64,000 nt of DNA from Chondrosia reniformis (Eukaryota; Porifera; Demospongiae; Chondrillida; Chondrillidae). Position 1 is the first letter of the stretch; each line of letters starts with the position of its first letter. The stretch covers positions 5,797,401-5,861,400 of the forward strand of contig OX359198.1 of assembly GCA_947172415.1 (NCBI GenBank). The letters run 5' to 3'. The notes under the pieces were generated by a model. It made no database searches. It saw nothing but the letters and a program-made list of their open reading frames with translations, and was not told the DNA's origin. Shown piece after piece: positions 1 to 64,000 of the stretch. Both the position numbers and the translations under genes were made by a program.

Positions 1-372
1 GTTCCCTGTGACTGTTTAGTATGTGTTTGTCCTCCAAGTGATGTTCTAAACACTTGTGGTTTGACTATCACTGGTCCTATTATAGTATCAATATTGCAGA
101 CAAAGTTGTACACATGTCTGGCTTGTTAAAAGTTGTGTCTGAGAACACTTTAATTTTGTTAACAATGATGGTAAGCTTATATAAACATGCTACAAGTGAA
201 GTAATTCATTTTGATGACAAATTATGATTGTAATTCTACTATGTATGTAAATGAATATAATTGATCTACAGCATATAAGACAAAAATGACTAAGAGTTAC
301 CTACATTGCTTGTGGTTAGATTATGTATGATATGAGTCAGCACTTTGTATGAGCTACATAGGCAAGTGAAAT

Positions 373-1336
373 TTATTCCAAAGAATAGGAAAAGGCAAAG
401 GTGCCTAGCTTCTCTGTAACTATCTCCTGACGACCTCCTCCAGACTTTTGGATCCCAGTGACCTCTGTACTGAACAGACCAATGCTATGACCATTGGAAA
501 CTTTCTTTCTCACCTCAAAAGTAATCTTGTCCCATGTGCAAGTACAAAATATTGTTTCCATGGCAATATCTTCTTGAAAATGGAGATCCTTGGATTGTAT
601 CTTTCCCTCAGTGTTATGTGAGGTGATTTGCAAGTAGTACTCCCCAGTGAAAAGCCCACTAGGTATTTGGATGCTGTGAACTTTAAGACTGCGGTAGACA
701 TACTGACACATTAAACCAGCAAAGCCCTCCACACAGCTGCACACCTCCACCCTTCCCATCCTGCTGCAAGTCGCTCCATTGCGACAAGAGTTTCGCAAGC
801 ATTGTCTCTCCTTCTTCTCTACTACAGACCACACTGAAATGCATTTATCATCACTGCAATGGTATCTCTTTGACATCTGGTTTAGTCCTTGCATACTGAT
901 AGTCTGTTTGGGGATTATCTTTGAATTACTTTCTCCATCCATTGTGCTTATAAAGAAATATTCCCAATTGTTATCTCCAAAGTTGATAACTTCATTCCAA
1001 TTCGGGACTGCTCCTTTTTCTTGTGAAAATAATTGAGTGTGGATGCCATCTTCGCTGTCTACAGCGGTCACATTGATGTAGAGGTACTGGCAGGAAGAAA
1101 TAAAATTTGACTGTTGCTGTAATCCTTCTGCATAGACCTTGAGGATTCCTCTAATTGGAGAATATCTTGCAATAGCAACAGATATGAAGGCAAAGGAAAG
1201 AGTGAAAAGAAAATCTGTAGAAGGGAACAATTCAGAATTACAATCAAAGAGTAGTATTTGCAAAAAATAGATGTACTAAAGGTTTATTGTGTTATCAGCT
1301 GTAAATTTAAAATTTCTCACTTTGAGATGTCTTCAT
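373..1336 (-). CDS. Secreted EGF-like protein with C2-like flanking regions
   Basis: Two exons are proposed: 1336-1321 (ATG, five codons plus one base, then GTGAGA) and 1214-373 (after TTCTACAG, ending TAA). The join gives 285 residues starting MKTSQNFLFTLSFAFISVAI, a convincing signal peptide; the long open frame alone has no ATG, so the small first exon is needed. A six-Cys EGF-like module lies in the middle (CLRNSCRNGATC, then CSCVEGFAGLMC). The region before it has a C2-like pattern (KVYAEGL, then YINVTAV, then PNWNEVINF), and the region after it (YYLQITS, then WDKITFEV) looks like a second weak C2-like sandwich. No membrane segment or GPI signal is seen, so it is probably secreted. It lies upstream of the U-box exons on the opposite strand. 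The function is unknown; the EGF call is firm, the C2 calls are tentative. Confidence 0.72.
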
Positions 1337-2348
1337 GGCTTGTATTCTTATGCAATCCTTTTCAAAGGAGTTGTTCTTAAGAAGTTATCAGTTTTCTGAA
1401 TTCACGCAAGTGGTTTTCTCTTCCTGTTGTGCTAGCTGGTTGAAGAGTGTTGCAGTAAATTCCTTTTATAGACGCTATTTCCACCCCACACCACTGGATT
1501 AGCTATGTTACACTCAGTTTGAAATAGTTTTCCACAGGGCACGATGCATGGCCTAATATGGTAACATTTATGACATCATCCTTGGTGACTATACACCATA
1601 GAGGATATATCATAGTGTGTACAACCTGTGGGGTTGACAGTAGCCGTTGCCTAGTGATTGCTAGGATACATGTAAAGTACCACTACACTAAAATAAACAA
1701 AATTTAGTTGTATAACTGTGGCAACCTTATAATATTTTATTGTTAATATAGAAAAAGAATTAGGGTGACAAAAGTAGTTACCTGAGATTGCTAGGTTACA
1801 TGTATGTAAAGTACTGAAACTCTAAAGCGAAAAAAAAAATTCAATTAATTTGTGTATCCATGGTAACTTTTTATTATTTTGTGGTGGCTACAGAAAAGCT
1901 CCACTTTGAACTATTCCTGAGGATGATGTTATGAGTGAATTGCCTCACATTGATATCAAAGGTTCAAAGGTTAAATTACAGAAATGACAGATTTTGAAAT
2001 TCATAATTATTACAAGTATATACATTCATTTATTGGAATAGTGGTAAACCGTGATATTTTAAGGTGCCCTATCTTCATCTTTGGGATGGTACATCCTTTG
2101 AGCGTTTAGAAATGAAGTGCCCAATCTTCAAAGGGAATGCCACTGAGTCTCTGTGTATTGTGATGAAATGTGTAGGCTATTGGCTGTTGTGCCGCTAAAG
2201 TAATGATAGCCTCCAATAGACAGTTGATATCATTTAGCAGTGTATCCAATAGCTGTTGTTTTGATGTTGTACAACTTTTACAGTATGCCTGCATGAAGCC
2301 GGCACTTCCAACCCTACCTACTTGTCTACGATTCTCTGTCTTATTCAG
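1337..2348. other. Non-coding stretch, no gene recognised
   Basis: I see no exon with family similarity on either strand. A 62-codon open frame on the minus strand at 2106-2294 has no recognisable motif or splice context. If the U-box exons belong to a full UBE4 gene, this is part of a large intron that also contains the oppositely oriented EGF gene. Confidence 0.5.
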
Positions 2349-2953
2349 GCTCCAAGTGAGTTCTGTGATGCACTGATGGGAACACTAATGAGAGACCCGG
2401 TCACTCTTCCCAACTCACAAACTGTCATGGACCGAGTCACAATATTAAGACATCTGATGAGGTAAAATTGCACTTGAGGCCATCATTTCTTATATTTTTA
2501 TTTGCTATATACATATGTATATACTTAATGGCAGGCAGTACAAGATTGCAAAGGAGTTGATGTTTTTATTGCTATAGATGATAAGTTTAATGCTATGTTT
2601 AGTGTACAGCTATAGGTTGTATGTATATGTATATGTCTGTACTTTACATTGTGATGTATATCATAGGACTGCATGAATGAATAAATTCTGTATATACGTA
2701 GTTATAGATATTGTTTGTTTGAATTATTTACATTACATGTATATTCACTGTACACCATAGCAAGTCAGAGGATCCATTCACCAGGAGTACTCTGACCCCA
2801 GACATGCTTCAAGAAGAGGTTGAAGTGAAACAGAAAATAGAAACCTGGATTAAAGATAAGAAAGATGCAAAACAAGAATCACAGTTGAACACTGTTACTA
2901 GTGCCCAAGAAGATGAAGAGGTGGATGATGAAGATGATGCCGATTTATACTAA
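2349..2953 (+). CDS. UBE4B: UBE4-type ubiquitin ligase, C-terminal U-box (partial)
   Basis: Two exons, 2349-2461 and 2761-2953, are joined in frame (AG|C) and end in TAA. They encode a complete U-box: [38 protein letters not shown], then an acidic tail ending DEDDADLY. U-box proteins of the UFD2/UBE4 family extend ubiquitin chains (E4 activity) on substrates passed to Cdc48/p97 and the proteasome; the U-box recruits the E2. The TVMDR.TILRHL wording is closer to vertebrate UBE4B than UBE4A, from memory only. The large N-terminal core is not in the window: the exon opens at an acceptor (TTATTCAG), and upstream lies the opposite-strand EGF gene. Either the rest is before position 1, making the EGF gene nested in an intron, or this is a detached U-box copy. 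It ends 177 bp from the transglutaminase stop (tail-to-tail). Confidence 0.8.
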
Positions 2954-3129
2954 ACTGCAGACATTTTATTTTGTTATTTAGCAATGGCTAGCTTTAATAT
3001 CTCAAGTGCACATATACGTATATTAATGTATGCATTTAGGAAAATTGTTATTGTAAGTTGTATACATATCTACATTCTTTTTCATTATTATTGCAACTAA
3101 AATATAATATAATATACGGGCTCTGTTCT

Positions 3130-6100
3130 CTAAGTAGGCGGGGTTACGTCTATTAGAGTCCAGCCTCTCACATCAGTGAGCTGGTCAGAATGTAATGTCA
3201 CAATCAGCCACTGCTTTCCCACATGGCTTGCCTTGATGGGAAACTCAACTGCAGCAATAGCTCCAGGTAACACCAATCTCCTATTATTGAAGATTATAGA
3301 CATAAAATAGATTAGGTAAGTATATAGTATAAGAAAAGGGAGTTACTTGTACCATAGAATCTATGATTGTATATACTAAGTCGGAGACTGAAGTCCTATC
3401 GAATGGCAACCAGTGATTGCCTGATTGATGAAGGCAGTCCAACTCACCACCAGAAGTACACTACACCAATGAGGAGGTGAAAGAGGTTCTGTGGTTCTTT
3501 TGATGATTTTAGTCATTTTGGATAGGTAGGTAGGTGATCATTAATTGTTTAATAGGATTTCAGTCTCCAAACCAACATCAGACTTAAGTCACTTGGTTGG
3601 TCAGGTGTAGTAACTTCCAGTGATTATTATATCTATATGTAGTATATGTATCTGTGTAAGTGAAACTGCTAACTTGTAAGAAAGCTCTTTCATTGGACAG
3701 AGGCCTTTGCCTTCTACCAGAAACGTAACTCTTGAGAGGGACACAGAAAGAGGGTTCCTAAACTTTAATTTGATCCGCACGGGAGCACCCGAAGTTATGG
3801 AGTTTGGACATACAACCTCCACTTCTGGTAGATGAAATCTAAAGTTGTGCAGCTTAATGAAGGCTTGCTGGGTCTCCTTGACAGTTACTATTACAAAAAA
3901 CTGCAACATTGCTTGGTCTATGATGTACTTGATGTACTTGCTTGATTCAATTGGAAGAGAAACAGAGGCATCTGAAAACAGGAAAAATTGTCAAGTCAAT
4001 TCTACAGAAGATGCCATAAAGTACGTATATTAAGTATGTATGTATGTAGGTAAATGTTATGTATGTACGTACTTAAGTACAAGCTTATATTGTATTTGTC
4101 CATATACTGAGCTGGGCACAAATTGAGGTTGGGTAAAAATGGCTGGAATATGTACGTATGTGGAATACGTACGTGAAATATTATATAGTGAAACTTCAAT
4201 ACTCCCACTGACACCTAAGGATCTGTAAACTATCACGGCTACCATTACCATTTAGAAATTTAATGTAGTAGACTGTGATGTATGTAAAGTGTAGACATGT
4301 GAGCTGTCCCAATAAGAGAGACTTTATTGTATAGTGAATCCTTGAAAATCCACTCCTATCCATTCAGCACTGCCAAAATAGAGTCTTATTAGTACAAAAT
4401 ACAACATACATATGCGTGTATGTACGTACATACGTACCTTGTCCTGGATTAATGACACCTGAAAACTTCATGCTCATAAAATTTTGTACAACCGCTCCTG
4501 TATATCGGATCACTTTCCCCACAATTTTGCCAGCAATCTGTCTCACGACTCCGCTACTGTTGTGCACTTTTACACAAATGTGGATTACATCACCCAAACT
4601 AGATTGCAGGAAAGATGAATTTATGGATGAATTGATGGAGGATGAATGGACTTACAGGAGGATCAATGGATGCATTAAAGATGGATAAATGGATGGATAT
4701 TCAGAAAGAGTAATTATAGATAGATAACGAAGCACTTACATTACACCATCATTGGTAGTGACTTCAAAGGAACAGTCCCTTAAAGGAAGATGTACCTTCT
4801 TTTTGGCAGTAGACTTGGTTGAAGTAGAAGTAGGTTGTTGTATGTCCGATTTCACACTGTGATAATAATCTGTCACTTTGATAGGTACCATTTTGTTGTG
4901 TATAGAGGCACATATCATGGGAGCCACCTCACTTCTATCTATTAGAACCAAGCTAGCATGCTTTAGGGCAGTAGATAAGTGAACCACATCTGCTGCTAGC
5001 TGGAGGTAGTGCACTTCGGAAGACACCTGTCTATAAACAGTGGAACAGTTGTACGGGTGAGTACTCTCTGCTGTTATCTTCTCCCTGACAGAGGTGACGG
5101 AAGTAGGACCAATGCGGTATTTTCCAGAAAGCCTTGGGGGGGATATGGGATCAAGGACCTGCCAACCATTGAATCCTAAAGGCAGGTCATCTCGCTGCAT
5201 CCAAGCTTCCAGCCAAACATGGTACACCCTACATTCAGTTGAAAATCAGTCATAATGAGGCTACTATCACCAATGAATGTTCTCCAGCCACGTAGACAAC
5301 TTCACATATTTGTACGTGCATACGTACGTATATGGAGAAGTACGTAAGTATACTTGCCACATATACTGAATACTGCGTGGCTGGAAGTGTTGGTGGGGAA
5401 TTTAGTTTGGCAGATTGGCAGTTTTGAGAGCAATCAACCAATACGTATTGCCAAACTATACAAAATGTAGGAGAACAACTGTCTTATCAGTAAAATCCAC
5501 CAAATGCCATAATTTGAGCAATCTGCCAAATATTCTTTCCACCATACAGTATATTGGCAACAGAATGTTACGGTATATGATTCCAAATATAACTCAATAT
5601 AAGGTACGTATATAGACTGCAAAATTAATAAATTTTGTGATCCATAAACAGCAACTCCTTACCAAACTGAATCTTTTATAAGAGAATGAGCCAAGTCCCC
5701 GTCAGAAGTGAAGTATCTCACCACCTTTCCAGGCTGGCTTGTATCAAAAGCACAGTTGTAGCAGGTGATTGGTCTGCTGGCTATACCAAGAGCTCTCAGT
5801 AATGTCACAGCAACTGCTGCAAACGTGAAACACTGGCCATATCTGCACAAAGCACAATCATGCATACGTACATACATACATACGTATATGTCCATCCACA
5901 CATATGTACATACGTATGTGCATATGCATGAATAATCTAAAACACCATTTTCAACATTTATGTACATACATAGTTTAGAGTAAAGGCATATAGGGAACTA
6001 AACCTAGTGAGAGCATTGGATGAGGATACAGAGTTTGCTCCTCCTATGTACTTCTCTTCTTCTCCACTGGGCCAGACAGCTGATTTTGGGAATTCCACCC

Positions 6101-8568
6101 TTCATCAGTGACCCTGGGAATCTTTGTCTTTTTCTTGATCTTTTGTGATTCCTTGTCTCTGTGTTACCTAAATCTACGTAGGTACGTATGTACGTACATT
6201 ACTTCAAGCATGATTAGCTAACCAATGGCCAAGAGGAGGCAGAACTCCTCCTCTACTTACAGATATATTATTTATCTATATACGTACGTAGGTAGCAGAT
6301 ATGTATGTACGTATGTGAAACTAATTGCTGCTAATTAATCACTCAAAGCTACCTTTAATTTATGTACAACCATGTATGCATGTTTGCCGCTCACTTTACT
6401 GGAAACTTTGATCGATTGTACTTCTGTAGTATAGCAGCTGATCCAGTCCAGCGACATGGATGAATACCAGCGCTCAGACTACCTGTATATCCTGATACCA
6501 GCACACCTGTGTTGTCTCTGGCATTGATCTTTGAGATGAGACCTCTAGACACCAGCGTTGCAGATTGACATTCCTCTGGACCAAGAGATCCGATTAAGGA
6601 AATGGCAGCATCCAAACAGCTCTCTTCAAACTGGAGAAAAACCAAGTGTACGAGGATTAATTGGATGAGGGGGTGGATAAGCAATGGAGATGGGATGGAC
6701 AGATGATAATGGAAATGGGATGGACAGATGATAATGGAAATGGGATGGACAGATGATAAAGGAAATGGGATGGGGAGATGATAAAGGAAATGGGATGGAC
6801 AGATGATAATGGAAATGGGATGGACAGATGATAATGGAAATGGGATGGACAGATGATAAAGGAAATGGGATGGGGAGATGATAAAGGAAATGGGATGGAC
6901 AGATGATAAAGGAATTGGGATGGGATGGGAGGGAGGGATAAGAGGTGTGAAAAGTGGATTGAAGGTTCTATACCTTACCTGTCCATAGTACCATGGAGTA
7001 GGCAAGGGCTGCCTTTCATTGCCTCTCCAAATAATTCCTCTGTCACACAACAAGTACTCCCTTCTGTCTTCTTCATGTTCCAGAAAGCTGTCGTCCTCTG
7101 TAGACACAGAGGTGAGAGAATACATGCAAACTTCACCAGCAATGCCCAGTCAGTACATGTTGGCATTAGCAAGATTTGTGTTAAATTTGAATTTCCAAAC
7201 TAAAGCCTGGGTGCAATCAACAGGTATCTATAATTATGTATGTGACATGGATAGTATACTGCTCAAGTGTCATTTATAACATATTCATCAGGAGTTATTA
7301 GTATTTAAAGAGAGGTACATATGTACAAGGTCAGGGTATGTATGCATAGGACATTAAGAGAGCTAATACGTAGATACGTATGTATGTATATATCGTTCTA
7401 TTGAATGGCTGTGATCAATACAACATGAGACATGGCTACTGGTACATACATGCGATATATACGTATATACGTAGCTGGAGGAGAGGTGGCACCAGACCTA
7501 CATGCAATGTAACATATGCATGTATCTACTGGAACAAGTATACGTACGTACAATAGGCTGTAGTGTATATAAATAGCTTCAGAATTCCATCTTAAAACTG
7601 GAAAGTGTATATTCTTTATTGCTATAGTATTTTGTGTATACTGCTATTCTAAATCACATACATACGTACACATAGAGAAGTGAGGGAAGCAAGAAAGTAC
7701 ATCTAACTATAACTTTATATGTGATATGTGATTTAGTTTAGCCATTTCTATTTGATAATCATTCAGATTCAAGACACAACATCAGAAGAAATTCAAATTG
7801 TGTGTGTGCGTCTAGTATTCTGAATGTACTGCCGGTTATCTAGGCCATGCATATCACATTTGCCACTGCATATTAGTCAAACTCACCCGGGTTCCACGGG
7901 TTGAACAGGACTGTCAGCGTGCCAGGGTGGAAGTGAGTACACACTTCCGGCACTCCCTTCAGGGTTAGGGTCACATGAGGCTGAAAGCGACCAATTGGAA
8001 ACTTCGGCGGTATGGCAATACTGAGCCATATTTCCTTTATGTCTTTCGCCACTCCGCACGCTCTGAACTCGCCAAACCGCTCCCTCCGAGTCCTGGAACC
8101 CACGAGCACGAGGGATACAGTGTACTCGCAAGTGAAGGATAACGTCGTGTGGACTTTAAGGACAATTGTGTTGCCTCTTCTTAAAATTATATCGTTGTTG
8201 TCCGGATTGATAAAGAACCTGGAGGTGTGGTTTTCTGCTGGTGTTTCTTTAAGAGAGAATTCTGTATGCGTGATACCAAAGTGTTGGGTGGCTGCATAGT
8301 TTACAGTTTTGCTTGTCGTTAGGAACTTTCTAGCAACGGGAGGACTTGACACTGTGGCATTCTTCCCATGACGAATTGAACCGTCACTTGTACTTAACGA
8401 TCTAAGCAAATACAAAATTGTAACTTTAATTAAGAACCTTCTATGTGATATTATCTTGGTCTCTTACCTGTTCAGAGGTTTATCTCTGTGGACTGAAGGT
8501 ACAGATCTGGTCTTTACTCTAGGAGGAGTGCTTTTTGGCCTGCTTAAAACATTGTGGCTGTGCAGCAT
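3130..8568 (-). CDS. Transglutaminase (protein-glutamine gamma-glutamyltransferase)
   Basis: Nine exons (minus): 8568-8468, 8401-7887, 7097-6979, 6630-6395, 5842-5663, 5228-4740, 4598-4438, 3971-3674, 3280-3130; 2,250 bp, 749 residues, phases consistent at every junction. Transglutaminases make isopeptide cross-links between protein glutamine and lysine, Ca2+-dependent, inside or outside the cell. The N-terminal sandwich (about residues 60-205) ends in FNPW. The core has YGQC (Cys328), YHVWLEAW (His387) and GWQVLD (Asp410); His-to-Asp spacing is 23, as in human TG2, so it should be active. Two C-terminal barrels follow (VCPNSITSGAPVRIKL; LHSDQLTDVRGW). The first 34 residues are basic and Ser/Pro-rich, with no signal peptide. 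Introns carry a 25-bp minisatellite, a copy of a dispersed repeat and many TACGTA runs. Which metazoan subgroup it belongs to cannot be told by eye. Confidence 0.93.
3385..3640 (-). repeat. Dispersed repeat family R2 (MITE-like), copy 1, rearranged
   Basis: Contains GGAGACTGAAGTCCTAT, GGCAACCAGTGATTGCC and CACTTGGTTGGTCAGGTG, also found at 13,345-13,450 and 63,410-63,548. It lies in the last intron of the transglutaminase. An extra piece between the halves shows that it is rearranged. Confidence 0.6.
5938..6125 (+). repeat. Dispersed repeat family R1, copy 1
   Basis: It starts near AACACCATTTTCAACAT and runs through GGGAACTAAACCTAGTGAGA to CCACCCTTCATCAGTGA. The same string of motifs is found at 25,775-25,955 (minus) over the full length, and in part at 16,586-16,700 and 54,335-54,460. 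No coding capacity is seen. It is probably a short non-autonomous element (MITE or SINE). Confidence 0.7.
6679..6925. repeat. Minisatellite, about 25-bp unit, in a transglutaminase intron
   Basis: About ten tandem copies of GGGATGGACAGATGATAATGG plus AAAT, with two variant types (GACAGA or GGGAGA; ATAATGG or ATAAAGG) in alternating order. It lies in the intron between exons 3 and 4 of the transglutaminase. The open frame across it on the minus strand is a repeat artefact. Confidence 0.92.
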
Positions 8569-8784
8569 ACTCCCTCCTGGTCAAATCTAACATCTAACAT
8601 CCAGTTAAGACACGACAGCCATTTTAGCGTTGTCATGGCGACAACCATTTCCGCCATAATCTGAGCAATCATTTGCACCTTTTGTTCAATGTCATACATA
8701 ATCTAAAAATTAAATATTAGGCAAAATGTTTATACTTGTGATCTCTAATAGATTGCCCATCTAATCACATAAAGTGCTTAAGAG

Positions 8785-11700
8785 TTATTCCATGGCATGG
8801 GCATGCTGATCTAGGACATAGAATATTAGTGCATTGACCAGATCCATAGAAGGGTCACCAGTGAGGACTATATCATATAGATCCTTATATTTTTCAAGCA
8901 GCTCATTTTCTTTGTAGTTCAGAAAGCCAATCTTAACAATATTTAGTTGGTGTTCTGCTTCAAAGGCATCTGCGATGTGGGGATCCCCCGTGGAGTCTCC
9001 TAGCAACAGCACATTTGACCTATCCTGCAAGAAGAAAGGATACAATGATAATATTTGACTGCTTTGAGGTAATAGTGATTAACTACAGACAAAGAATTAG
9101 GTACACATGATGCAACCATGAGAATATACAGCAGTTAATGAAATTGCTACATGAAAAAATTATCTAACACCATTTTCAACATGCTACATGTATTTTAGAG
9201 AATGTCCTCGAAGGTCTAGGTGCTGCATACAGATGCCACAAATGTTAAAAAAGTCAAGTTAAAAATCAAGTTAAAAAAGATTTTGAAATTAACTGAAGGT
9301 AGGGATGGCACTGTTTGTATTGAAGGTAAATCTTGAAAAGGGTCAATCAAAAATTGATCAAAAAGTGAGGTTACAGCTACAACACATGACCATGCCATGT
9401 CCTAGCCTTATTCTGTATATGCTAACCTGCTGTGATTGGAAATGCCCTTAGTAGGAGGAGACACTAGGCTTCAAGTAGCCAACAAAACCCAGCACCTCTA
9501 CGCCACCCCTACTTCAACAGCTGTTTCTATAACCACACAAGAAACAATACAGCCTCAATACTATTTGCCCATTACTAAAGCACTAGAATTAGGAATCTAT
9601 ATACCAAAGCTATATTCATTTAAAGAACATTTTACAGCAGCATGAAAAGGAAGTAGAAAATAAAAATAAAAGAGGAATTACCAGAAGTAAGTAGCAGTTT
9701 TGTAGCAATTTCACTTTATGAACATCCTCAAGACAACTATCCCTAGGTTACCATCATATACTAGGGGCTTAATTCAGCCAAAGAACTAAATTCTAAGGTG
9801 ACTATATATAACTATGTACGTATAGACTTTATGCCATCCCTACCTATAGGAACCACAGCACTCCTTACTAATAACCTAACAGTCAGAGACCAGTGGCATT
9901 AGTGACCAGTTGTCTTGTTTGTGGCTAAAATGGACATTACAGTGTTTCCAAGAGGCGACTTTACTAGTACATTAAGTACATACAGAGTATTAACTTTACA
10001 ACATATCAGTGCTAGATGTCTGATCATTATGTAATTGTAAATACGTAGGACTTTGGTCCCCCAGCCAAGATGAGACCTTGCTCCCTTGGCTGGTTTGGCA
10101 TAGAATACTCCATATTATGTGACAATTTGTCTCAAGTACCTTTACTTCTTCAAACACTTGTTTGTGGTGTTCAGCGACATCAGGCTTGTTGAAGGTATGG
10201 ACTAAGGGTTCAGAAAACCCTATCAAATTGCCCTAAATGGACATGGAGATTAGAACAAGGAACAGATGTTGCACAAGATGGCCTCACATCTTCGTGGAAC
10301 TTCATGTCATTTGCCAATATCCGCATAACAGGATAGAATGTTGACCTCTGACTAATGATTTCTTCAATGATGTCTACAAAAACACAAAAATCATCATTTG
10401 CAGTCCTTCCCATACCTGCTAAAGATGCATACACAATCAACTGGTTAAGGTAACTCACTTGATAGACCAGCAGAGAAAATAAGCACAGGGACCCTGTACT
10501 TATCAGCAGTGTCAAACAGGAGGTTACACCCTGGTCTGCCGTGGGAAGACAAGAAAATAACCAACTTACAGCAAGTGACATTGAACAAATTTTATGATAC
10601 TCAAACATGTGGAATTAAAATTGGCATTTAGCTAGAGTAAAACCCTAGTAATCAGTTCAACATAGTTGGAGTTTAATAGTGGGAGTATAATAATGGTTAT
10701 CACACATTCATTTACTGTAAATGCATCTTCAAATAAATCAAGGCTTTAGCTAAAAAGCTTCTAGACTTGTAGTAAGCTATGCTTTTCCAGCTAAATAAGT
10801 ATCTTATTGGATCTCAGTTTTGGTGACTTTTTATCAACTTCTAATATTCCCTTACATTTAAACTCTTAGCAGGACCATGGGCCAACAAAGTTGTTTACCT
10901 TAAAGAAATGTTGGCATTTTCTACCATGTTTTTTAAATCTTCTCTCTTTAGCTTGTAGTCAATAAGTAGCTGGTGCCCACAGCTCCACCACTCAATCATG
11001 AGAGGAATCTTCTCTTCTTTGGTTAGGGAGCTGCATGGTTAAATGTAAAATTCACTACATATACGTGAGGTACACCCAACAACATGGCACTGACGACAGA
11101 ATTCACATTTTTGTGGATAACCACAAAAGTACATGCATTGCATTGGCATGTGTAGAACACAAAGATGTTCATCTTTGGTATGAGAAGTAGCATTTTTTAC
11201 AGGAATGTATGTATTTAAACAATAATTTTGAAAACATTTGTTTGCCTTCAAACAGGTTCTAGATTAACAATTTTTCACTGCGTATGTAACATATGCACAC
11301 ACAATGTTACATGTACAGTACACTAGGTCTTTAAAATTTGGTTTTAGTCAGAGCAGACAGCAATATATATTGAGGGAAAATGGATAAAAACTACACTTTA
11401 ATTACAGGATAATACATAAATGCTCACTGAGATATTTCCATAGGATAATACTTTTCCTTTATTTCCTTTGCCTGTGCAAAGATGATTACGAAGAGACGCA
11501 TAAGAATGAGATATTAACACTGACAGAAGCGAGACAGAACTTTAGGAAACATTCGAGAAAATACTTTAACATATTCAAGCATATTTTTTTAATAGATGAT
11601 ACCTTTTTTCTATATGAGGGAGGCAGCTGAGAGCTATTCTCGCATACAGCTAAAACGGAAAATAAAAAAATTACTGACACATATATTATAAAAAGATTTC

Positions 11701-12217
11701 CCATACAGTAACATTGTTAAAAATACGCAGCATATCAGTGTATTCGTACCTGGTAGCTATGTAGCGAATATTAATTGTTCTTTTTAGAAGGAAAACGTTA
11801 CAATAGAATTTCTATAGGGCTTACCGTGGGAAGTGAATCCACGTGTACCGTTAACATGATATTTGGTCAGGGTCATGTCGAAGTCTGTAATTATTTGAAA
11901 CTTTTCCGGTCCATCCAACGACATGCGCTTGAGTCGTGAAATGACGCTCTGTAAAGATTTAACATGAATCCCCGCGCCTAAGAGAGCGTGTTCCAACCTC
12001 ACTCGACCAATGGACCTCTAGGAACGGGAGAGCTACTATGAGAGGCAATCAATCATTTATTCTGGTTTTATTTTTATGGCGCATTCAAAAAATACGTACA
12101 TAAGTCTACATGAAATACATTAGCACATACTGGACTACTCTATTATCATCTTACGGATCGCATTTGTACAGGATTAACAGAGAGGGAATCACTAGTGCTT
12201 CCTATTTCGTCCTCCAT
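8785..12217 (-). CDS. NT5C3: Cytosolic 5'-nucleotidase III (pyrimidine 5'-nucleotidase)
   Basis: Nine exons (minus): 12217-12155, 12017-11825, 11649-11603, 11471-11428, 11030-10899, 10535-10459, 10373-10288, 10232-10140, 9024-8785; 975 bp, 324 residues, phases consistent. The enzyme removes phosphate from pyrimidine nucleoside monophosphates (and m7GMP in the NT5C3B branch) in the cytosol. HAD-fold motifs are present: DFDMT (nucleophile Asp66, acid Asp68), FSAG (Ser181), LLGDSTGDPHIAD (Asp255, Asp259). Also seen are KEEKIPLMIEWW and HTFNKPD, both typical of this family. The ATG is in a 21-codon first exon ending VQMRS before GTAAGA; the second exon has no usable ATG before residue 53. Length matches the vertebrate proteins (about 290-340). 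The gene is divergent from the USP37-like gene. Confidence 0.93.
9025..10139. repeat. Long last intron of NT5C3 with mobile-element fragments
   Basis: Holds a fragment of the R1 repeat near 9165-9205 (AACACCATTTTCAACATGC) and, near 9,285-9,315, a piece with AGGGATGGCACTG that matches the arm of the palindromic element at 29.05 kb. No exon is seen. The open frame at 9436-9645 shows no family motif. Confidence 0.5.
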
Positions 12218-12353
12218 CGGAGCGATGCCTTGAAACAGAGCAGTTACGGAAAACCTTCGAATATTCGCCAAGCAACCAAATGACCGTCATGTGACCATCA
12301 GCTGATGTTTCAGATCAACCTTTCGGTTCAATTTGGCGCCAAGTTAAAACAAA
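12218..12353. promoter_or_regulatory. Bidirectional promoter between NT5C3 and USP37-like gene
   Basis: Only 136 bp separate the two start codons (12217 minus, 12354 plus). There is no clear TATA box. A palindromic TTTGGCGCCAA at 12332-12342, 11 bp before the USP start codon, fits the E2F consensus (TTTSSCGC) in both orientations. Confidence 0.7.
12332..12342. promoter_or_regulatory. E2F-like site
   Basis: TTTGGCGCCAA, a symmetric E2F-type motif just upstream of the USP37-like ATG. Human USP37 is known as an E2F target acting at G1/S. The motif match is seen directly; its function is inferred. Confidence 0.45.
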
Positions 12354-15300
12354 ATGACGACTGCATCCCCGGCACCTATTTTCACAGGACTATATTCATT
12401 TTCTTGTTACTGGAAATTAAACTCAAGTTCCTCCAATGACATAGTCAGTCATATCGGGAGTTGCTCAGTTGGAAGGAAAGGAGACACATTCGAGGTGGCT
12501 TTTACCTCGAAAGTATGTCGAAAGCCAAAGATAGTGAGATTATCAGGTAACATTCGATCCTTCACAGACGGAAGACCCAAGAAGACGGCTTTTATTGTAG
12601 CCCTGCACTCGAACAATCCTAATATGATTACGATAGATAGATATGAAAGTTCACTCACTACGTTTGAGAGATTTGTGTCTTTGGTGAAGGAGTTGCGAAG
12701 TGCCTCGAGAGAAGTATCAGGAAAGCATCTACTGGAATCACCTGTAAGTTATAAAGCGCATTTTGTTCATTCTAGTTTCGTTGTACTGTTTCTCAATATT
12801 AATCTGTGATTAATGATTTAAGGTAACGATCTTTGCTGCAATTATTGCAGAGAAAATCTCCGGGGCCAAAGTCGCTCTTTCAGTGGAGTCCACAATCACC
12901 CAAGAGCCACAGACTGTCTTTCTTACATTCCCCTTCTTTGCAAAATTCAAGAGGGAGAACAATGCTGCAGGAAGCAAAATTAAGAAACTCGGAGCCACCT
13001 CAATCTAATAAGCAAAGAAGCTTCTATAAGTCCTCCCTTAGTGGTAGTCCTAACCGCTCTCTTGATCTACCAGCCTCTCCAAAGAGGACCCATCAAGATG
13101 TCTCCAAGACCAGAAGATTGCTGCTGATGCCCGCCGCACAGAAGACAATGCGAGACGACGATTTCGAGACTCCTTTGATGAAAAAACCAAAACTCAACCA
13201 TATGACACCAAATGTGTATCGCTCGCTGAATTTTGATACATCAAAAGGACAAACTCCAGAGGCGCAACTTAATGGGTAATGCAATGTGTTGGGATTAGTT
13301 TTACTTGTATACATATATTACTAATGTGTTGGAAATGGATACTCACTGGAAAATATTACGCCTAACCAACCAAGTGACTAAAGTCTTGTCTTGGTTGGGA
13401 GACTGAAGGCTTATTAAATATCAACCAGTGATTACCTCCCTAATCATCCAAAGAATTACACACAATGTTTTTAATTAATGTGTTCTTTTTAATAGGCTGA
13501 CAAATTTGGGTAACACCTGTTATATGAATGCTATCCTCCAATCACTGCTGAGTTTGGACAGTTTGGCTAAAGACATCAGTCACCCTGATATTCAGAGGAG
13601 GGTGAAACCGAAATCTATGTATCAGTAAGTTTCTGTGTACTGTATATGAACATCAAAATGTCATAATTCAAATATTATGCTGAGGAATTTATCCTCTATG
13701 CCATTCCAATTGAAAATGCAATAGAAAATCAATGAAAACATGAAACTCATTAGAACATCAATGAACACACTCGTGCATTACAACAAATGGTTTATAATTT
13801 CCTTGATTCAATTTAATGTACGTAGTTCCCAGTTACAGATTTTGTTCTACCGTGTATTAGTTGTAAGGTTTGCTGGACTGAATATGAAATTTATTTGTTC
13901 TACTTAGATTGTTATATTTACTGCTAAAGTCAATTTCTCATAATGAGCCAATCATATCCCGCATTGTTCTACTGAGACAACTCAAGTCACTCGTTGGAGG
14001 CACTTCTGAACAGTTTGCCGGCTACATGGAGAACGTAAGGAACACGTAGTACTTCCACTATTGACATATTCCACTCTCTGTATTGCAATAATTTTATAAC
14101 TTTGATTGAATTGCCTTGTATTTCCTTCCTGAAGGATGCACATGAATTTTTAAGTAAACTCTTTAATCAGTTATTGGAAGAATGGGAATCTTTGCCTCCT
14201 CTCTCCGAGGGAGATCCTGGTAAACTGTTGAAATCACCAGTAGTGAATAACTTTCATTTCTCAGTTCAGACAACTATTCGCTGTAAAAAGTTAGTCAACT
14301 GCAAAATGTAATTGAATTGGATCAAACAATGTAGTTATCATGAATTAAAGGTGACACTAAATTACAATCTTATGTGGAGTAACAGCAAGGAAGGATTTTT
14401 GGATTTTTACACTTTGTCTCATCATTCAATTCTAGATTTGGAGTTTAATGATAAGACATCAAGACTTTTAGAGATCAGCTTCAGATCTTAAAGTCCCTTA
14501 CTTTTTTCATTTTACACTTTTAGTTAAGCTTGTGTTTACTAATGCCATTCTTACAGGACTATCTGCTTACTAATTGTATCTTTCTGGCTCAACTCTGCAG
14601 TTGTGATAATGTCAGGTTTTCAAATGAGGCTTATTTTGACTTACCGCTCTATCTTCCAATCAAAATGCGTGAATCATATGCCATGTCCCCAATCAAAATG
14701 CAGTATCTGATGAATGCTTTCTTTGAGGTTAGAGGTCTAAAGTAGAATTGTACATACTGTATGTGGAATTTCATTCCAAATTCTGCAATAGGATGAAGTT
14801 ATTGATTGTAAGTGTGACAAATGTGATCACAGTTCATCAGTACTCTGCCGACATATGCAAAAGTTACCTAGGTCAGTTTATTCTATGCATTTATGTACTG
14901 TTTTTGTTTGAGTAGAGCCTTGGGCCTCTATTCATTCTATGTATTTATATTTTGAGTAGAGCCTTGGGCCTCTATTCATTCTATGTATTTATTTTTGAGT
15001 AGAGCCTTGGGCCTCTATTTTATTCATTCTATGTATTTATTGTTTGAGTAGAGCCTCGGGCCTCTATTTCATATTTGACCTGCTCTCTAATTGAGCCCAG
15101 CTTCTAATTTCTCTTGCCATCCACATGCCATCTCCGTAGCAGCTGCTTACCTGATCTTTTTTTGTAACACACTTCATGGCCCTTTAAGGAGATATCGTTG
15201 GACTATCTCTTTTTGAGTATCACTTGAGCTATGTATCTGTATACGTATAAGTTACATTTTTGGTTACTGTTTCCTATTATTAGTAATTCTTTCAATACGA

Positions 15301-16365
15301 TGTGTTGTGTACACTAGTACCTAATACCTTCTTGTGGTTATACTGTTCAATTACAGGGTTTTAGTAATACAGTTGAAACGCTGCCAATTTGACCTGAAAA
15401 GTGGCAAGTTCTATAAGATATCTGATGCAGTAACCCTGCCAGCCCTGATAGACCTTGGGAGCTATTGCAAGCTTGACACAGAAGCACCTCCAGCCCTCAC
15501 CTCAGAAGAGAAGGAGAACGTCAACCTTAGTGAGAAGAGGACGTGTGGAGAGGTTAGGAGGTTTTTGGAGAGGCTAAATCCATGAATGAATGTACATCTT
15601 CCAAATGACTAAGTCCTAAGTAACTTGGTTATAAGTACGTACGTATGTATATACTGTATTTGTGGATTTATACTGCACCATACCCAGTACATTGAAATAT
15701 TTTGAATGTGTATTGTTTGTGTCCCCATGGTAACAGAATATGTCTGCTGTTTATAGGCTGTGTACAGGTTAATGAGTGTAGTGAGTCATTCTGGAGATGC
15801 ATATTCAGGTCACTATGTTAGTGATGTCTACTCACTAAAAGAAGGCTCTTGGCAGAGTTGCAATGACTCTGCCATATTTCCTGTAAGTACAGCTATTACC
15901 CAATCGTCATACATATAGTGACCATCTTTCTACATAAATCATATAAATTACTTTCTTACATATTGAAAAAGGATTCTTCTAACTAATCTTTAGATAGGTC
16001 ATCCTTTTGATTGCTAAAGAAGACCCATTAGGTTAAATGTCCAATAACAAAATACTTACCCATTTGAGTTTCTAATCACTGAAAAGGTAGAAATACATAT
16101 GACTAAATCTAAAAATATTATATATTGGATGCAAAGTTATTCACAATGTCATCTAATATGCATATCTTGTGCTGTTATATCAACCAGCATTTTGTTAAAC
16201 CTACCTACATGCACACTTGTTTTATCATTCTCAGTAATCTACCATCTTTCATTACATTATCACAAATGAGTTAGTGTTACTACCTGCATACTGTAGACTA
16301 CTGAAGAAGATGTTCGTATCACTAGACAGAAGACTGGCTATGTCCTTTTCTATATGCACCAGTGA
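12354..16365 (+). CDS. USP37: Ubiquitin carboxyl-terminal hydrolase, USP37/USP26/USP29 type
   Basis: Ten exons: 12354-12743, 12851-13275, 13496-13624, 13908-14034, 14135-14289, 14601-14727, 14792-14871, 15357-15552, 15757-15882, 16297-16365; 1,824 bp, 607 residues, all phases consistent. A cysteine protease that removes ubiquitin. Cys box NLGNTCYMNAILQSL (Cys280); DAHEFL; zinc ribbon pairs CKNC and CDKC; LVIQLKRC; SGHYVSDVY (His562); CNDS (Asn579/Asp580). Residues 8-115 match the PH-like N-terminal domain of USP37 in pattern (SHIGSCSVGRKGDTFEVAF, IVRLSGNIRSF). A Ser/Lys/Pro-rich linker (about 130-270) follows. Human USP37 (about 980 residues) has a long insert with three ubiquitin-interacting motifs between the LKRY-like and His boxes; here that region is only about 65 residues and no UIM is seen. 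In humans it stabilises cyclin A; the role here is inferred by family. Confidence 0.93.
13345..13450 (+). repeat. Dispersed repeat family R2, copy 2
   Basis: In intron 2 of the USP37-like gene. Contains CCAACCAAGTGACTAAAGTC, CTTGGTTGGGAGACTGAAG and ATCAACCAGTGATT, matching the copy at 63.4 kb. Confidence 0.65.
14872..15130 (+). repeat. Short tandem duplication in USP37 intron 7
   Basis: Four copies of a block of about 50 bp, each with GTAGAGCCTTGGGCCTCTAT or a close variant (at roughly 14,913, 14,957, 14,999 and 15,047), separated by TTCATTCTATGTATTTAT. Confidence 0.8.
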
Positions 16366-18560
16366 GTGTATATTCAATGATGTGTTCACATTCAAGGTTC
16401 AAAAGTCATTTGATTAATGAAATATGGATTTATTTTATAGATCAATTTTTCAAGATATCCATGCAAAGACTTTCCAAAAGCAAAACACTTGACAATAACA
16501 CTGTATGCACGTATGTATATGAGAAATGTATTAAATATGGAATGCTCAATGAAAATGTAGCACTGAGAAGTTTAATATATATGAATTACACCATTTTCCT
16601 ACATGTTATGCCTACTCTGTAATAGATTAATAAAGCACACAGGGAACTAAATCTTGATAAGAGCTTGGGATGAGGATACCCAGTATAGTGCCTCCAATTG
16701 GAACTATACGGAACCAACTATTGCACCTGTTACAGCACTGCCAACTCCCCCGGATACAGTACCAACAGCACTTCCAATGAATATATATATTCCTAAAATA
16801 TAGACATATGAAGGAAGTAGCAAAACAGTATAAAAACACATTTTAACTATAAACATTTCACTATTAAAGATAGATTTGTGCTAACTGACCTAGTATGGCA
16901 TATACGTATGTATGTATAATTAATTTTGACTTAACCATGCATAAATAACACTTATGTGTATGTTCATGTCTATACATTCATTCATTTTAGCCAAAATAGT
17001 GGTGAAGGCTAAAAATTGATTTCTAAGTGGCTAAGTTGCAATACATCGGATAAGGTAACCATGTTTTTTGAGGCCACTGATTTCCGTTATCATAAACCAT
17101 ATAATTAGATACGTACAAGTAGGTATACACGTATGCATAAATGATACTACTGCATATGAAAATTGAATCTCAAAGGGAATCTCAGGTTTAAAATATTGTA
17201 CAATGTTAAACTATGTGGGTATACACAAAGCTAACTCTATAGCATTACTGTAATTTAGACTATGGTTGTCGACTTCCTTTTATTGTCACAGCGTATGAAA
17301 GAAAATGTCTTCTAAGAGAAAATTAAATGCATGATCCATCCATCTTTTTGTCCGTTTTTTAATCTCTAGACACTTTTTTCTATAGTGTCTGAAAGTTGAG
17401 ACACTCTGCATCATCATGAAACTAAAAATGATATCGTATCACGTAACCTAGAGGAACACTATAAGTGCATTAACACATCGTGGTAGAGTGCGAGCCGAAT
17501 AATAAGATATTGTATATACATTCTACTTGCATCTTCGCGGCCATTTTATGAATATAATATCCGAGAGTATGCAAGCTAGGATGGACGCCCTATTCAATGT
17601 ATTATCAATTGTCATCTCATAAATCAGCAAAGATGCAATTTTTGGTTATAATTCGACTATTTGTTTATATACGATTTCTAAATGGCAAAACTTTTGAAAA
17701 ATGTTTTGGCATTTAGAAAATCATTCAAAATGTATACAGTAATTTAATTGCCAACTGGAACCATTAGATTTGATTATTATATTACTTCTAGTTTGCATAT
17801 ATTACAAGCAAAATTAAAAGTAGGTTTACAAATAGGGATGTTCAATTTGGAATCAAGAAATTCAAATTTAATACCAATTAACTGCAAGTTTCACTGTCAA
17901 AAAGCAATGCAAGTTTCACTGTCAAAAAGCAATGCAATCTTTGAAGTATAGGGGACCTTGAATGAACTGCAGTAGACCAAGTCCAGTGTGTCAAGCTGTT
18001 GACTGCTTTCAGTTACTTGTCAGATGGATGATCCAACTACACAGAATAAAAAAGTATAATGACTAAACTTCCAAATATATACAGCCGGCATGGTACACCT
18101 ATATAGTTAAAAATGGCTGCAACCTATATACGGTCCATGTGGACAGCCCATTGAAAATGGTTAAAAATGACAAAAAATATACTAGCCTACTAAGTATTTA
18201 CATGATTACAGCTAAAGCATATTAATAAAAATTAAGCTAAGGGCTTTCTAGATCTGTTCCTCATATTATATGATTGATGCACACTTACTACAAATGAGAT
18301 TGCCATCGCTCCACTTATAGTGAGTGCAATGCAGCTTGTAAACTGAGGTTTAGCATTTTAGATTTGCAGTCCATACAATGCAATCTTTGAAGTATGGGAC
18401 CTTGAATAAACTGCAGTAATAGCCTAAAGTGAGAGAAACAAGAATTTATTTATATTTGTGTTCTTATGGCATACAAATCTGACAAATCTGGAACTGAACT
18501 CACTTAATAATTAAATCTTGTCTTTTAGTTTGTACTCCTCTTAGCATCAACTTCCAACCA
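16366..18560. other. Intergenic region with repeat fragments, no gene seen
   Basis: Holds an R1 repeat copy (16,586-16,700), a reversed fragment of the palindromic element body (about 17,530-17,720, with GGCATTTAGAAAATCATTC and TTCAATGTATTATCAATTG), a 25-bp direct duplication at 17,883-17,937, and a repeat of the following motif (CAATCTTTGAAGTAT) at 18,380. No convincing exon was found. Confidence 0.6.
16586..16700 (+). repeat. Dispersed repeat family R1, copy 2 (partial)
   Basis: Starts ACACCATTTTCCTACATG, contains CACAGGGAACTAAATCTTG and GGGATGAGGATAC; the last half of the family unit is lost. Confidence 0.65.
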
Positions 18561-18564
18561 TGAA

Positions 18565-18870
18565 AAAGTTGAATCCGGGGCACACCACGCGGAGGTGGGA
18601 GTACATCGTGCCCCCCACTCTGCCCAGTGATGCTCCACGTTCCCAGCTAGGAGGGGAGGAAGATGCGCGGGAACGGCTCGGCGTACCTAGCCGCCCTTTG
18701 ACCAGTTACTAGATCAAGGTACAAATGCTACGTGTACAATGACCCGACCCTGGCGGACCTCAAACCTTCTTCATTGAGAATCATGACACACCGGCGTAGC
18801 ACCAGAGAACAGTGCGTCACTTTACCTCAAATCAGACCTGCCTTCGTATGAGATAGGGACCACTGTAGGA
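18565..18870 (-). repeat. GC-rich element G1, copy 1 (possible structured RNA or SINE)
   Basis: A GC-rich block in AT-rich surroundings. Read on the minus strand it shares, in the same order, GATTCTCA, GAGGTCCGCCAGGGTCGGG, CTAGTAACTGGTCA, GGTACGCCG, CCGTTCCCG and GTGGTGTGCCC with 52,370-52,610 (plus strand). The order and spacing are kept over about 250-300 bp, but no reading frame is kept, which points to an RNA or mobile-element origin. I do not recognise it as rRNA, U1, U2, U3, 7SL or tRNA. Confidence 0.55.
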
Positions 18871-18879
18871 ATGAGAAGA

Positions 18880-21800
18880 ATATCATACTTATTAAGCATG
18901 TATATATACATTACAAGTAAAATATAGCTAACATAAATATACATATATATCAAAACATTATGAAAATAAAAACTTGTGTATTAGTATAAATAATACATTA
19001 AGAAATGTTGTAATTAGGCCAAGTTATAAGACACACTAAGACAGACCAACCAACTCAAATGACAAGTAAAAACTGAAATATTTATAGAACAGGACAGCCA
19101 GCTCAAATGACAATAGGACAAAATCAACCAGACTACACCTGGTCCAGCATAAAGTGACCAGGAACTGCCAAGCTCATAGCTGTAAATCCATCACCAGGAA
19201 CAATTAACCAGAACAAAGTGACCAGGAACCGCCAAGCTCATAGCTGTAAATCCGTGACCAGGAACAATTAACCAGAACAAAGTGACAATTTAAAGTAGAT
19301 GAACGCAAGTTTAAAGTAGATGAACGCAAGTTTGAACATCTGAAATAGTCCAGGCAAACTGTAGAATGTATATAGGAAAATATATAATATATATATACAA
19401 CTGAATAATGTACTAGTAAAATGTAAACATGGCAAACCTTTAAAAATAATAACCAGGAATTCTTCAGTTGTGAATTTTCAGAAGATGAAATTAGGGACTG
19501 CCAGCTGAATGTTGCAAATCCACAATTGGGACATCCAGGTCAAATCATGCCATATGAAAAGCTTGCAAAACCTGTGGAATGCATGAATATATACAACTGA
19601 ATAATGTACATATATAACATGTCAAACCTTCAAAAGATGAAGATCTTGTGGCTGGTGCTTTCTGTTCTGAAGTAATGTGGCTGGTGCTTTCTGTTCTGAA
19701 GTAATATCTTGGTTCTGAAGTTAACATTGCTCCATTTTTCTTGCTGAATATTTTGAATGTCTTTTTTGCAATATAAGTTGAAGTATGAAGAATGTTATTT
19801 TAAATTCACACGGTATAGATGAAAATAAGTGATTCACAGTCATCCATGTTTTCATCCAATAATCATGCTGTATATTCTGAATGTCATAAGATATTAAAAT
19901 GCAAAAATGCCAATCTTGCTGAATCTATAAATGCAAGTTACTGAGTGTCTTAATGCCACAAATGCCAATTTCTTGAGTAAATGGTTGCAAGCAAAAGGCC
20001 AATATTGAATGTCTTGAGTATAAATTATAATAATCAACAGCCAGCTCAAAGTGGCAAGTCAAATTAAGCACAGAACAGACAGCCAGCTCAAGTCAAAAAA
20101 CAAAACATACAGCCAGTACAAAAAGGCAAAGTGGCATACAACTCAAAAGAACAGAACAGAGATGGCTGTGCAGCAATCAAAAGGACAGCTAGCTGCAGCT
20201 CAAAGTGACTAGTCAAATCTAGTCACGCCAAATCAAAAAATTAAACAGAACACGCAGAGACAACCAGCTCAAAACAGCAAGTCAGTTCGGTGGCATGTTA
20301 CTAAACAAAATAGAGATGGCCATGTTCATAGTAGCAAGTCAAAATAGCACGTTACAGCTAGTGCAAAGTGGCAAGTCAAAATAGGACATTATAGCTAGTT
20401 CAAAATGGCAAGTCAAAAACAGACCAGGGACCGCCAGCTCAGTGGCAAGTCAAAAATGGACAGAGGCAGCCGGTTCAAAGTTGCAACTACACAAAAATTG
20501 GGACATCCAGCTCAAATGTAAAGCTGCAAAACCTGTGGAATGTAGAGAATATATATAATGCAACTGAATATGTAATCTACATAATTTTACATGCAAACCT
20601 TCAAAAGATCTGGTTGCTTGGTGCATTATTCTGTTCTGAGTAATTTTTGCTGAAGTTAAAATAATTTCTTTGAATTTCTTGGCTGAAAATAGAAGTTAAA
20701 AATTTCTTTGCTGAAGTTGAAAACATTCTTTGCTGCATGGAGTTAAAATCACTGAAGTTAAAAAAAAATTCTTTGCTGAATTTCTTTGATGTTCAAAGTT
20801 CTTTGATTTGAAGTTAAAAATTTCTTTGCTAAGGTTAATAAATTCCGAGTTTGCTGAAGTTCTTTGCTGAAGTTCTTTGCTGAAGTTCTTTGCTGAAGTT
20901 CTTTGCTGAAGTTAAAATTGCTGAAGTTAAAATTGCTGAAGTTAAAATTGCTGAAGTTAAAATTACTGAAGTTAAAATTGCTAAGTTATATATAAAATTT
21001 AAAAAAATGTCTTTGCTGAAATTAAATTCTTTGCTGAAGTTAAAACAAATTCCTTCACTGAAGTTAAAAATGTTAAAAAATTCTTTGCTGGTGTCAGAGG
21101 TAAAAATTCCTTTGCTGAAGTTTAACAAAAATTCTTCCTTGAAGTTAAAAAAAATTTCTTTCTTGAAGTTTTTTGCTGAAATTAAAAATCTTAAAAATGC
21201 CAAAAATCTTAAATGCCAAAAAACTTAAAATGCCAAAAATCTTGCAATTGATCTTGAAAAAATGCCAAAAATCTTGAAAAAGCCAATCTTCAAAAGTTAT
21301 ACAATCTTAATCTTGAAAACTACCATGAAAAATGCCTTAACACCACATATTAAAATACATAGGTATCACCCATATGCACAAAAAATTTAAACTTACCTTC
21401 AACATAAAAATTCTTTGCTAAAGTTAAAAAATCTTAAAATCTTGACCTTAAAAATGCTGAAAATTGCCAAAAATCTTGATCTTGAAAAATGCCAAAAATC
21501 TCGAAAAAAAATGCCAATCTTGAAAAACACCATACAAAACTGCCGTGAAAAATGCCTTTAAGTTACTAAAATACATACAATCACCCATATGCACAAAAAC
21601 TTACCTTCAACATAAAAAAAGTTATGTCAAAATTCTTAAGTGTCAAAAATCTTATCTTGAAAATGCCAAAAATCTTATCTTGAAAAAATGCCAAAAATCT
21701 GTCTTGAAAATGCTCAAATATGACAAAGTGGAAGGAAAATAGCCATTAGAAACATAAACCTTGCAAAACCTGTGGAATGTATACTAGAAAAATATAATGC

Positions 21801-22560
21801 AACTGTATAATCCACATTCAAAAATTTCTTTCCTGAAGTTTAGTATTTTTTAAAGCTTTTAGTTTTTAAAGTTAAATTTCCTCTGCTGAAGTTAAAATGT
21901 TAAAATTCTTCTCTGAAGTTAAAACATTTCCTTTACTGAAGTTAAATTCTTTCCTGAATTTCTTTGCTGAAGTTAAAAAAATGTTAAAAAATTCTTTGCT
22001 GAAGTTAAAAAATGTTAAAAATTCTTTCCTGCAGTTAAAAATTCCTTTACTGAAGTTAAAAATGTTTGCTGCAGTTAAAAATTCCTTTGCTGAAGTTAAA
22101 AATGTTAAAAAAATGTTTGCTGCAGTTAAAAATTCCTTTGCTGAAGTTAAAAATGTTAAACAATTCTTTAAGTTAAAAATTTCCATTGCTAAATTAAAAA
22201 AATTCTTTCCTGAAATTCTTTGCTCAGAAGTTAAAGTAATGTTAAAGATTCTTTGCTGATCATGAAGTTAAAAAATGTCTGCCAAAATTAAAAAAATTGG
22301 CTGAAGTTAAAAAAATGTTAAATTCTTTGCTGAAAATGCCAAAAATCTTGATTTTGAAAAATGCCAAAAATCTTTGATCTTGAAAAATGCCAAAAATCTT
22401 GAAAAATGCCAATCTTGAAAAAAGCCATACAATCTTAAGGCTGAAAACTGCCATGAAAAATGCCTTAACTCCATGTGTATACTAAAATACATACAATCAT
22501 TCATATATATGTACAAAAAACTTACCTTCAACATAAAAGCTAACAAATGCATGACCACGA
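18880..22560. repeat. 3.5-kb field of AT-rich degenerate tandem repeats
   Basis: Three kinds of unit in order. About 19,020-20,500: loose repeats of CAGCCAGCTCAAAGTGGCAAG with GACAGA and CAAGTCAAAA. About 20,600-21,180 and 21,820-22,330: TTCTTTGCTGAAGTTAAAA in many copies. About 21,190-21,720 and 22,340-22,450: AATGCCAAAAATCTTGAAA. The open frames on both strands (Lys/Phe/Asn/Ser-rich, 60-120 codons) come from the repeat and are not genes. A 71-bp direct repeat unit is visible near 19,140-19,280 (AGTGACCAGGAACYGCCAAG twice). Confidence 0.85.
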
Positions 22561-22639
22561 CCAATTTCCCCCAAAATCCTCAGAAACCAATGCAAACGTA
22601 TGCAAATGCCTGAAGTGTATGCAATGCAATTACCTTAAA

Positions 22640-22985
22640 ACGGGCTGCCTAAAACAGGGACTCCGGTCAGAGCTTCTCTTCGCCGAGTCGGTGGGTACTG
22701 GTCCCACGCACTGCTTCTAGACCTTCAGCCTCGAATCATCGGGAGAACCGGCCGGCCCCTCGGGGTTACGGTCGCGATTAATAGGGAGAAGATCCTCGGA
22801 TCCTAGGCCATTTGTGAGGAAAATCATCCCCCTCAGAACGAGACCTCCAGTCCTTCCACAGCACATGGTCCCATGACCGTACTCTAAGCCATGGTTGTCG
22901 CATCAAAATTCCCGGTGGCTGGTTAATGAACCGTTTACACCGGCGCTGGACAGAGCGGGGCCCGAAGGCCAAAGAATGACATTTG
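22640..22985. other. GC-rich island G2, unclassified
   Basis: A second GC-rich block (AGAACCGGCCGGCCCC, CACCGGCGCTGGACAGAGCG) directly after the AT-rich repeat field. It does not visibly align with the G1 element and has no recognisable reading frame. It could be part of the same large repetitive unit or a decayed RNA gene. Confidence 0.4.
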
Positions 22986-24735
22986 CTAGGATCTATTTAT
23001 AATAAACGTATTTTTTCGTAAATGATTTTCTGGTGGCAAGTTCGGGAACAATAGGTACGTGTAGTACATCCATTCAGCTATTCAACGAAGATTTTTGCTG
23101 TACGTCAAAATAAGTGTTCGTGAATAATGGCTGTACAAATGGTACATCCATTCAGCTATTTACCATGTGAATACTTCTGCTTCATGTCAAGTTCGGCAAC
23201 AATGAGCTAGTATTCAGCCATTCAGCTATTCAGCAATTCACAAAGCTCATGATCACGTACAACCTTCTCCATAGAATGAACATCTTCGGTCAAGTCACAA
23301 CAACGCAGCCACATCTTTTTCATTGACTCGTACATATTCTCCTGTGGCATGAAGCTATCATGCTTACAAAAACAGTTCATTTTATAAATTTAATTGTATT
23401 GTAGAACATTTGCTTTAACGATTAAAGTTGTCTTCTTGTTCACTTAAACGTACGTATATGTACGCGCGCACTCCCAATTTTGTATATGTACTTAGTTTGT
23501 TTTGCCTAAATGTCGATAAATTCGATTGGTATTCCTTTGTGAGCTCATGCATAACACGCAGTGTGTTTAATAACAAAATTTGACTGAGAAATTAACAGAT
23601 ATACGTACAATACATTAACTCATGATCAGTGAGACTTAATATGTACTGTAGACATACAGCTTCATAAAGTGTAAGTTCAGACATTGTGTACTAAACGATA
23701 TTAGTATTAGTCTAATTTCCAAGTGTCTATGTTATATTGTGTTGCAGGCCATGCAACTAGTGTTAAGTTATTTATCAGTGCAAAGTATTGTACTCTACAC
23801 ATGCGTAGATCACCTTAAATTAAAAAAATAATGGTAATATCAATGTATAAAATAACACATCAAATAAATAATCTGCAAAGACTGATAAGTACAGTGAAGG
23901 TACTTGTGATTTGAAGATACCAAAACATGACAATTACTGTACAGAGAACACGGATATAAATAAAAAAAACTGTTAACTATAGAAGTGTACAACTTGTGTG
24001 CCGATAAGTGGTGCCAAATTTCATGTTAACTTATAGTGCAGATATTAAGGACTCTTTTGGAGTCATTTGGATTAGATTCCAACCACTGCATGTGCAAGGA
24101 TTAGCAGACATGCCTCTTCTCCAACTATAGGTCTGATAGCTCTTGATATTCAAACCCTAGTCTTCTACAGTTTATCCTGCAAAGTCATAGACACCTGTTG
24201 CAGTTCACATTTGGTCAGTGGAGGAGACAGTATAATAATACATTAGCATGAGACTTTCAACAGCTAAACAAATTAAAAAACATTAATTATCGTGGGCATT
24301 GTAAAATAGTTCTACCTACATACTACAACAAGTAAGAGTGTGCACCTGACAAGGAAGAAGTACACTCAGTTTCTATTTGACAATCTACAGATATTTTACT
24401 AACTTGAAGTTGACATAATGTCAACACTGCATTCAGCACCAATCACTGATTGATCCATAATGAAAAATTCCTCCAAACATTCAGGATAAAACAGTAGGTG
24501 ACTGTCCTCCCTCTTTGAAGTGTTAAAACCCAACTAATACTACCCATATTACAGTACCTATTGTAGCTGAGTAGTTTTGATATCCAACCATTTTCTATCA
24601 ACCTCCATCAGTATTTCCAAGAGGAAACTCCATTTTAATGGGAAGGTGCATGTGATCAGCAGAGGGATTTAGTTATTCAGGCATTCAACTAAGGAATGGA
24701 GAATAGAGAGGATTGGAGCACCACTAGTCTGTATA

Positions 24736-24830
24736 GGTAGGCTCTGGATACTGTAAACACTTGGAAGGAGACAGGTGATAGCTCTGGATACTGTAACCAC
24801 CTGGAAGGAGGCAGGTGATAGCTCTGGAAA
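24736..24830. repeat. 40-bp tandem duplication
   Basis: GCTCTGGATACTGTAAMCAC followed by YTGGAAGGAGRCAGGTGATA, twice in a row, then the start of a third copy. Confidence 0.8.
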
Positions 24831-25774
24831 ACTGATGGATAGCTTTAAATGTGAGCTATAAGCTGGGATCCATTATCTATAAAGAAACAGCACAATTAAA
24901 GAATTGACCACATTTTCTGTCAGAAGTATATATTTCAACCAACCAATCAAAATGTTTTTAGGTGGAAGGAGCTTATTAGCCAAATAGGCTAGTCTACTCT
25001 ATAAGGAGCCCACCATCAATTCATTTTCATACCAATGAATACCATTCCATACAATCAAGATGTATTTAGTAAATTATAATAATATTGCAGACTTACTATA
25101 TATCCAATGGGCAATGGCCTCTGCATATGTTTAATGACCTGGGATTGCACAGTTAGCTATATCTTCACCTTCATAGGTAGTTCTATAACATGGATACAGT
25201 ACATAGCAGATACATATTGTTATGTGGTAACTTCTAGCATGCACACATACAAGGCAAGCAAGACAAGATTGTTTACTTCTTCATTCTACTGTGCATAACT
25301 TATTCAAAATATATAGACCTCAAATGATTCACTTTCTCCCAAATATGGATTCTACATTGTAATATGCTTAGCTAAAATTATACAGTAATATACACATATA
25401 TTCTGTATAAATGCTGACCTTTGGGTCTATGGAATGATGCAGGCGTTACTCTGGTTGCTGCCTTAATTTGGCCTAGGAAGAGAAATTCAAGAAACAAGAT
25501 TTGTAGTCAACACAGTATTTAAAACTCTCATAAAATATTCTTTAGACACAAATGGCACTCATTAACCTTCCTAAATACAAGTAAAGGATATTTATTACTC
25601 TTTAATGAACTAAAAATATGAAGTGTTCCATATTCACACACTCTCTTGATCTCAGCTTCTTTTTGAGCTAATTTCAACCTCTTTATTAAAGACAAGTTAA
25701 TTTCCTTGCACAAGTATCTGAATCAAGATGTACATCAGTTATCCTTCGGAGCACCATTCAATGTACATTAACAG

Positions 25775-25955
25775 GATCACTGATGAAGGGTGGAATTCCC
25801 AGAAACGGCTGTCTGACCCAGTGGAGAAGAAGATGAAAGAAGGGAAAAGAAGGAAGAAAAGACTACTGTATCTTCATCTAAAGCTCTCTTTAGGTTTAGT
25901 TCCCCTATAGGCTCTTTTTACAGAATAGGCATATAGCATGTAGGAAAATGGTATC
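25775..25955 (-). repeat. Dispersed repeat family R1, copy 3
   Basis: Reverse complement of the 5.94-kb copy over the whole length: CCACCCTTCATCAGTG end at 25,775-25,800, CCACTGGGTCAGACAG, GGGAACTAAACCTAAAGAGA and ACCATTTTCCTACATGCTA end near 25,950. Confidence 0.75.
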
Positions 25956-27596
25956 TTAGATTTTTCATGTATAACCATACCCCACAGACATATCAATATT
26001 TACATACAACACATACATGTACAGTAACCATAGCGACACACACTAAGAAGAGAAGATATGTGACATTAGCAAACTTTCCTCTTCAAGATAAATTGTGTAA
26101 TTATATATCGGCCCTAACACCAAAGTGGTTTGTCATATATAATAAGCCCTAATGACCAGAGCTGATAAAGAAGCAGTCATATATGTATTATATATACAGT
26201 ACATTGCACTCTTATTAACCTGAGGCAATTGCAAGATCTGTTCCTCTTCTGTTGTGAGCCCTTTCTTAGCAAGCACTCCTTCCAACTGGTTCACCTTATC
26301 TTGTAGTCCTCTCTCACAGTGTCATTTTGATCTCCGATCCTCTTTTCCACAAATCACTCAAAATACTGAATGTATCCTGTAAAGGAACAACAGGTTTTAC
26401 ATCAAGTGCTACTGTAGGTCAATATGAAGCAATATAGAGATGTATAACAATGTAACAATTAGAATACATAATATATTAACAACAATGACAACGTTAATAA
26501 TGCACAAAATAGAGTAAACTGATCATGACAATACTATACACTGTTGTATCCAAGCTAACATGAACAAAAAAAATTATTTGAGCAATCACACAGCAAAAAG
26601 TACAAAAACAGAATTTTCCAGTATAGACTCAAAGATACATAATGCAATATAAATTGTTGATGTGGTCTAATGCTGACATAGCAATTGTATTGTAAATGGC
26701 AACAAAACAGTTCAGCTAAGTAACCATCAAGTTAGAAGTCAAGTCAAGTCAAGTCTATGTTACCTTTTCACTTGGCATGTGATGACGTGTTTTATGCAAT
26801 TTCCATGGTGCATCACGATACTCTCACTCTATATAAGATTGTAAATTAAATTTTAAGTTAAAGTTGTATTTTGATTCCTGGTGTTAGTATATATACTCCC
26901 TGTATCCCTGTTTTCTCTATATACATATTATTATTATTATTATTATATTATTAAAGTGCCCATGCACGGCATACATACAATTAATGTATAGATAAATGCC
27001 AACCAGTGCTGGTTAAGTATAGTACTCGCTCTATTTACTATATATGCTAATATATAGTGTCTCACAACATCTATATATACACCTATAATAATATCTCTCA
27101 AAGCTACTGTAATCAGCTCTATTTTATAATTAGTACACATATCATTTTTTCAGAATTTCAAATTTATCCCAAACTGCGTACAGTCAATTAAACAATACAT
27201 AACAAAAATTAATCTATTTAAATTTTGAAACAAAATTGTAAAAAGAAGTCAACTTTCAAAGTTCAATAAATCTTAAATGTTTCTGGCAATTCCCTTCAGA
27301 TTAACTTCATTACTATTGAGGGCATTCAGAAGTTCCTTTAATTCCCATCCATTTTTATTGGTCCATATCTCAAGAAGTATTAAACATTTTCTGTCATCCC
27401 CTTCTTCGTCAGAGTTAAGAACTCTCTTAAAATCCAAGTGCCCAGCTTAGGTTCAGTGGTTCTCAGTTTTGATAGTTAAGTCAGCCAACACCAGGCATCA
27501 CTTGATCTCTCAAATGACTACTACTCTCTCCCCCAATCACCACACCTGTACACAACACATCCATATATATATAGAAATACAATATTACGGCACTAG

Positions 27597-28330
27597 CAGC
27601 TTTTAATTCCAATTTGCTATATAAATCTTAAAATGTAAGATACTATGCCAATCCTCTAAAAAGTCAAAGGTTAGGGGGTGCTTTGGGTGTTGAAGCACCC
27701 CCTCCAAGTTTAATTACTCAGACAAACAAATATATCTAAGCTTTTCTGCAGCTGGTATATGTTGGCTCTAATGATTGGAAAGACATGGTCAACAATATTT
27801 GGCTATATATTACAATTCCAGCCAAATCTATATATAATAATTTACCTGCCTTCTGCATAGGTATGTATATAACTGAATTAAAATGAAATGTACATATATA
27901 GCAGCTATATTTCAAAAAGAGCATTTACAACTAGTTCCATTTATTATATAATATGCAAGTGGATTAAATTATTCGAGTTAATAATATATATGTATATAGC
28001 TGCATATCAGACAACCTCAATTAACATAATATATACCATGCATTTAAAACATTGGCCCAGGTTTCAAACAACAATTGCAGTTATGGCAACTTAACTGAGG
28101 ACTTACGTAATTGCTGAAATATTCATGCATGTGTAGATTTCCCTAAATATACTTAAAAATCTTCAAGATATAGCAAGTGATAGTTGAAATTGAAAGCAGA
28201 TCAATGGTACTGTTTTATCATGGGACCTGCTTGGTGTGAGGAGGTACCAGTCACTGAAACTGAAACTGGAAGCTAGCAGCTTTTAATTCCAATTTGCTAA
28301 ATCTTAAAACGTAAGATACTACAAATTTGT
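27597..28330 (+). repeat. Promoter-flank copy of the VWD gene unit, gene missing
   Basis: 27,711-28,270 matches the region upstream of gene A (32,470-33,056) and in part that of gene B (40,805-41,275): AAGCTTTTCTGCAGCTGGTA, TTGGCTCTAATGATTGGAAA, GCTTGGTGTGAGGAGGTACC. It is followed not by a gene but by a repeated TTTTAATTCCAATTTGCTA block (27,600 and 28,280). This looks like the relic of a further copy of the tandem unit. Confidence 0.65.
27655..27708. repeat. Short hairpin repeat family R3, copy 1
   Basis: GGGGGTGCTTTGGGTGTTGA then AGCACCCCC can fold into a hairpin. The same is found at 28,505-28,555 and, less perfectly, at 58,775-58,822 (TGCTCTGGGTGCTGAATCAC). Confidence 0.6.
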
Positions 28331-28748
28331 GACTTTTTTAAACAAGCACAACTCATAACAACACAAAATAACATTGCAAGATCTCTACTAACAAACTGCA
28401 CATAGTATATACATATACACTCCTCAGAAAACAGGCTGATTGTCATATACTGCAATGTCTGGTTAGTGATGGCTGTGGAGATAACAGCTGCAAATCCTCT
28501 AATAAGGTCAAAGGTTAGGAGGGTGCTCTGGGTGTTGAAGCACCCCCTTCAAATTTGAGCTTGTATTAGCAATATTTTAAACTTTCGGTATACTATGTAC
28601 TATCCAAAAGCCTCATAACCTATCCCTATATAACTCAGCACTCCCCTTATAACTATCCACCCATTCAGTACTGAGCAAGCTACAAGCAGTAACGCTCAAG
28701 TGCTACCAACTCACTGGGACTACATGAAACTGGTGTTATTTTTTCGCC

Positions 28749-28958
28749 TTATCTCATTGGCAATTTGATTGGGTTCTGGAGGACCTGCAGAAGGTAATCC
28801 CAAGTGGGGCTCACTTCTACCCCATCCACCACCTTCTTGCCACCATCAATCCAAGCCTTGATGACCTTGAGAAGGTTATGTGCCAAGTTACGGGACATGG
28901 ACACTTCCAGCAGCATGGCTGTATTCTCCTGGCCAAGAAGAATGGCAAGTTCCTTCAT
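28749..28958 (-). pseudogene. Possible death-domain-like fragment
   Basis: A 69-codon frame with an ATG at 28958. The pattern LAILLGQENTAML, LLKVIKAWIDGG and PTWDYLLQVLQNP resembles helices of the death-domain fold, whose last helix often reads PTWxxLxxAL. No neighbouring exon is seen and mobile-element sequence starts at 29,051, so it looks like an orphan exon or remnant. An alternative is a chance open frame. The call rests on pattern only. Confidence 0.35.
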
Positions 28959-29050
28959 TTATACACCATTCTAGGCACAAAATCTAATATAAGCATCGTC
29001 GAGACTGGGGGTATGAATCTGCAGGGAAAATACTTGATCAATTGGTACGT

Positions 29051-29404
29051 ATAAAAACATTCAAAAATGAAGTTAAAAGTAGGGATGGCACTGCAGTGAT
29101 TGGCACATCTAGAAAAAGTAACGAAACAAGAAAGTGATCATCTGGTAAGGCTAACATTGCAGAAGTGGCATACTGAAACTTAACTATACACATCACTTCT
29201 ATGTTTGGGCGCATCATGGATATACTAGAAGTAGGGATCGATGCGCCCAAACATAGAAGTGATGTGTATAGTTAAGTTTCAGTATGCCACTTCTGCAATG
29301 TTAGCCTTACCAGATGATCACTTTCTTGTTTCGTTACTTTTTCTAGATGTGCCAATCACTGCAGTGCCATCCCTACTTTTAACTTCATTTTTGAATGTTT
29401 TTAT
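29051..29404. mobile_element. Palindromic element P1, hairpin with 165-bp arms
   Basis: Arm 29,051-29,215 and its reverse complement 29,240-29,404, spacer 24 bp. I find no mismatch between the arms by eye. Landmarks are AAGTTAAAAGTAGGGATGGC, GAAACAAGAAAGTGATCATC and CTTCTATGTTTGGGCGCATC. Related, more diverged palindromes are at 31.5 and 40.4 kb. No transposase is present, so it is a non-autonomous foldback or MITE-type element. Confidence 0.92.
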
Positions 29405-30215
29405 TTAACTTGTATTGCCCCTTTTTTCTTGTTAATATTTGTTTTGAAAGTTTTCTTGGCGAAAACTCGAAATAAAGTAGCAGAATAGACGATATAATAG
29501 AGAGCTCTAAATTAAAAAATGGCGTCCGAAAAGATCCCAAATTTGATAAGATGTTTTCTACCGTACTTTAACATTCAGTTTAGGATATTAAAGGGTCCAT
29601 AATCGTTAAGAATACGACTGTATATAGGCCCTGCAAAGCGACTAAGAAATTCGATCGCGGGTAACGGCAGTACCACAAATATTACTCATTCGGGTTACTT
29701 ATTTTATATAGAGAGAATTTGAAACTTAATTAAAAAATGGCGTTCAAAGAGGCCCTAAATTTGGCACTTTCAAAAGTAACACGCTTCGGTTGGAGCGCGT
29801 TGAAATCTAGGGTAGCCTATTCCCTAGTTCGGAAACATTCATGACGATTTAGTATTTGTATGTACCTGCGTAAGTTCGCATGTTAGCGCTAGCTCATTTG
29901 AAAAAAGAAGAAGAAGAAGAAGAAGAAGAAGAAGAAGAAGAAGAAGAAGAAGAAAAAATGAGGAATTGCAGAATTTAGCCTATTTCGGTTTAACCACTTT
30001 GCCAAGGTTGTAGAGCATCGTAACATGTTTTGGCGTTTAGAAAAGCATGCAAAAACGACTGCAAACACACGAATGCAACTGAAAATCTGAACGTTGTTGA
30101 TTTATGAGGTGTTAATTGATAATACATTGAATAGGGCGGCCATGTTTTTTTTCGGCCATCCCTACTTATAGAGTACTACCGTACTCTATGATTAGCGGTA
30201 GGTACCTTGCGTCAC
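29405..30215 (+). mobile_element. Body of palindromic element P1
   Basis: The sequence after the hairpin (GTTTTCTTGGCGAAAACTCG, AAAAATGGCGTCC, GTTTTGGCGTTTAGAAAAGC, ATACATTGAATAGGGCGGCC, ending in the small hairpin AGAGTACTACCGTACTCT) recurs in the same order at 31,780-32,270, and in part reversed at 40,275-40,410 and 17,530-17,720. It has no coding frame. It contains a GAA microsatellite. Confidence 0.8.
29898..29958. repeat. GAA microsatellite
   Basis: About 18 perfect GAA units inside the mobile element body; the 32.0-kb relative has only two (AGAAGAAAAAATG), so the tract expanded here. Confidence 0.95.
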
Positions 30216-30413
30216 CATTTTTTTAGCTCTAAGGGAAAATCGCTTTAGCCTAAGGGAAAATCCCTTAGCTCACTCCTACACTGGAAGGAAATCCGAATGG
30301 CCGTGGCTGAAGCTTTGAGCGAGAATGAAAAACTAGACTAGATTGCGTCACCCCAATATTTGTCAATTCCTTGACTCTATTACAGAAGTGATAGTCCCAC
30401 CCCTATATACTTA

Positions 30414-31215
30414 ATGGATACTTCACTTAGGTGCCATGTAGAGGTCCCCTCAAAGGAAGATTTCCTGGTTTCTGACAAGTTACAGGTGTTGCTCGATACA
30501 GTTAGGGGGTTATGCTATCTGCACAATCAGAAGCTGGAACCATTAGTTCATCACGACCTGACACCCAACAATAATATATTGATGAATATCACCACATTTC
30601 AGTCCAAGCTGGCTGATTTTGGTATGACCCGTTCAGTCCCTCTAACAAAACTCACTCAAGAGAGAGTTCCACAAAGGAACATGTGTCTTTATGCCTCCAG
30701 AGGCTTTCTGTACACCTTGAAGATTCAATGAAAGGCTGGATGTGTTCTCATTTGGTGTCTGCCTTACCTATATTCTCTCTCACACATGGCCCAATCCTAA
30801 TCACCCCACTATAACAGTAAAAGGTAAGATTATAGCCCTGAGTGAATATTGATGTTGGTAAGCCCAATTTGAAAAGTTTAATCAAAGGATATTGTTCCTT
30901 CTGATCATTAAGAGATGTCTGGAAGATGATATGCATGGTTAACCATCTAGTACTACCATCCTTTCAGAGTTGAAAAGGATTTCCAAGCCTAAGATTTTAA
31001 GTCCTGAGGGAAGCTCCCTGAGCAAGTTGTAGGAAAAAGATGCCCTCATTAGCCAGTTGTATCAGCGAGTTAAGGATATGCAGAATATAAAGGATTACGA
31101 TAAAGAGCTCATTAAAAAATTTTGTTTTGAGAAAGAGGAGCTTCAAAAGAAATATGAAAAGCTGAAGCTGCAGGGTCAAGAGACAAAGAAACATCAAGGA
31201 CTAACAGTGAGTCAA
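30414..31215 (+). pseudogene. Protein kinase plus coiled-coil pseudogene
   Basis: The first frame (30,414-30,731) shows kinase subdomains VI-VII: GLCYLHNQ, HHDLTPNN (normally HRDLxPNN), LADFGMTRS. After a frameshift near 30,665 a second frame continues with VFMPPEAF, then a stop, then ERLDVFSFGVCLTYIL (subdomains VIII-IX). Further on, CLEDDMHG, a stop, PSSTTILSELKRI matches subdomain XI. A coiled-coil tail follows (DKELIKKF, EKEELQKKYEKLKLQ) with another stop before it. So there are at least one frameshift and three stops, and the N-lobe with the P-loop is absent. The style (HxDLxPNN, FMPPEA, DDM..PS) fits animal tyrosine-kinase-like or receptor kinases. It lies between two palindromic elements. 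Confidence 0.8.
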
Positions 31216-31489
31216 TGAGCATGCTATATTTAGTCTTATGCAAGCTCCATGATTATACATATGTAAAACTATATACATAAAGCAACTGTATATGTATTGT
31301 TTTATATACAATGTCTGTAGCCATTGAATGTGTACCTATAAGGTGTCATTGAAGCTGTCGCTGTACTAGCTTCTAAGGAGACCGCATACAGTGACTGTAA
31401 AGAATTTAAAGAATTTCCTGTATATATCATCATATCATCTCGTTCATCTCTGTAAGCCATGGTCACAATAATAATAATAATAAAAGTAA

Positions 31490-32270
31490 ATAAAAAACAT
31501 TTACAAAAATGATGTTAGAAGTAGGAATGGCAGTGTTCACTAAGACATCTGCAAAAAGTATTGAAACAAGACAGTGATTATATGATAAGGCTAATCATAC
31601 AGAAGTTGCATGTATACTGAAATTTAAGTAACTTAACCATACACTTCTGTGTTTGGGCACACTAAGCTGAAGTAGGAATGGTGCGCCCAAACACAGAAGT
31701 GTATGGTGATGATGAAATGTTTTTTTATTTACTTGTATTCCCCCTTTTTTTCTTCTTAATATTACTTGTTTTAAATTGATTTGAAAGTTTTCTTGGCGAA
31801 AATCTCGAAATAACGTCCTAGACAAGAGAAATATGCCGAAAACCATGATCTCTTAATTAAAAATGGCGGCCGAGAAGACCACAATTTTCGCTTTTCATAA
31901 TTAACCTGTTTCCTGTAGAGCGCATTCAGATTTAGGGCTGTCTATTCCCTAATTCGGAAACATTTATAACGATTTATAACTTGTACGTGCCCGCATAAGT
32001 TCGCATATTAGCGCTAGTCCATTTGACAAAAGAAGAAAAAATGAATTTCGGGAATGGGCCTATTCCTGGTTAACCGCTTTTTGAACGCTGTAGAGCGTCG
32101 AATAGCGTTTTGGCATTTAGAAAAGAGTGCATGAATGGCTGCAAATAACCGAATATAACCGAAAATCGCTTCGTTGACGATTTATGAGGTGTTAATTGGT
32201 AATACATTAGATAGGGCGGCCATCTTTTTTTCCGGCCAATCCTACTTAGAGAGTACTATCGTACTCTCTG
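31490..32270 (+). mobile_element. Palindromic element P2 with a truncated second arm
   Basis: First arm 31,490-31,660 (AGTAGGAATGGCAGTGTTCA, TTCTGTGTTTGGGC); the second arm keeps only about 30 bp (GCGCCCAAACACAGAAGTGT) before it jumps to the element body. The body ends with GTACTATCGTACTCTC, as in P1. It sits directly upstream of the duplicated VWD unit. Confidence 0.8.
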
Positions 32271-32459
32271 ATATGTGTATATATCATTTGCATGGTATTT
32301 TGTACCTTGCACTGTATATATACGTATATGTATATGGGTACATCTATAGGAACTATTTAACTATGTGAGCTGTAGATATTGATATAAATATAGACCGTAC
32401 GTATATGTATATGGTTACATCCAAATCACACATGCATGAGTTATATCTGTTACAATTGG

Positions 32460-33449
32460 TTTGATGAGATTAATTACTCAGACGGACAAACAAATATATC
32501 TAAGCTTTTCTGCAGCTGGTATATGTTGGCTCTAATGATTGGAAAGACATGGTCAGCAATATATAATATTTTAATTGGCTATATATTACAATTCCAGCCA
32601 GCTCTATAATAATTTTACTTGCCTTCTGTGTGGGTATAACCAAATATATAATAGGGGAATCAATTTCTTTTTTATTTTTATTCTTTTTTAAAAATTATTT
32701 TATGAAATATAGCAGCTATATAGAAAATTGTAATTTACAATCATAGTATACTTACTAGCTTAATTGATTAATATATATGCAAATGGATTAAATTATTGGA
32801 GTTAATAATATGTACGTACGTACAGTATATACAGTACGTAGCTGTCAGACAACCTCAATTAACATACTTATATACCATGCCTTTTAAACATTGGCCCAGG
32901 TTTCAAATGTCAACAGCAGTTATTGCAACTTAACAGGATTGATTGAAGGTCTTGCTTAAGTGATAGTTGAAATTGAAAGCAGATCTATGGTACTGTATTA
33001 TCATGGGACCTGCTTGGTGTGAGGAGGTACCAGTCACTAAAACTGAACTGGAAGCATATGGTACATGAGAAGCCTCTTTATCAAGTGAGAATACTATTTA
33101 TTCCTGACTATTGGGCATTCCACCTGAAGCCAATTAGAATAGATCATAGCCTAGCTGGGTTAATAAGAAATGCTAGCATTCCAGTTGAAACTATAGTTCT
33201 AGTGCACCCATACAAAGGCAATGAGGTCATACATAGTTAATTAATGCTCAAGTGATACTTTATAGTTCACTTACATAGAAAGGCTTCTGTTAGGACTGAT
33301 ACTCATTCTTTACTATTTGATCGAGGCACCTCACTATTCACTGTTATAAACATATATATCTGTAAATCTCTGTATGTACCTGTAAATGGTTTAGTATAAA
33401 AGGCAGTTCCTGATGGAGCTGCTTCAGCTGATATTTCACAGCAACAGAG
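32460..33449 (+). promoter_or_regulatory. Upstream region of VWD gene A, duplicated elsewhere
   Basis: Matches 27,711-28,270 and 40,805-41,680 over most of its length. It ends with the TATA box and 5' leader of gene A. The 73-codon open frame at 33,019-33,240 is not kept in the gene B copy and is not taken as a gene. Confidence 0.6.
33395..33402 (+). promoter_or_regulatory. TATA box of VWD gene A
   Basis: TATAAAAG, 47 bp before the start codon, identical in gene B (41,626-41,633). Confidence 0.7.
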
Positions 33450-34064
33450 ATGTCACCCAAGATCATACTGATATGTAAGTTTACTATAGTGTTAATTAAT
33501 AGTTTAATAGTATATATATATGGATAACTGTATTATCTTTTTATGCATGGGATGTAGTGATTTTGAGCTGCCTTACAGAAGCTCAGAACCAAGGTAAGGA
33601 GTCAATGAAATACAGGCATGTATCATGAATATACACTTGTATATATTCTAAATTGACAGTAACAGTACGCTTTGAAGAAACAACAGTTGATGTTGGCGAA
33701 GCAGATGGACAAGTTACTGTAACACTAATTGCAACACCAGCAGCAACTCAAGCCTTTCAAATTACGTTTCGCTGTTTTCCAGACAGTGCTGGAGGTACAT
33801 AATACCATAAACTATATATGTATATGTTATCTGTTGTAGGTAGGTGACGTGGATAGATAGATGTACACAGAATATATACGTATATATATATAAAATTTAT
33901 ACATGTATCTGGGTTAATTACAAAGAGAAAGTGAGGGAGAAACTTAAGAGAGAAGTTGCTTATAATGTTTCTATATGTAGACACTCTATATTAACTTCAA
34001 GGACAGATACAGTAGATGATGGTATATACGCATGTACTTACACATGCCAAAGAAGAGAGAGTGC

Positions 34065-34106
<42 letters not shown>

Positions 34107-37100
34107 AAGAGGAATTTGAAGCAATTTAACTGTCGTCTCTCTTTGTATACAGCTACTACAGATGATATCAATGGAGTCTCAAGATTCACAGCCTCCTTTG
34201 CCAATGGAGCCACAACTGCTACTTCAGTCATTAACATTAACAATGATGCAGAGGATGAAGCAACTGAGAGCATAAACTGCTTTCCAACCACCCAAGGAGC
34301 TCCAGCGTTTGTAGCTGTGACTGGAGATCTAATTATAAGCATCTTTGATGATGATTCCTTGAGTGAGTAAGGTTTTCTAGTAAATATTGCTACATGCACA
34401 TATGTATACTAATCCTAAATAATTATTGTTCTATAAACTTTATGTTCATGCATGTTTTCCGTTATATAGATTGTCCAGCTCACTTGACTCCAAGATTTGG
34501 AACTTCAAAGCCTACGTGTAACGATCGCAATCCAGCTCCCGGAGCTGAGACCTACGACTGCTACTGCCCAGTTGGACAACTAGACGTGGGAGCACTCTGT
34601 GGGACAGAGACTGATTGTCCAAGTGGTACTGGAACAGGTTCAGCAGCCGGGGATCCTCATTATCGTACCTTTGATCAGCTTTATTATGACTTATTTGACA
34701 CTTGCTATCATGTATTCTCCAAAGACTGTGAGGGTGAAACCTTTGCAGTTTACAGCTACACCACTAATCAATGCTCTGGTGGAAATATACCGACCTGTAT
34801 TGAAAGAGCAATAGTTGAAATCCCAAAATATGATAGCAGAATCATTCTAAATGGAGCTGATCTGTCCGTGACATATCAAGGAGATGTTCCACCTACTGAC
34901 AGAGTTGCAGTAATCACGGGCACTTCCATCACTGTACAGCTTTATGATTATGATGTAACAATCTCATTTTGGAGATGGTATCTCCAAGTGACAGCTAGTG
35001 ACACTTATAGCGGAAAACTCTGTGGATTGCTTGGAAATTTTGATGGAGATAGCACTAATGATTACATATTGCCAGATGGCTCCGTGTTTACTAGTGCGGT
35101 TCCCGAGTTTGAAATTGCCTACAGAGTCCAGCCCAGTGATCTAGGTCTCTTAGATGAGGTGTGTGAGCCTCAGCCACCCCAGCCTGCTCCGCCTTGCACT
35201 GGAGATCCGAAAGTGAAAGCAGAGGCTTTCTGTGCTGCCTTGCTGAATGACCCTGGATCATATGCAGCCTGTCATGACACCGTTGATCCTCAACAGTCTT
35301 ACAATGACTGCGTGCTTGACCAGTGTTTATGTCAGACTGATACATGTGGCTGTTCAGCCATTCAGGACTACTCAGACAGGTGTCAAGCTGCTGGCGTAAC
35401 CACAGGAAACCCACCTGCTGCTTGTAGTGAGTTATTATCACAAAGTATTATACGTATATAGGGGTATAGTTATGTCACATAAAGTTATATAGCTATATAG
35501 CATTAAATACTACATAGCCTAAAGCCCTAAGAAGAGAGATCTAGAAGTATATACTAATCATCTTAAATACTGCTTGTGCTACGTAATTATGTATACTTCC
35601 TATATACTTATTATATATAGTTCCAGAATGTCCAGAAGGACAAATATATAAAACCTGTGGTCCACTTGTACCTGCTACATGTGGGGATTTTGCTGGCATA
35701 GAACTGCCATGTAAGGCAGGATGCTTCTGTCCTGATGGTCTTGTTGTGAAAGATGGAGCATGTGTAGCTCCTGCAGAATGCACAAGTGAGTTTATTTTGA
35801 CATATTTAATTGAGATAAAACTGTTTTAGATATACATCAATATATTCAAAGTTAGATTTACATTTATACGTAAATGTATATATGAAAGAAATTAGAAGAA
35901 TATATACATATTAATATATAAAAATTGAGAGTGATTAGAAGCATTGGTGATATTATTATATTACATACATTTATTCAAATACAGGCGTTATTGAACCTCC
36001 AGTGGATCCTCCAAATCCTCCTGATCCAAGCTTTAAAACCTGCAGAGCTTGGGGAGATCCCCACTACACCACTTTTGATGGCGCAGTACACCACTTCCAA
36101 GGAGTCTGCTGGTATACATTTGTTAATGAAGTCAATGATAAGTTTGCAATATACAGCTATCAGAAGCTTTGCGGTGGTCAAGTAACTTGCATTCAACGGG
36201 TATCCATCAAAGTTGCTGGCTATGATGAACTAGTTAATGTAACACTAAATGGTGCCATTGAACCAGCTATAGCAGATCTTCCTCCTGACATATTTAATGT
36301 TATATTGCAGAGTGGATATTACACAATTGTTATTCAGGTTCCAGTTGACATTCAAGGAGTTTCCTTTAAGGTACCAGTGACTGTGGTATTTGGTGGTGTA
36401 TATGATCTACGTGTGACAGTACCTGACACTTTTGCAAATGAGATCTGTGGATTGTGTGGAAATTACAATGGCGACCCGGGTGATGATTTTGCTGTTCTAC
36501 TGGATAACGATACTAAAGTGCCAAACACCGATCTTGGGGACTTTGGACTATCATTTGCAAACTACGAGCTTTCAGAGGCTGAGGATTGTGAGGTGCGACA
36601 GGCTGTTCCTGAGCCATGTGAGGGAGCTAAGAGAAGAAGAGCAGAAATATTTTGTGAAGCCATTCGCAGAGAAGCCGAAGCACAAGGATGTGCTGACATC
36701 TTGAGTCCTCTGGAATTTATCAACACATGCGTGTTTGATCACTGTGCAGGGGATGACGGTGCAGGAAATATAGACACTAGTGCAGCATGTGGCTCAGCAG
36801 TTAATTACTTTGGTCGCTGTGCAGAATTGGGTTTGAGAGAAGCTACAATTCCAAATGAATGCTGTAAGTATATAATATGTAGATTTGAAACTACATGTAT
36901 TCCAAAGTGCAAATACTATGGCATAATATACCAACTGTTTCATGATACAAGTTTGTTGAACGCATATATACCTGTAATATACAGTGCCTGATTGCGCTGA
37001 AGGAGAGGAATATTCCACTTGTGGACTTGCAGAAGAACCCTCCTGCCTCAATCCTGATGGAGTAATGATACCTGGTGCTCAATGTCTACAAGGCTGCTTC

Positions 37101-39601
37101 TGCAATGCAACTGGTGGCTTTGTGAGATTTGAAGGAGAGTGTATACACTTTCTGGACTGTCCTTGTAAGTACAGTGTTTGGATTATGTATGTATGTACAT
37201 TATTAATTTGAATCTTTTTACTCAATTATTTTATGTATTAACTATTTTTTACTTTATTTAAAATGCTCATGGATTTCTCTCATATATATATATATATCTA
37301 TATATATAGAATGCTAATTTGAACATATAATTATTATGACTAATTGTTCCCAGGTTAATATAACTACATATACCATTGTAATATACCAGATGTCTTCTAA
37401 TCCATTAGTGACTGTCAGGTTTCCATGGGAAAGTGTGACTACAGAAGAAGGTCTCGGAGGAACATGTCTTGAACTTGAAGCAAGTGGAAACCTCAACAGA
37501 GACTTTAACATTTCCTTAGTTCTTAGCGAGCAGCTTTCATTTGGAGAATCTACAGGAGACCCAGGTACATAAGTATATATACAGCATTCTTAATCAAAAT
37601 ACATATATATAGTCATATAATATGTTTGTATAAATATGTGTGTATATCAAGATATATTTATAGTGCATGTCTATATTACATTTGCTATTATGATAAATTC
37701 TTAAATATATTAATGTAATCTTTACTGCATGTGTATATATCCTTTTGAAATCACTTTTAATTAGTCAAGCTTAAGGCTTTCTATTATATTAAGTGTACAA
37801 GGTTGATTGAATGTATATACATGAAGTAATGAATATGGCGGTATGCAGTTTGTATGTAGTATTATGAGAGTTTTTCTTTCCAATTTCCAGTGGATTGCTG
37901 CTGTGCGGATCCAGTCATATGTGAACTGACTAGTGAATGTAATATATGGTTCACAGCTGGACAAGAGAAAGCATGTGTCTTCATCAGAATTGATAATGAT
38001 GACATTGTTGAACCAGAGACACAAGTGACAGCCACTCTAGTTAGCACAGAAATAGGAGTTGGCACAGGAGAACCAGGAACAGCTACAATTACTATACAGG
38101 ATGATGATAGCTGTATGTTCCATATATATAACGTGTTTAAGTATAGTTACTTTGGCTCAAAATATTAGTCATATATTTCTGTATCTTATTATAACACAGC
38201 TAACAGACTCTCCTTCAGGGAGACATCATTTTATTTTGGTGAAGGAAGACCTTATAGAAGTGCAACTTTAGTACAGCTACAATCACGTGTTGATGAAGAC
38301 ATTTATTCAATCATTTCTACTGAAAGTGGAACTGCTATAGGTATATCTAGGTCTATGTATATATATATGCCATGCAGCCATTGTTGCTTGTAACTATATA
38401 TGATGACATATATAATAAAACTCATGATCAGCATGCAGATGTACATGTATAATCTGAATGTGTTGTATATATGTAAAGGTATAATATATATATATAATAT
38501 GTATTATGAAAAATGAGATATCAAAGCTATCTTATCGTAGCAGCTAGTTTTGTGATATTATTAATTATTCATTGCCTCATTCAGACGGTTATGACTATCA
38601 AGGAGGAAGGTGTATGAATTCGCTGATCAGAAGTGGTAGAACCAGTGGAAGCTTGCATCTTGCTATCCTGAGAGACAGACTCAGAGATGAACCGGAGTGT
38701 TTCTACTTCAGCCTGAGTCCTCCCGACAATGCTGATACCTTTGATCCTCCTATTGCTGCATATAACCCTCAACATGCTATTGGATGGATCCAAGGGAACA
38801 AAAGAAGACTGAGTGAGATTTATACATGTGTACAGCTTTTATTGTAACTATACTGTGTATATAATATTAAGTTAAACACAAGCTTATATTCATAGCCACG
38901 ACTCTTAATCACAAATACTATTTAGACTTAGAGATGTTTTTAATTTTGACATCGAAAACATTTAGTTAAATGTCAGTGTCAAAGAGTAAGGTATATACTC
39001 TCTAGGAAATGGCTGAAAAAACATGGTCATCCTATATATACATGTACAGTGTGCCTTATATGTAGTTATTATTATATATATTATTATATCTGACAGTGTT
39101 ACTTTAATTAAAACATAAAATAACAATATATGAACACCATGTATGCATGTGTCCATTCAATTGTATTTTGAAATAGTGGCCCCAAATACAGCAACTCATG
39201 ATTGTCATGATGCAGACAAAACTGCTGCAGAAATATGTACATCTGAACTGGGTATGTCATTGACTGCATAGTAATTATATATACATATACATATATATGC
39301 TATAATTAATTTTGTAGTTGCTGTGGTAAGATTTGAGTTTGAGTTGAATCCAAAGGATTGCTGTTTGGGATTTCTTGTGACCCTGAGAGAAGTGCTGAAA
39401 GGACCATTCCTTGATGGGGTGCAAAAGAACATCTTTGCCCTTCCTGTGCGTGGGTGTAACAACTTGACCTACAGACAAGGACAGCTCCTCCTTGTGGGAG
39501 GAACTGTAGATGCTGATGGTGACATCAAGATATCCAGCCTGTATAACTGCGATCAGTATGTTCCTCTTCTGGAAGATGTGATAGCAGCCTGTGTTGCTTG
39601 A
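33450..39601 (+). CDS. Secreted Calx-beta / VWD-C8-TIL protein, gene A
   Basis: Fourteen exons: 33450-33474, 33558-33593, 33660-33794, 34153-34362, 34470-35426, 35621-35785, 35985-36863, 36985-37164, 37409-37564, 37891-38112, 38200-38340, 38585-38812, 39177-39251, 39318-39601; 3,693 bp, 1,230 residues. All 13 introns are phase 1. Order: signal peptide (MSPKIILILILSCLTEA); Calx-beta-like (exons 3-4); Cys-rich then VWD with GDPHYRTFD and CGLLGNFDGD, and C8 (exon 5); TIL (exon 6); second VWD with GDPHYTTFDG and CGLCGNYNGD, and C8 (exon 7); TIL (exon 8); Calx-beta-like (exons 9-10); a third, weaker Calx-like unit (11-12); an unrecognised Cys-bearing C-terminus (13-14). No membrane segment is seen, so it is likely extracellular. 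VWD-C8-TIL assemblies form disulphide-linked multimers in VWF and mucins; Calx-beta plus VWD is the make-up of sponge aggregation-factor proteins. Adhesion or matrix role is inferred. Confidence 0.88.
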
Positions 39602-39927
39602 GCAACAAGCTCCGCCCCTCTCAGTCCACACATCAGATCTAACATAGGAAGTACTCAAACATTATTGGATAGAAAATGACTTCATTATTTTCTAGTAGCC
39701 TAGTTGTTAACTCACATTAGTTTACTAATTAATCTAAAAAACAATGTTTTCACCAATTGATTATTGTAGCAAGTTGTAATTGATATGAAAATTTTGTTGT
39801 ACGTTGTATGTGGAATTCAGTATTCTTAATAATGGCATATATGTCCTTTAATTAGCAGGACCTATATGAGACTGCTGTAGGTAGAGAATTACTTTGCAGA
39901 TTTTTAAATAATCATTGATAATTTTCT

Positions 39928-40139
39928 CACAGGATCAAATTTCAGGTTTCAGAAGGCATGAAACCTATCTGAAACTTCTTGAACAGCCAGGTTTCAAAAG
40001 GGTGCTCAAGTGTGTGCTAATAGATTAATTTCATAGGTTTCAAATTTTAACAGCCCCCTTTCATACCTTTTGAAACCTGGCTGTTCGAAGAGTTTCAAAT
40101 AGGTTTCATGCCTTCTGAAACCTGAAATTTGATCCTGTG
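39928..40139. mobile_element. Palindromic MITE M1, copy 1
   Basis: Near-perfect inverted arms of about 75 bp (CACAGGATCAAATTTCAGGT, CAGAAGGCATGAAACCTAT, AACAGCCAGGTTTCAAAAGG) around a spacer of about 55 bp, 0.33 kb after the gene A stop codon. The same element is at the same place after gene B (48,041-48,252), so it was there before the duplication. Confidence 0.88.
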
Positions 40140-40275
40140 TCTGTCCAACTGCTTCTACAACAGCACATGACAGTGGTTGATGCAATAACACGTTTTTGCA
40201 GAATTTGTGCATTATTTGATCTACATGCCTTGCAATTGAGAGGGAGCTATGTACATGAAGTTTGACTAAGCCCTA

Positions 40276-40800
40276 AGCGAAAATTGTGGTCTTCTCGGCC
40301 GCCATTTTTAGATAAGAGATCATGGTTTTTGGCACATTTCTCTTGTCTGAGACGTTATTTCGAGATTTTCGCCAAGAACATTTTCAAATCAATTTAAAAC
40401 AAGTAATATTAAGGGGAATACAAGTAAATAAAAAACATTTACGAAAATGATGTTGGAAGTAGGAATGGCAGTGTTCACTAATACATCTGCAAAAAGTATT
40501 GAAACAAGACACTGATTATATGATAAGGCTAATCATACAGAGTTGCATATACACTAAAATTTAAGTAACTTAACCATACACTTCTGTGTTTGGGTGCACC
40601 ATTCCTACTTGAGGTTAGTGCGCCCAAACACAGAAGTGTATGGTTAAGTTACTTGAATTTCAATGTATATGCAACTTCTGTATGATTAGCCTTATCATAT
40701 AATCAGTATCTTGTTTCAATACTTTTTGCAGATGTATTAGTGAACACTGCCATTCCTACTTCCAACATCATTTTCGTAAATGTTTTTTATTTACTTGTAT
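40276..40800 (-). mobile_element. Palindromic element P3 at the junction of the tandem units
   Basis: Body fragment 40,276-40,410 (minus sense; GTGGTCTTCTCGGCCGCC) followed by a hairpin: arms 40,418-40,599 and 40,620-40,800, spacer about 20 bp, with few mismatches. On the left it cuts off the gene A 3' flank right after GAAGTTTGACT, which in gene B continues into ACATTCAAAC. On the right the gene B upstream region starts at once. Confidence 0.88.
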
Positions 40801-41680
40801 ATATATATAATAATTTACCTGCCTTCTGCACGGGTATAACCAAATATATAATAGGGCAATCAAATTCTTTTTTAAAAATTATTTAATTAAATATAGCAGC
40901 TATATAGACAATTGCAATTTACAATCGTAGTATACTTACTAGCTCCATTGATTAATATGCAAATGGTTTAATTTATTGGAGTTAATAATATGTACGTACA
41001 TACAGTATATACAGTACGTAGCTGTCAGACAACCTCAATTAACATATTGGCCCAGGTTTCAAATGACAACAGCAGTTATTGCAACTTAACAGGATTGATT
41101 GAAGGGCTTGCTTAAATATTCATGCATGTGTAGATTTCCCTGAATATACTTAAAAGTCTTCAAGATATGGCATGTGATAGTTGAAATTGAAAGCAGATCT
41201 ATGGTACTGTATTATCATGGGGCCTGCTTGGTGTGAGGAGATACAGTCACTGAAACTGAAACTGGAGGCATATTATATACATGAGAAGCCTCTTTATCAA
41301 GTGAGAATACTATTTATTCCTGACTATTAGGCATTCCACCTGAAGCCAATTAGAATAATTGGTTTAGATCATGGTTTTAGTGCACCCATACACAAAGGCA
41401 ATGAGGTCATAAACATATTAAGTTACTATCCCTCCTTATCTGCTATATAGGCGGAAATGCAATACATAATTTCTCAAGTAATACTTTATAGTGTTCATAC
41501 ATATATCTGCTATGTAGAAAGGCTTCTGTTATAGGATTTTTTACTATTTGATCGAGGTATCTCACTATTCACTGTTATAAACATATATATCTGTAAATCT
41601 CTGTATGTACCTGTAAATGGTTTAGTATAAAAGGCAGTTCCTGATGGAGCTGCTTCAGCTGATATTTCACAGCAACAGAG
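40801..41680 (+). promoter_or_regulatory. Upstream region of VWD gene B
   Basis: Matches 32,600-33,449 with small indels, including the identical stretch around the TATA box and 5' leader. The first part (AAGCTTTTCTGCAGCTGGTA block) is missing where P3 is inserted. Confidence 0.65.
41626..41633 (+). promoter_or_regulatory. TATA box of VWD gene B
   Basis: TATAAAAG, 47 bp before the start codon, in a leader identical to that of gene A. Confidence 0.7.
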
Positions 41681-44600
41681 ATGTCACCCAAGATCATACT
41701 GATATGTAAGTTTACTATAGTGTCACTTAATAGTTTAATAGTATATATATGGATAACTGTATTATCTTTTTATGCATGGGATGTAGTGATTTTGAGCTGC
41801 CTTACAGAAGCTCAGAATCAAGGTAAGGAGTCAATGAAATACAGGCATGTATCATGAATATACACTTGTATATATTCTAAATTGATAGTAACAGTACTAG
41901 TACGCTTTGAAGAAACAACAGTTGATGTTGGCGAAGCAGATGGACAAGTTACTGTAACACTAACTGCAACACCAGCAGCAACTCAAGCCTTTCAAATTAT
42001 GTTTCGCTGTTTTCCAGACAGTGCTGGAGGTACGAAATACCATAAACTATATATGTATATGTTATCTGTTGTAGGTAGACACTCTATATTAACTTCAAGG
42101 ACAGATACAGTGGATGATGGTATATACGTATGTACTTACACATGTCAAAGAAGAGAGAGTGCTATATATATATAGAGAGAGAGAGTGCTATATATATATA
42201 TAGTAAGAGAGAGAGAGAGAGAAAGAGGAATTTGAAGCAATTTAACTGTCGTCTCTCTTTGTATACAGCTACTACAGATGATATCAATGGAGTCTCAAGA
42301 TTCACAGCCTCCTTTGCCAATGGAGCCACAACTGCTACTTCAGTCATTAACATTAACAATGATGCAGAGGATGAGGCTACTGAGAGCATTAACTGCTTTC
42401 CAACCACCCAAGGAGCTCCAGCGTTTGTAGCTGTGACTGGAGATCTAACTATAAACATCTTTGATGATGATTCCTTGAGTGAGTAAGGTTTTCTAGTAAA
42501 TATTGCTACATGCACATATGTATACTAATCCTAAATAATTATTGTTCTATAAACTTTATGTTCATGCATGTTTTCCGTTATATAGATTGTCCAGCTCACT
42601 TGACTCCAAGATTTGGAACTTCAAAGCCTACGTGTAACGATCGCAATCCAGCTCCCGGAGCCGAGACCTACGACTGCTACTGCCCAGTTGGACAACTAGA
42701 CGTGGGAGCACTCTGTGGGACAGAGACTGATTGTCCAAGTGGTACTGGAACAGGTTCAGCAGCCGGGGATCCTCATTATCGTACCTTTGATCAGCTTTAT
42801 TATGACTTATTTGACACTTGCTATCATGTATTCTCCAAAGACTGTGAGGGTGAAACCTTTGCAGTTTACAGCTACACCACTAATCAATGCTCTGGTGGAA
42901 ATACACCGACCTGCATTGAAAGAGCAATAGTTGAAATCCCAAAATATGATAGCAGAATCATTCTAAATGGAGCTGATCTGTCCGTGACATATCAAGGAGA
43001 TGTTCCACCTACTGACAGAGTTAGAGTAATCACGGGCACTTCCATCACTGTACAGCTTTATGATTATGATGTAACAATCTCATTTTGGAGATGGTATCTC
43101 CAAGTGACAGCTAGTGACACTTATAGAGGAAAACTCTGTGGATTGCTTGGAAATTTTGATGGAGATAGCACTAATGATTACATATTGCCAAATGGCTCTG
43201 TGTTTACTAGTGCAGTTCCCGAGTTTGAAATTGCCTACAGAGTCCAGCCCAGTGATCTAGGTCTCTTAGATGAGGTGTGTGAGCCTCAGCCACCCCAGCC
43301 TGCTCCACCTTGCACTGGAGATCCGAAAGTGAAAGCAGAGGCTTTCTGTGCTGCCTTGCTGAATGACTCTGGATCATATGCAGCCTGTAATGACACCGTT
43401 GATCCTCAACAGTCTTACAATGACTGCGTGCTTGACCAGTGTTTATGTCAGACTGATACATGTGGCTGTTCAGCCATTCAGGACTACTCAGACAGGTGCC
43501 AAGCTGCTGGCGTAACCACAGGAAACCCACCTGCTGCTTGTAGTGAGTTATTATCACAAAGTATTATACGTATATAGGGGTATAGTTATGTCACATAAAG
43601 TTATATAGCTATATAGCATTAAATACTACATAGCCTAAAGCCCTAAGAAGAGAGAAGTATATACTAATCATCTTATATACTGCTTGTGCTACATAATTAT
43701 GTATACTTCCTATATACTTATTATATATAGTTCCAGAGTGTCCAGAAGGTCAAACATATAAAACCTGTGGTCCACTTGTACCTGCTACATGTGGGGATTT
43801 TGCTGGCATAGAACTGCCATGTAAGGCAGGATGCTTCTGTCCTGATGGTCTTGTTGTGAAAGATGGAACATGTGTAACTCCTGCAGAATGCACAAGTGAG
43901 ACATATTTAGTTGAGATAAAACTGTTTTAGATATACATCAATATATTTAAAGTTAGATTTACATTTATATGAATATATGAAAGAAACTAGAAGAATGCAT
44001 ACATAAAAATTGAGAGTGATTAGAAGCATTGGTGATATTATTATATTACATACATTTATTCAAATACAGGCGTTATTGAACCTCCAGTGGATCCTCCAAA
44101 CCCTCCTGATCCAAGCTTTAAAACCTGCAGAGCTTGGGGAGATCCCCACTACACCACTTTTGATGGCGCAGTACACCACTTCCAAGGTGTCTGCTGGTAT
44201 ACATTTGTTAAGGAAGTCAACGATAAGTTTGCAATATACAGCTATCAGAAGCTTTGCGGTGGTCAAGTAACTTGCATTCAACGGGTATCCATCAAAGTTG
44301 CTGGCTATGATGAACTAGTTAATGTAACACTAAATGGTGCCATTGAACCAGCTATAGCAGATCTTCCTCCTGACATATTTAATGTTATATTGCAGAGTAG
44401 ATATTACACAATTGTTATTCAGGTTCCAGTTGACATTCAAGGAGTTTCCTTTAAGGTACCAGTGACTGTGGTATTTGGTGGTGGATATGATCTACGTGTG
44501 ACAGTACCTGACACTTTTGCAAATGAGGTCTGTGGATTATGTGGAAATTACAATGGCGACCCGGGTGATGATTTTGCTGTTCTACTGGATAACGATACTA

Positions 44601-47600
44601 AAGTGCCAAACACCGATCTTGGGGACTTTGGACTATCATTTGCAAACTACGAGCTTTCAGAGGCTGAGGATTGTGAGGTGCGACAGGCTGTTCCCGAGCC
44701 ATGTGAGGGAGCTAAGAGAAGAAGAGCAGAAATATTTTGTGAAGCCATTCGCAGAGAAGCCGAAGCACAAGGATGTGCTGACATCTTGAGTCCCCTGGAA
44801 TTCATCAACACATGTGTGTTTGATCACTGTGCAGGGGATGACGATGCAGGAAATATAGACACTAGTGCAGCATGTGGCTCAGCAGTTAATTACTTTGGTC
44901 GCTGTGCAGAATTGGGTTTGAGAGAAGCTACAATTCCAAATGAATGCCGTAAGTATATAATATGTAGATTTGAAACTGCATGTATTCCAAAGTGCAAATA
45001 ATATGGCATAATATACCAACTGTTTCATGATACAAGTTTGTTGAACGCATATATACCTGTAATATACAGTGCCTGATTGTGCTGAAGGAGAGGAATATTC
45101 CACTTGTGGACTTGCAGAAGAACCCTCCTGCCTCAATCCTGATGGAGTAATGATACCTGGTGCTCAATGTCTACAAGGCTGCTTCTGCAATGCAACTGGT
45201 GGCTTTGTGAGATTTGAAGGAGAGTGTATACACTTTCTGGACTGTCCGTGTAAGTACAGTGTTTGGATGTACGTACATTAATTTTTTACTCAATTATTTT
45301 ATGTATTAACTATATTTACTTTATTTAAAATCCTCATGGATTTCTCTCATATATATATATCTATATAGAATGCTAATTTGAACATATAATTATTATGACT
45401 AATTGTTCCCAGGTTAATATAACTATATATATGTATATATCATTGTAATATACCAGATGTCTTCTAATCCATTAGTGACTGTCAGGTTTCCATGGGAACG
45501 TGTGACTACAGAAGAAGGTCTTGGAGGAACATGTCTTGAACTTGAAGCAAGTGGAAACCTCAACAGAGATTTTAACATTTCCTTAGTTCTTAGCGAGCAA
45601 CTTTCATTTGGAGAATCTACAGCAGACCCAGGTACATAAGTATATACACTGTATAACAGCATTCTTTATCAAATATATATAAATATGTGTGTATATCAAG
45701 AGATATTAATAGTGCATGTCTATATTACATTTGCTATTATGATAAATTCTTAAATATATTAATGTAATCTTTACTGCATGTGTATATGTCCTTTTGAAAT
45801 CACTTTTAATTAGTCAAGCTTAAGGCTTTCTATTATGTTTATTTTTTGTGTACACATACAGTTGATTGAATGCATATATATATATGAAGAAATGAATATG
45901 ACGGTATGCAGTTTGCATGTTGTATTATGAGAGTTTTTCTTTCCAATTTCCAGTGGATTGCTGCTGTGCGGATCCAGTTATATGTGAACTGACTAGTGAA
46001 TGTAATATATGGTTTACAGCTGGACAAGAGAAAGCATGTGTCTTCATCAGAATTGATAATGATGACATTGTTGAACCAGAGACACAAGTGACAGCCACTC
46101 TAGTTAGCACAGAAATAGGAGTTGGCACAGGAGAACCAGGAACAGCTACAATTACTATACAGGATGATGATAGCTGTATGTTCCATATATAATGTGTTTA
46201 AGTATAGATACTTTGCCTCAAAATATTAGTCATATATTTCTGTATCTTATTATAACACAGCTAACAGACTCTCCTTCAGGGAGACATCATTTTATTTTGG
46301 TGAAGGAAGACCTTATAGAAGTGCAACTTTAGTACAGCTACAATCAGGTGTTGATGAAGACATTTATTCAATCATTTCTACTGAAAGTGGAACTGCTATA
46401 GGTATTTCTAGGTCTATGAATATATATATGCCATGCAGCCATTGTTGCTTGTAACTATCTATGATGACATATATAATACAACTCATGCATCAGCATGCAG
46501 ATGTACATGTATAATCTGAATGTGTTGTATGTAAAGGTATAATATATATATATAATATGTATTATGAAAAATGAGATATCAAAGAAATCTTATCATGACA
46601 GCTAGTTTTGTGATATTATTATTAATTATTCATTGCCTCATTCAGATGGTTATGACTATCAAGGAGGAAGGTATATGAATTCACTGATCAGAAGTGGTAG
46701 AACCAGTGGAAGCTTGCATCTTGCTATCCTGAGAGACAGACTCATAGATGAACCGGAGTGTTTCTACTTCAGCCTGAGTCCTCCCGACAATGCTGATACC
46801 TTTGATCCTCCTATTGCTGCATATAACCCTCAACATGCTATTGGATGGATCCAAGGGAACAAAAGAAGACTGAGTGAGATTTATACATGTGTACAGCTTT
46901 TATTGTAACTATACTGTGTATATAATATTAAGTTAAACATAAGCTCATATTCATAGCCACGACTCTTAATCACAAATACTATTTAGACTTAGAGATGTTT
47001 TTAATTTTGACATCGAAAACATTTAGTTAAATGTCAGTGTCAAAGAGTAAGGTATATACTCTCTAGGAAATGGCTGAAAAAACATGGTCATCCTATATAT
47101 ACATGTACAGTGTGCCTTATATGTAGTTATTATTATATATATTATTATATCTGACAGTGTTACTTTAATTAAAACATAAAATAACAATATATGAACACCA
47201 TGTATGCATGTGTCCATTCAATTGTATTTTGAAATAGTGGCCCCAAATACAGCAACTCATGATTGTCATGATGCAGACAAAACTGCTGCAGAAATATGTA
47301 CATCTGAACTGGGTATGTCATTGACTGCATAGTAATTATATATATATACATATACATATATATGCTAATTAATTTTGTAGTTGCTGTGGTAAGATTTGAG
47401 CTTGAGTTGAATCCAAAGGATTGCTGTTTGGGATTTCTTGTGACCCTGAGAGAAGTGCTGAAAGGACCATTCCTTGATGGGGTGCAAAAGAACATCTTTG
47501 CCCTTCCTGTGCGTGGGTGTAACAACTTGACCTACAGACAAGGACAGCTCCTTCTTGTGGGAGGAACTGTAGATGCTGATGGTGACATCAAGATATCCAG

Positions 47601-47664
47601 CCTGTATAACTGCGATCAGTATGTTCCTCTTCTGGATGATGTGATAGCAGCCTGTGTTGCTTGA
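41681..47664 (+). CDS. Secreted Calx-beta / VWD-C8-TIL protein, gene B
   Basis: Fourteen exons: 41681-41705, 41787-41822, 41889-42029, 42269-42478, 42586-43542, 43731-43895, 44070-44948, 45070-45249, 45476-45631, 45954-46175, 46261-46401, 46646-46873, 47238-47312, 47381-47664; 1,232 residues, all introns phase 1. It is a tandem copy of gene A with intact frame and the same domain order. About 25-30 amino-acid differences were counted by eye. They include a two-residue insertion (LV) at the start of the first Calx-like unit, a Cys to Tyr change (GGRCMNS to GGRYMNS, exon 12), Ala to Arg and Ser to Arg in the first VWD (TDRVRVITG, DTYRGKL) and Val to Gly beside the second VWD core (FGGGYDL). Both VWD metal-site-like GDPHY motifs and CGLxG motifs are kept. 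Introns differ by microsatellite length only. Function as for gene A. Confidence 0.88.
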
Positions 47665-48040
47665 GCAACAAGCTCCGCCCCTCTCAGTCCACACATCAGA
47701 TCTAACATAGGAAGTTCTCAAACATTATTGGAAAGAAAATGACTTCATTATTTTCTAGTAGCCTAGTTGTTAACTCACATTATAATTAGTTTACTAATCA
47801 ATCTAAAAAACAATGTTTTCACCAATTGATTATTGTAGCAAGTTGCAATTGATATGAAACTTTTGTTAAAAAAAAACTTTTGTTGTACGTTGTATATAAA
47901 ATACAATGATAACTATGGAATTCAGTATTCTTAATAATGGCATATATATATATATGTCATTTAATTAGCAGGACCTATATGAGACTGCTGTAGGTAGAGA
48001 ATTACTTTGCAGATTTTTAAATAATCATTGATAATTTTCT

Positions 48041-48252
48041 CACAGGATCAAATTTCAGGTTTCATATTGCATGAAACCTATCTGAAACTTCTTGAACAGC
48101 CAGGTTTCAAAAGGGTGCTCAAGTGTGTGCTAATAGATTAATTTCATAGGTTTCAAATTTTAACAGCCCCCTTTCATACCTTTTGAAACCTGGCTGTTTG
48201 AAGAGTTTCAAATAGGTTTCATGCCTTCTGAAACCTGAAATTTGATCCTGTG
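48041..48252. mobile_element. Palindromic MITE M1, copy 2
   Basis: As the 39.93-kb copy, with one arm changed (CATATTGCATGAAACC in place of CAGAAGGCATGAAACC), so this hairpin is less perfect. Confidence 0.85.
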
Positions 48253-51200
48253 TCTGTCCAACTGCTTCTACAACAGCACATGACAGTGGTTGATGCAATA
48301 CCACGTTTTTGCAGGATTTGTGCATTATTTGATCTACATGCCTTGCAATTGAGAGGGAGCTATGTACATGAAGTTTGACTACATTCAAACACATGCATGA
48401 CTACTGGTTATAGACCATTTATAACTTGCACACAGGGGCATGAAAGGCTAAAGCCTTAATGTAAATGTACATCAAATCTGCTATGGTTACTAACTGAGAC
48501 CCTTATAAAGACTGGCTCTATGTACTACACACCTACCCCAACTGAACTACGGTAGCTAGGAGTTAGTAGTTACTGGGGACTGGTTGACATGCTAAATCTG
48601 GTATAGTCCTATTGGATAAATGTACTCCAGGTCCTTTACAGTTGTTATACTCAATGTTGAATCCATGCAAATTTCCTTGATTCAATACTTCGTTTCACTT
48701 TCTTTCACACATATATACGAAAATGGGTTTAGTCCATAACTTTATTAATTCCCTACCACTCAGTCCTTCTTTCTTAATTGGATAAGTTGCTAGGTAACTC
48801 ATGACAATTCTTCTGTGTAAATAGATGAATATATATATATAGTAAATAAAGTATATATAGGTTGCACAACAAGCTATATATATACTTGGATAATCAAATG
48901 TTAGTTTTTGTTTTAAGTACTTGAAGTACAAATTACACTTTGAACAATCTCACAAATATGTCTTACATGAGGTAAAGATGCTAATTAATATGCTCATTGT
49001 AACTTAAAAAGAAAAACAAATATTATAAATTTAAAGAGACTATACAGTTGTCTAATTCTCTAAATAAGATGATCTACCAAACAGTGTAGCTTAGGCATAA
49101 CACCGACATGTACTACATGTTGTCTCCACTAATGAATTTTTACTTTCTTAATTAAGTTCCCAGTACAACCTTCTGATGCATCACATGATCACTAGCTGTC
49201 TTATAAGAGTGTTTCTGTAGTCACCATATGTACTAGCTATAGCTAGTCGCTGTTGTAAATATTCAGTGCACCAATTTAATTTCTCGAATATCAAAGGCTC
49301 TGGTCATGGGAGAGCTTAAGTTATTACACTTATATCTGGACAGGATCATTTTCGTACCAAGCACTGAAGTTGCAAAACTAAACTTGAAGGGTTTTTATCT
49401 CATGAGTAAATACTTTTTACTTCTGATTATCTAGACTGAAACCTATAGAAAAGCATTCCAATGGCAACACAGTCCTATATTAATGAGAAAATCAGTCCAG
49501 TTGAAGCCACTATAGTACTATTATACATACATCCTCGTAAGCTCTTATGTAATATATATGTAACAATGTACATTATTGCGTTCATAATACAATGCTAAAT
49601 TTAATGTTAAAGGGAGCAAATGGGCACATGTAGTTGGCTGAAGGCTATAGCTACGTAGTTTAATATTTTACACATAAATAGAAATGTATATACAATTAGC
49701 CATGCTGATCTTTCTGGTATATATAAAAAATATAAAGGCAGTTAACACATACATATAACATGGTATATTCAAAGGATAGGCATAGATTATCATATAACTT
49801 TACACAGAATTTGCGTAATTAACTCCTTTTTTCACTATAAGCACTCATGTAGTCTTGCTTACATTTAGGCGGTAGTCGGCACCCAGAGTTTACTTGTAAT
49901 GAAACCACAAGTGTTTTGGTGGTGGTAGATTGAAGACAGTTATATGGAATGCAGTAGTCTTAAAATTATGGCATATAGAGCCAGTCTTTTAAGGGTCTCA
50001 GTTAGTAACAATAGCAGATTTGATGTACATTTACATTAAGGCTTTAGCCTTTCATGCCCCTGTGTACAAGGTATAAATGGTCTATAACCAGTAGCTTATG
50101 TTCGAATGCAGTCAAACTTAATGGTCTTACATAGCTCCCTCTCAATTGTAAGGCATGTCAATCAAATAATGCATATTCAAGACACAAATCCTGCTAAAAC
50201 ATGTTATTGCATCAACCACTGTCTTGTGTTGTTGCAGAAACACTTGGACAGAAATTGTCAATGATTATTTAATAATCTCTAGAGTCTATTTCTCTACCTA
50301 TAGCACTCACAGATAGGTCCTGATAAAAGGACATACACAAGCAGTATATAGCATACACATTACATCACCTTTATACAACAAATTAATGTTTCTTTCTTCA
50401 AGTACATCCCCATTAATAGTGGCTTTGAAGAAACTGCCTATAATCTCAATCACGATCAGCTGACTACCACTTGTCAAATGTGTGAAGTTTGTTCTACAAA
50501 TGAGAGCCACATGAACAATTATTTTCAATTGACTGGTTGCCAGGGAACTGAACCTGGTTGCTATGGAGACCTTTCTATAGAAATAAAGGTAGGCTATACA
50601 AGATGTACAATGAAAGCACATTTAGACAACTCAGATGGGCCAGCACTGCACCACTCCTAAATGAGTGTATAGCCATGCTACATCACCTAACCACAACTGG
50701 AAAAGACCCTATATCAGGTATACCAGTTGGACAAATTTAATCTAGGTCATTTAAAGAATTCCTCTATATATCTAGTTACCATGGATACTCAAGAAGAGTA
50801 AAAACAAATAGATAATCTAAGTAGCTACAGAAACAAGTTTTACCAATTTACCTATTAACTAGCTAGTGTCAAAGTTAATAAACTTTAATAATCTGGCTCA
50901 AAGGGATTGTACATTTTCATAGCTAAGTAGGATACAGAGAATCTGATAAGCCTGTACTACACACCTCCCCCAACTGAACTATGGTAGCTAGGAGTTACTA
51001 GTTACTAGGGACTGATAGACATGCTATATCTGGTAGTCCCATTGGACAAATGTACTCCAGGTCCTTTATACTCACTGCTGCAAATCTCCCTTGATCCAAT
51101 ACTTTCTTTCACTATTATTTCCCACCTGAATGGGTTAAGCCAATTACTTTAATGATCCCTTACCACTCAGTTCTTCCTTCTTAATTGGACATGTTGCTAG

Positions 51201-51480
51201 GTAACTGACATTTGATTTGATCATTTCCATGACAATTCATCTGTAAACAGATAAATATACAGCAAATAAATAATAGGCTGTACAATAAGCCAATTACATG
51301 TGTAATCAAATGTTAATTTGTTTCAATTACTTGAAGTACAAATTACATTTAAACAGTCTCACAAATAAGTCTTATATGAGGTAAAGATACTAATGCATTT
51401 AAACATTAAAAACATATATAGTTTGTCTAATTCTCTAAATAGGATGACCTACCAATCAGTGTAATTTAGGGCATATATTA
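48253..51480. repeat. Rearranged inverted and direct copies of the gene B 3' flank
   Basis: 48,253-48,525 is found inverted at 49,975-50,262 (landmarks GATGTACATTTACATTAAGG, CATGCCCCTGTGTAC, AGCTCCCTCTCAATTG). 48,515-49,110 is found in direct orientation at 50,950-51,475 (GGTAGCTAGGAGTTA, AATGTACTCCAGGTCCTTTA, TTCTTAATTGGA). 49,925-49,970 resembles the 3' flank at 47,915-47,950. 49,360-49,530 weakly resembles the VWD upstream region (GAGTAAATAC, CCAGTTGAAGCCACTATAGT). No intact gene was seen. Confidence 0.7.
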
Positions 51481-52265
51481 TATTAACGCCCAAGTTCTTC
51501 AAACTAAGTAATTAGCAACGGCCATTTTGGATTCACAAATTGATTGAGCAATGTTCATAAAGCATGCCACAGGACATGTCAATTCATGCGCTCGCAAGAG
51601 CTTGTGCAGAATAAAATTGCTGAAACAATTAGAGGTTCATTTAAGTACTTCTATTCATGGGGTCACTGGACATTTTATGATTTGCTCCGCTTAATAGCCA
51701 TGGATGTTTTCGAGTCTAAACTACAATAACAATAACAACTTGCTGAATAGTCCGGGACATGTACTACATGTTTTCTATTGTTCTCGAACATGACATCGAA
51801 AACAATTTGGTTTCACGATTTTCCGCCAAGTTCACAATGTTCCCGCCGACAATTTCTAATAAATAGGCAAGGAAATTTTCAGTCTTTGGCCTCCGGGCTA
51901 TCAACTCTGGAGGTCTACTTTGGTGTGGATCGATGCGAAAACCATTCTTGGAGTACGAGTAATGGTACATGCTTATCCGAAGGGTCATCGGTGTTCGTAT
52001 AGTGGGGTGGTCTCTCTACCTATGGGTTAGTGCCTGGAGATGTATCTCACTATTAATCCTGCTTGTGTGTTAAATTGGCACTTGCGGGATTCTTGCTATA
52101 CGACCCGTACCTGGAGGTTGGTGTGGTTCCAGTGCCACTACGTAGTCGGTCAGGAAGCTATTGTAGGCTGCCACATCAGGTTGGTTTAATTTGGAAGGCA
52201 TTTGCATTTGCATTTGGAATTTTACATGCGCATGTGCTCAATGTTTAATGCTGGTAATTATGTAT
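51481..52265. other. Unclassified region, partly GC-richer, no gene recognised
   Basis: Open frames at 51,544-51,729 and 51,778-52,002 (+) have no recognisable motif. From about 51,990 the composition rises in G+C and resembles the following G1 element in texture. A TTCTTTTCTTGTAG at 52,273-52,286 looks like a splice acceptor, so this could include an exon of a non-coding transcript; this is not shown. Confidence 0.35.
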
Positions 52266-52286
52266 TCTCTAATTCTTTTCTTGTAG

Positions 52287-52640
52287 TTCATCGATGGGTC
52301 CCTACTCTAAAGCGAACTGGCCGATCCCAATGAGCTAAAGTCTGTGTACAGTACTCTCAAGCTGCGTTGTGTGCACATGATGATTCTCATTGGTGGGAGT
52401 TTGTGGTCCGCCAGGGTCGGGCTTGTTCTGTCCGTAGCGTGAGGCAGTGCAGGACTAGTAACTGGTCACAGGTCGGTCAGGTACGCCGGACCGTTCCCGA
52501 GCAACTTCTCTTACGACGCCAGTAGTGGAAGTGTCAAACAGAGTTGAGAAACCGGAGGCCTTTTGGGGCACGAAGTACTTCTACCTCCACGTGGTGTGCC
52601 CTGGGATCACTTTATACTCAGTAAAGTGATGCAGAACGAA
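52287..52640 (+). repeat. GC-rich element G1, copy 2
   Basis: Same ordered blocks as 18,565-18,870 in opposite orientation: GTGGTCCGCCAGGGTCGGG, CTAGTAACTGGTCACAGG, GGTACGCCGGACCGTTCCCG, CCACGTGGTGTGCCC. Conservation is patchy, with high matches in blocks and free spacers, as expected of a structured RNA or SINE. Confidence 0.55.
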
Positions 52641-52964
52641 GTACTACAGCAAGCCACTCAAAAGAAGGAAACAAAGCTAGAACATGGTCTCTTTACAACC
52701 GTGAAGAACTAAAAAACCATATTTGTTTTCTTTTTAATTTTGGAAGTAGATATGTATATTTCTATATGTATATTTCAGAATTGTCAAACAAAAATGATCA
52801 TCGATTATACGATGATACTAGTGAAATATAGCTTATAACAAATGAATCCATCTATAAGCATGCAGTATACTCTTGTAAATTCTTGCATAACAAGCATAGT
52901 TATAAAATTACGTAGCTGCCATCAATACATATAGATAAAACTTTTTCCCTTTTTCCCTGTAAGA

Positions 52965-52972
52965 TCACGTGA
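52965..52972 (+). promoter_or_regulatory. CLEAR-like E-box at the acid sphingomyelinase start
   Basis: TCACGTGA inside ATCACGTGAC, 7 bp before the start codon. It matches 9 of 10 positions of the CLEAR element (GTCACGTGAC) bound by TFEB/MITF factors near lysosomal gene starts in vertebrates. It must lie in the leader or at the transcription start. Confidence 0.4.
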
Positions 52973-52979
52973 CAGGATA

Positions 52980-55900
52980 ATGTACCCTGTACTGTTGATT
53001 CTCTCTGTCCTACCTTTTGCCTCTTTCAGTAATCCATTGTTGACTTTTCATGAAGAGAATAAGCTCGCAGGAGCAAGCGATGGATCTTTCTTAAGACTTA
53101 CCAAATTAAAAAACGTTTTAACAGACAAAGGTTTAGAGTGTTCAGCATGCAAGACTATTGCGAACATCCTTCAAGAGCTCTTTGTAAAGAACGCCACGGA
53201 AGAAGAGATAGTTAAAATAATTACTTTCCTGTGTATCCAATTTAAAATAGAAGACGAGCTCGTGTGTACGGCAGTAGTCATCGAATTCAAGGTATTCACA
53301 CACGCCCTATTAGCTGGCAACCACGCCTATATTATCAAGGATGCCTCGTATAGTTTATCAAAGTGTGCAAATATTCCTACATATACAATTGTATTGGATG
53401 TAGAGTGTCCAAATTCCTGTAACATCTTTGTTAGGATGAGGTTTTGTCCGTTTTTGACGAAGTCGCCCTCAGTCCGGAAGAAGCTTGTGGGGTACTCCTC
53501 GGACCGGACTGTGGTAGGCCGTATGATCCGTGGAACCAGACTTGGACAGTTCGATTGCCGAATGTTCCTAAACCTCCGGTTAAGCCAGTTAAACCTCCAA
53601 AGGTAAACTGGATTCTTGTTCCTATTTTTCGGAATTTACTATTGACTATGTGGGACGTATGCCCTCTCTTGCAGCCTGGCTCTCCGGTTACAAATATTTT
53701 GTTTCTCTCTGATATCCATTTTGACAAGAATTATACAATTGGCTTTAATGCTGAGTGTGGGGAACCACTTTGCTGTAGACCGCCGAATGGGCCTCCACGT
53801 TAGTTTGGACCAATGTATATAGCATAATTATGTAATAACAATGCAGCATAATATATTACACAATGTACTAATAATGTGTTCTTCCCTCTTATATATACAC
53901 AACTTGCAGCTGTTGGCAAACGGGCAGCTGGTAAATGGGGAGATTACAACTGTGACTGTCCTCTGCAGACATTGGAGAACTTGTTGCAACATCTTCAGGG
54001 AATTAAGGATAAAGTTAATGGAGAGACTGCATGACTTATATATATGTAGACCAGTAGACTGAGAACTTAACAGTTATTTCCATATCAATTATATAGTTTG
54101 ACTGGATCTATTTAACTGGTGATCTCCCTGCCCATAATGTGTGGAACCAGACAAGGGAAGATCAGTTGTACATCCTTGAAGTAATCACGCATCTCTTAAA
54201 AATGTACCTCCCAGATAAGGTTGTTTATCCAGCGCTAGGCAACCATGAAGGAGCACCAGTGAACAGGTAATACCTAATTATACTCTATGCATTGTAATAC
54301 ATATAGAAAGAAACCCCCTATGTACGTATGAGTACTGTAAAACACCATTTTCCTACATATTACATCTATTCTACAGTAAAAGGCCTAGCTAGTGAGGATA
54401 CAAGAATCTTCTCTTTATTCCTCTGTTTCACTGGGTCATATATATGTATGTATGGTTATTCAACATTTTAAATGGTCACATGGATGAGTAATCTAGAACA
54501 TCATTTTCCTTCACCTAAAACCTGAGATTATTAATCTGTAACTGAGAATTTCACGTATAGGGAGCATCAGAAGAGGTTTCATTTCTTCTCTTTGTCACTT
54601 AACTCCACTAAGGAACACAGTATACTGTAATCAAATGTATCATTTTCCTCTTTCTAGTTTTCCTCCCCCTTTTGTCACTGGTTACAACTCTAATCAGTGG
54701 TTGAGAGATGCACTAGATAAGTACTGGTCCACCTGGCTCCCTGCTGATACATCAGAAACTATTAGAAAGTAAATTAATCCACCTCATAAGCTCGTAATTA
54801 TCACATTCATGAGAATGAGTTTACTTGGAAAACTGAAAACAATGCATTTAAGTAACACTATAGACTGTTATCATTTACACACCAACTCATCTGCTGTATT
54901 CCCTTTAGAGGAGGTTACTATACTGCTCAGATCAGAAAGGGACTGAGAGTGGTGTCCATTAATATGAACTATTGCAACAACATGAACTGGTGAGTTGCAT
55001 TAGCTCTTCAGCCAATTGTAGGTTCAGTGCACTCCATTATCCAGGCCTGTACGCAGCTCCAAGACTGGGGGTCCTTCTGCTCTCAAAGTAGAACTCATCA
55101 TATAGATTAACATGTAGCATGTGATGCTTTCTCATTTGCCATGTGTGAAGTGTTTCGCATACCACCCCCCAATTTTTGGCGTGCACAAAGAGAAGGTTTA
55201 GCTCATGTTTGCTAGCTAGCAGCTAAGGCTCTACCAATATAATAATAAGTTGGTGCCCAGGACTCCTAGGTGGGCGGGGGGTTCTTTCAACCTTCCATTG
55301 TCACTCCACTTGAACCTTCCATAGTCACTCTTAGCACTTGGACATTTCCTTCTTGCTCAGGTGGCTACTTATCAACAGTACGGATCCGGCTCAGCAGTTG
55401 AGTTGGTTGGCTGATGTTCTCCAGAAGGCAGAAGATGAAGGAGAAAAGGTTCATATTATTGGACACATTTTCCCAGGCTCTGGAGATTGTCTCAAATCCT
55501 TTTCCTGGCAATACTATGACATCATCAACAGGTGTGAGATTATAACCACTGATTACACCACTTTTATGCATCTACAGACATAGGTCTATGATGTCATGAT
55601 CCATGTACTATATATAGATATGAAAGTACAGTTGTAAACCAGTTTTTTGGACATGCGCATACTGATTTCTTTGAAATGTTTTACGATTTGAAAAACAGAA
55701 CAAGACCAACAAAGTGAGTTCCATCTTAAGTTATGACATATAATTATAATACTGATCTTTGTTATATATAATGTATGATAATAAAACAGTCTATTTAATG
55801 GTGTTTATCGGAATTATAACACTCTAACCTTGTTTGCTGAATGCAGTGTTGTCTTTGTGGGCCCAAGTGTGACAACATATACAGGACTGAACCCAGGGTA

Positions 55901-56632
55901 CCGGATCTACACCATTGATGGAGACTACACTAACAGTACCCAAGTATGTGCTACAATAATAAGACATTCCTCTATACATCGAACTTATCTTTTATACCAA
56001 GTCCCTACACCCCAATTGGGGGACAAATTTCACTTACGTATGTCTTCATGTCAAGTGTACTTTACATGCACCAACCAATGGTGTCTCATTAATGTTTCCA
56101 TATATGTATATACATGTTATATATACACTTCATGCTTCTCAGGTGGTCCTGAATCATGTGACCTATTATATGAACCTGACCAAAGCCAACAGTGAGGACA
56201 GAGTGGACTGGATACAGGAATACAGTGCCAAGGTACCATCCGTGTTATCCCGTTCTTCTGTTGAGTACTTGTATTCTTCTCTACTTTGTTCACAGGATGC
56301 TTATGAAATGAAAGCTTCCAGACCTGAAGATTGGAATCAGCTTATTCAAAAGTTTGAATCGGATGATAAGTTGTTTCAAAAGTTTTACCAGTAAGTTCTC
56401 TTGCAAGGAGATGATGTCTTTGTGTGTACATGCATTTTCACTCTCTGTTGCCATACACAGGTACCACTACAAACTGCATCCTCCTCAAAGCTACTGTGAT
56501 GCCAAGTGCAAGGCTGGCTTTCTCTGTTCCCTCAAGACAGGGAGGTCTCATGATGGATCCTTTTGTGCCATCCCCCCTGGGTCTTCCTACAGAGAACTAC
56601 AAGCATTCATTAATGAAATTCAAAAGTGTTGA
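52980..56632 (+). CDS. SMPD1: Acid sphingomyelinase (sphingomyelin phosphodiesterase 1)
   Basis: Thirteen exons: 52980-53291, 53435-53602, 53675-53798, 53910-54013, 54097-54266, 54658-54768, 54909-54989, 55361-55531, 55618-55713, 55847-55943, 56143-56232, 56296-56390, 56461-56632; 1,791 bp, 596 residues, frame kept throughout. The enzyme cleaves sphingomyelin to ceramide and phosphocholine in lysosomes or outside the cell. Signal peptide (about 1-17); saposin B domain (about 50-130; LECSACKTI); proline-rich linker [12 protein letters not shown]; calcineurin-type phosphoesterase core with the di-zinc ligands SDIHFD (Asp173, His175), TGD (Asp245), GNHE (Asn285, His286), GHIF (His392), GHAHTD (His426, His428). 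A Cys-rich C-terminus ends IQKC, as in human SMPD1, which has a regulatory C-terminal Cys. The length is close to the human 630. All catalytic ligands are present, so it should be active. Confidence 0.95.
54335..54460 (+). repeat. Dispersed repeat family R1, copy 4 (partial)
   Basis: In intron 5 of the sphingomyelinase: AAAACACCATTTTCCTACAT, AGTGAGGATACAAGAATCTT and CACTGGGTCA. A further degraded start (ACATCATTTTCC) lies at about 54,497. Confidence 0.6.
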
Positions 56633-57414
56633 AATCGTTTAGCTTCTCAGTTATAGATATATGTTCTGAGTTGCAAAAAATATAATGAAACTATTGTATA
56701 GAAATAATAAAGGTTTATTCTTCAGATTCTAACACTATTTTTGAATGTATTATTACAATTATATTGTTGTCATTTCTATATACATTTGGCTAGTTTTTAA
56801 AAATTTATAGGACCAGTGTCTACGAATGTTAAGTTAATTCTTGTATATACAATATTATAACTTGTACTGTATATACATATACGTATACAGTATATCACCC
56901 ATAGCCACACATGCACAGCCTATTGGATAAAAAGATAGAAGGTGGCCATAATCAAAGTCATACAGGATATATATAGCCCTATATAAGTCACATGATTCTT
57001 GTATATATGTGTTTAGTCTGTTTATGTTTCTATATCAATATCAATATCATGATTAGAGTGCACCACACCAACAGGTGCTAGGACATTACAAAAGTCCAAT
57101 GTAGCACTAAAAAATGACAATAAATATAAATAATATATATAATATAGTTTGTTCACATCACAGGCCAAATCTGGCACACCACACCACCATATATATATAG
57201 CCTCTTATGTTTGATAACTATATATAAGAAATGGTGATTTAGATTATTTACGTATACCTTTATTTTGATAGACTGAGTGTGATTTTACATGCACCTGGCT
57301 TTTATCATCATGAATCATCATAAATTGAGAACTTGTATATTTACATGTGTACAGTATTAATCAATAAACCCATATACAGTAGTAATAGTGAGCTCAAATG
57401 AAAATCCAAGAAAG
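56633..57414. other. Intergenic between convergent genes, no gene seen
   Basis: AT-rich, with AATAAAGG at 56,705-56,712 as a likely polyadenylation signal for the sphingomyelinase gene. Nothing else is recognised. Confidence 0.6.
56705..56710 (+). terminator. Polyadenylation signal AATAAA of SMPD1
   Basis: Canonical AATAAA about 72 bp after the stop codon, preceded by GAAAT and followed by a T-rich stretch. Confidence 0.5.
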
Positions 57415-58171
57415 TCATTCAGATCTAGTCTGAATAAAGTTTTCAAGTAAACCTGTTGTTCTCTGTTGGTTATAGTTCAAATAGCTGACCAACCTTGAAG
57501 AAACAGCATTAACTGTACTCAGGAGTTGACATTGAAGATCAAACCTGCTAGGCAGGGAGGCCAGTTTCTCAAGTCCTAAGGGAGTAAATATTTCTCTCTC
57601 AACTATCCCACCCAGGAGTGCAAACTTGGGCTGTGACTTGATTACATGCAGTACTTCAGCAAAGCCATTGGACTTTCCATACACAAGAGCTGAAGGACCT
57701 CTAAGGAGAGTTCTTAGGTTAGAGAAAGCAGTTTCTTCCAACACACGTTGAGTGATTTTGGTAGGAAGGACCTTCACAAAGGCCTCCTTCTCCTGCAATC
57801 TTCCCCTTACTGTGTCCCACGTGGCAGTGTTCAGGTCACCAAAGTGTATGACAAGTAACATTTCATTTCTCTCAAAGATATTTTGAATCTTTTGACCAAC
57901 TATCACTTTTCTCAAAGGAGGCTACGTAAAAAGAACATATACTCAAGCAGTATAAAAAGAAGGGAAATTCCCTAGGGCTTCACCAAGAAATACACCGTGA
58001 TAATGTAGAAATCTGATCAGTACAAACAAATAGGGACACTAATAATATATTTTCAATAACACGACAAACCGTCTGCCGTCCTATCGTCAAAGGGCCTTTT
58101 CTCCTTTTAAAACAACTGACAGTGCCGTATTTGCAGCGACTTATGCCCTTCCAAGTAGCCAAAAAGGGCAT
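57415..58171 (-). CDS. MRPL10: Mitochondrial ribosomal protein L10 (mL10)
   Basis: Two exons (minus): 58171-58070 (34 codons, ending RQT before GTTTGTCG) and 57921-57415 (after TTTTACGTAG); 609 bp, 202 residues. L10 anchors the L7/L12 stalk on the large mitochondrial ribosomal subunit. The N-terminus is basic (GISRCKYGTVSCFKRRKG), consistent with a mitochondrial targeting peptide. Family pattern: IQNIFERNEMLLVIHF, then VKVLPTKI, LLRGPSALVY, FALLGGIVEREIFTPLGLEK, LPSRFDLQCQLLSTV. The acidic C-terminal tail of bacterial L10 is missing, as in animal mL10. It is slightly shorter than the human protein (about 260). It is head-to-head with NOP58, which would couple mitochondrial and nucleolar ribosome genes through one promoter. 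Confidence 0.88.
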
Positions 58172-58365
58172 TTGAAAAGGTTCTATATATAAAGATGCAA
58201 AATTATAAATTATAAGATGAGAATTTACTAGGATCTAACAAACCAATCATTTGTTTAATTGAATGGGCTCCAATTCTACAAAAGGTACGAGCCGCCATTA
58301 TAACTACCTATTGCGCAACAGGTGCAACCACGTGTTCTTGAAAAGGTGCAACTTGGCAAGTTATA
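58172..58365. promoter_or_regulatory. Bidirectional promoter between mL10 and NOP58
   Basis: 194 bp between start codons, no TATA box. Contains CCACGTG at 58,328-58,334 and GCCGCCATT at about 58,290, a YY1-like core. A short open frame at 58,263 starts upstream of NOP58 and reads into it out of frame; I take it as non-coding. Confidence 0.65.
58329..58334. promoter_or_regulatory. CACGTG E-box upstream of NOP58
   Basis: Palindromic CACGTG 31 bp before the NOP58 ATG. NOP58 and other nucleolar genes are direct MYC targets in vertebrates through this motif. Confidence 0.4.
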
Positions 58366-61300
58366 ATGCTTGTTCTTTTCGAAACTGCAGCAGGGTTTGC
58401 CATTTTCAAGGTGACTTACCTATCTTGATGTATTTAAATAAATATTCGGGCAACATATTTGCTTGTTGATTTTATCAGTTTGTTTATGTATGATGGTTTG
58501 CAGATACTGGACGAGAAGAAGCTACAGCATGTCGATAGTTTGTTTAAAGAATTTGAGACTCCAGAGAAAGCAAGCCAAGTGTAAGAAAAGAGCTTTCCGG
58601 GTGCACCATTAGTGACTCCTACTAATCTGTACTTTGAATAGACATGTTGTGATGGCTTGCCTGCTCTACTTTATAGTGTGAAATTAAAGCAATTTTCCAA
58701 GTTTAAAGACATGACTGAAGCCTTATCAGGTAAGATACAGTTGCCATGGTTACTGTGGCTCATCTACCTTTCTAGAGGGAGTGGGGTAGGGTAATGCTCT
58801 GGGTGCTGAATCACCCTCTCTAAGGTATTAGCCATATACATACATACATACATACTGTATATGTACTTTTCCAAAATACTATCCAAACTGCCTCATACCC
58901 ATCTCTGTTGCACTCTTATGTAAGTTACCCCCCCCTTAAAAATTTCTTGATCCACCCCTGCGTTCTTACTTCTCTGTGTTTTGTTACATTAGCTGCTACT
59001 GCTGCAGTTGAGAGCAAACTAAGCAAAGGACTGAAGAAGCTTCTGAAGAAATTGCACTCGTCTGAACTTGAAGAGCAGCTTGCAGTCTCTGATTCCAAAT
59101 TAGGAAGTATTATCAAGGTATGCACTTTACCTTGTTACCTACCAGCCCAATCAATATGGCCTCCCTCCTCTTACCAGCCCAGTCAATATGGCCTCCCTCC
59201 TCTCTTACCAGCCCAGTCAATATGGCCTCCCTCCTCTTACCAGCCCAATCAATATGGCCTCCCTCTCTTACCAATCCTATAGCCTACAGATGGCAGTTAC
59301 TTGTTACTCTCTTCCTGTAGGATAAATTTGAGATTAGTTGTGTGCACAGTCCGGCTGTTGCCGAGCTGATGAGGTGTATCCGCAGTCAAATGGACAGTCT
59401 GATACCTGGACTGCCGCATGATGGAATGAACACTATGGCACTTGGCCTAGCTCACAGGTATGTGCATGTTTGTACAACATTAAATGGTAACCCTTATTAA
59501 AGGTATTTAGCTATGTATATGTCAACTGTTTAGCACTCACCTCAAAAATGATTGGTATCAATAATTATAAAGTGAAATACGTAGTGCGTAATTCCTGTTT
59601 GATTTATTATCACATTTGAATTAGTACTTAAGTTTTGTGTCCGATATTAACCTAAAATGTTTGTTTTAAAAGAAAAAAAAGTTGTATATCATATTGCTGC
59701 TATGTATTGCTATTACTATATACGTATGTATTAATGTACGTAGTTTAAGAGTGCTTCCGTAGTTCTACTACTTATCTCTAAATTAGTAGTGTGTAGCATT
59801 CCTTATAACATATGTACATCGTACGTATATGTATCATCATACATACTAATTAGAAGAATCATTCTATTAACGACACTGGTCCAGTGTGATTAGTCCATAA
59901 ATAGTGATTTTATAGTGAATGGAATGTGTACATACACACACATATGTGTGTACATTCCAATGGTGTAATTTATAATGCAGAGCACACACAATTTTGGTAA
60001 CAACCAATTTTAAACACCTGTTTTAATGGGTTTTCAAATTATTATTATTAGCAAGGTATGTAACTCCTTCAGCATATGTAAATGGGCCCATATATATATA
60101 TACATGAATAATTGATGTGATAATCAAACCACAAGTACGTAATTAGAATCAGTCAAACATCATAAAGAGGGAAAAATACGAAATAAGCAATTGATGGGAA
60201 TTTAACCCAGGACAGCTAGTTATGACCACCAGTGCTCTGCCACCGAGCTACACTTGCCAGCAATGCTCCCTCATGCTTTCCCTCTTAAACTAACTACAAG
60301 CTAGTAATTAAGTCTTCATTCACTAATTAGTCGTGGAAAAGCTGATAATTAGTTAGAAGTTAATTAGATAAAGATTGAAATCGAAAGTTGTTTTATTATT
60401 TGTGGTTTGAGTTGGGAGGTTCTCCTACTTCAGTGAGCAACAAATATTATTTATTGGTATTTCCTTCTGTTTGGCTAGTTTGTCCCGTTACAAGTTGAAA
60501 TTCAGTCCAGACAAAGTGGATACAATGATAATACAGGCAATATGTAAGTGGGAATGTTGTGAATGTGTTTTTGTTGTAAAATATGTACATATGTATGTAT
60601 ATATGTACGTATATATGTATGTAGGTGTGATTGCATGCGCACATACACACACTTATGTAACTGTGACATGATAAGTAGTCACTTTCAGCTGCTGTGATAT
60701 TTACTGGAGGACTGTTAAGTCTTCTCTCCTTTTTATGGCCATCGTTCACCTGTGTGTGTTAGGTGTATTTACATATACTCCATATTGCTATACAATAAAC
60801 TTCCATTAAATGTAACTTGCTCAATGAATGTACCTCTACTTGCTCAATGAATATACCTCTACTTGCTCAATGAATATAGGTACATGCGCATAGGTACGTA
60901 CGTATATATGTTAGCCTTAACTCCCATACATTATCCTTATATATGTTTTTGTTTATTATATTCTTTATGATTGATGATTATGTAGGAAAAATGTGTGCAT
61001 GATTTAGATAACTCATACGTATGTCTAGGTACCATTTCAATGCCTTTGATCTGCTTACACAATCCTTAAAAGTGTACAGCCAGCTGGGTGTGAACTTGTA
61101 CCACTTCAGCTTCCAAAGCTTAATATATTTTCACTATATCAATCCTCTAAAGTTTCAAAAATAATTAAGATCAAGTAGCAATTCCAAATATTGTAGGCAC
61201 AACAAATGTTACTTTATAACCAGAACTTAACCCAGCTAATCAATTTTGAAACCTTGCTGCCCCTGTATGAATGTGGTGCATGTGTTGGCATGGCAACCTT

Positions 61301-63709
61301 CAAGACTGTTCATCTTCTGACATCTGTAGCTGTCTTAGATGATCTCGATAAGGAATTAAACAATTACAACATGAGATGTCGTGAATGGTACGGTTGGCAC
61401 TTCCCTGAGCTCGGAAAGCTTATCAGTGACAATACAGTGTATGCAAAAACTGTGAGAGCTATTGGTCGAAAGGATGGTATTAGCAAGGTGGACCTGTCGG
61501 CCATTTTACCAGAGGAAGTGGAGCAGGAAGTCAGAGAGCAGGCTGAAATCTCAATGGGTTCAGATGTGAGTTGTGTAGAAACAGAACAAGTGTTACAACT
61601 GTGAAGTACGTACATATCATTTAGTGGAATATTTCTCCTTCAATGACAGATATCTGACTTGGATGTGATTAATATTACGCAACTGTGTGACCAGATAGCA
61701 GAAATCTCTGATTACAGGAGCCAGCTTTATGACTATCTAAAGAACCGAATGATGGCAGTGGCTCCTAACCTCACGATAATGGTTGGCGAGCTGGTGGGCG
61801 CCCGACTGATTGCCCATGCTGGATCTCTGCTGAACCTTGCTAAACACCCCTCCTCGACTGTGCAGATTCTTGGAGCAGAAAAGGCTCTCTTTAGGTATAT
61901 AAGAGTTTGCCCACGTATGTAGTTATTGCTGTCTGCACCAGTTCAATGAGTGTATACTACGTACATATATACAGTAAAACCTCTGATGAAAGAACACATT
62001 GGTGAGTCCCTTCTTAGAGAGGTTGTCCCTTCTTAGAGGTTGTCCCTTCTTAGAGGTTGTCCCTTCTTAGAGGTTGTCCCTTCTTAGAGGTTGTCCCTTC
62101 TTAGAGGTTGTCCCTTCTTAGAGGGGTTGTCCCTTCTTAGAGAGGTTGTCCCTTCTTAGAGGTTATGCCTATCTATTGGGGCAAGTAGTTTGTCCACTGT
62201 ATAGAGGCTGCTTAATGACAGAATTTTTTAAATGACCTTAGACATACGTTTGTATGTATGTATGTACATTAAGTGTGCATGGTTGCTATTGATGAACTCC
62301 AACCAATCATACTTCATTATATGTGGGGTTGCTAGTGACTGTAGAATATCAAGGAGATGGGAGGTTGTCTTTTTGCGGAGGTGTGAGTGTGAAGGTCGTA
62401 TTTGGTTGTATGAGGAGAACACGTTTCTTGAGACACGCTTTGTGTGCTATGAAAGTAGTAAGACTACAATTCTCTGACAACCTCATATAATTACGAATGC
62501 GATACCCTACAGCACGTATGTACATGTTTTACAAAATGCACTTTGTACATGGATTCATGTTTACAGATGATAAAGTTTAAGGTTTTGATCTCAGCAATCT
62601 TGCTCAGTTTCATGTAATGTTAAATTAGAGGTCGTGTGGCTCATGTGTTATGTATGTACCTGCTGCTTCATTTGATGTAGAGCTTTGAAGACAAAACATG
62701 AAACTCCTAAATACGGGCTGATTTACCACGCTTCACTGGTCGGACAAACGGCCCCTAAGAATAAGGGAAAGGTTTGTATATCACTTGCATGTCTATTGCA
62801 TAAAATACATGCATACAACTGCAGCTTGAAATAGCCAACTTTGAACGTTGGAATTAATTAAAGATAACATTTAACTACAAGTCAGAATTTACTTAAGAAG
62901 TATGAAGATATTGCATAACCTGGTTTGGAAGACTGGGGTACTGGCACTACTTGTCAGTTAAGATGTAAACTACCCTATCTGAACCGTATAGTGCATATCG
63001 ATATCCCATCATAGGCGATCCCCTGGAAGGTATACCTCAGGCACAGGGGAGGGGTCATGGGGGTGTGTCTGAGATGTGAAGACAGTAGTGATGCACGAAG
63101 CAAGCTTTGTGCTCTCTTTTCTGTAGATATCGAGGACTTTGGCAGCTAAGGCCTCGCTGGCCATCAGGTATGATGCACTGGGCGAGGATGGATCAACAGA
63201 AATTGGAGAGTCTTGCAGGGCACAGGTGGAGGCCAGAGTGAAGCTTATTGAAGAGGGACAGGTACGCATGTAAATAAATATGTTATTTACGATAGAATTC
63301 ATACAGTCACAGGTAGTAGTGTCTTTGCACTGTCTGTGTTTCATTTGAGTTTATTTTTCATCATTATTATTTATATGTACGTATTATTGTTTCCAATATT
63401 AATGATAGTAATATAATTACTGGGACACCTGACCAGCCAAGTGACCAAAGTCTGAACTTGGTTGGGAGACTGAAGTCCTATTAATGGCAACCAGTGATCC
63501 AAGATAAGGTCACTTGATTGGTCAGGTACTAATATCTCCAAGTGATTATTTTTCTGTACTTTCAGAGCTTGATGCAATTTGCTTCCTTTTCAATGTTATA
63601 TACGTACGCACTTCATTAATTATACTTCCTCTTTCTTGTGCTGATAGACCAGAAAACTCAGTGGAACGGGGAAGGCTGCTGCGAGAGAGGCTAAATACCA
63701 AATGAAGAG
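58366..63709 (+). CDS. NOP58: NOP58, box C/D snoRNP core protein (3' end outside the window)
   Basis: Eleven exons: 58366-58410, 58504-58580, 58677-58729, 58993-59117, 59321-59457, 60479-60543, 61330-61565, 61650-61894, 62681-62771, 63127-63261, 63648-63709; 423 codons in frame, the last exon ending in phase 2 at a GTACAT donor. NOP58 binds box C/D snoRNAs with NOP56, fibrillarin and 15.5K in the nucleolus for rRNA 2'-O-methylation. It starts [15 protein letters not shown], typical of NOP58, not NOP56. Then come the coiled coil ([20 protein letters not shown]), [10 protein letters not shown], and the Nop domain ([33 protein letters not shown]). [15 protein letters not shown] marks the end of the fold. 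The Lys-rich tail found in other animals is not visible before 64,000, so the gene is taken as cut by the window edge. Confidence 0.95.
59140..59275. repeat. Minisatellite in NOP58 intron 4
   Basis: Four copies of ACCAGCCCARTCAATATGGC plus CTCCCTCCTCTT (32-34 bp) fill most of the intron between exons 4 and 5. Confidence 0.9.
60187..60257 (-). tRNA. tRNA-like sequence, probably a tRNA pseudogene or SINE head
   Basis: Lies in NOP58 intron 5. On the minus strand it folds as a cloverleaf of 71 nt: acceptor GCAAGTG/CAATTGC (6 of 7 pairs), D arm GCTC-GGTGGCA-GAGC, anticodon arm CTGGT-GGTCATA-ACTAG, T arm CTGGG-TTAAATT-CCCAT. The A box (TAGCTCGGTGGCAGAGC) is good and the B box (GGGTTAAATTCCC) is weakened (GGTTCRANTCC expected). 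Position 33 is G, not U, and the nominal anticodon is TCA, so it is unlikely to be a working tRNA. Transcription by Pol III is possible. Confidence 0.55.
60810..60880. repeat. Short tandem repeat in NOP58 intron 6
   Basis: About three copies of ACTTGCTCAATGAATRTACC plus TCT (23 bp). Confidence 0.8.
62000..62165. repeat. Minisatellite in NOP58 intron 8
   Basis: About nine copies of AGGTTGTCCCTTCTTAG (17 bp), some with an extra AG or GG before the GTT. Confidence 0.92.
63410..63548 (+). mobile_element. Dispersed repeat family R2, copy 3, with terminal inverted repeats
   Basis: The most complete copy. The left end TAATTACTGGGACACCTGAC, then CAGCCAAGTGACC, and the right end GTCACTTGATTGGTCAGGT then ACTAATATCTCCAAGTGATTA are inverted repeats of about 35 bp. 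The centre holds CTTGGTTGGGAGACTGAAG. At about 135 bp without coding capacity it fits a MITE. It lies in NOP58 intron 10. Confidence 0.75.
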
Positions 63710-64000
63710 GTACATCTGTGTGTGTGTATGAATACACAACATTAATGCCTTTCATCAGTGTGGAATTGCTGTTTTCTGTTTGGTAAATATGTGTATAGTA
63801 GCTGTCTGATATTTGGGATTCCATTGTAGGTTGCTTCTTGGAATCCAAATCAGTCACAAAATAGTTTTATCATTTTTACTTGCCTATAATTGAATAGCAC
63901 TATGAAGAGGTTGAATGTCCGGGTTTGATAAAGTAAAATGCCAAGCATTGAGTAGAAAGTAATTTTATACATCAAACAGCGCCCTAGTGTCTCTAATTTA

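Follow-up and report, generated by a model that had tools for sequence, protein, structure and literature searches.

Two adjacent genes in a 64,000-nucleotide stretch of the genome of the demosponge Chondrosia reniformis (the window, C10:5797401-5861400) combine Calx-beta with VWD-C8-TIL assemblies, raising the question of whether they encode aggregation-factor core proteins, multimer-forming relatives of VWF and the mucins, or secreted proteins of another kind. The first possibility had been put forward in the original prediction from the window's sequence, which also pointed to the part of VWD-C8-TIL in multimer formation by VWF and mucins. We examined the pair, here called genes A and B, and searched the genome (15 contigs, 117,379,552 bases) for relatives of its domains.

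Gene A was spliced by hand, and gene B by mapping followed by a splice-aware protein-to-DNA aligner. Hand splicing of A gave 13 of 13 introns as GT-AG and 13 of 13 in phase 1, with a coding sequence of 3,693 nt including the stop, corresponding to 1,230 residues with no internal stops. Gene B is intact as well, and its exon 3 acceptor may lie at 41889 or 41895, either of which is in frame, giving 1,232 or 1,230 residues, respectively. The tandem pair of intact 14-exon genes described in the original prediction is thus borne out by the open frames of both genes and by two splicing methods for B, and its figures of 1,230 residues and a span of 33450-47664 are both exact. Coordinates of all features are collected in Table 1.

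Comparison of the window with itself aligned 33974-40268 with 42072-48381 at 95% identity, and 32605-33843 with 40806-42078 at 82% identity. The two coding sequences differ at 59 of 3,693 nt and the proteins at 26 of 1,230 residues (dN 0.0099, dS 0.0376, dN/dS 0.26 over the whole gene), and intron identity is 97.5% (2,229 aligned bases, gaps excluded). A and B arose by a recent tandem duplication; each is a young copy, and each is under constraint. The proteins contain 72 (A) and 71 (B) cysteines and five and eight N-glycosylation motifs, respectively. The highest hydropathy in A starts at residue 5, and past residue 30 gene A encodes no membrane-like stretch (19-residue hydropathy ≤1.32).

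The surroundings of the pair hold several further elements. A perfect inverted repeat with 165-nt arms separated by 24 nt lies at 29051-29404, and gene A is flanked by further inverted pairs (31480-31893 with 40275-40800). Open frames elsewhere in the window match ribosomal protein L10 (57418-57921, minus strand) and Nop (61197-61601, plus strand) in Pfam and, below the Pfam cut-off, transglutaminase N (7876-8463, minus) and saposin B (52935-53603, plus). Another at 373-1275 (minus), which by eye resembles the N-terminal part of a Notch ligand and ends in EGF-like sequence, has no Pfam match at E 0.01, and a minus-strand open frame contains 9.5 copies of a 25-base repeat at 6686-6923.

Table 1. 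Genes, exons and domains of the tandem pair and location of its paralogues (window positions unless a contig is named).
Feature	Position	Strand	Basis or remark
Gene A	33450..39601	+	14 exons; splice sites, open frame, phase-1 introns
Gene A exons 1-7	33450-33474, 33558-33593, 33660-33794, 34153-34362, 34470-35426, 35621-35785, 35985-36863	+	
Gene A exons 8-14	36985-37164, 37409-37564, 37891-38112, 38200-38340, 38585-38812, 39177-39251, 39318-39601 (stop)	+	
A signal peptide, exons 1-2	33450..33593	+	Putative; by reading of sequence
A Calx-beta 1, exons 3-4	33660..34362	+	Pfam 31.3 bits scanned alone; cut-off 27
A TIL'-like Cys-rich unit ahead of VWD1, start of exon 5	34470..34628	+	Pfam TIL in paralogues F, D, both below cut-off
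A VWD1	34640..35083	+	Pfam; GDPH 34649-34660; CGLLG
A C8-1	35228..35404	+	Pfam and genome C8 search
A TIL-1, exon 6	35621..35785	+	Pfam
A VWD2	36041..36490	+	Pfam; GDPH 36053-36064; CGLCG
A C8-2	36650..36835	+	Pfam and genome C8 search
A TIL-2, exon 8	36985..37164	+	Second Pfam TIL stretch; placed by exon content
A Calx-beta 2, exons 9-10	37409..38112	+	Pfam 23.8 bits, under cut-off; profile vs PDB
A Calx-beta 3, exons 11-12, divergent	38200..38812	+	Pfam 21.7 bits, under cut-off; profile vs PDB
A probable NTR (netrin/TIMP/C345C-like) module, exons 13-14	39177..39601	+	Family profile comparisons
Gene B	41681..47664	+	14 exons; mapping and splice-aware protein-to-DNA alignment
Gene B exons 1-7	41681-41705, 41787-41822, 41895 (or 41889)-42029, 42269-42478, 42586-43542, 43731-43895, 44070-44948	+	
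Gene B exons 8-14	45070-45249, 45476-45631, 45954-46175, 46261-46401, 46646-46873, 47238-47312, 47381-47664 (stop)	+	
B VWD1	42756..43199	+	C10:5840156-5840599
B C8-1	43344..43520	+	C10:5840744-5840920
B VWD2	44126..44575	+	C10:5841526-5841975
B C8-2	44735..44920	+	C10:5842135-5842320
B probable NTR module, exons 13-14	47238..47664	+	Family alignment
Genes C, D, E, F	C10:7.03 Mb; C10:6.459 and 6.468 Mb; C5:6.538 Mb		Gene models

A Pfam scan of A returned VWD (158.9 bits, two stretches), C8 (66.1 bits, two), Calx-beta (63.5 bits, three) and TIL (42.4 bits, two), so that the profile search proposed in the original prediction recovers each of these domains. The Calx-beta assignment, which had been offered there as open to refutation, finds significant matches in all three places: when the units are scanned singly, exons 3-4 score above the Pfam cut-off, and exons 9-10 (E 4.7e-5) and 11-12 (E 2.1e-4) fall just below it. 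The stretch of paralogue D equivalent to the sub-threshold Calx-beta of A reaches 32.5 bits. When a profile built from five units (three from A, two from C) was compared with the PDB, 10 of its 11 hits with E ≤1 were Calx-beta domains of NCX, the best at E 3.2e-6. Judged by Pfam PF03160 and by the match to NCX structures, A carries Calx-beta domains. Ahead of VWD1 lies a further Cys-rich unit that Pfam does not match to TIL in A; the corresponding unit scores as TIL in F (23.6 bits, E 5.7e-5) and D (18.5 bits, E 0.0023), both below the cut-off of 24.5, and on these matches an EGF-like assignment was dropped for a TIL-like one. The domains listed in the original prediction therefore stand, the list having missed this TIL-like unit and having called new a C-terminus that is probably of a known type.

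That C-terminus (exons 13-14) draws no Pfam match in A. Alignment of the six family members described below over this domain gives 15 invariant columns, four of which are cysteines, and the resulting profile has eight PDB hits up to E 10, namely complement C5 four times (the best being its C345C domain, E 0.024), the NTR domain of procollagen C-proteinase enhancer (PCPE, 0.72), a designed TIM barrel (0.89) and actinohivin twice (1.8 and 1.9). In Pfam, NTR is matched by three of the six members (best E 0.024, A not among them) and TIMP by one (E 0.014), and one also draws SH3_9 (E 0.19). For comparison by hhalign, a small NTR alignment was assembled from netrin-1, an sFRP-like NTR of the sponge's own genome (which passes the Pfam cut-off, the gene being sFRP-like by eye) and an own-genome stretch just below the cut-off. 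The C-terminal profile aligns with it over 77 columns at E 0.0017, with a probability of only 15%; none of 200 column shuffles reached the score of 24.6 (maximum 16.0), and the controls gave 9.8 (Calx-beta) and 11.8 (reversed NTR alignment). As a yardstick, the sole PDB match of the own-genome sFRP-like NTR itself is netrin-1 (E 0.21). AlphaFold2 gave no usable model for exon 14 alone (pLDDT 40). The matches to NTR, TIMP and C345C are weak and consistent across these profile comparisons, and the C-terminus of A and B is probably a divergent NTR (netrin/TIMP/C345C) module.

A protein search of the genome with the C-terminal domain (nine matches with E ≤1, drawn from eight candidates of a loose first pass) found, besides A and B, only the four loci of genes C to F, of which D and E on C10 are tandem duplicates too. 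Models of all four follow the A/B plan, with uncertain signal-peptide exons, and in C, D and F, those scanned with Pfam, VWD, C8 and TIL (two or more each) are joined by Calx-beta. The N-terminal Calx-beta of C lies outside the scanned piece and was seen by tblastn and with the family profile; in D the best Pfam Calx-beta stretch is the C-terminal one, the N-terminal one not being confirmed separately. The model of C is without most of the TIL'-like unit, and its C-terminal domain shares 47% identity with that of A. As far as gene models can tell, then, one plan is common to six genes of this sponge genome, the one genome searched for the family, and it runs: signal peptide, Calx-beta, TIL', VWD1-C8-TIL, VWD2-C8-TIL, Calx-beta, Calx-beta, NTR-like end. 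Adjoining F on C5 (6544900-6551900, L033) is a further candidate, gene G, whose two type-1 VWD-C8-TIL assemblies lead into sequence that is sushi-like and VWA-like by eye. It was left out of the family because it has no NTR-profile match, because neither of its VWDs is of type 2, and because its model continues into this sushi-/VWA-like sequence.

The D assemblies point to a particular relative. Without its signal peptide, A matches FCGBP best in the PDB (8rde, E 3e-140), as does its second assembly alone (E 2e-97); VWF (E 6e-59), MUC2, MUC5AC and MUC5B also match strongly. The kinship with VWF- and mucin-type proteins that the original prediction had drawn from these assemblies is thereby upheld, the assemblies being full VWD-C8-TIL units. 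Covalent multimers of VWF and the gel mucins are defined by CGLC motifs in the assemblies together with a C-terminal cystine knot. Were A and B to form such polymers, their D assemblies pairing through disulfides into long multimers, the strong VWF and mucin matches would be accounted for, and VWD2 does retain the second Cys of the CGLC motif in six of six family members (CGLCG in A and B). VWD1, however, has CGLLG in place of CGLCG in all six, a difference that speaks against the first assembly pairing as in VWF; Pfam finds no cystine knot in A, neither A nor B has a Ser/Thr/Pro-rich stretch (maximum 36% in any 50 residues), and the best PDB match is FCGBP, not VWF. We therefore regard polymers of this type as quite unlikely. 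A to F probably belong with the FCGBP/D-assembly type, secreted chains in which C8 and TIL come after VWD. Both VWDs of A and of B carry GDPH, and so do 11 of 12 VWDs across the family, the exception being VWD1 of F, which has GDLR. The motif also occurs in some mucin VWDs. The GDPH of FCGBP cuts itself, and the cleavage raises the protease resistance of the domain (PMC10880436).

The two VWD types also occur outside the family. In a tree of VWDs (36 of 36 rows kept, one C4 fragment row, L034_-1, remaining without a group) the A-F family and a tandem array on contig C4 share two VWD types with support of 100/99 and 97/95, and the combination of VWD1 with VWD2 is thus an old building block of this genome. 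The tree counts two changes for each VWD type because the second VWD of gene G (row G_VWD2), labelled type 2 by its position, fell among type 1. The C4 array (C4:1492825-1588461; L034, L035 and L040) is a very large tandem region holding 37 of the genome's 77 VWD matches, in which near-identical units of ~2.7 kb in three blocks alternate the two types. Its flanking open frames are fibronectin III-like and transmembrane-like by eye, and neither the Calx-beta nor the NTR profile of A-F finds a match in the stretches of the array that were read.

The remaining question is whether A and B could be aggregation factors, that is, core proteins of the sponge cell-adhesion proteoglycan. Sponge aggregation factors count the Wreath domain among their features, and for their composition we relied on passages of the literature and the genes computed on contig C9. 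A genome search for Calx-beta (150 of 458 candidates scored) gave at least 154 matches, most of them, among the matches listed, on C9. There, C9:5660000-5700000 contains two related genes (L037 and L038), most of whose matching open frames are 77-99% identical, the last being 53% identical. Each has a long Calx-beta array, then one weak VWD (27.4 and 25.7 bits, respectively) without GDPH, C8 or TIL, and a conserved C-terminal block; none of the genome's 53 C8 matches is on C9. These two genes are candidate aggregation factors of Chondrosia reniformis.

For A and B to be of the same kind would fit the occurrence of Calx-beta and VWD types together in one secreted sponge protein, and relatives of their Calx-beta units are indeed present in the C9 array genes (E down to 8e-9 by blastp in a two-protein database). 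Beyond that, Calx-beta and VWD are common to both as domain types only. The C9 genes, with many Calx-beta units and one GDPH-less VWD, look like the real type, whereas A and B have full VWD-C8-TIL assemblies with GDPH. In the phylogeny, which the original prediction had proposed as a check, the C9 VWDs do not join those of A and B among the 36 VWDs; they stand apart on a branch of 4.4 changes per column, beside a C6 VWD (83/79) with C8 nearby, and since the placement of so long a branch is unsure, the tree speaks for their distance and not for their precise place. The C-terminal blocks of the C9 genes, taken as a stand-in for Wreath, find nothing better than E 0.25 in A or B, and a motif search of both proteins found no RGD. 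An aggregation-factor role for A and B is accordingly rated as very improbable. From the type of VWD, the distance in the tree and the unmatched C9 C-terminal blocks we conclude that A and B appear not to be aggregation factors of the C9 type, although the Calx-beta units of the two are related.

Taken together, our results suggest, with a probability of about 0.6, that A to F are secreted glycoproteins of matrix or mucus, rich in disulfides and probably self-nicked, with arms made of Calx-beta units and an NTR-like end that binds a ligand. By analogy with FCGBP, each VWD would cut itself at the Asp-Pro of GDPH in the secretory pathway, leaving a nicked, disulfide-held, protease-resistant core, on either side of which the Calx-beta units would form stiff arms, probably loaded with Ca2+. 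NTR modules bind collagen, glycosaminoglycans or proteases, and the NTR-like end may dock to a matrix or mucus partner, so that the product would be a secreted linker of matrix (mesohyl) or mucus and not an aggregation factor. A different use of the same kinship would be recognition in mucus or immunity, the proteins acting as an FCGBP-like microbe trap at the surface of a microbe-rich sponge or within its canals, and the duplicates reflecting selection either for diversity or for dose. Among solved structures FCGBP is the closest relative, tandem duplicates occur twice (A/B, and D/E on C10), and the microbiome of Chondrosia reniformis is described as typical of a high microbial abundance sponge (PMC12181767). 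Against this stand the purifying constraint across the whole A/B gene (dN/dS 0.26) and the Pfam scan of A, which finds no lectin or immune-type domain, and we consider such a role rather unlikely.

Within the preferred reading, that of secreted matrix or mucus glycoproteins, one narrower proposal may be mentioned. Tensilins are TIMP-like proteins of echinoderm mutable collagenous tissue. In Chondrosia reniformis, mesohyl stiffness is under cellular control and stiffening factor(s) are released, according to titles cited in PMC5742840. By analogy with tensilins, A to F might conceivably belong to this stiffness machinery and be the reported secreted stiffening factor(s), acting through Ca2+-dependent Calx-beta arms, self-nicked D assemblies and a TIMP/PCPE-like NTR end binding collagen fibrils; we offer this as a highly speculative idea that is improbable as it stands. 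If the NTR end does bind collagen, A to F would be concrete candidates for the means by which cells change the stiffness of the Chondrosia mesohyl. More generally, this demosponge family joins FCGBP-type D assemblies, Calx-beta and a probable NTR, and it is separate from the aggregation factors with which its list of domains is easily confused. Among the papers listed for Calx-beta with sponges, VWD domains or aggregation factors, titles and opening parts of abstracts do not describe this plan, and of those listed for Calx-beta together with VWD, NTR or C8 domains none contains Calx-beta.

Comparison with known systems places the family as follows. With sponge aggregation-factor core proteins, represented by the C9 candidates, A and B have in common Calx-beta plus VWD in one gene, whereas the C9 genes have a Calx-beta array, a single VWD lacking GDPH, C8 and TIL, and another C-terminus. 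The C4 array genes alternate the same two VWD types as A-F but do so in many pairs, set in near-identical repeats and accompanied by stretches that by eye are fibronectin-III-like and membrane-like. FCGBP, the best PDB match, likewise has VWD-C8-TIL assemblies with the GDPH self-cleavage motif; human FCGBP has 12 assemblies plus a lone VWD (PMC10880436), in contrast to the two assemblies of A and B, which have Calx-beta on either side and an NTR-like end. VWF, MUC2, MUC5AC and MUC5B resemble A and B in their successive VWD-C8-TIL assemblies and in the CGLCG of VWD2; they differ in that D1 and D2 of VWF lack in alignments the GDPH present in the A/B VWDs, and in that A and B have no cystine knot or VWA (Pfam) and no mucin stretch. 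Finally, the C-terminal domain of A-F shows weak, consistent matches to the NTR modules of netrin, sFRP, PCPE, TIMP and complement C3-C5 but, in the papers searched, no protein turned up that unites NTR with VWD-C8-TIL and Calx-beta as A-F probably do.
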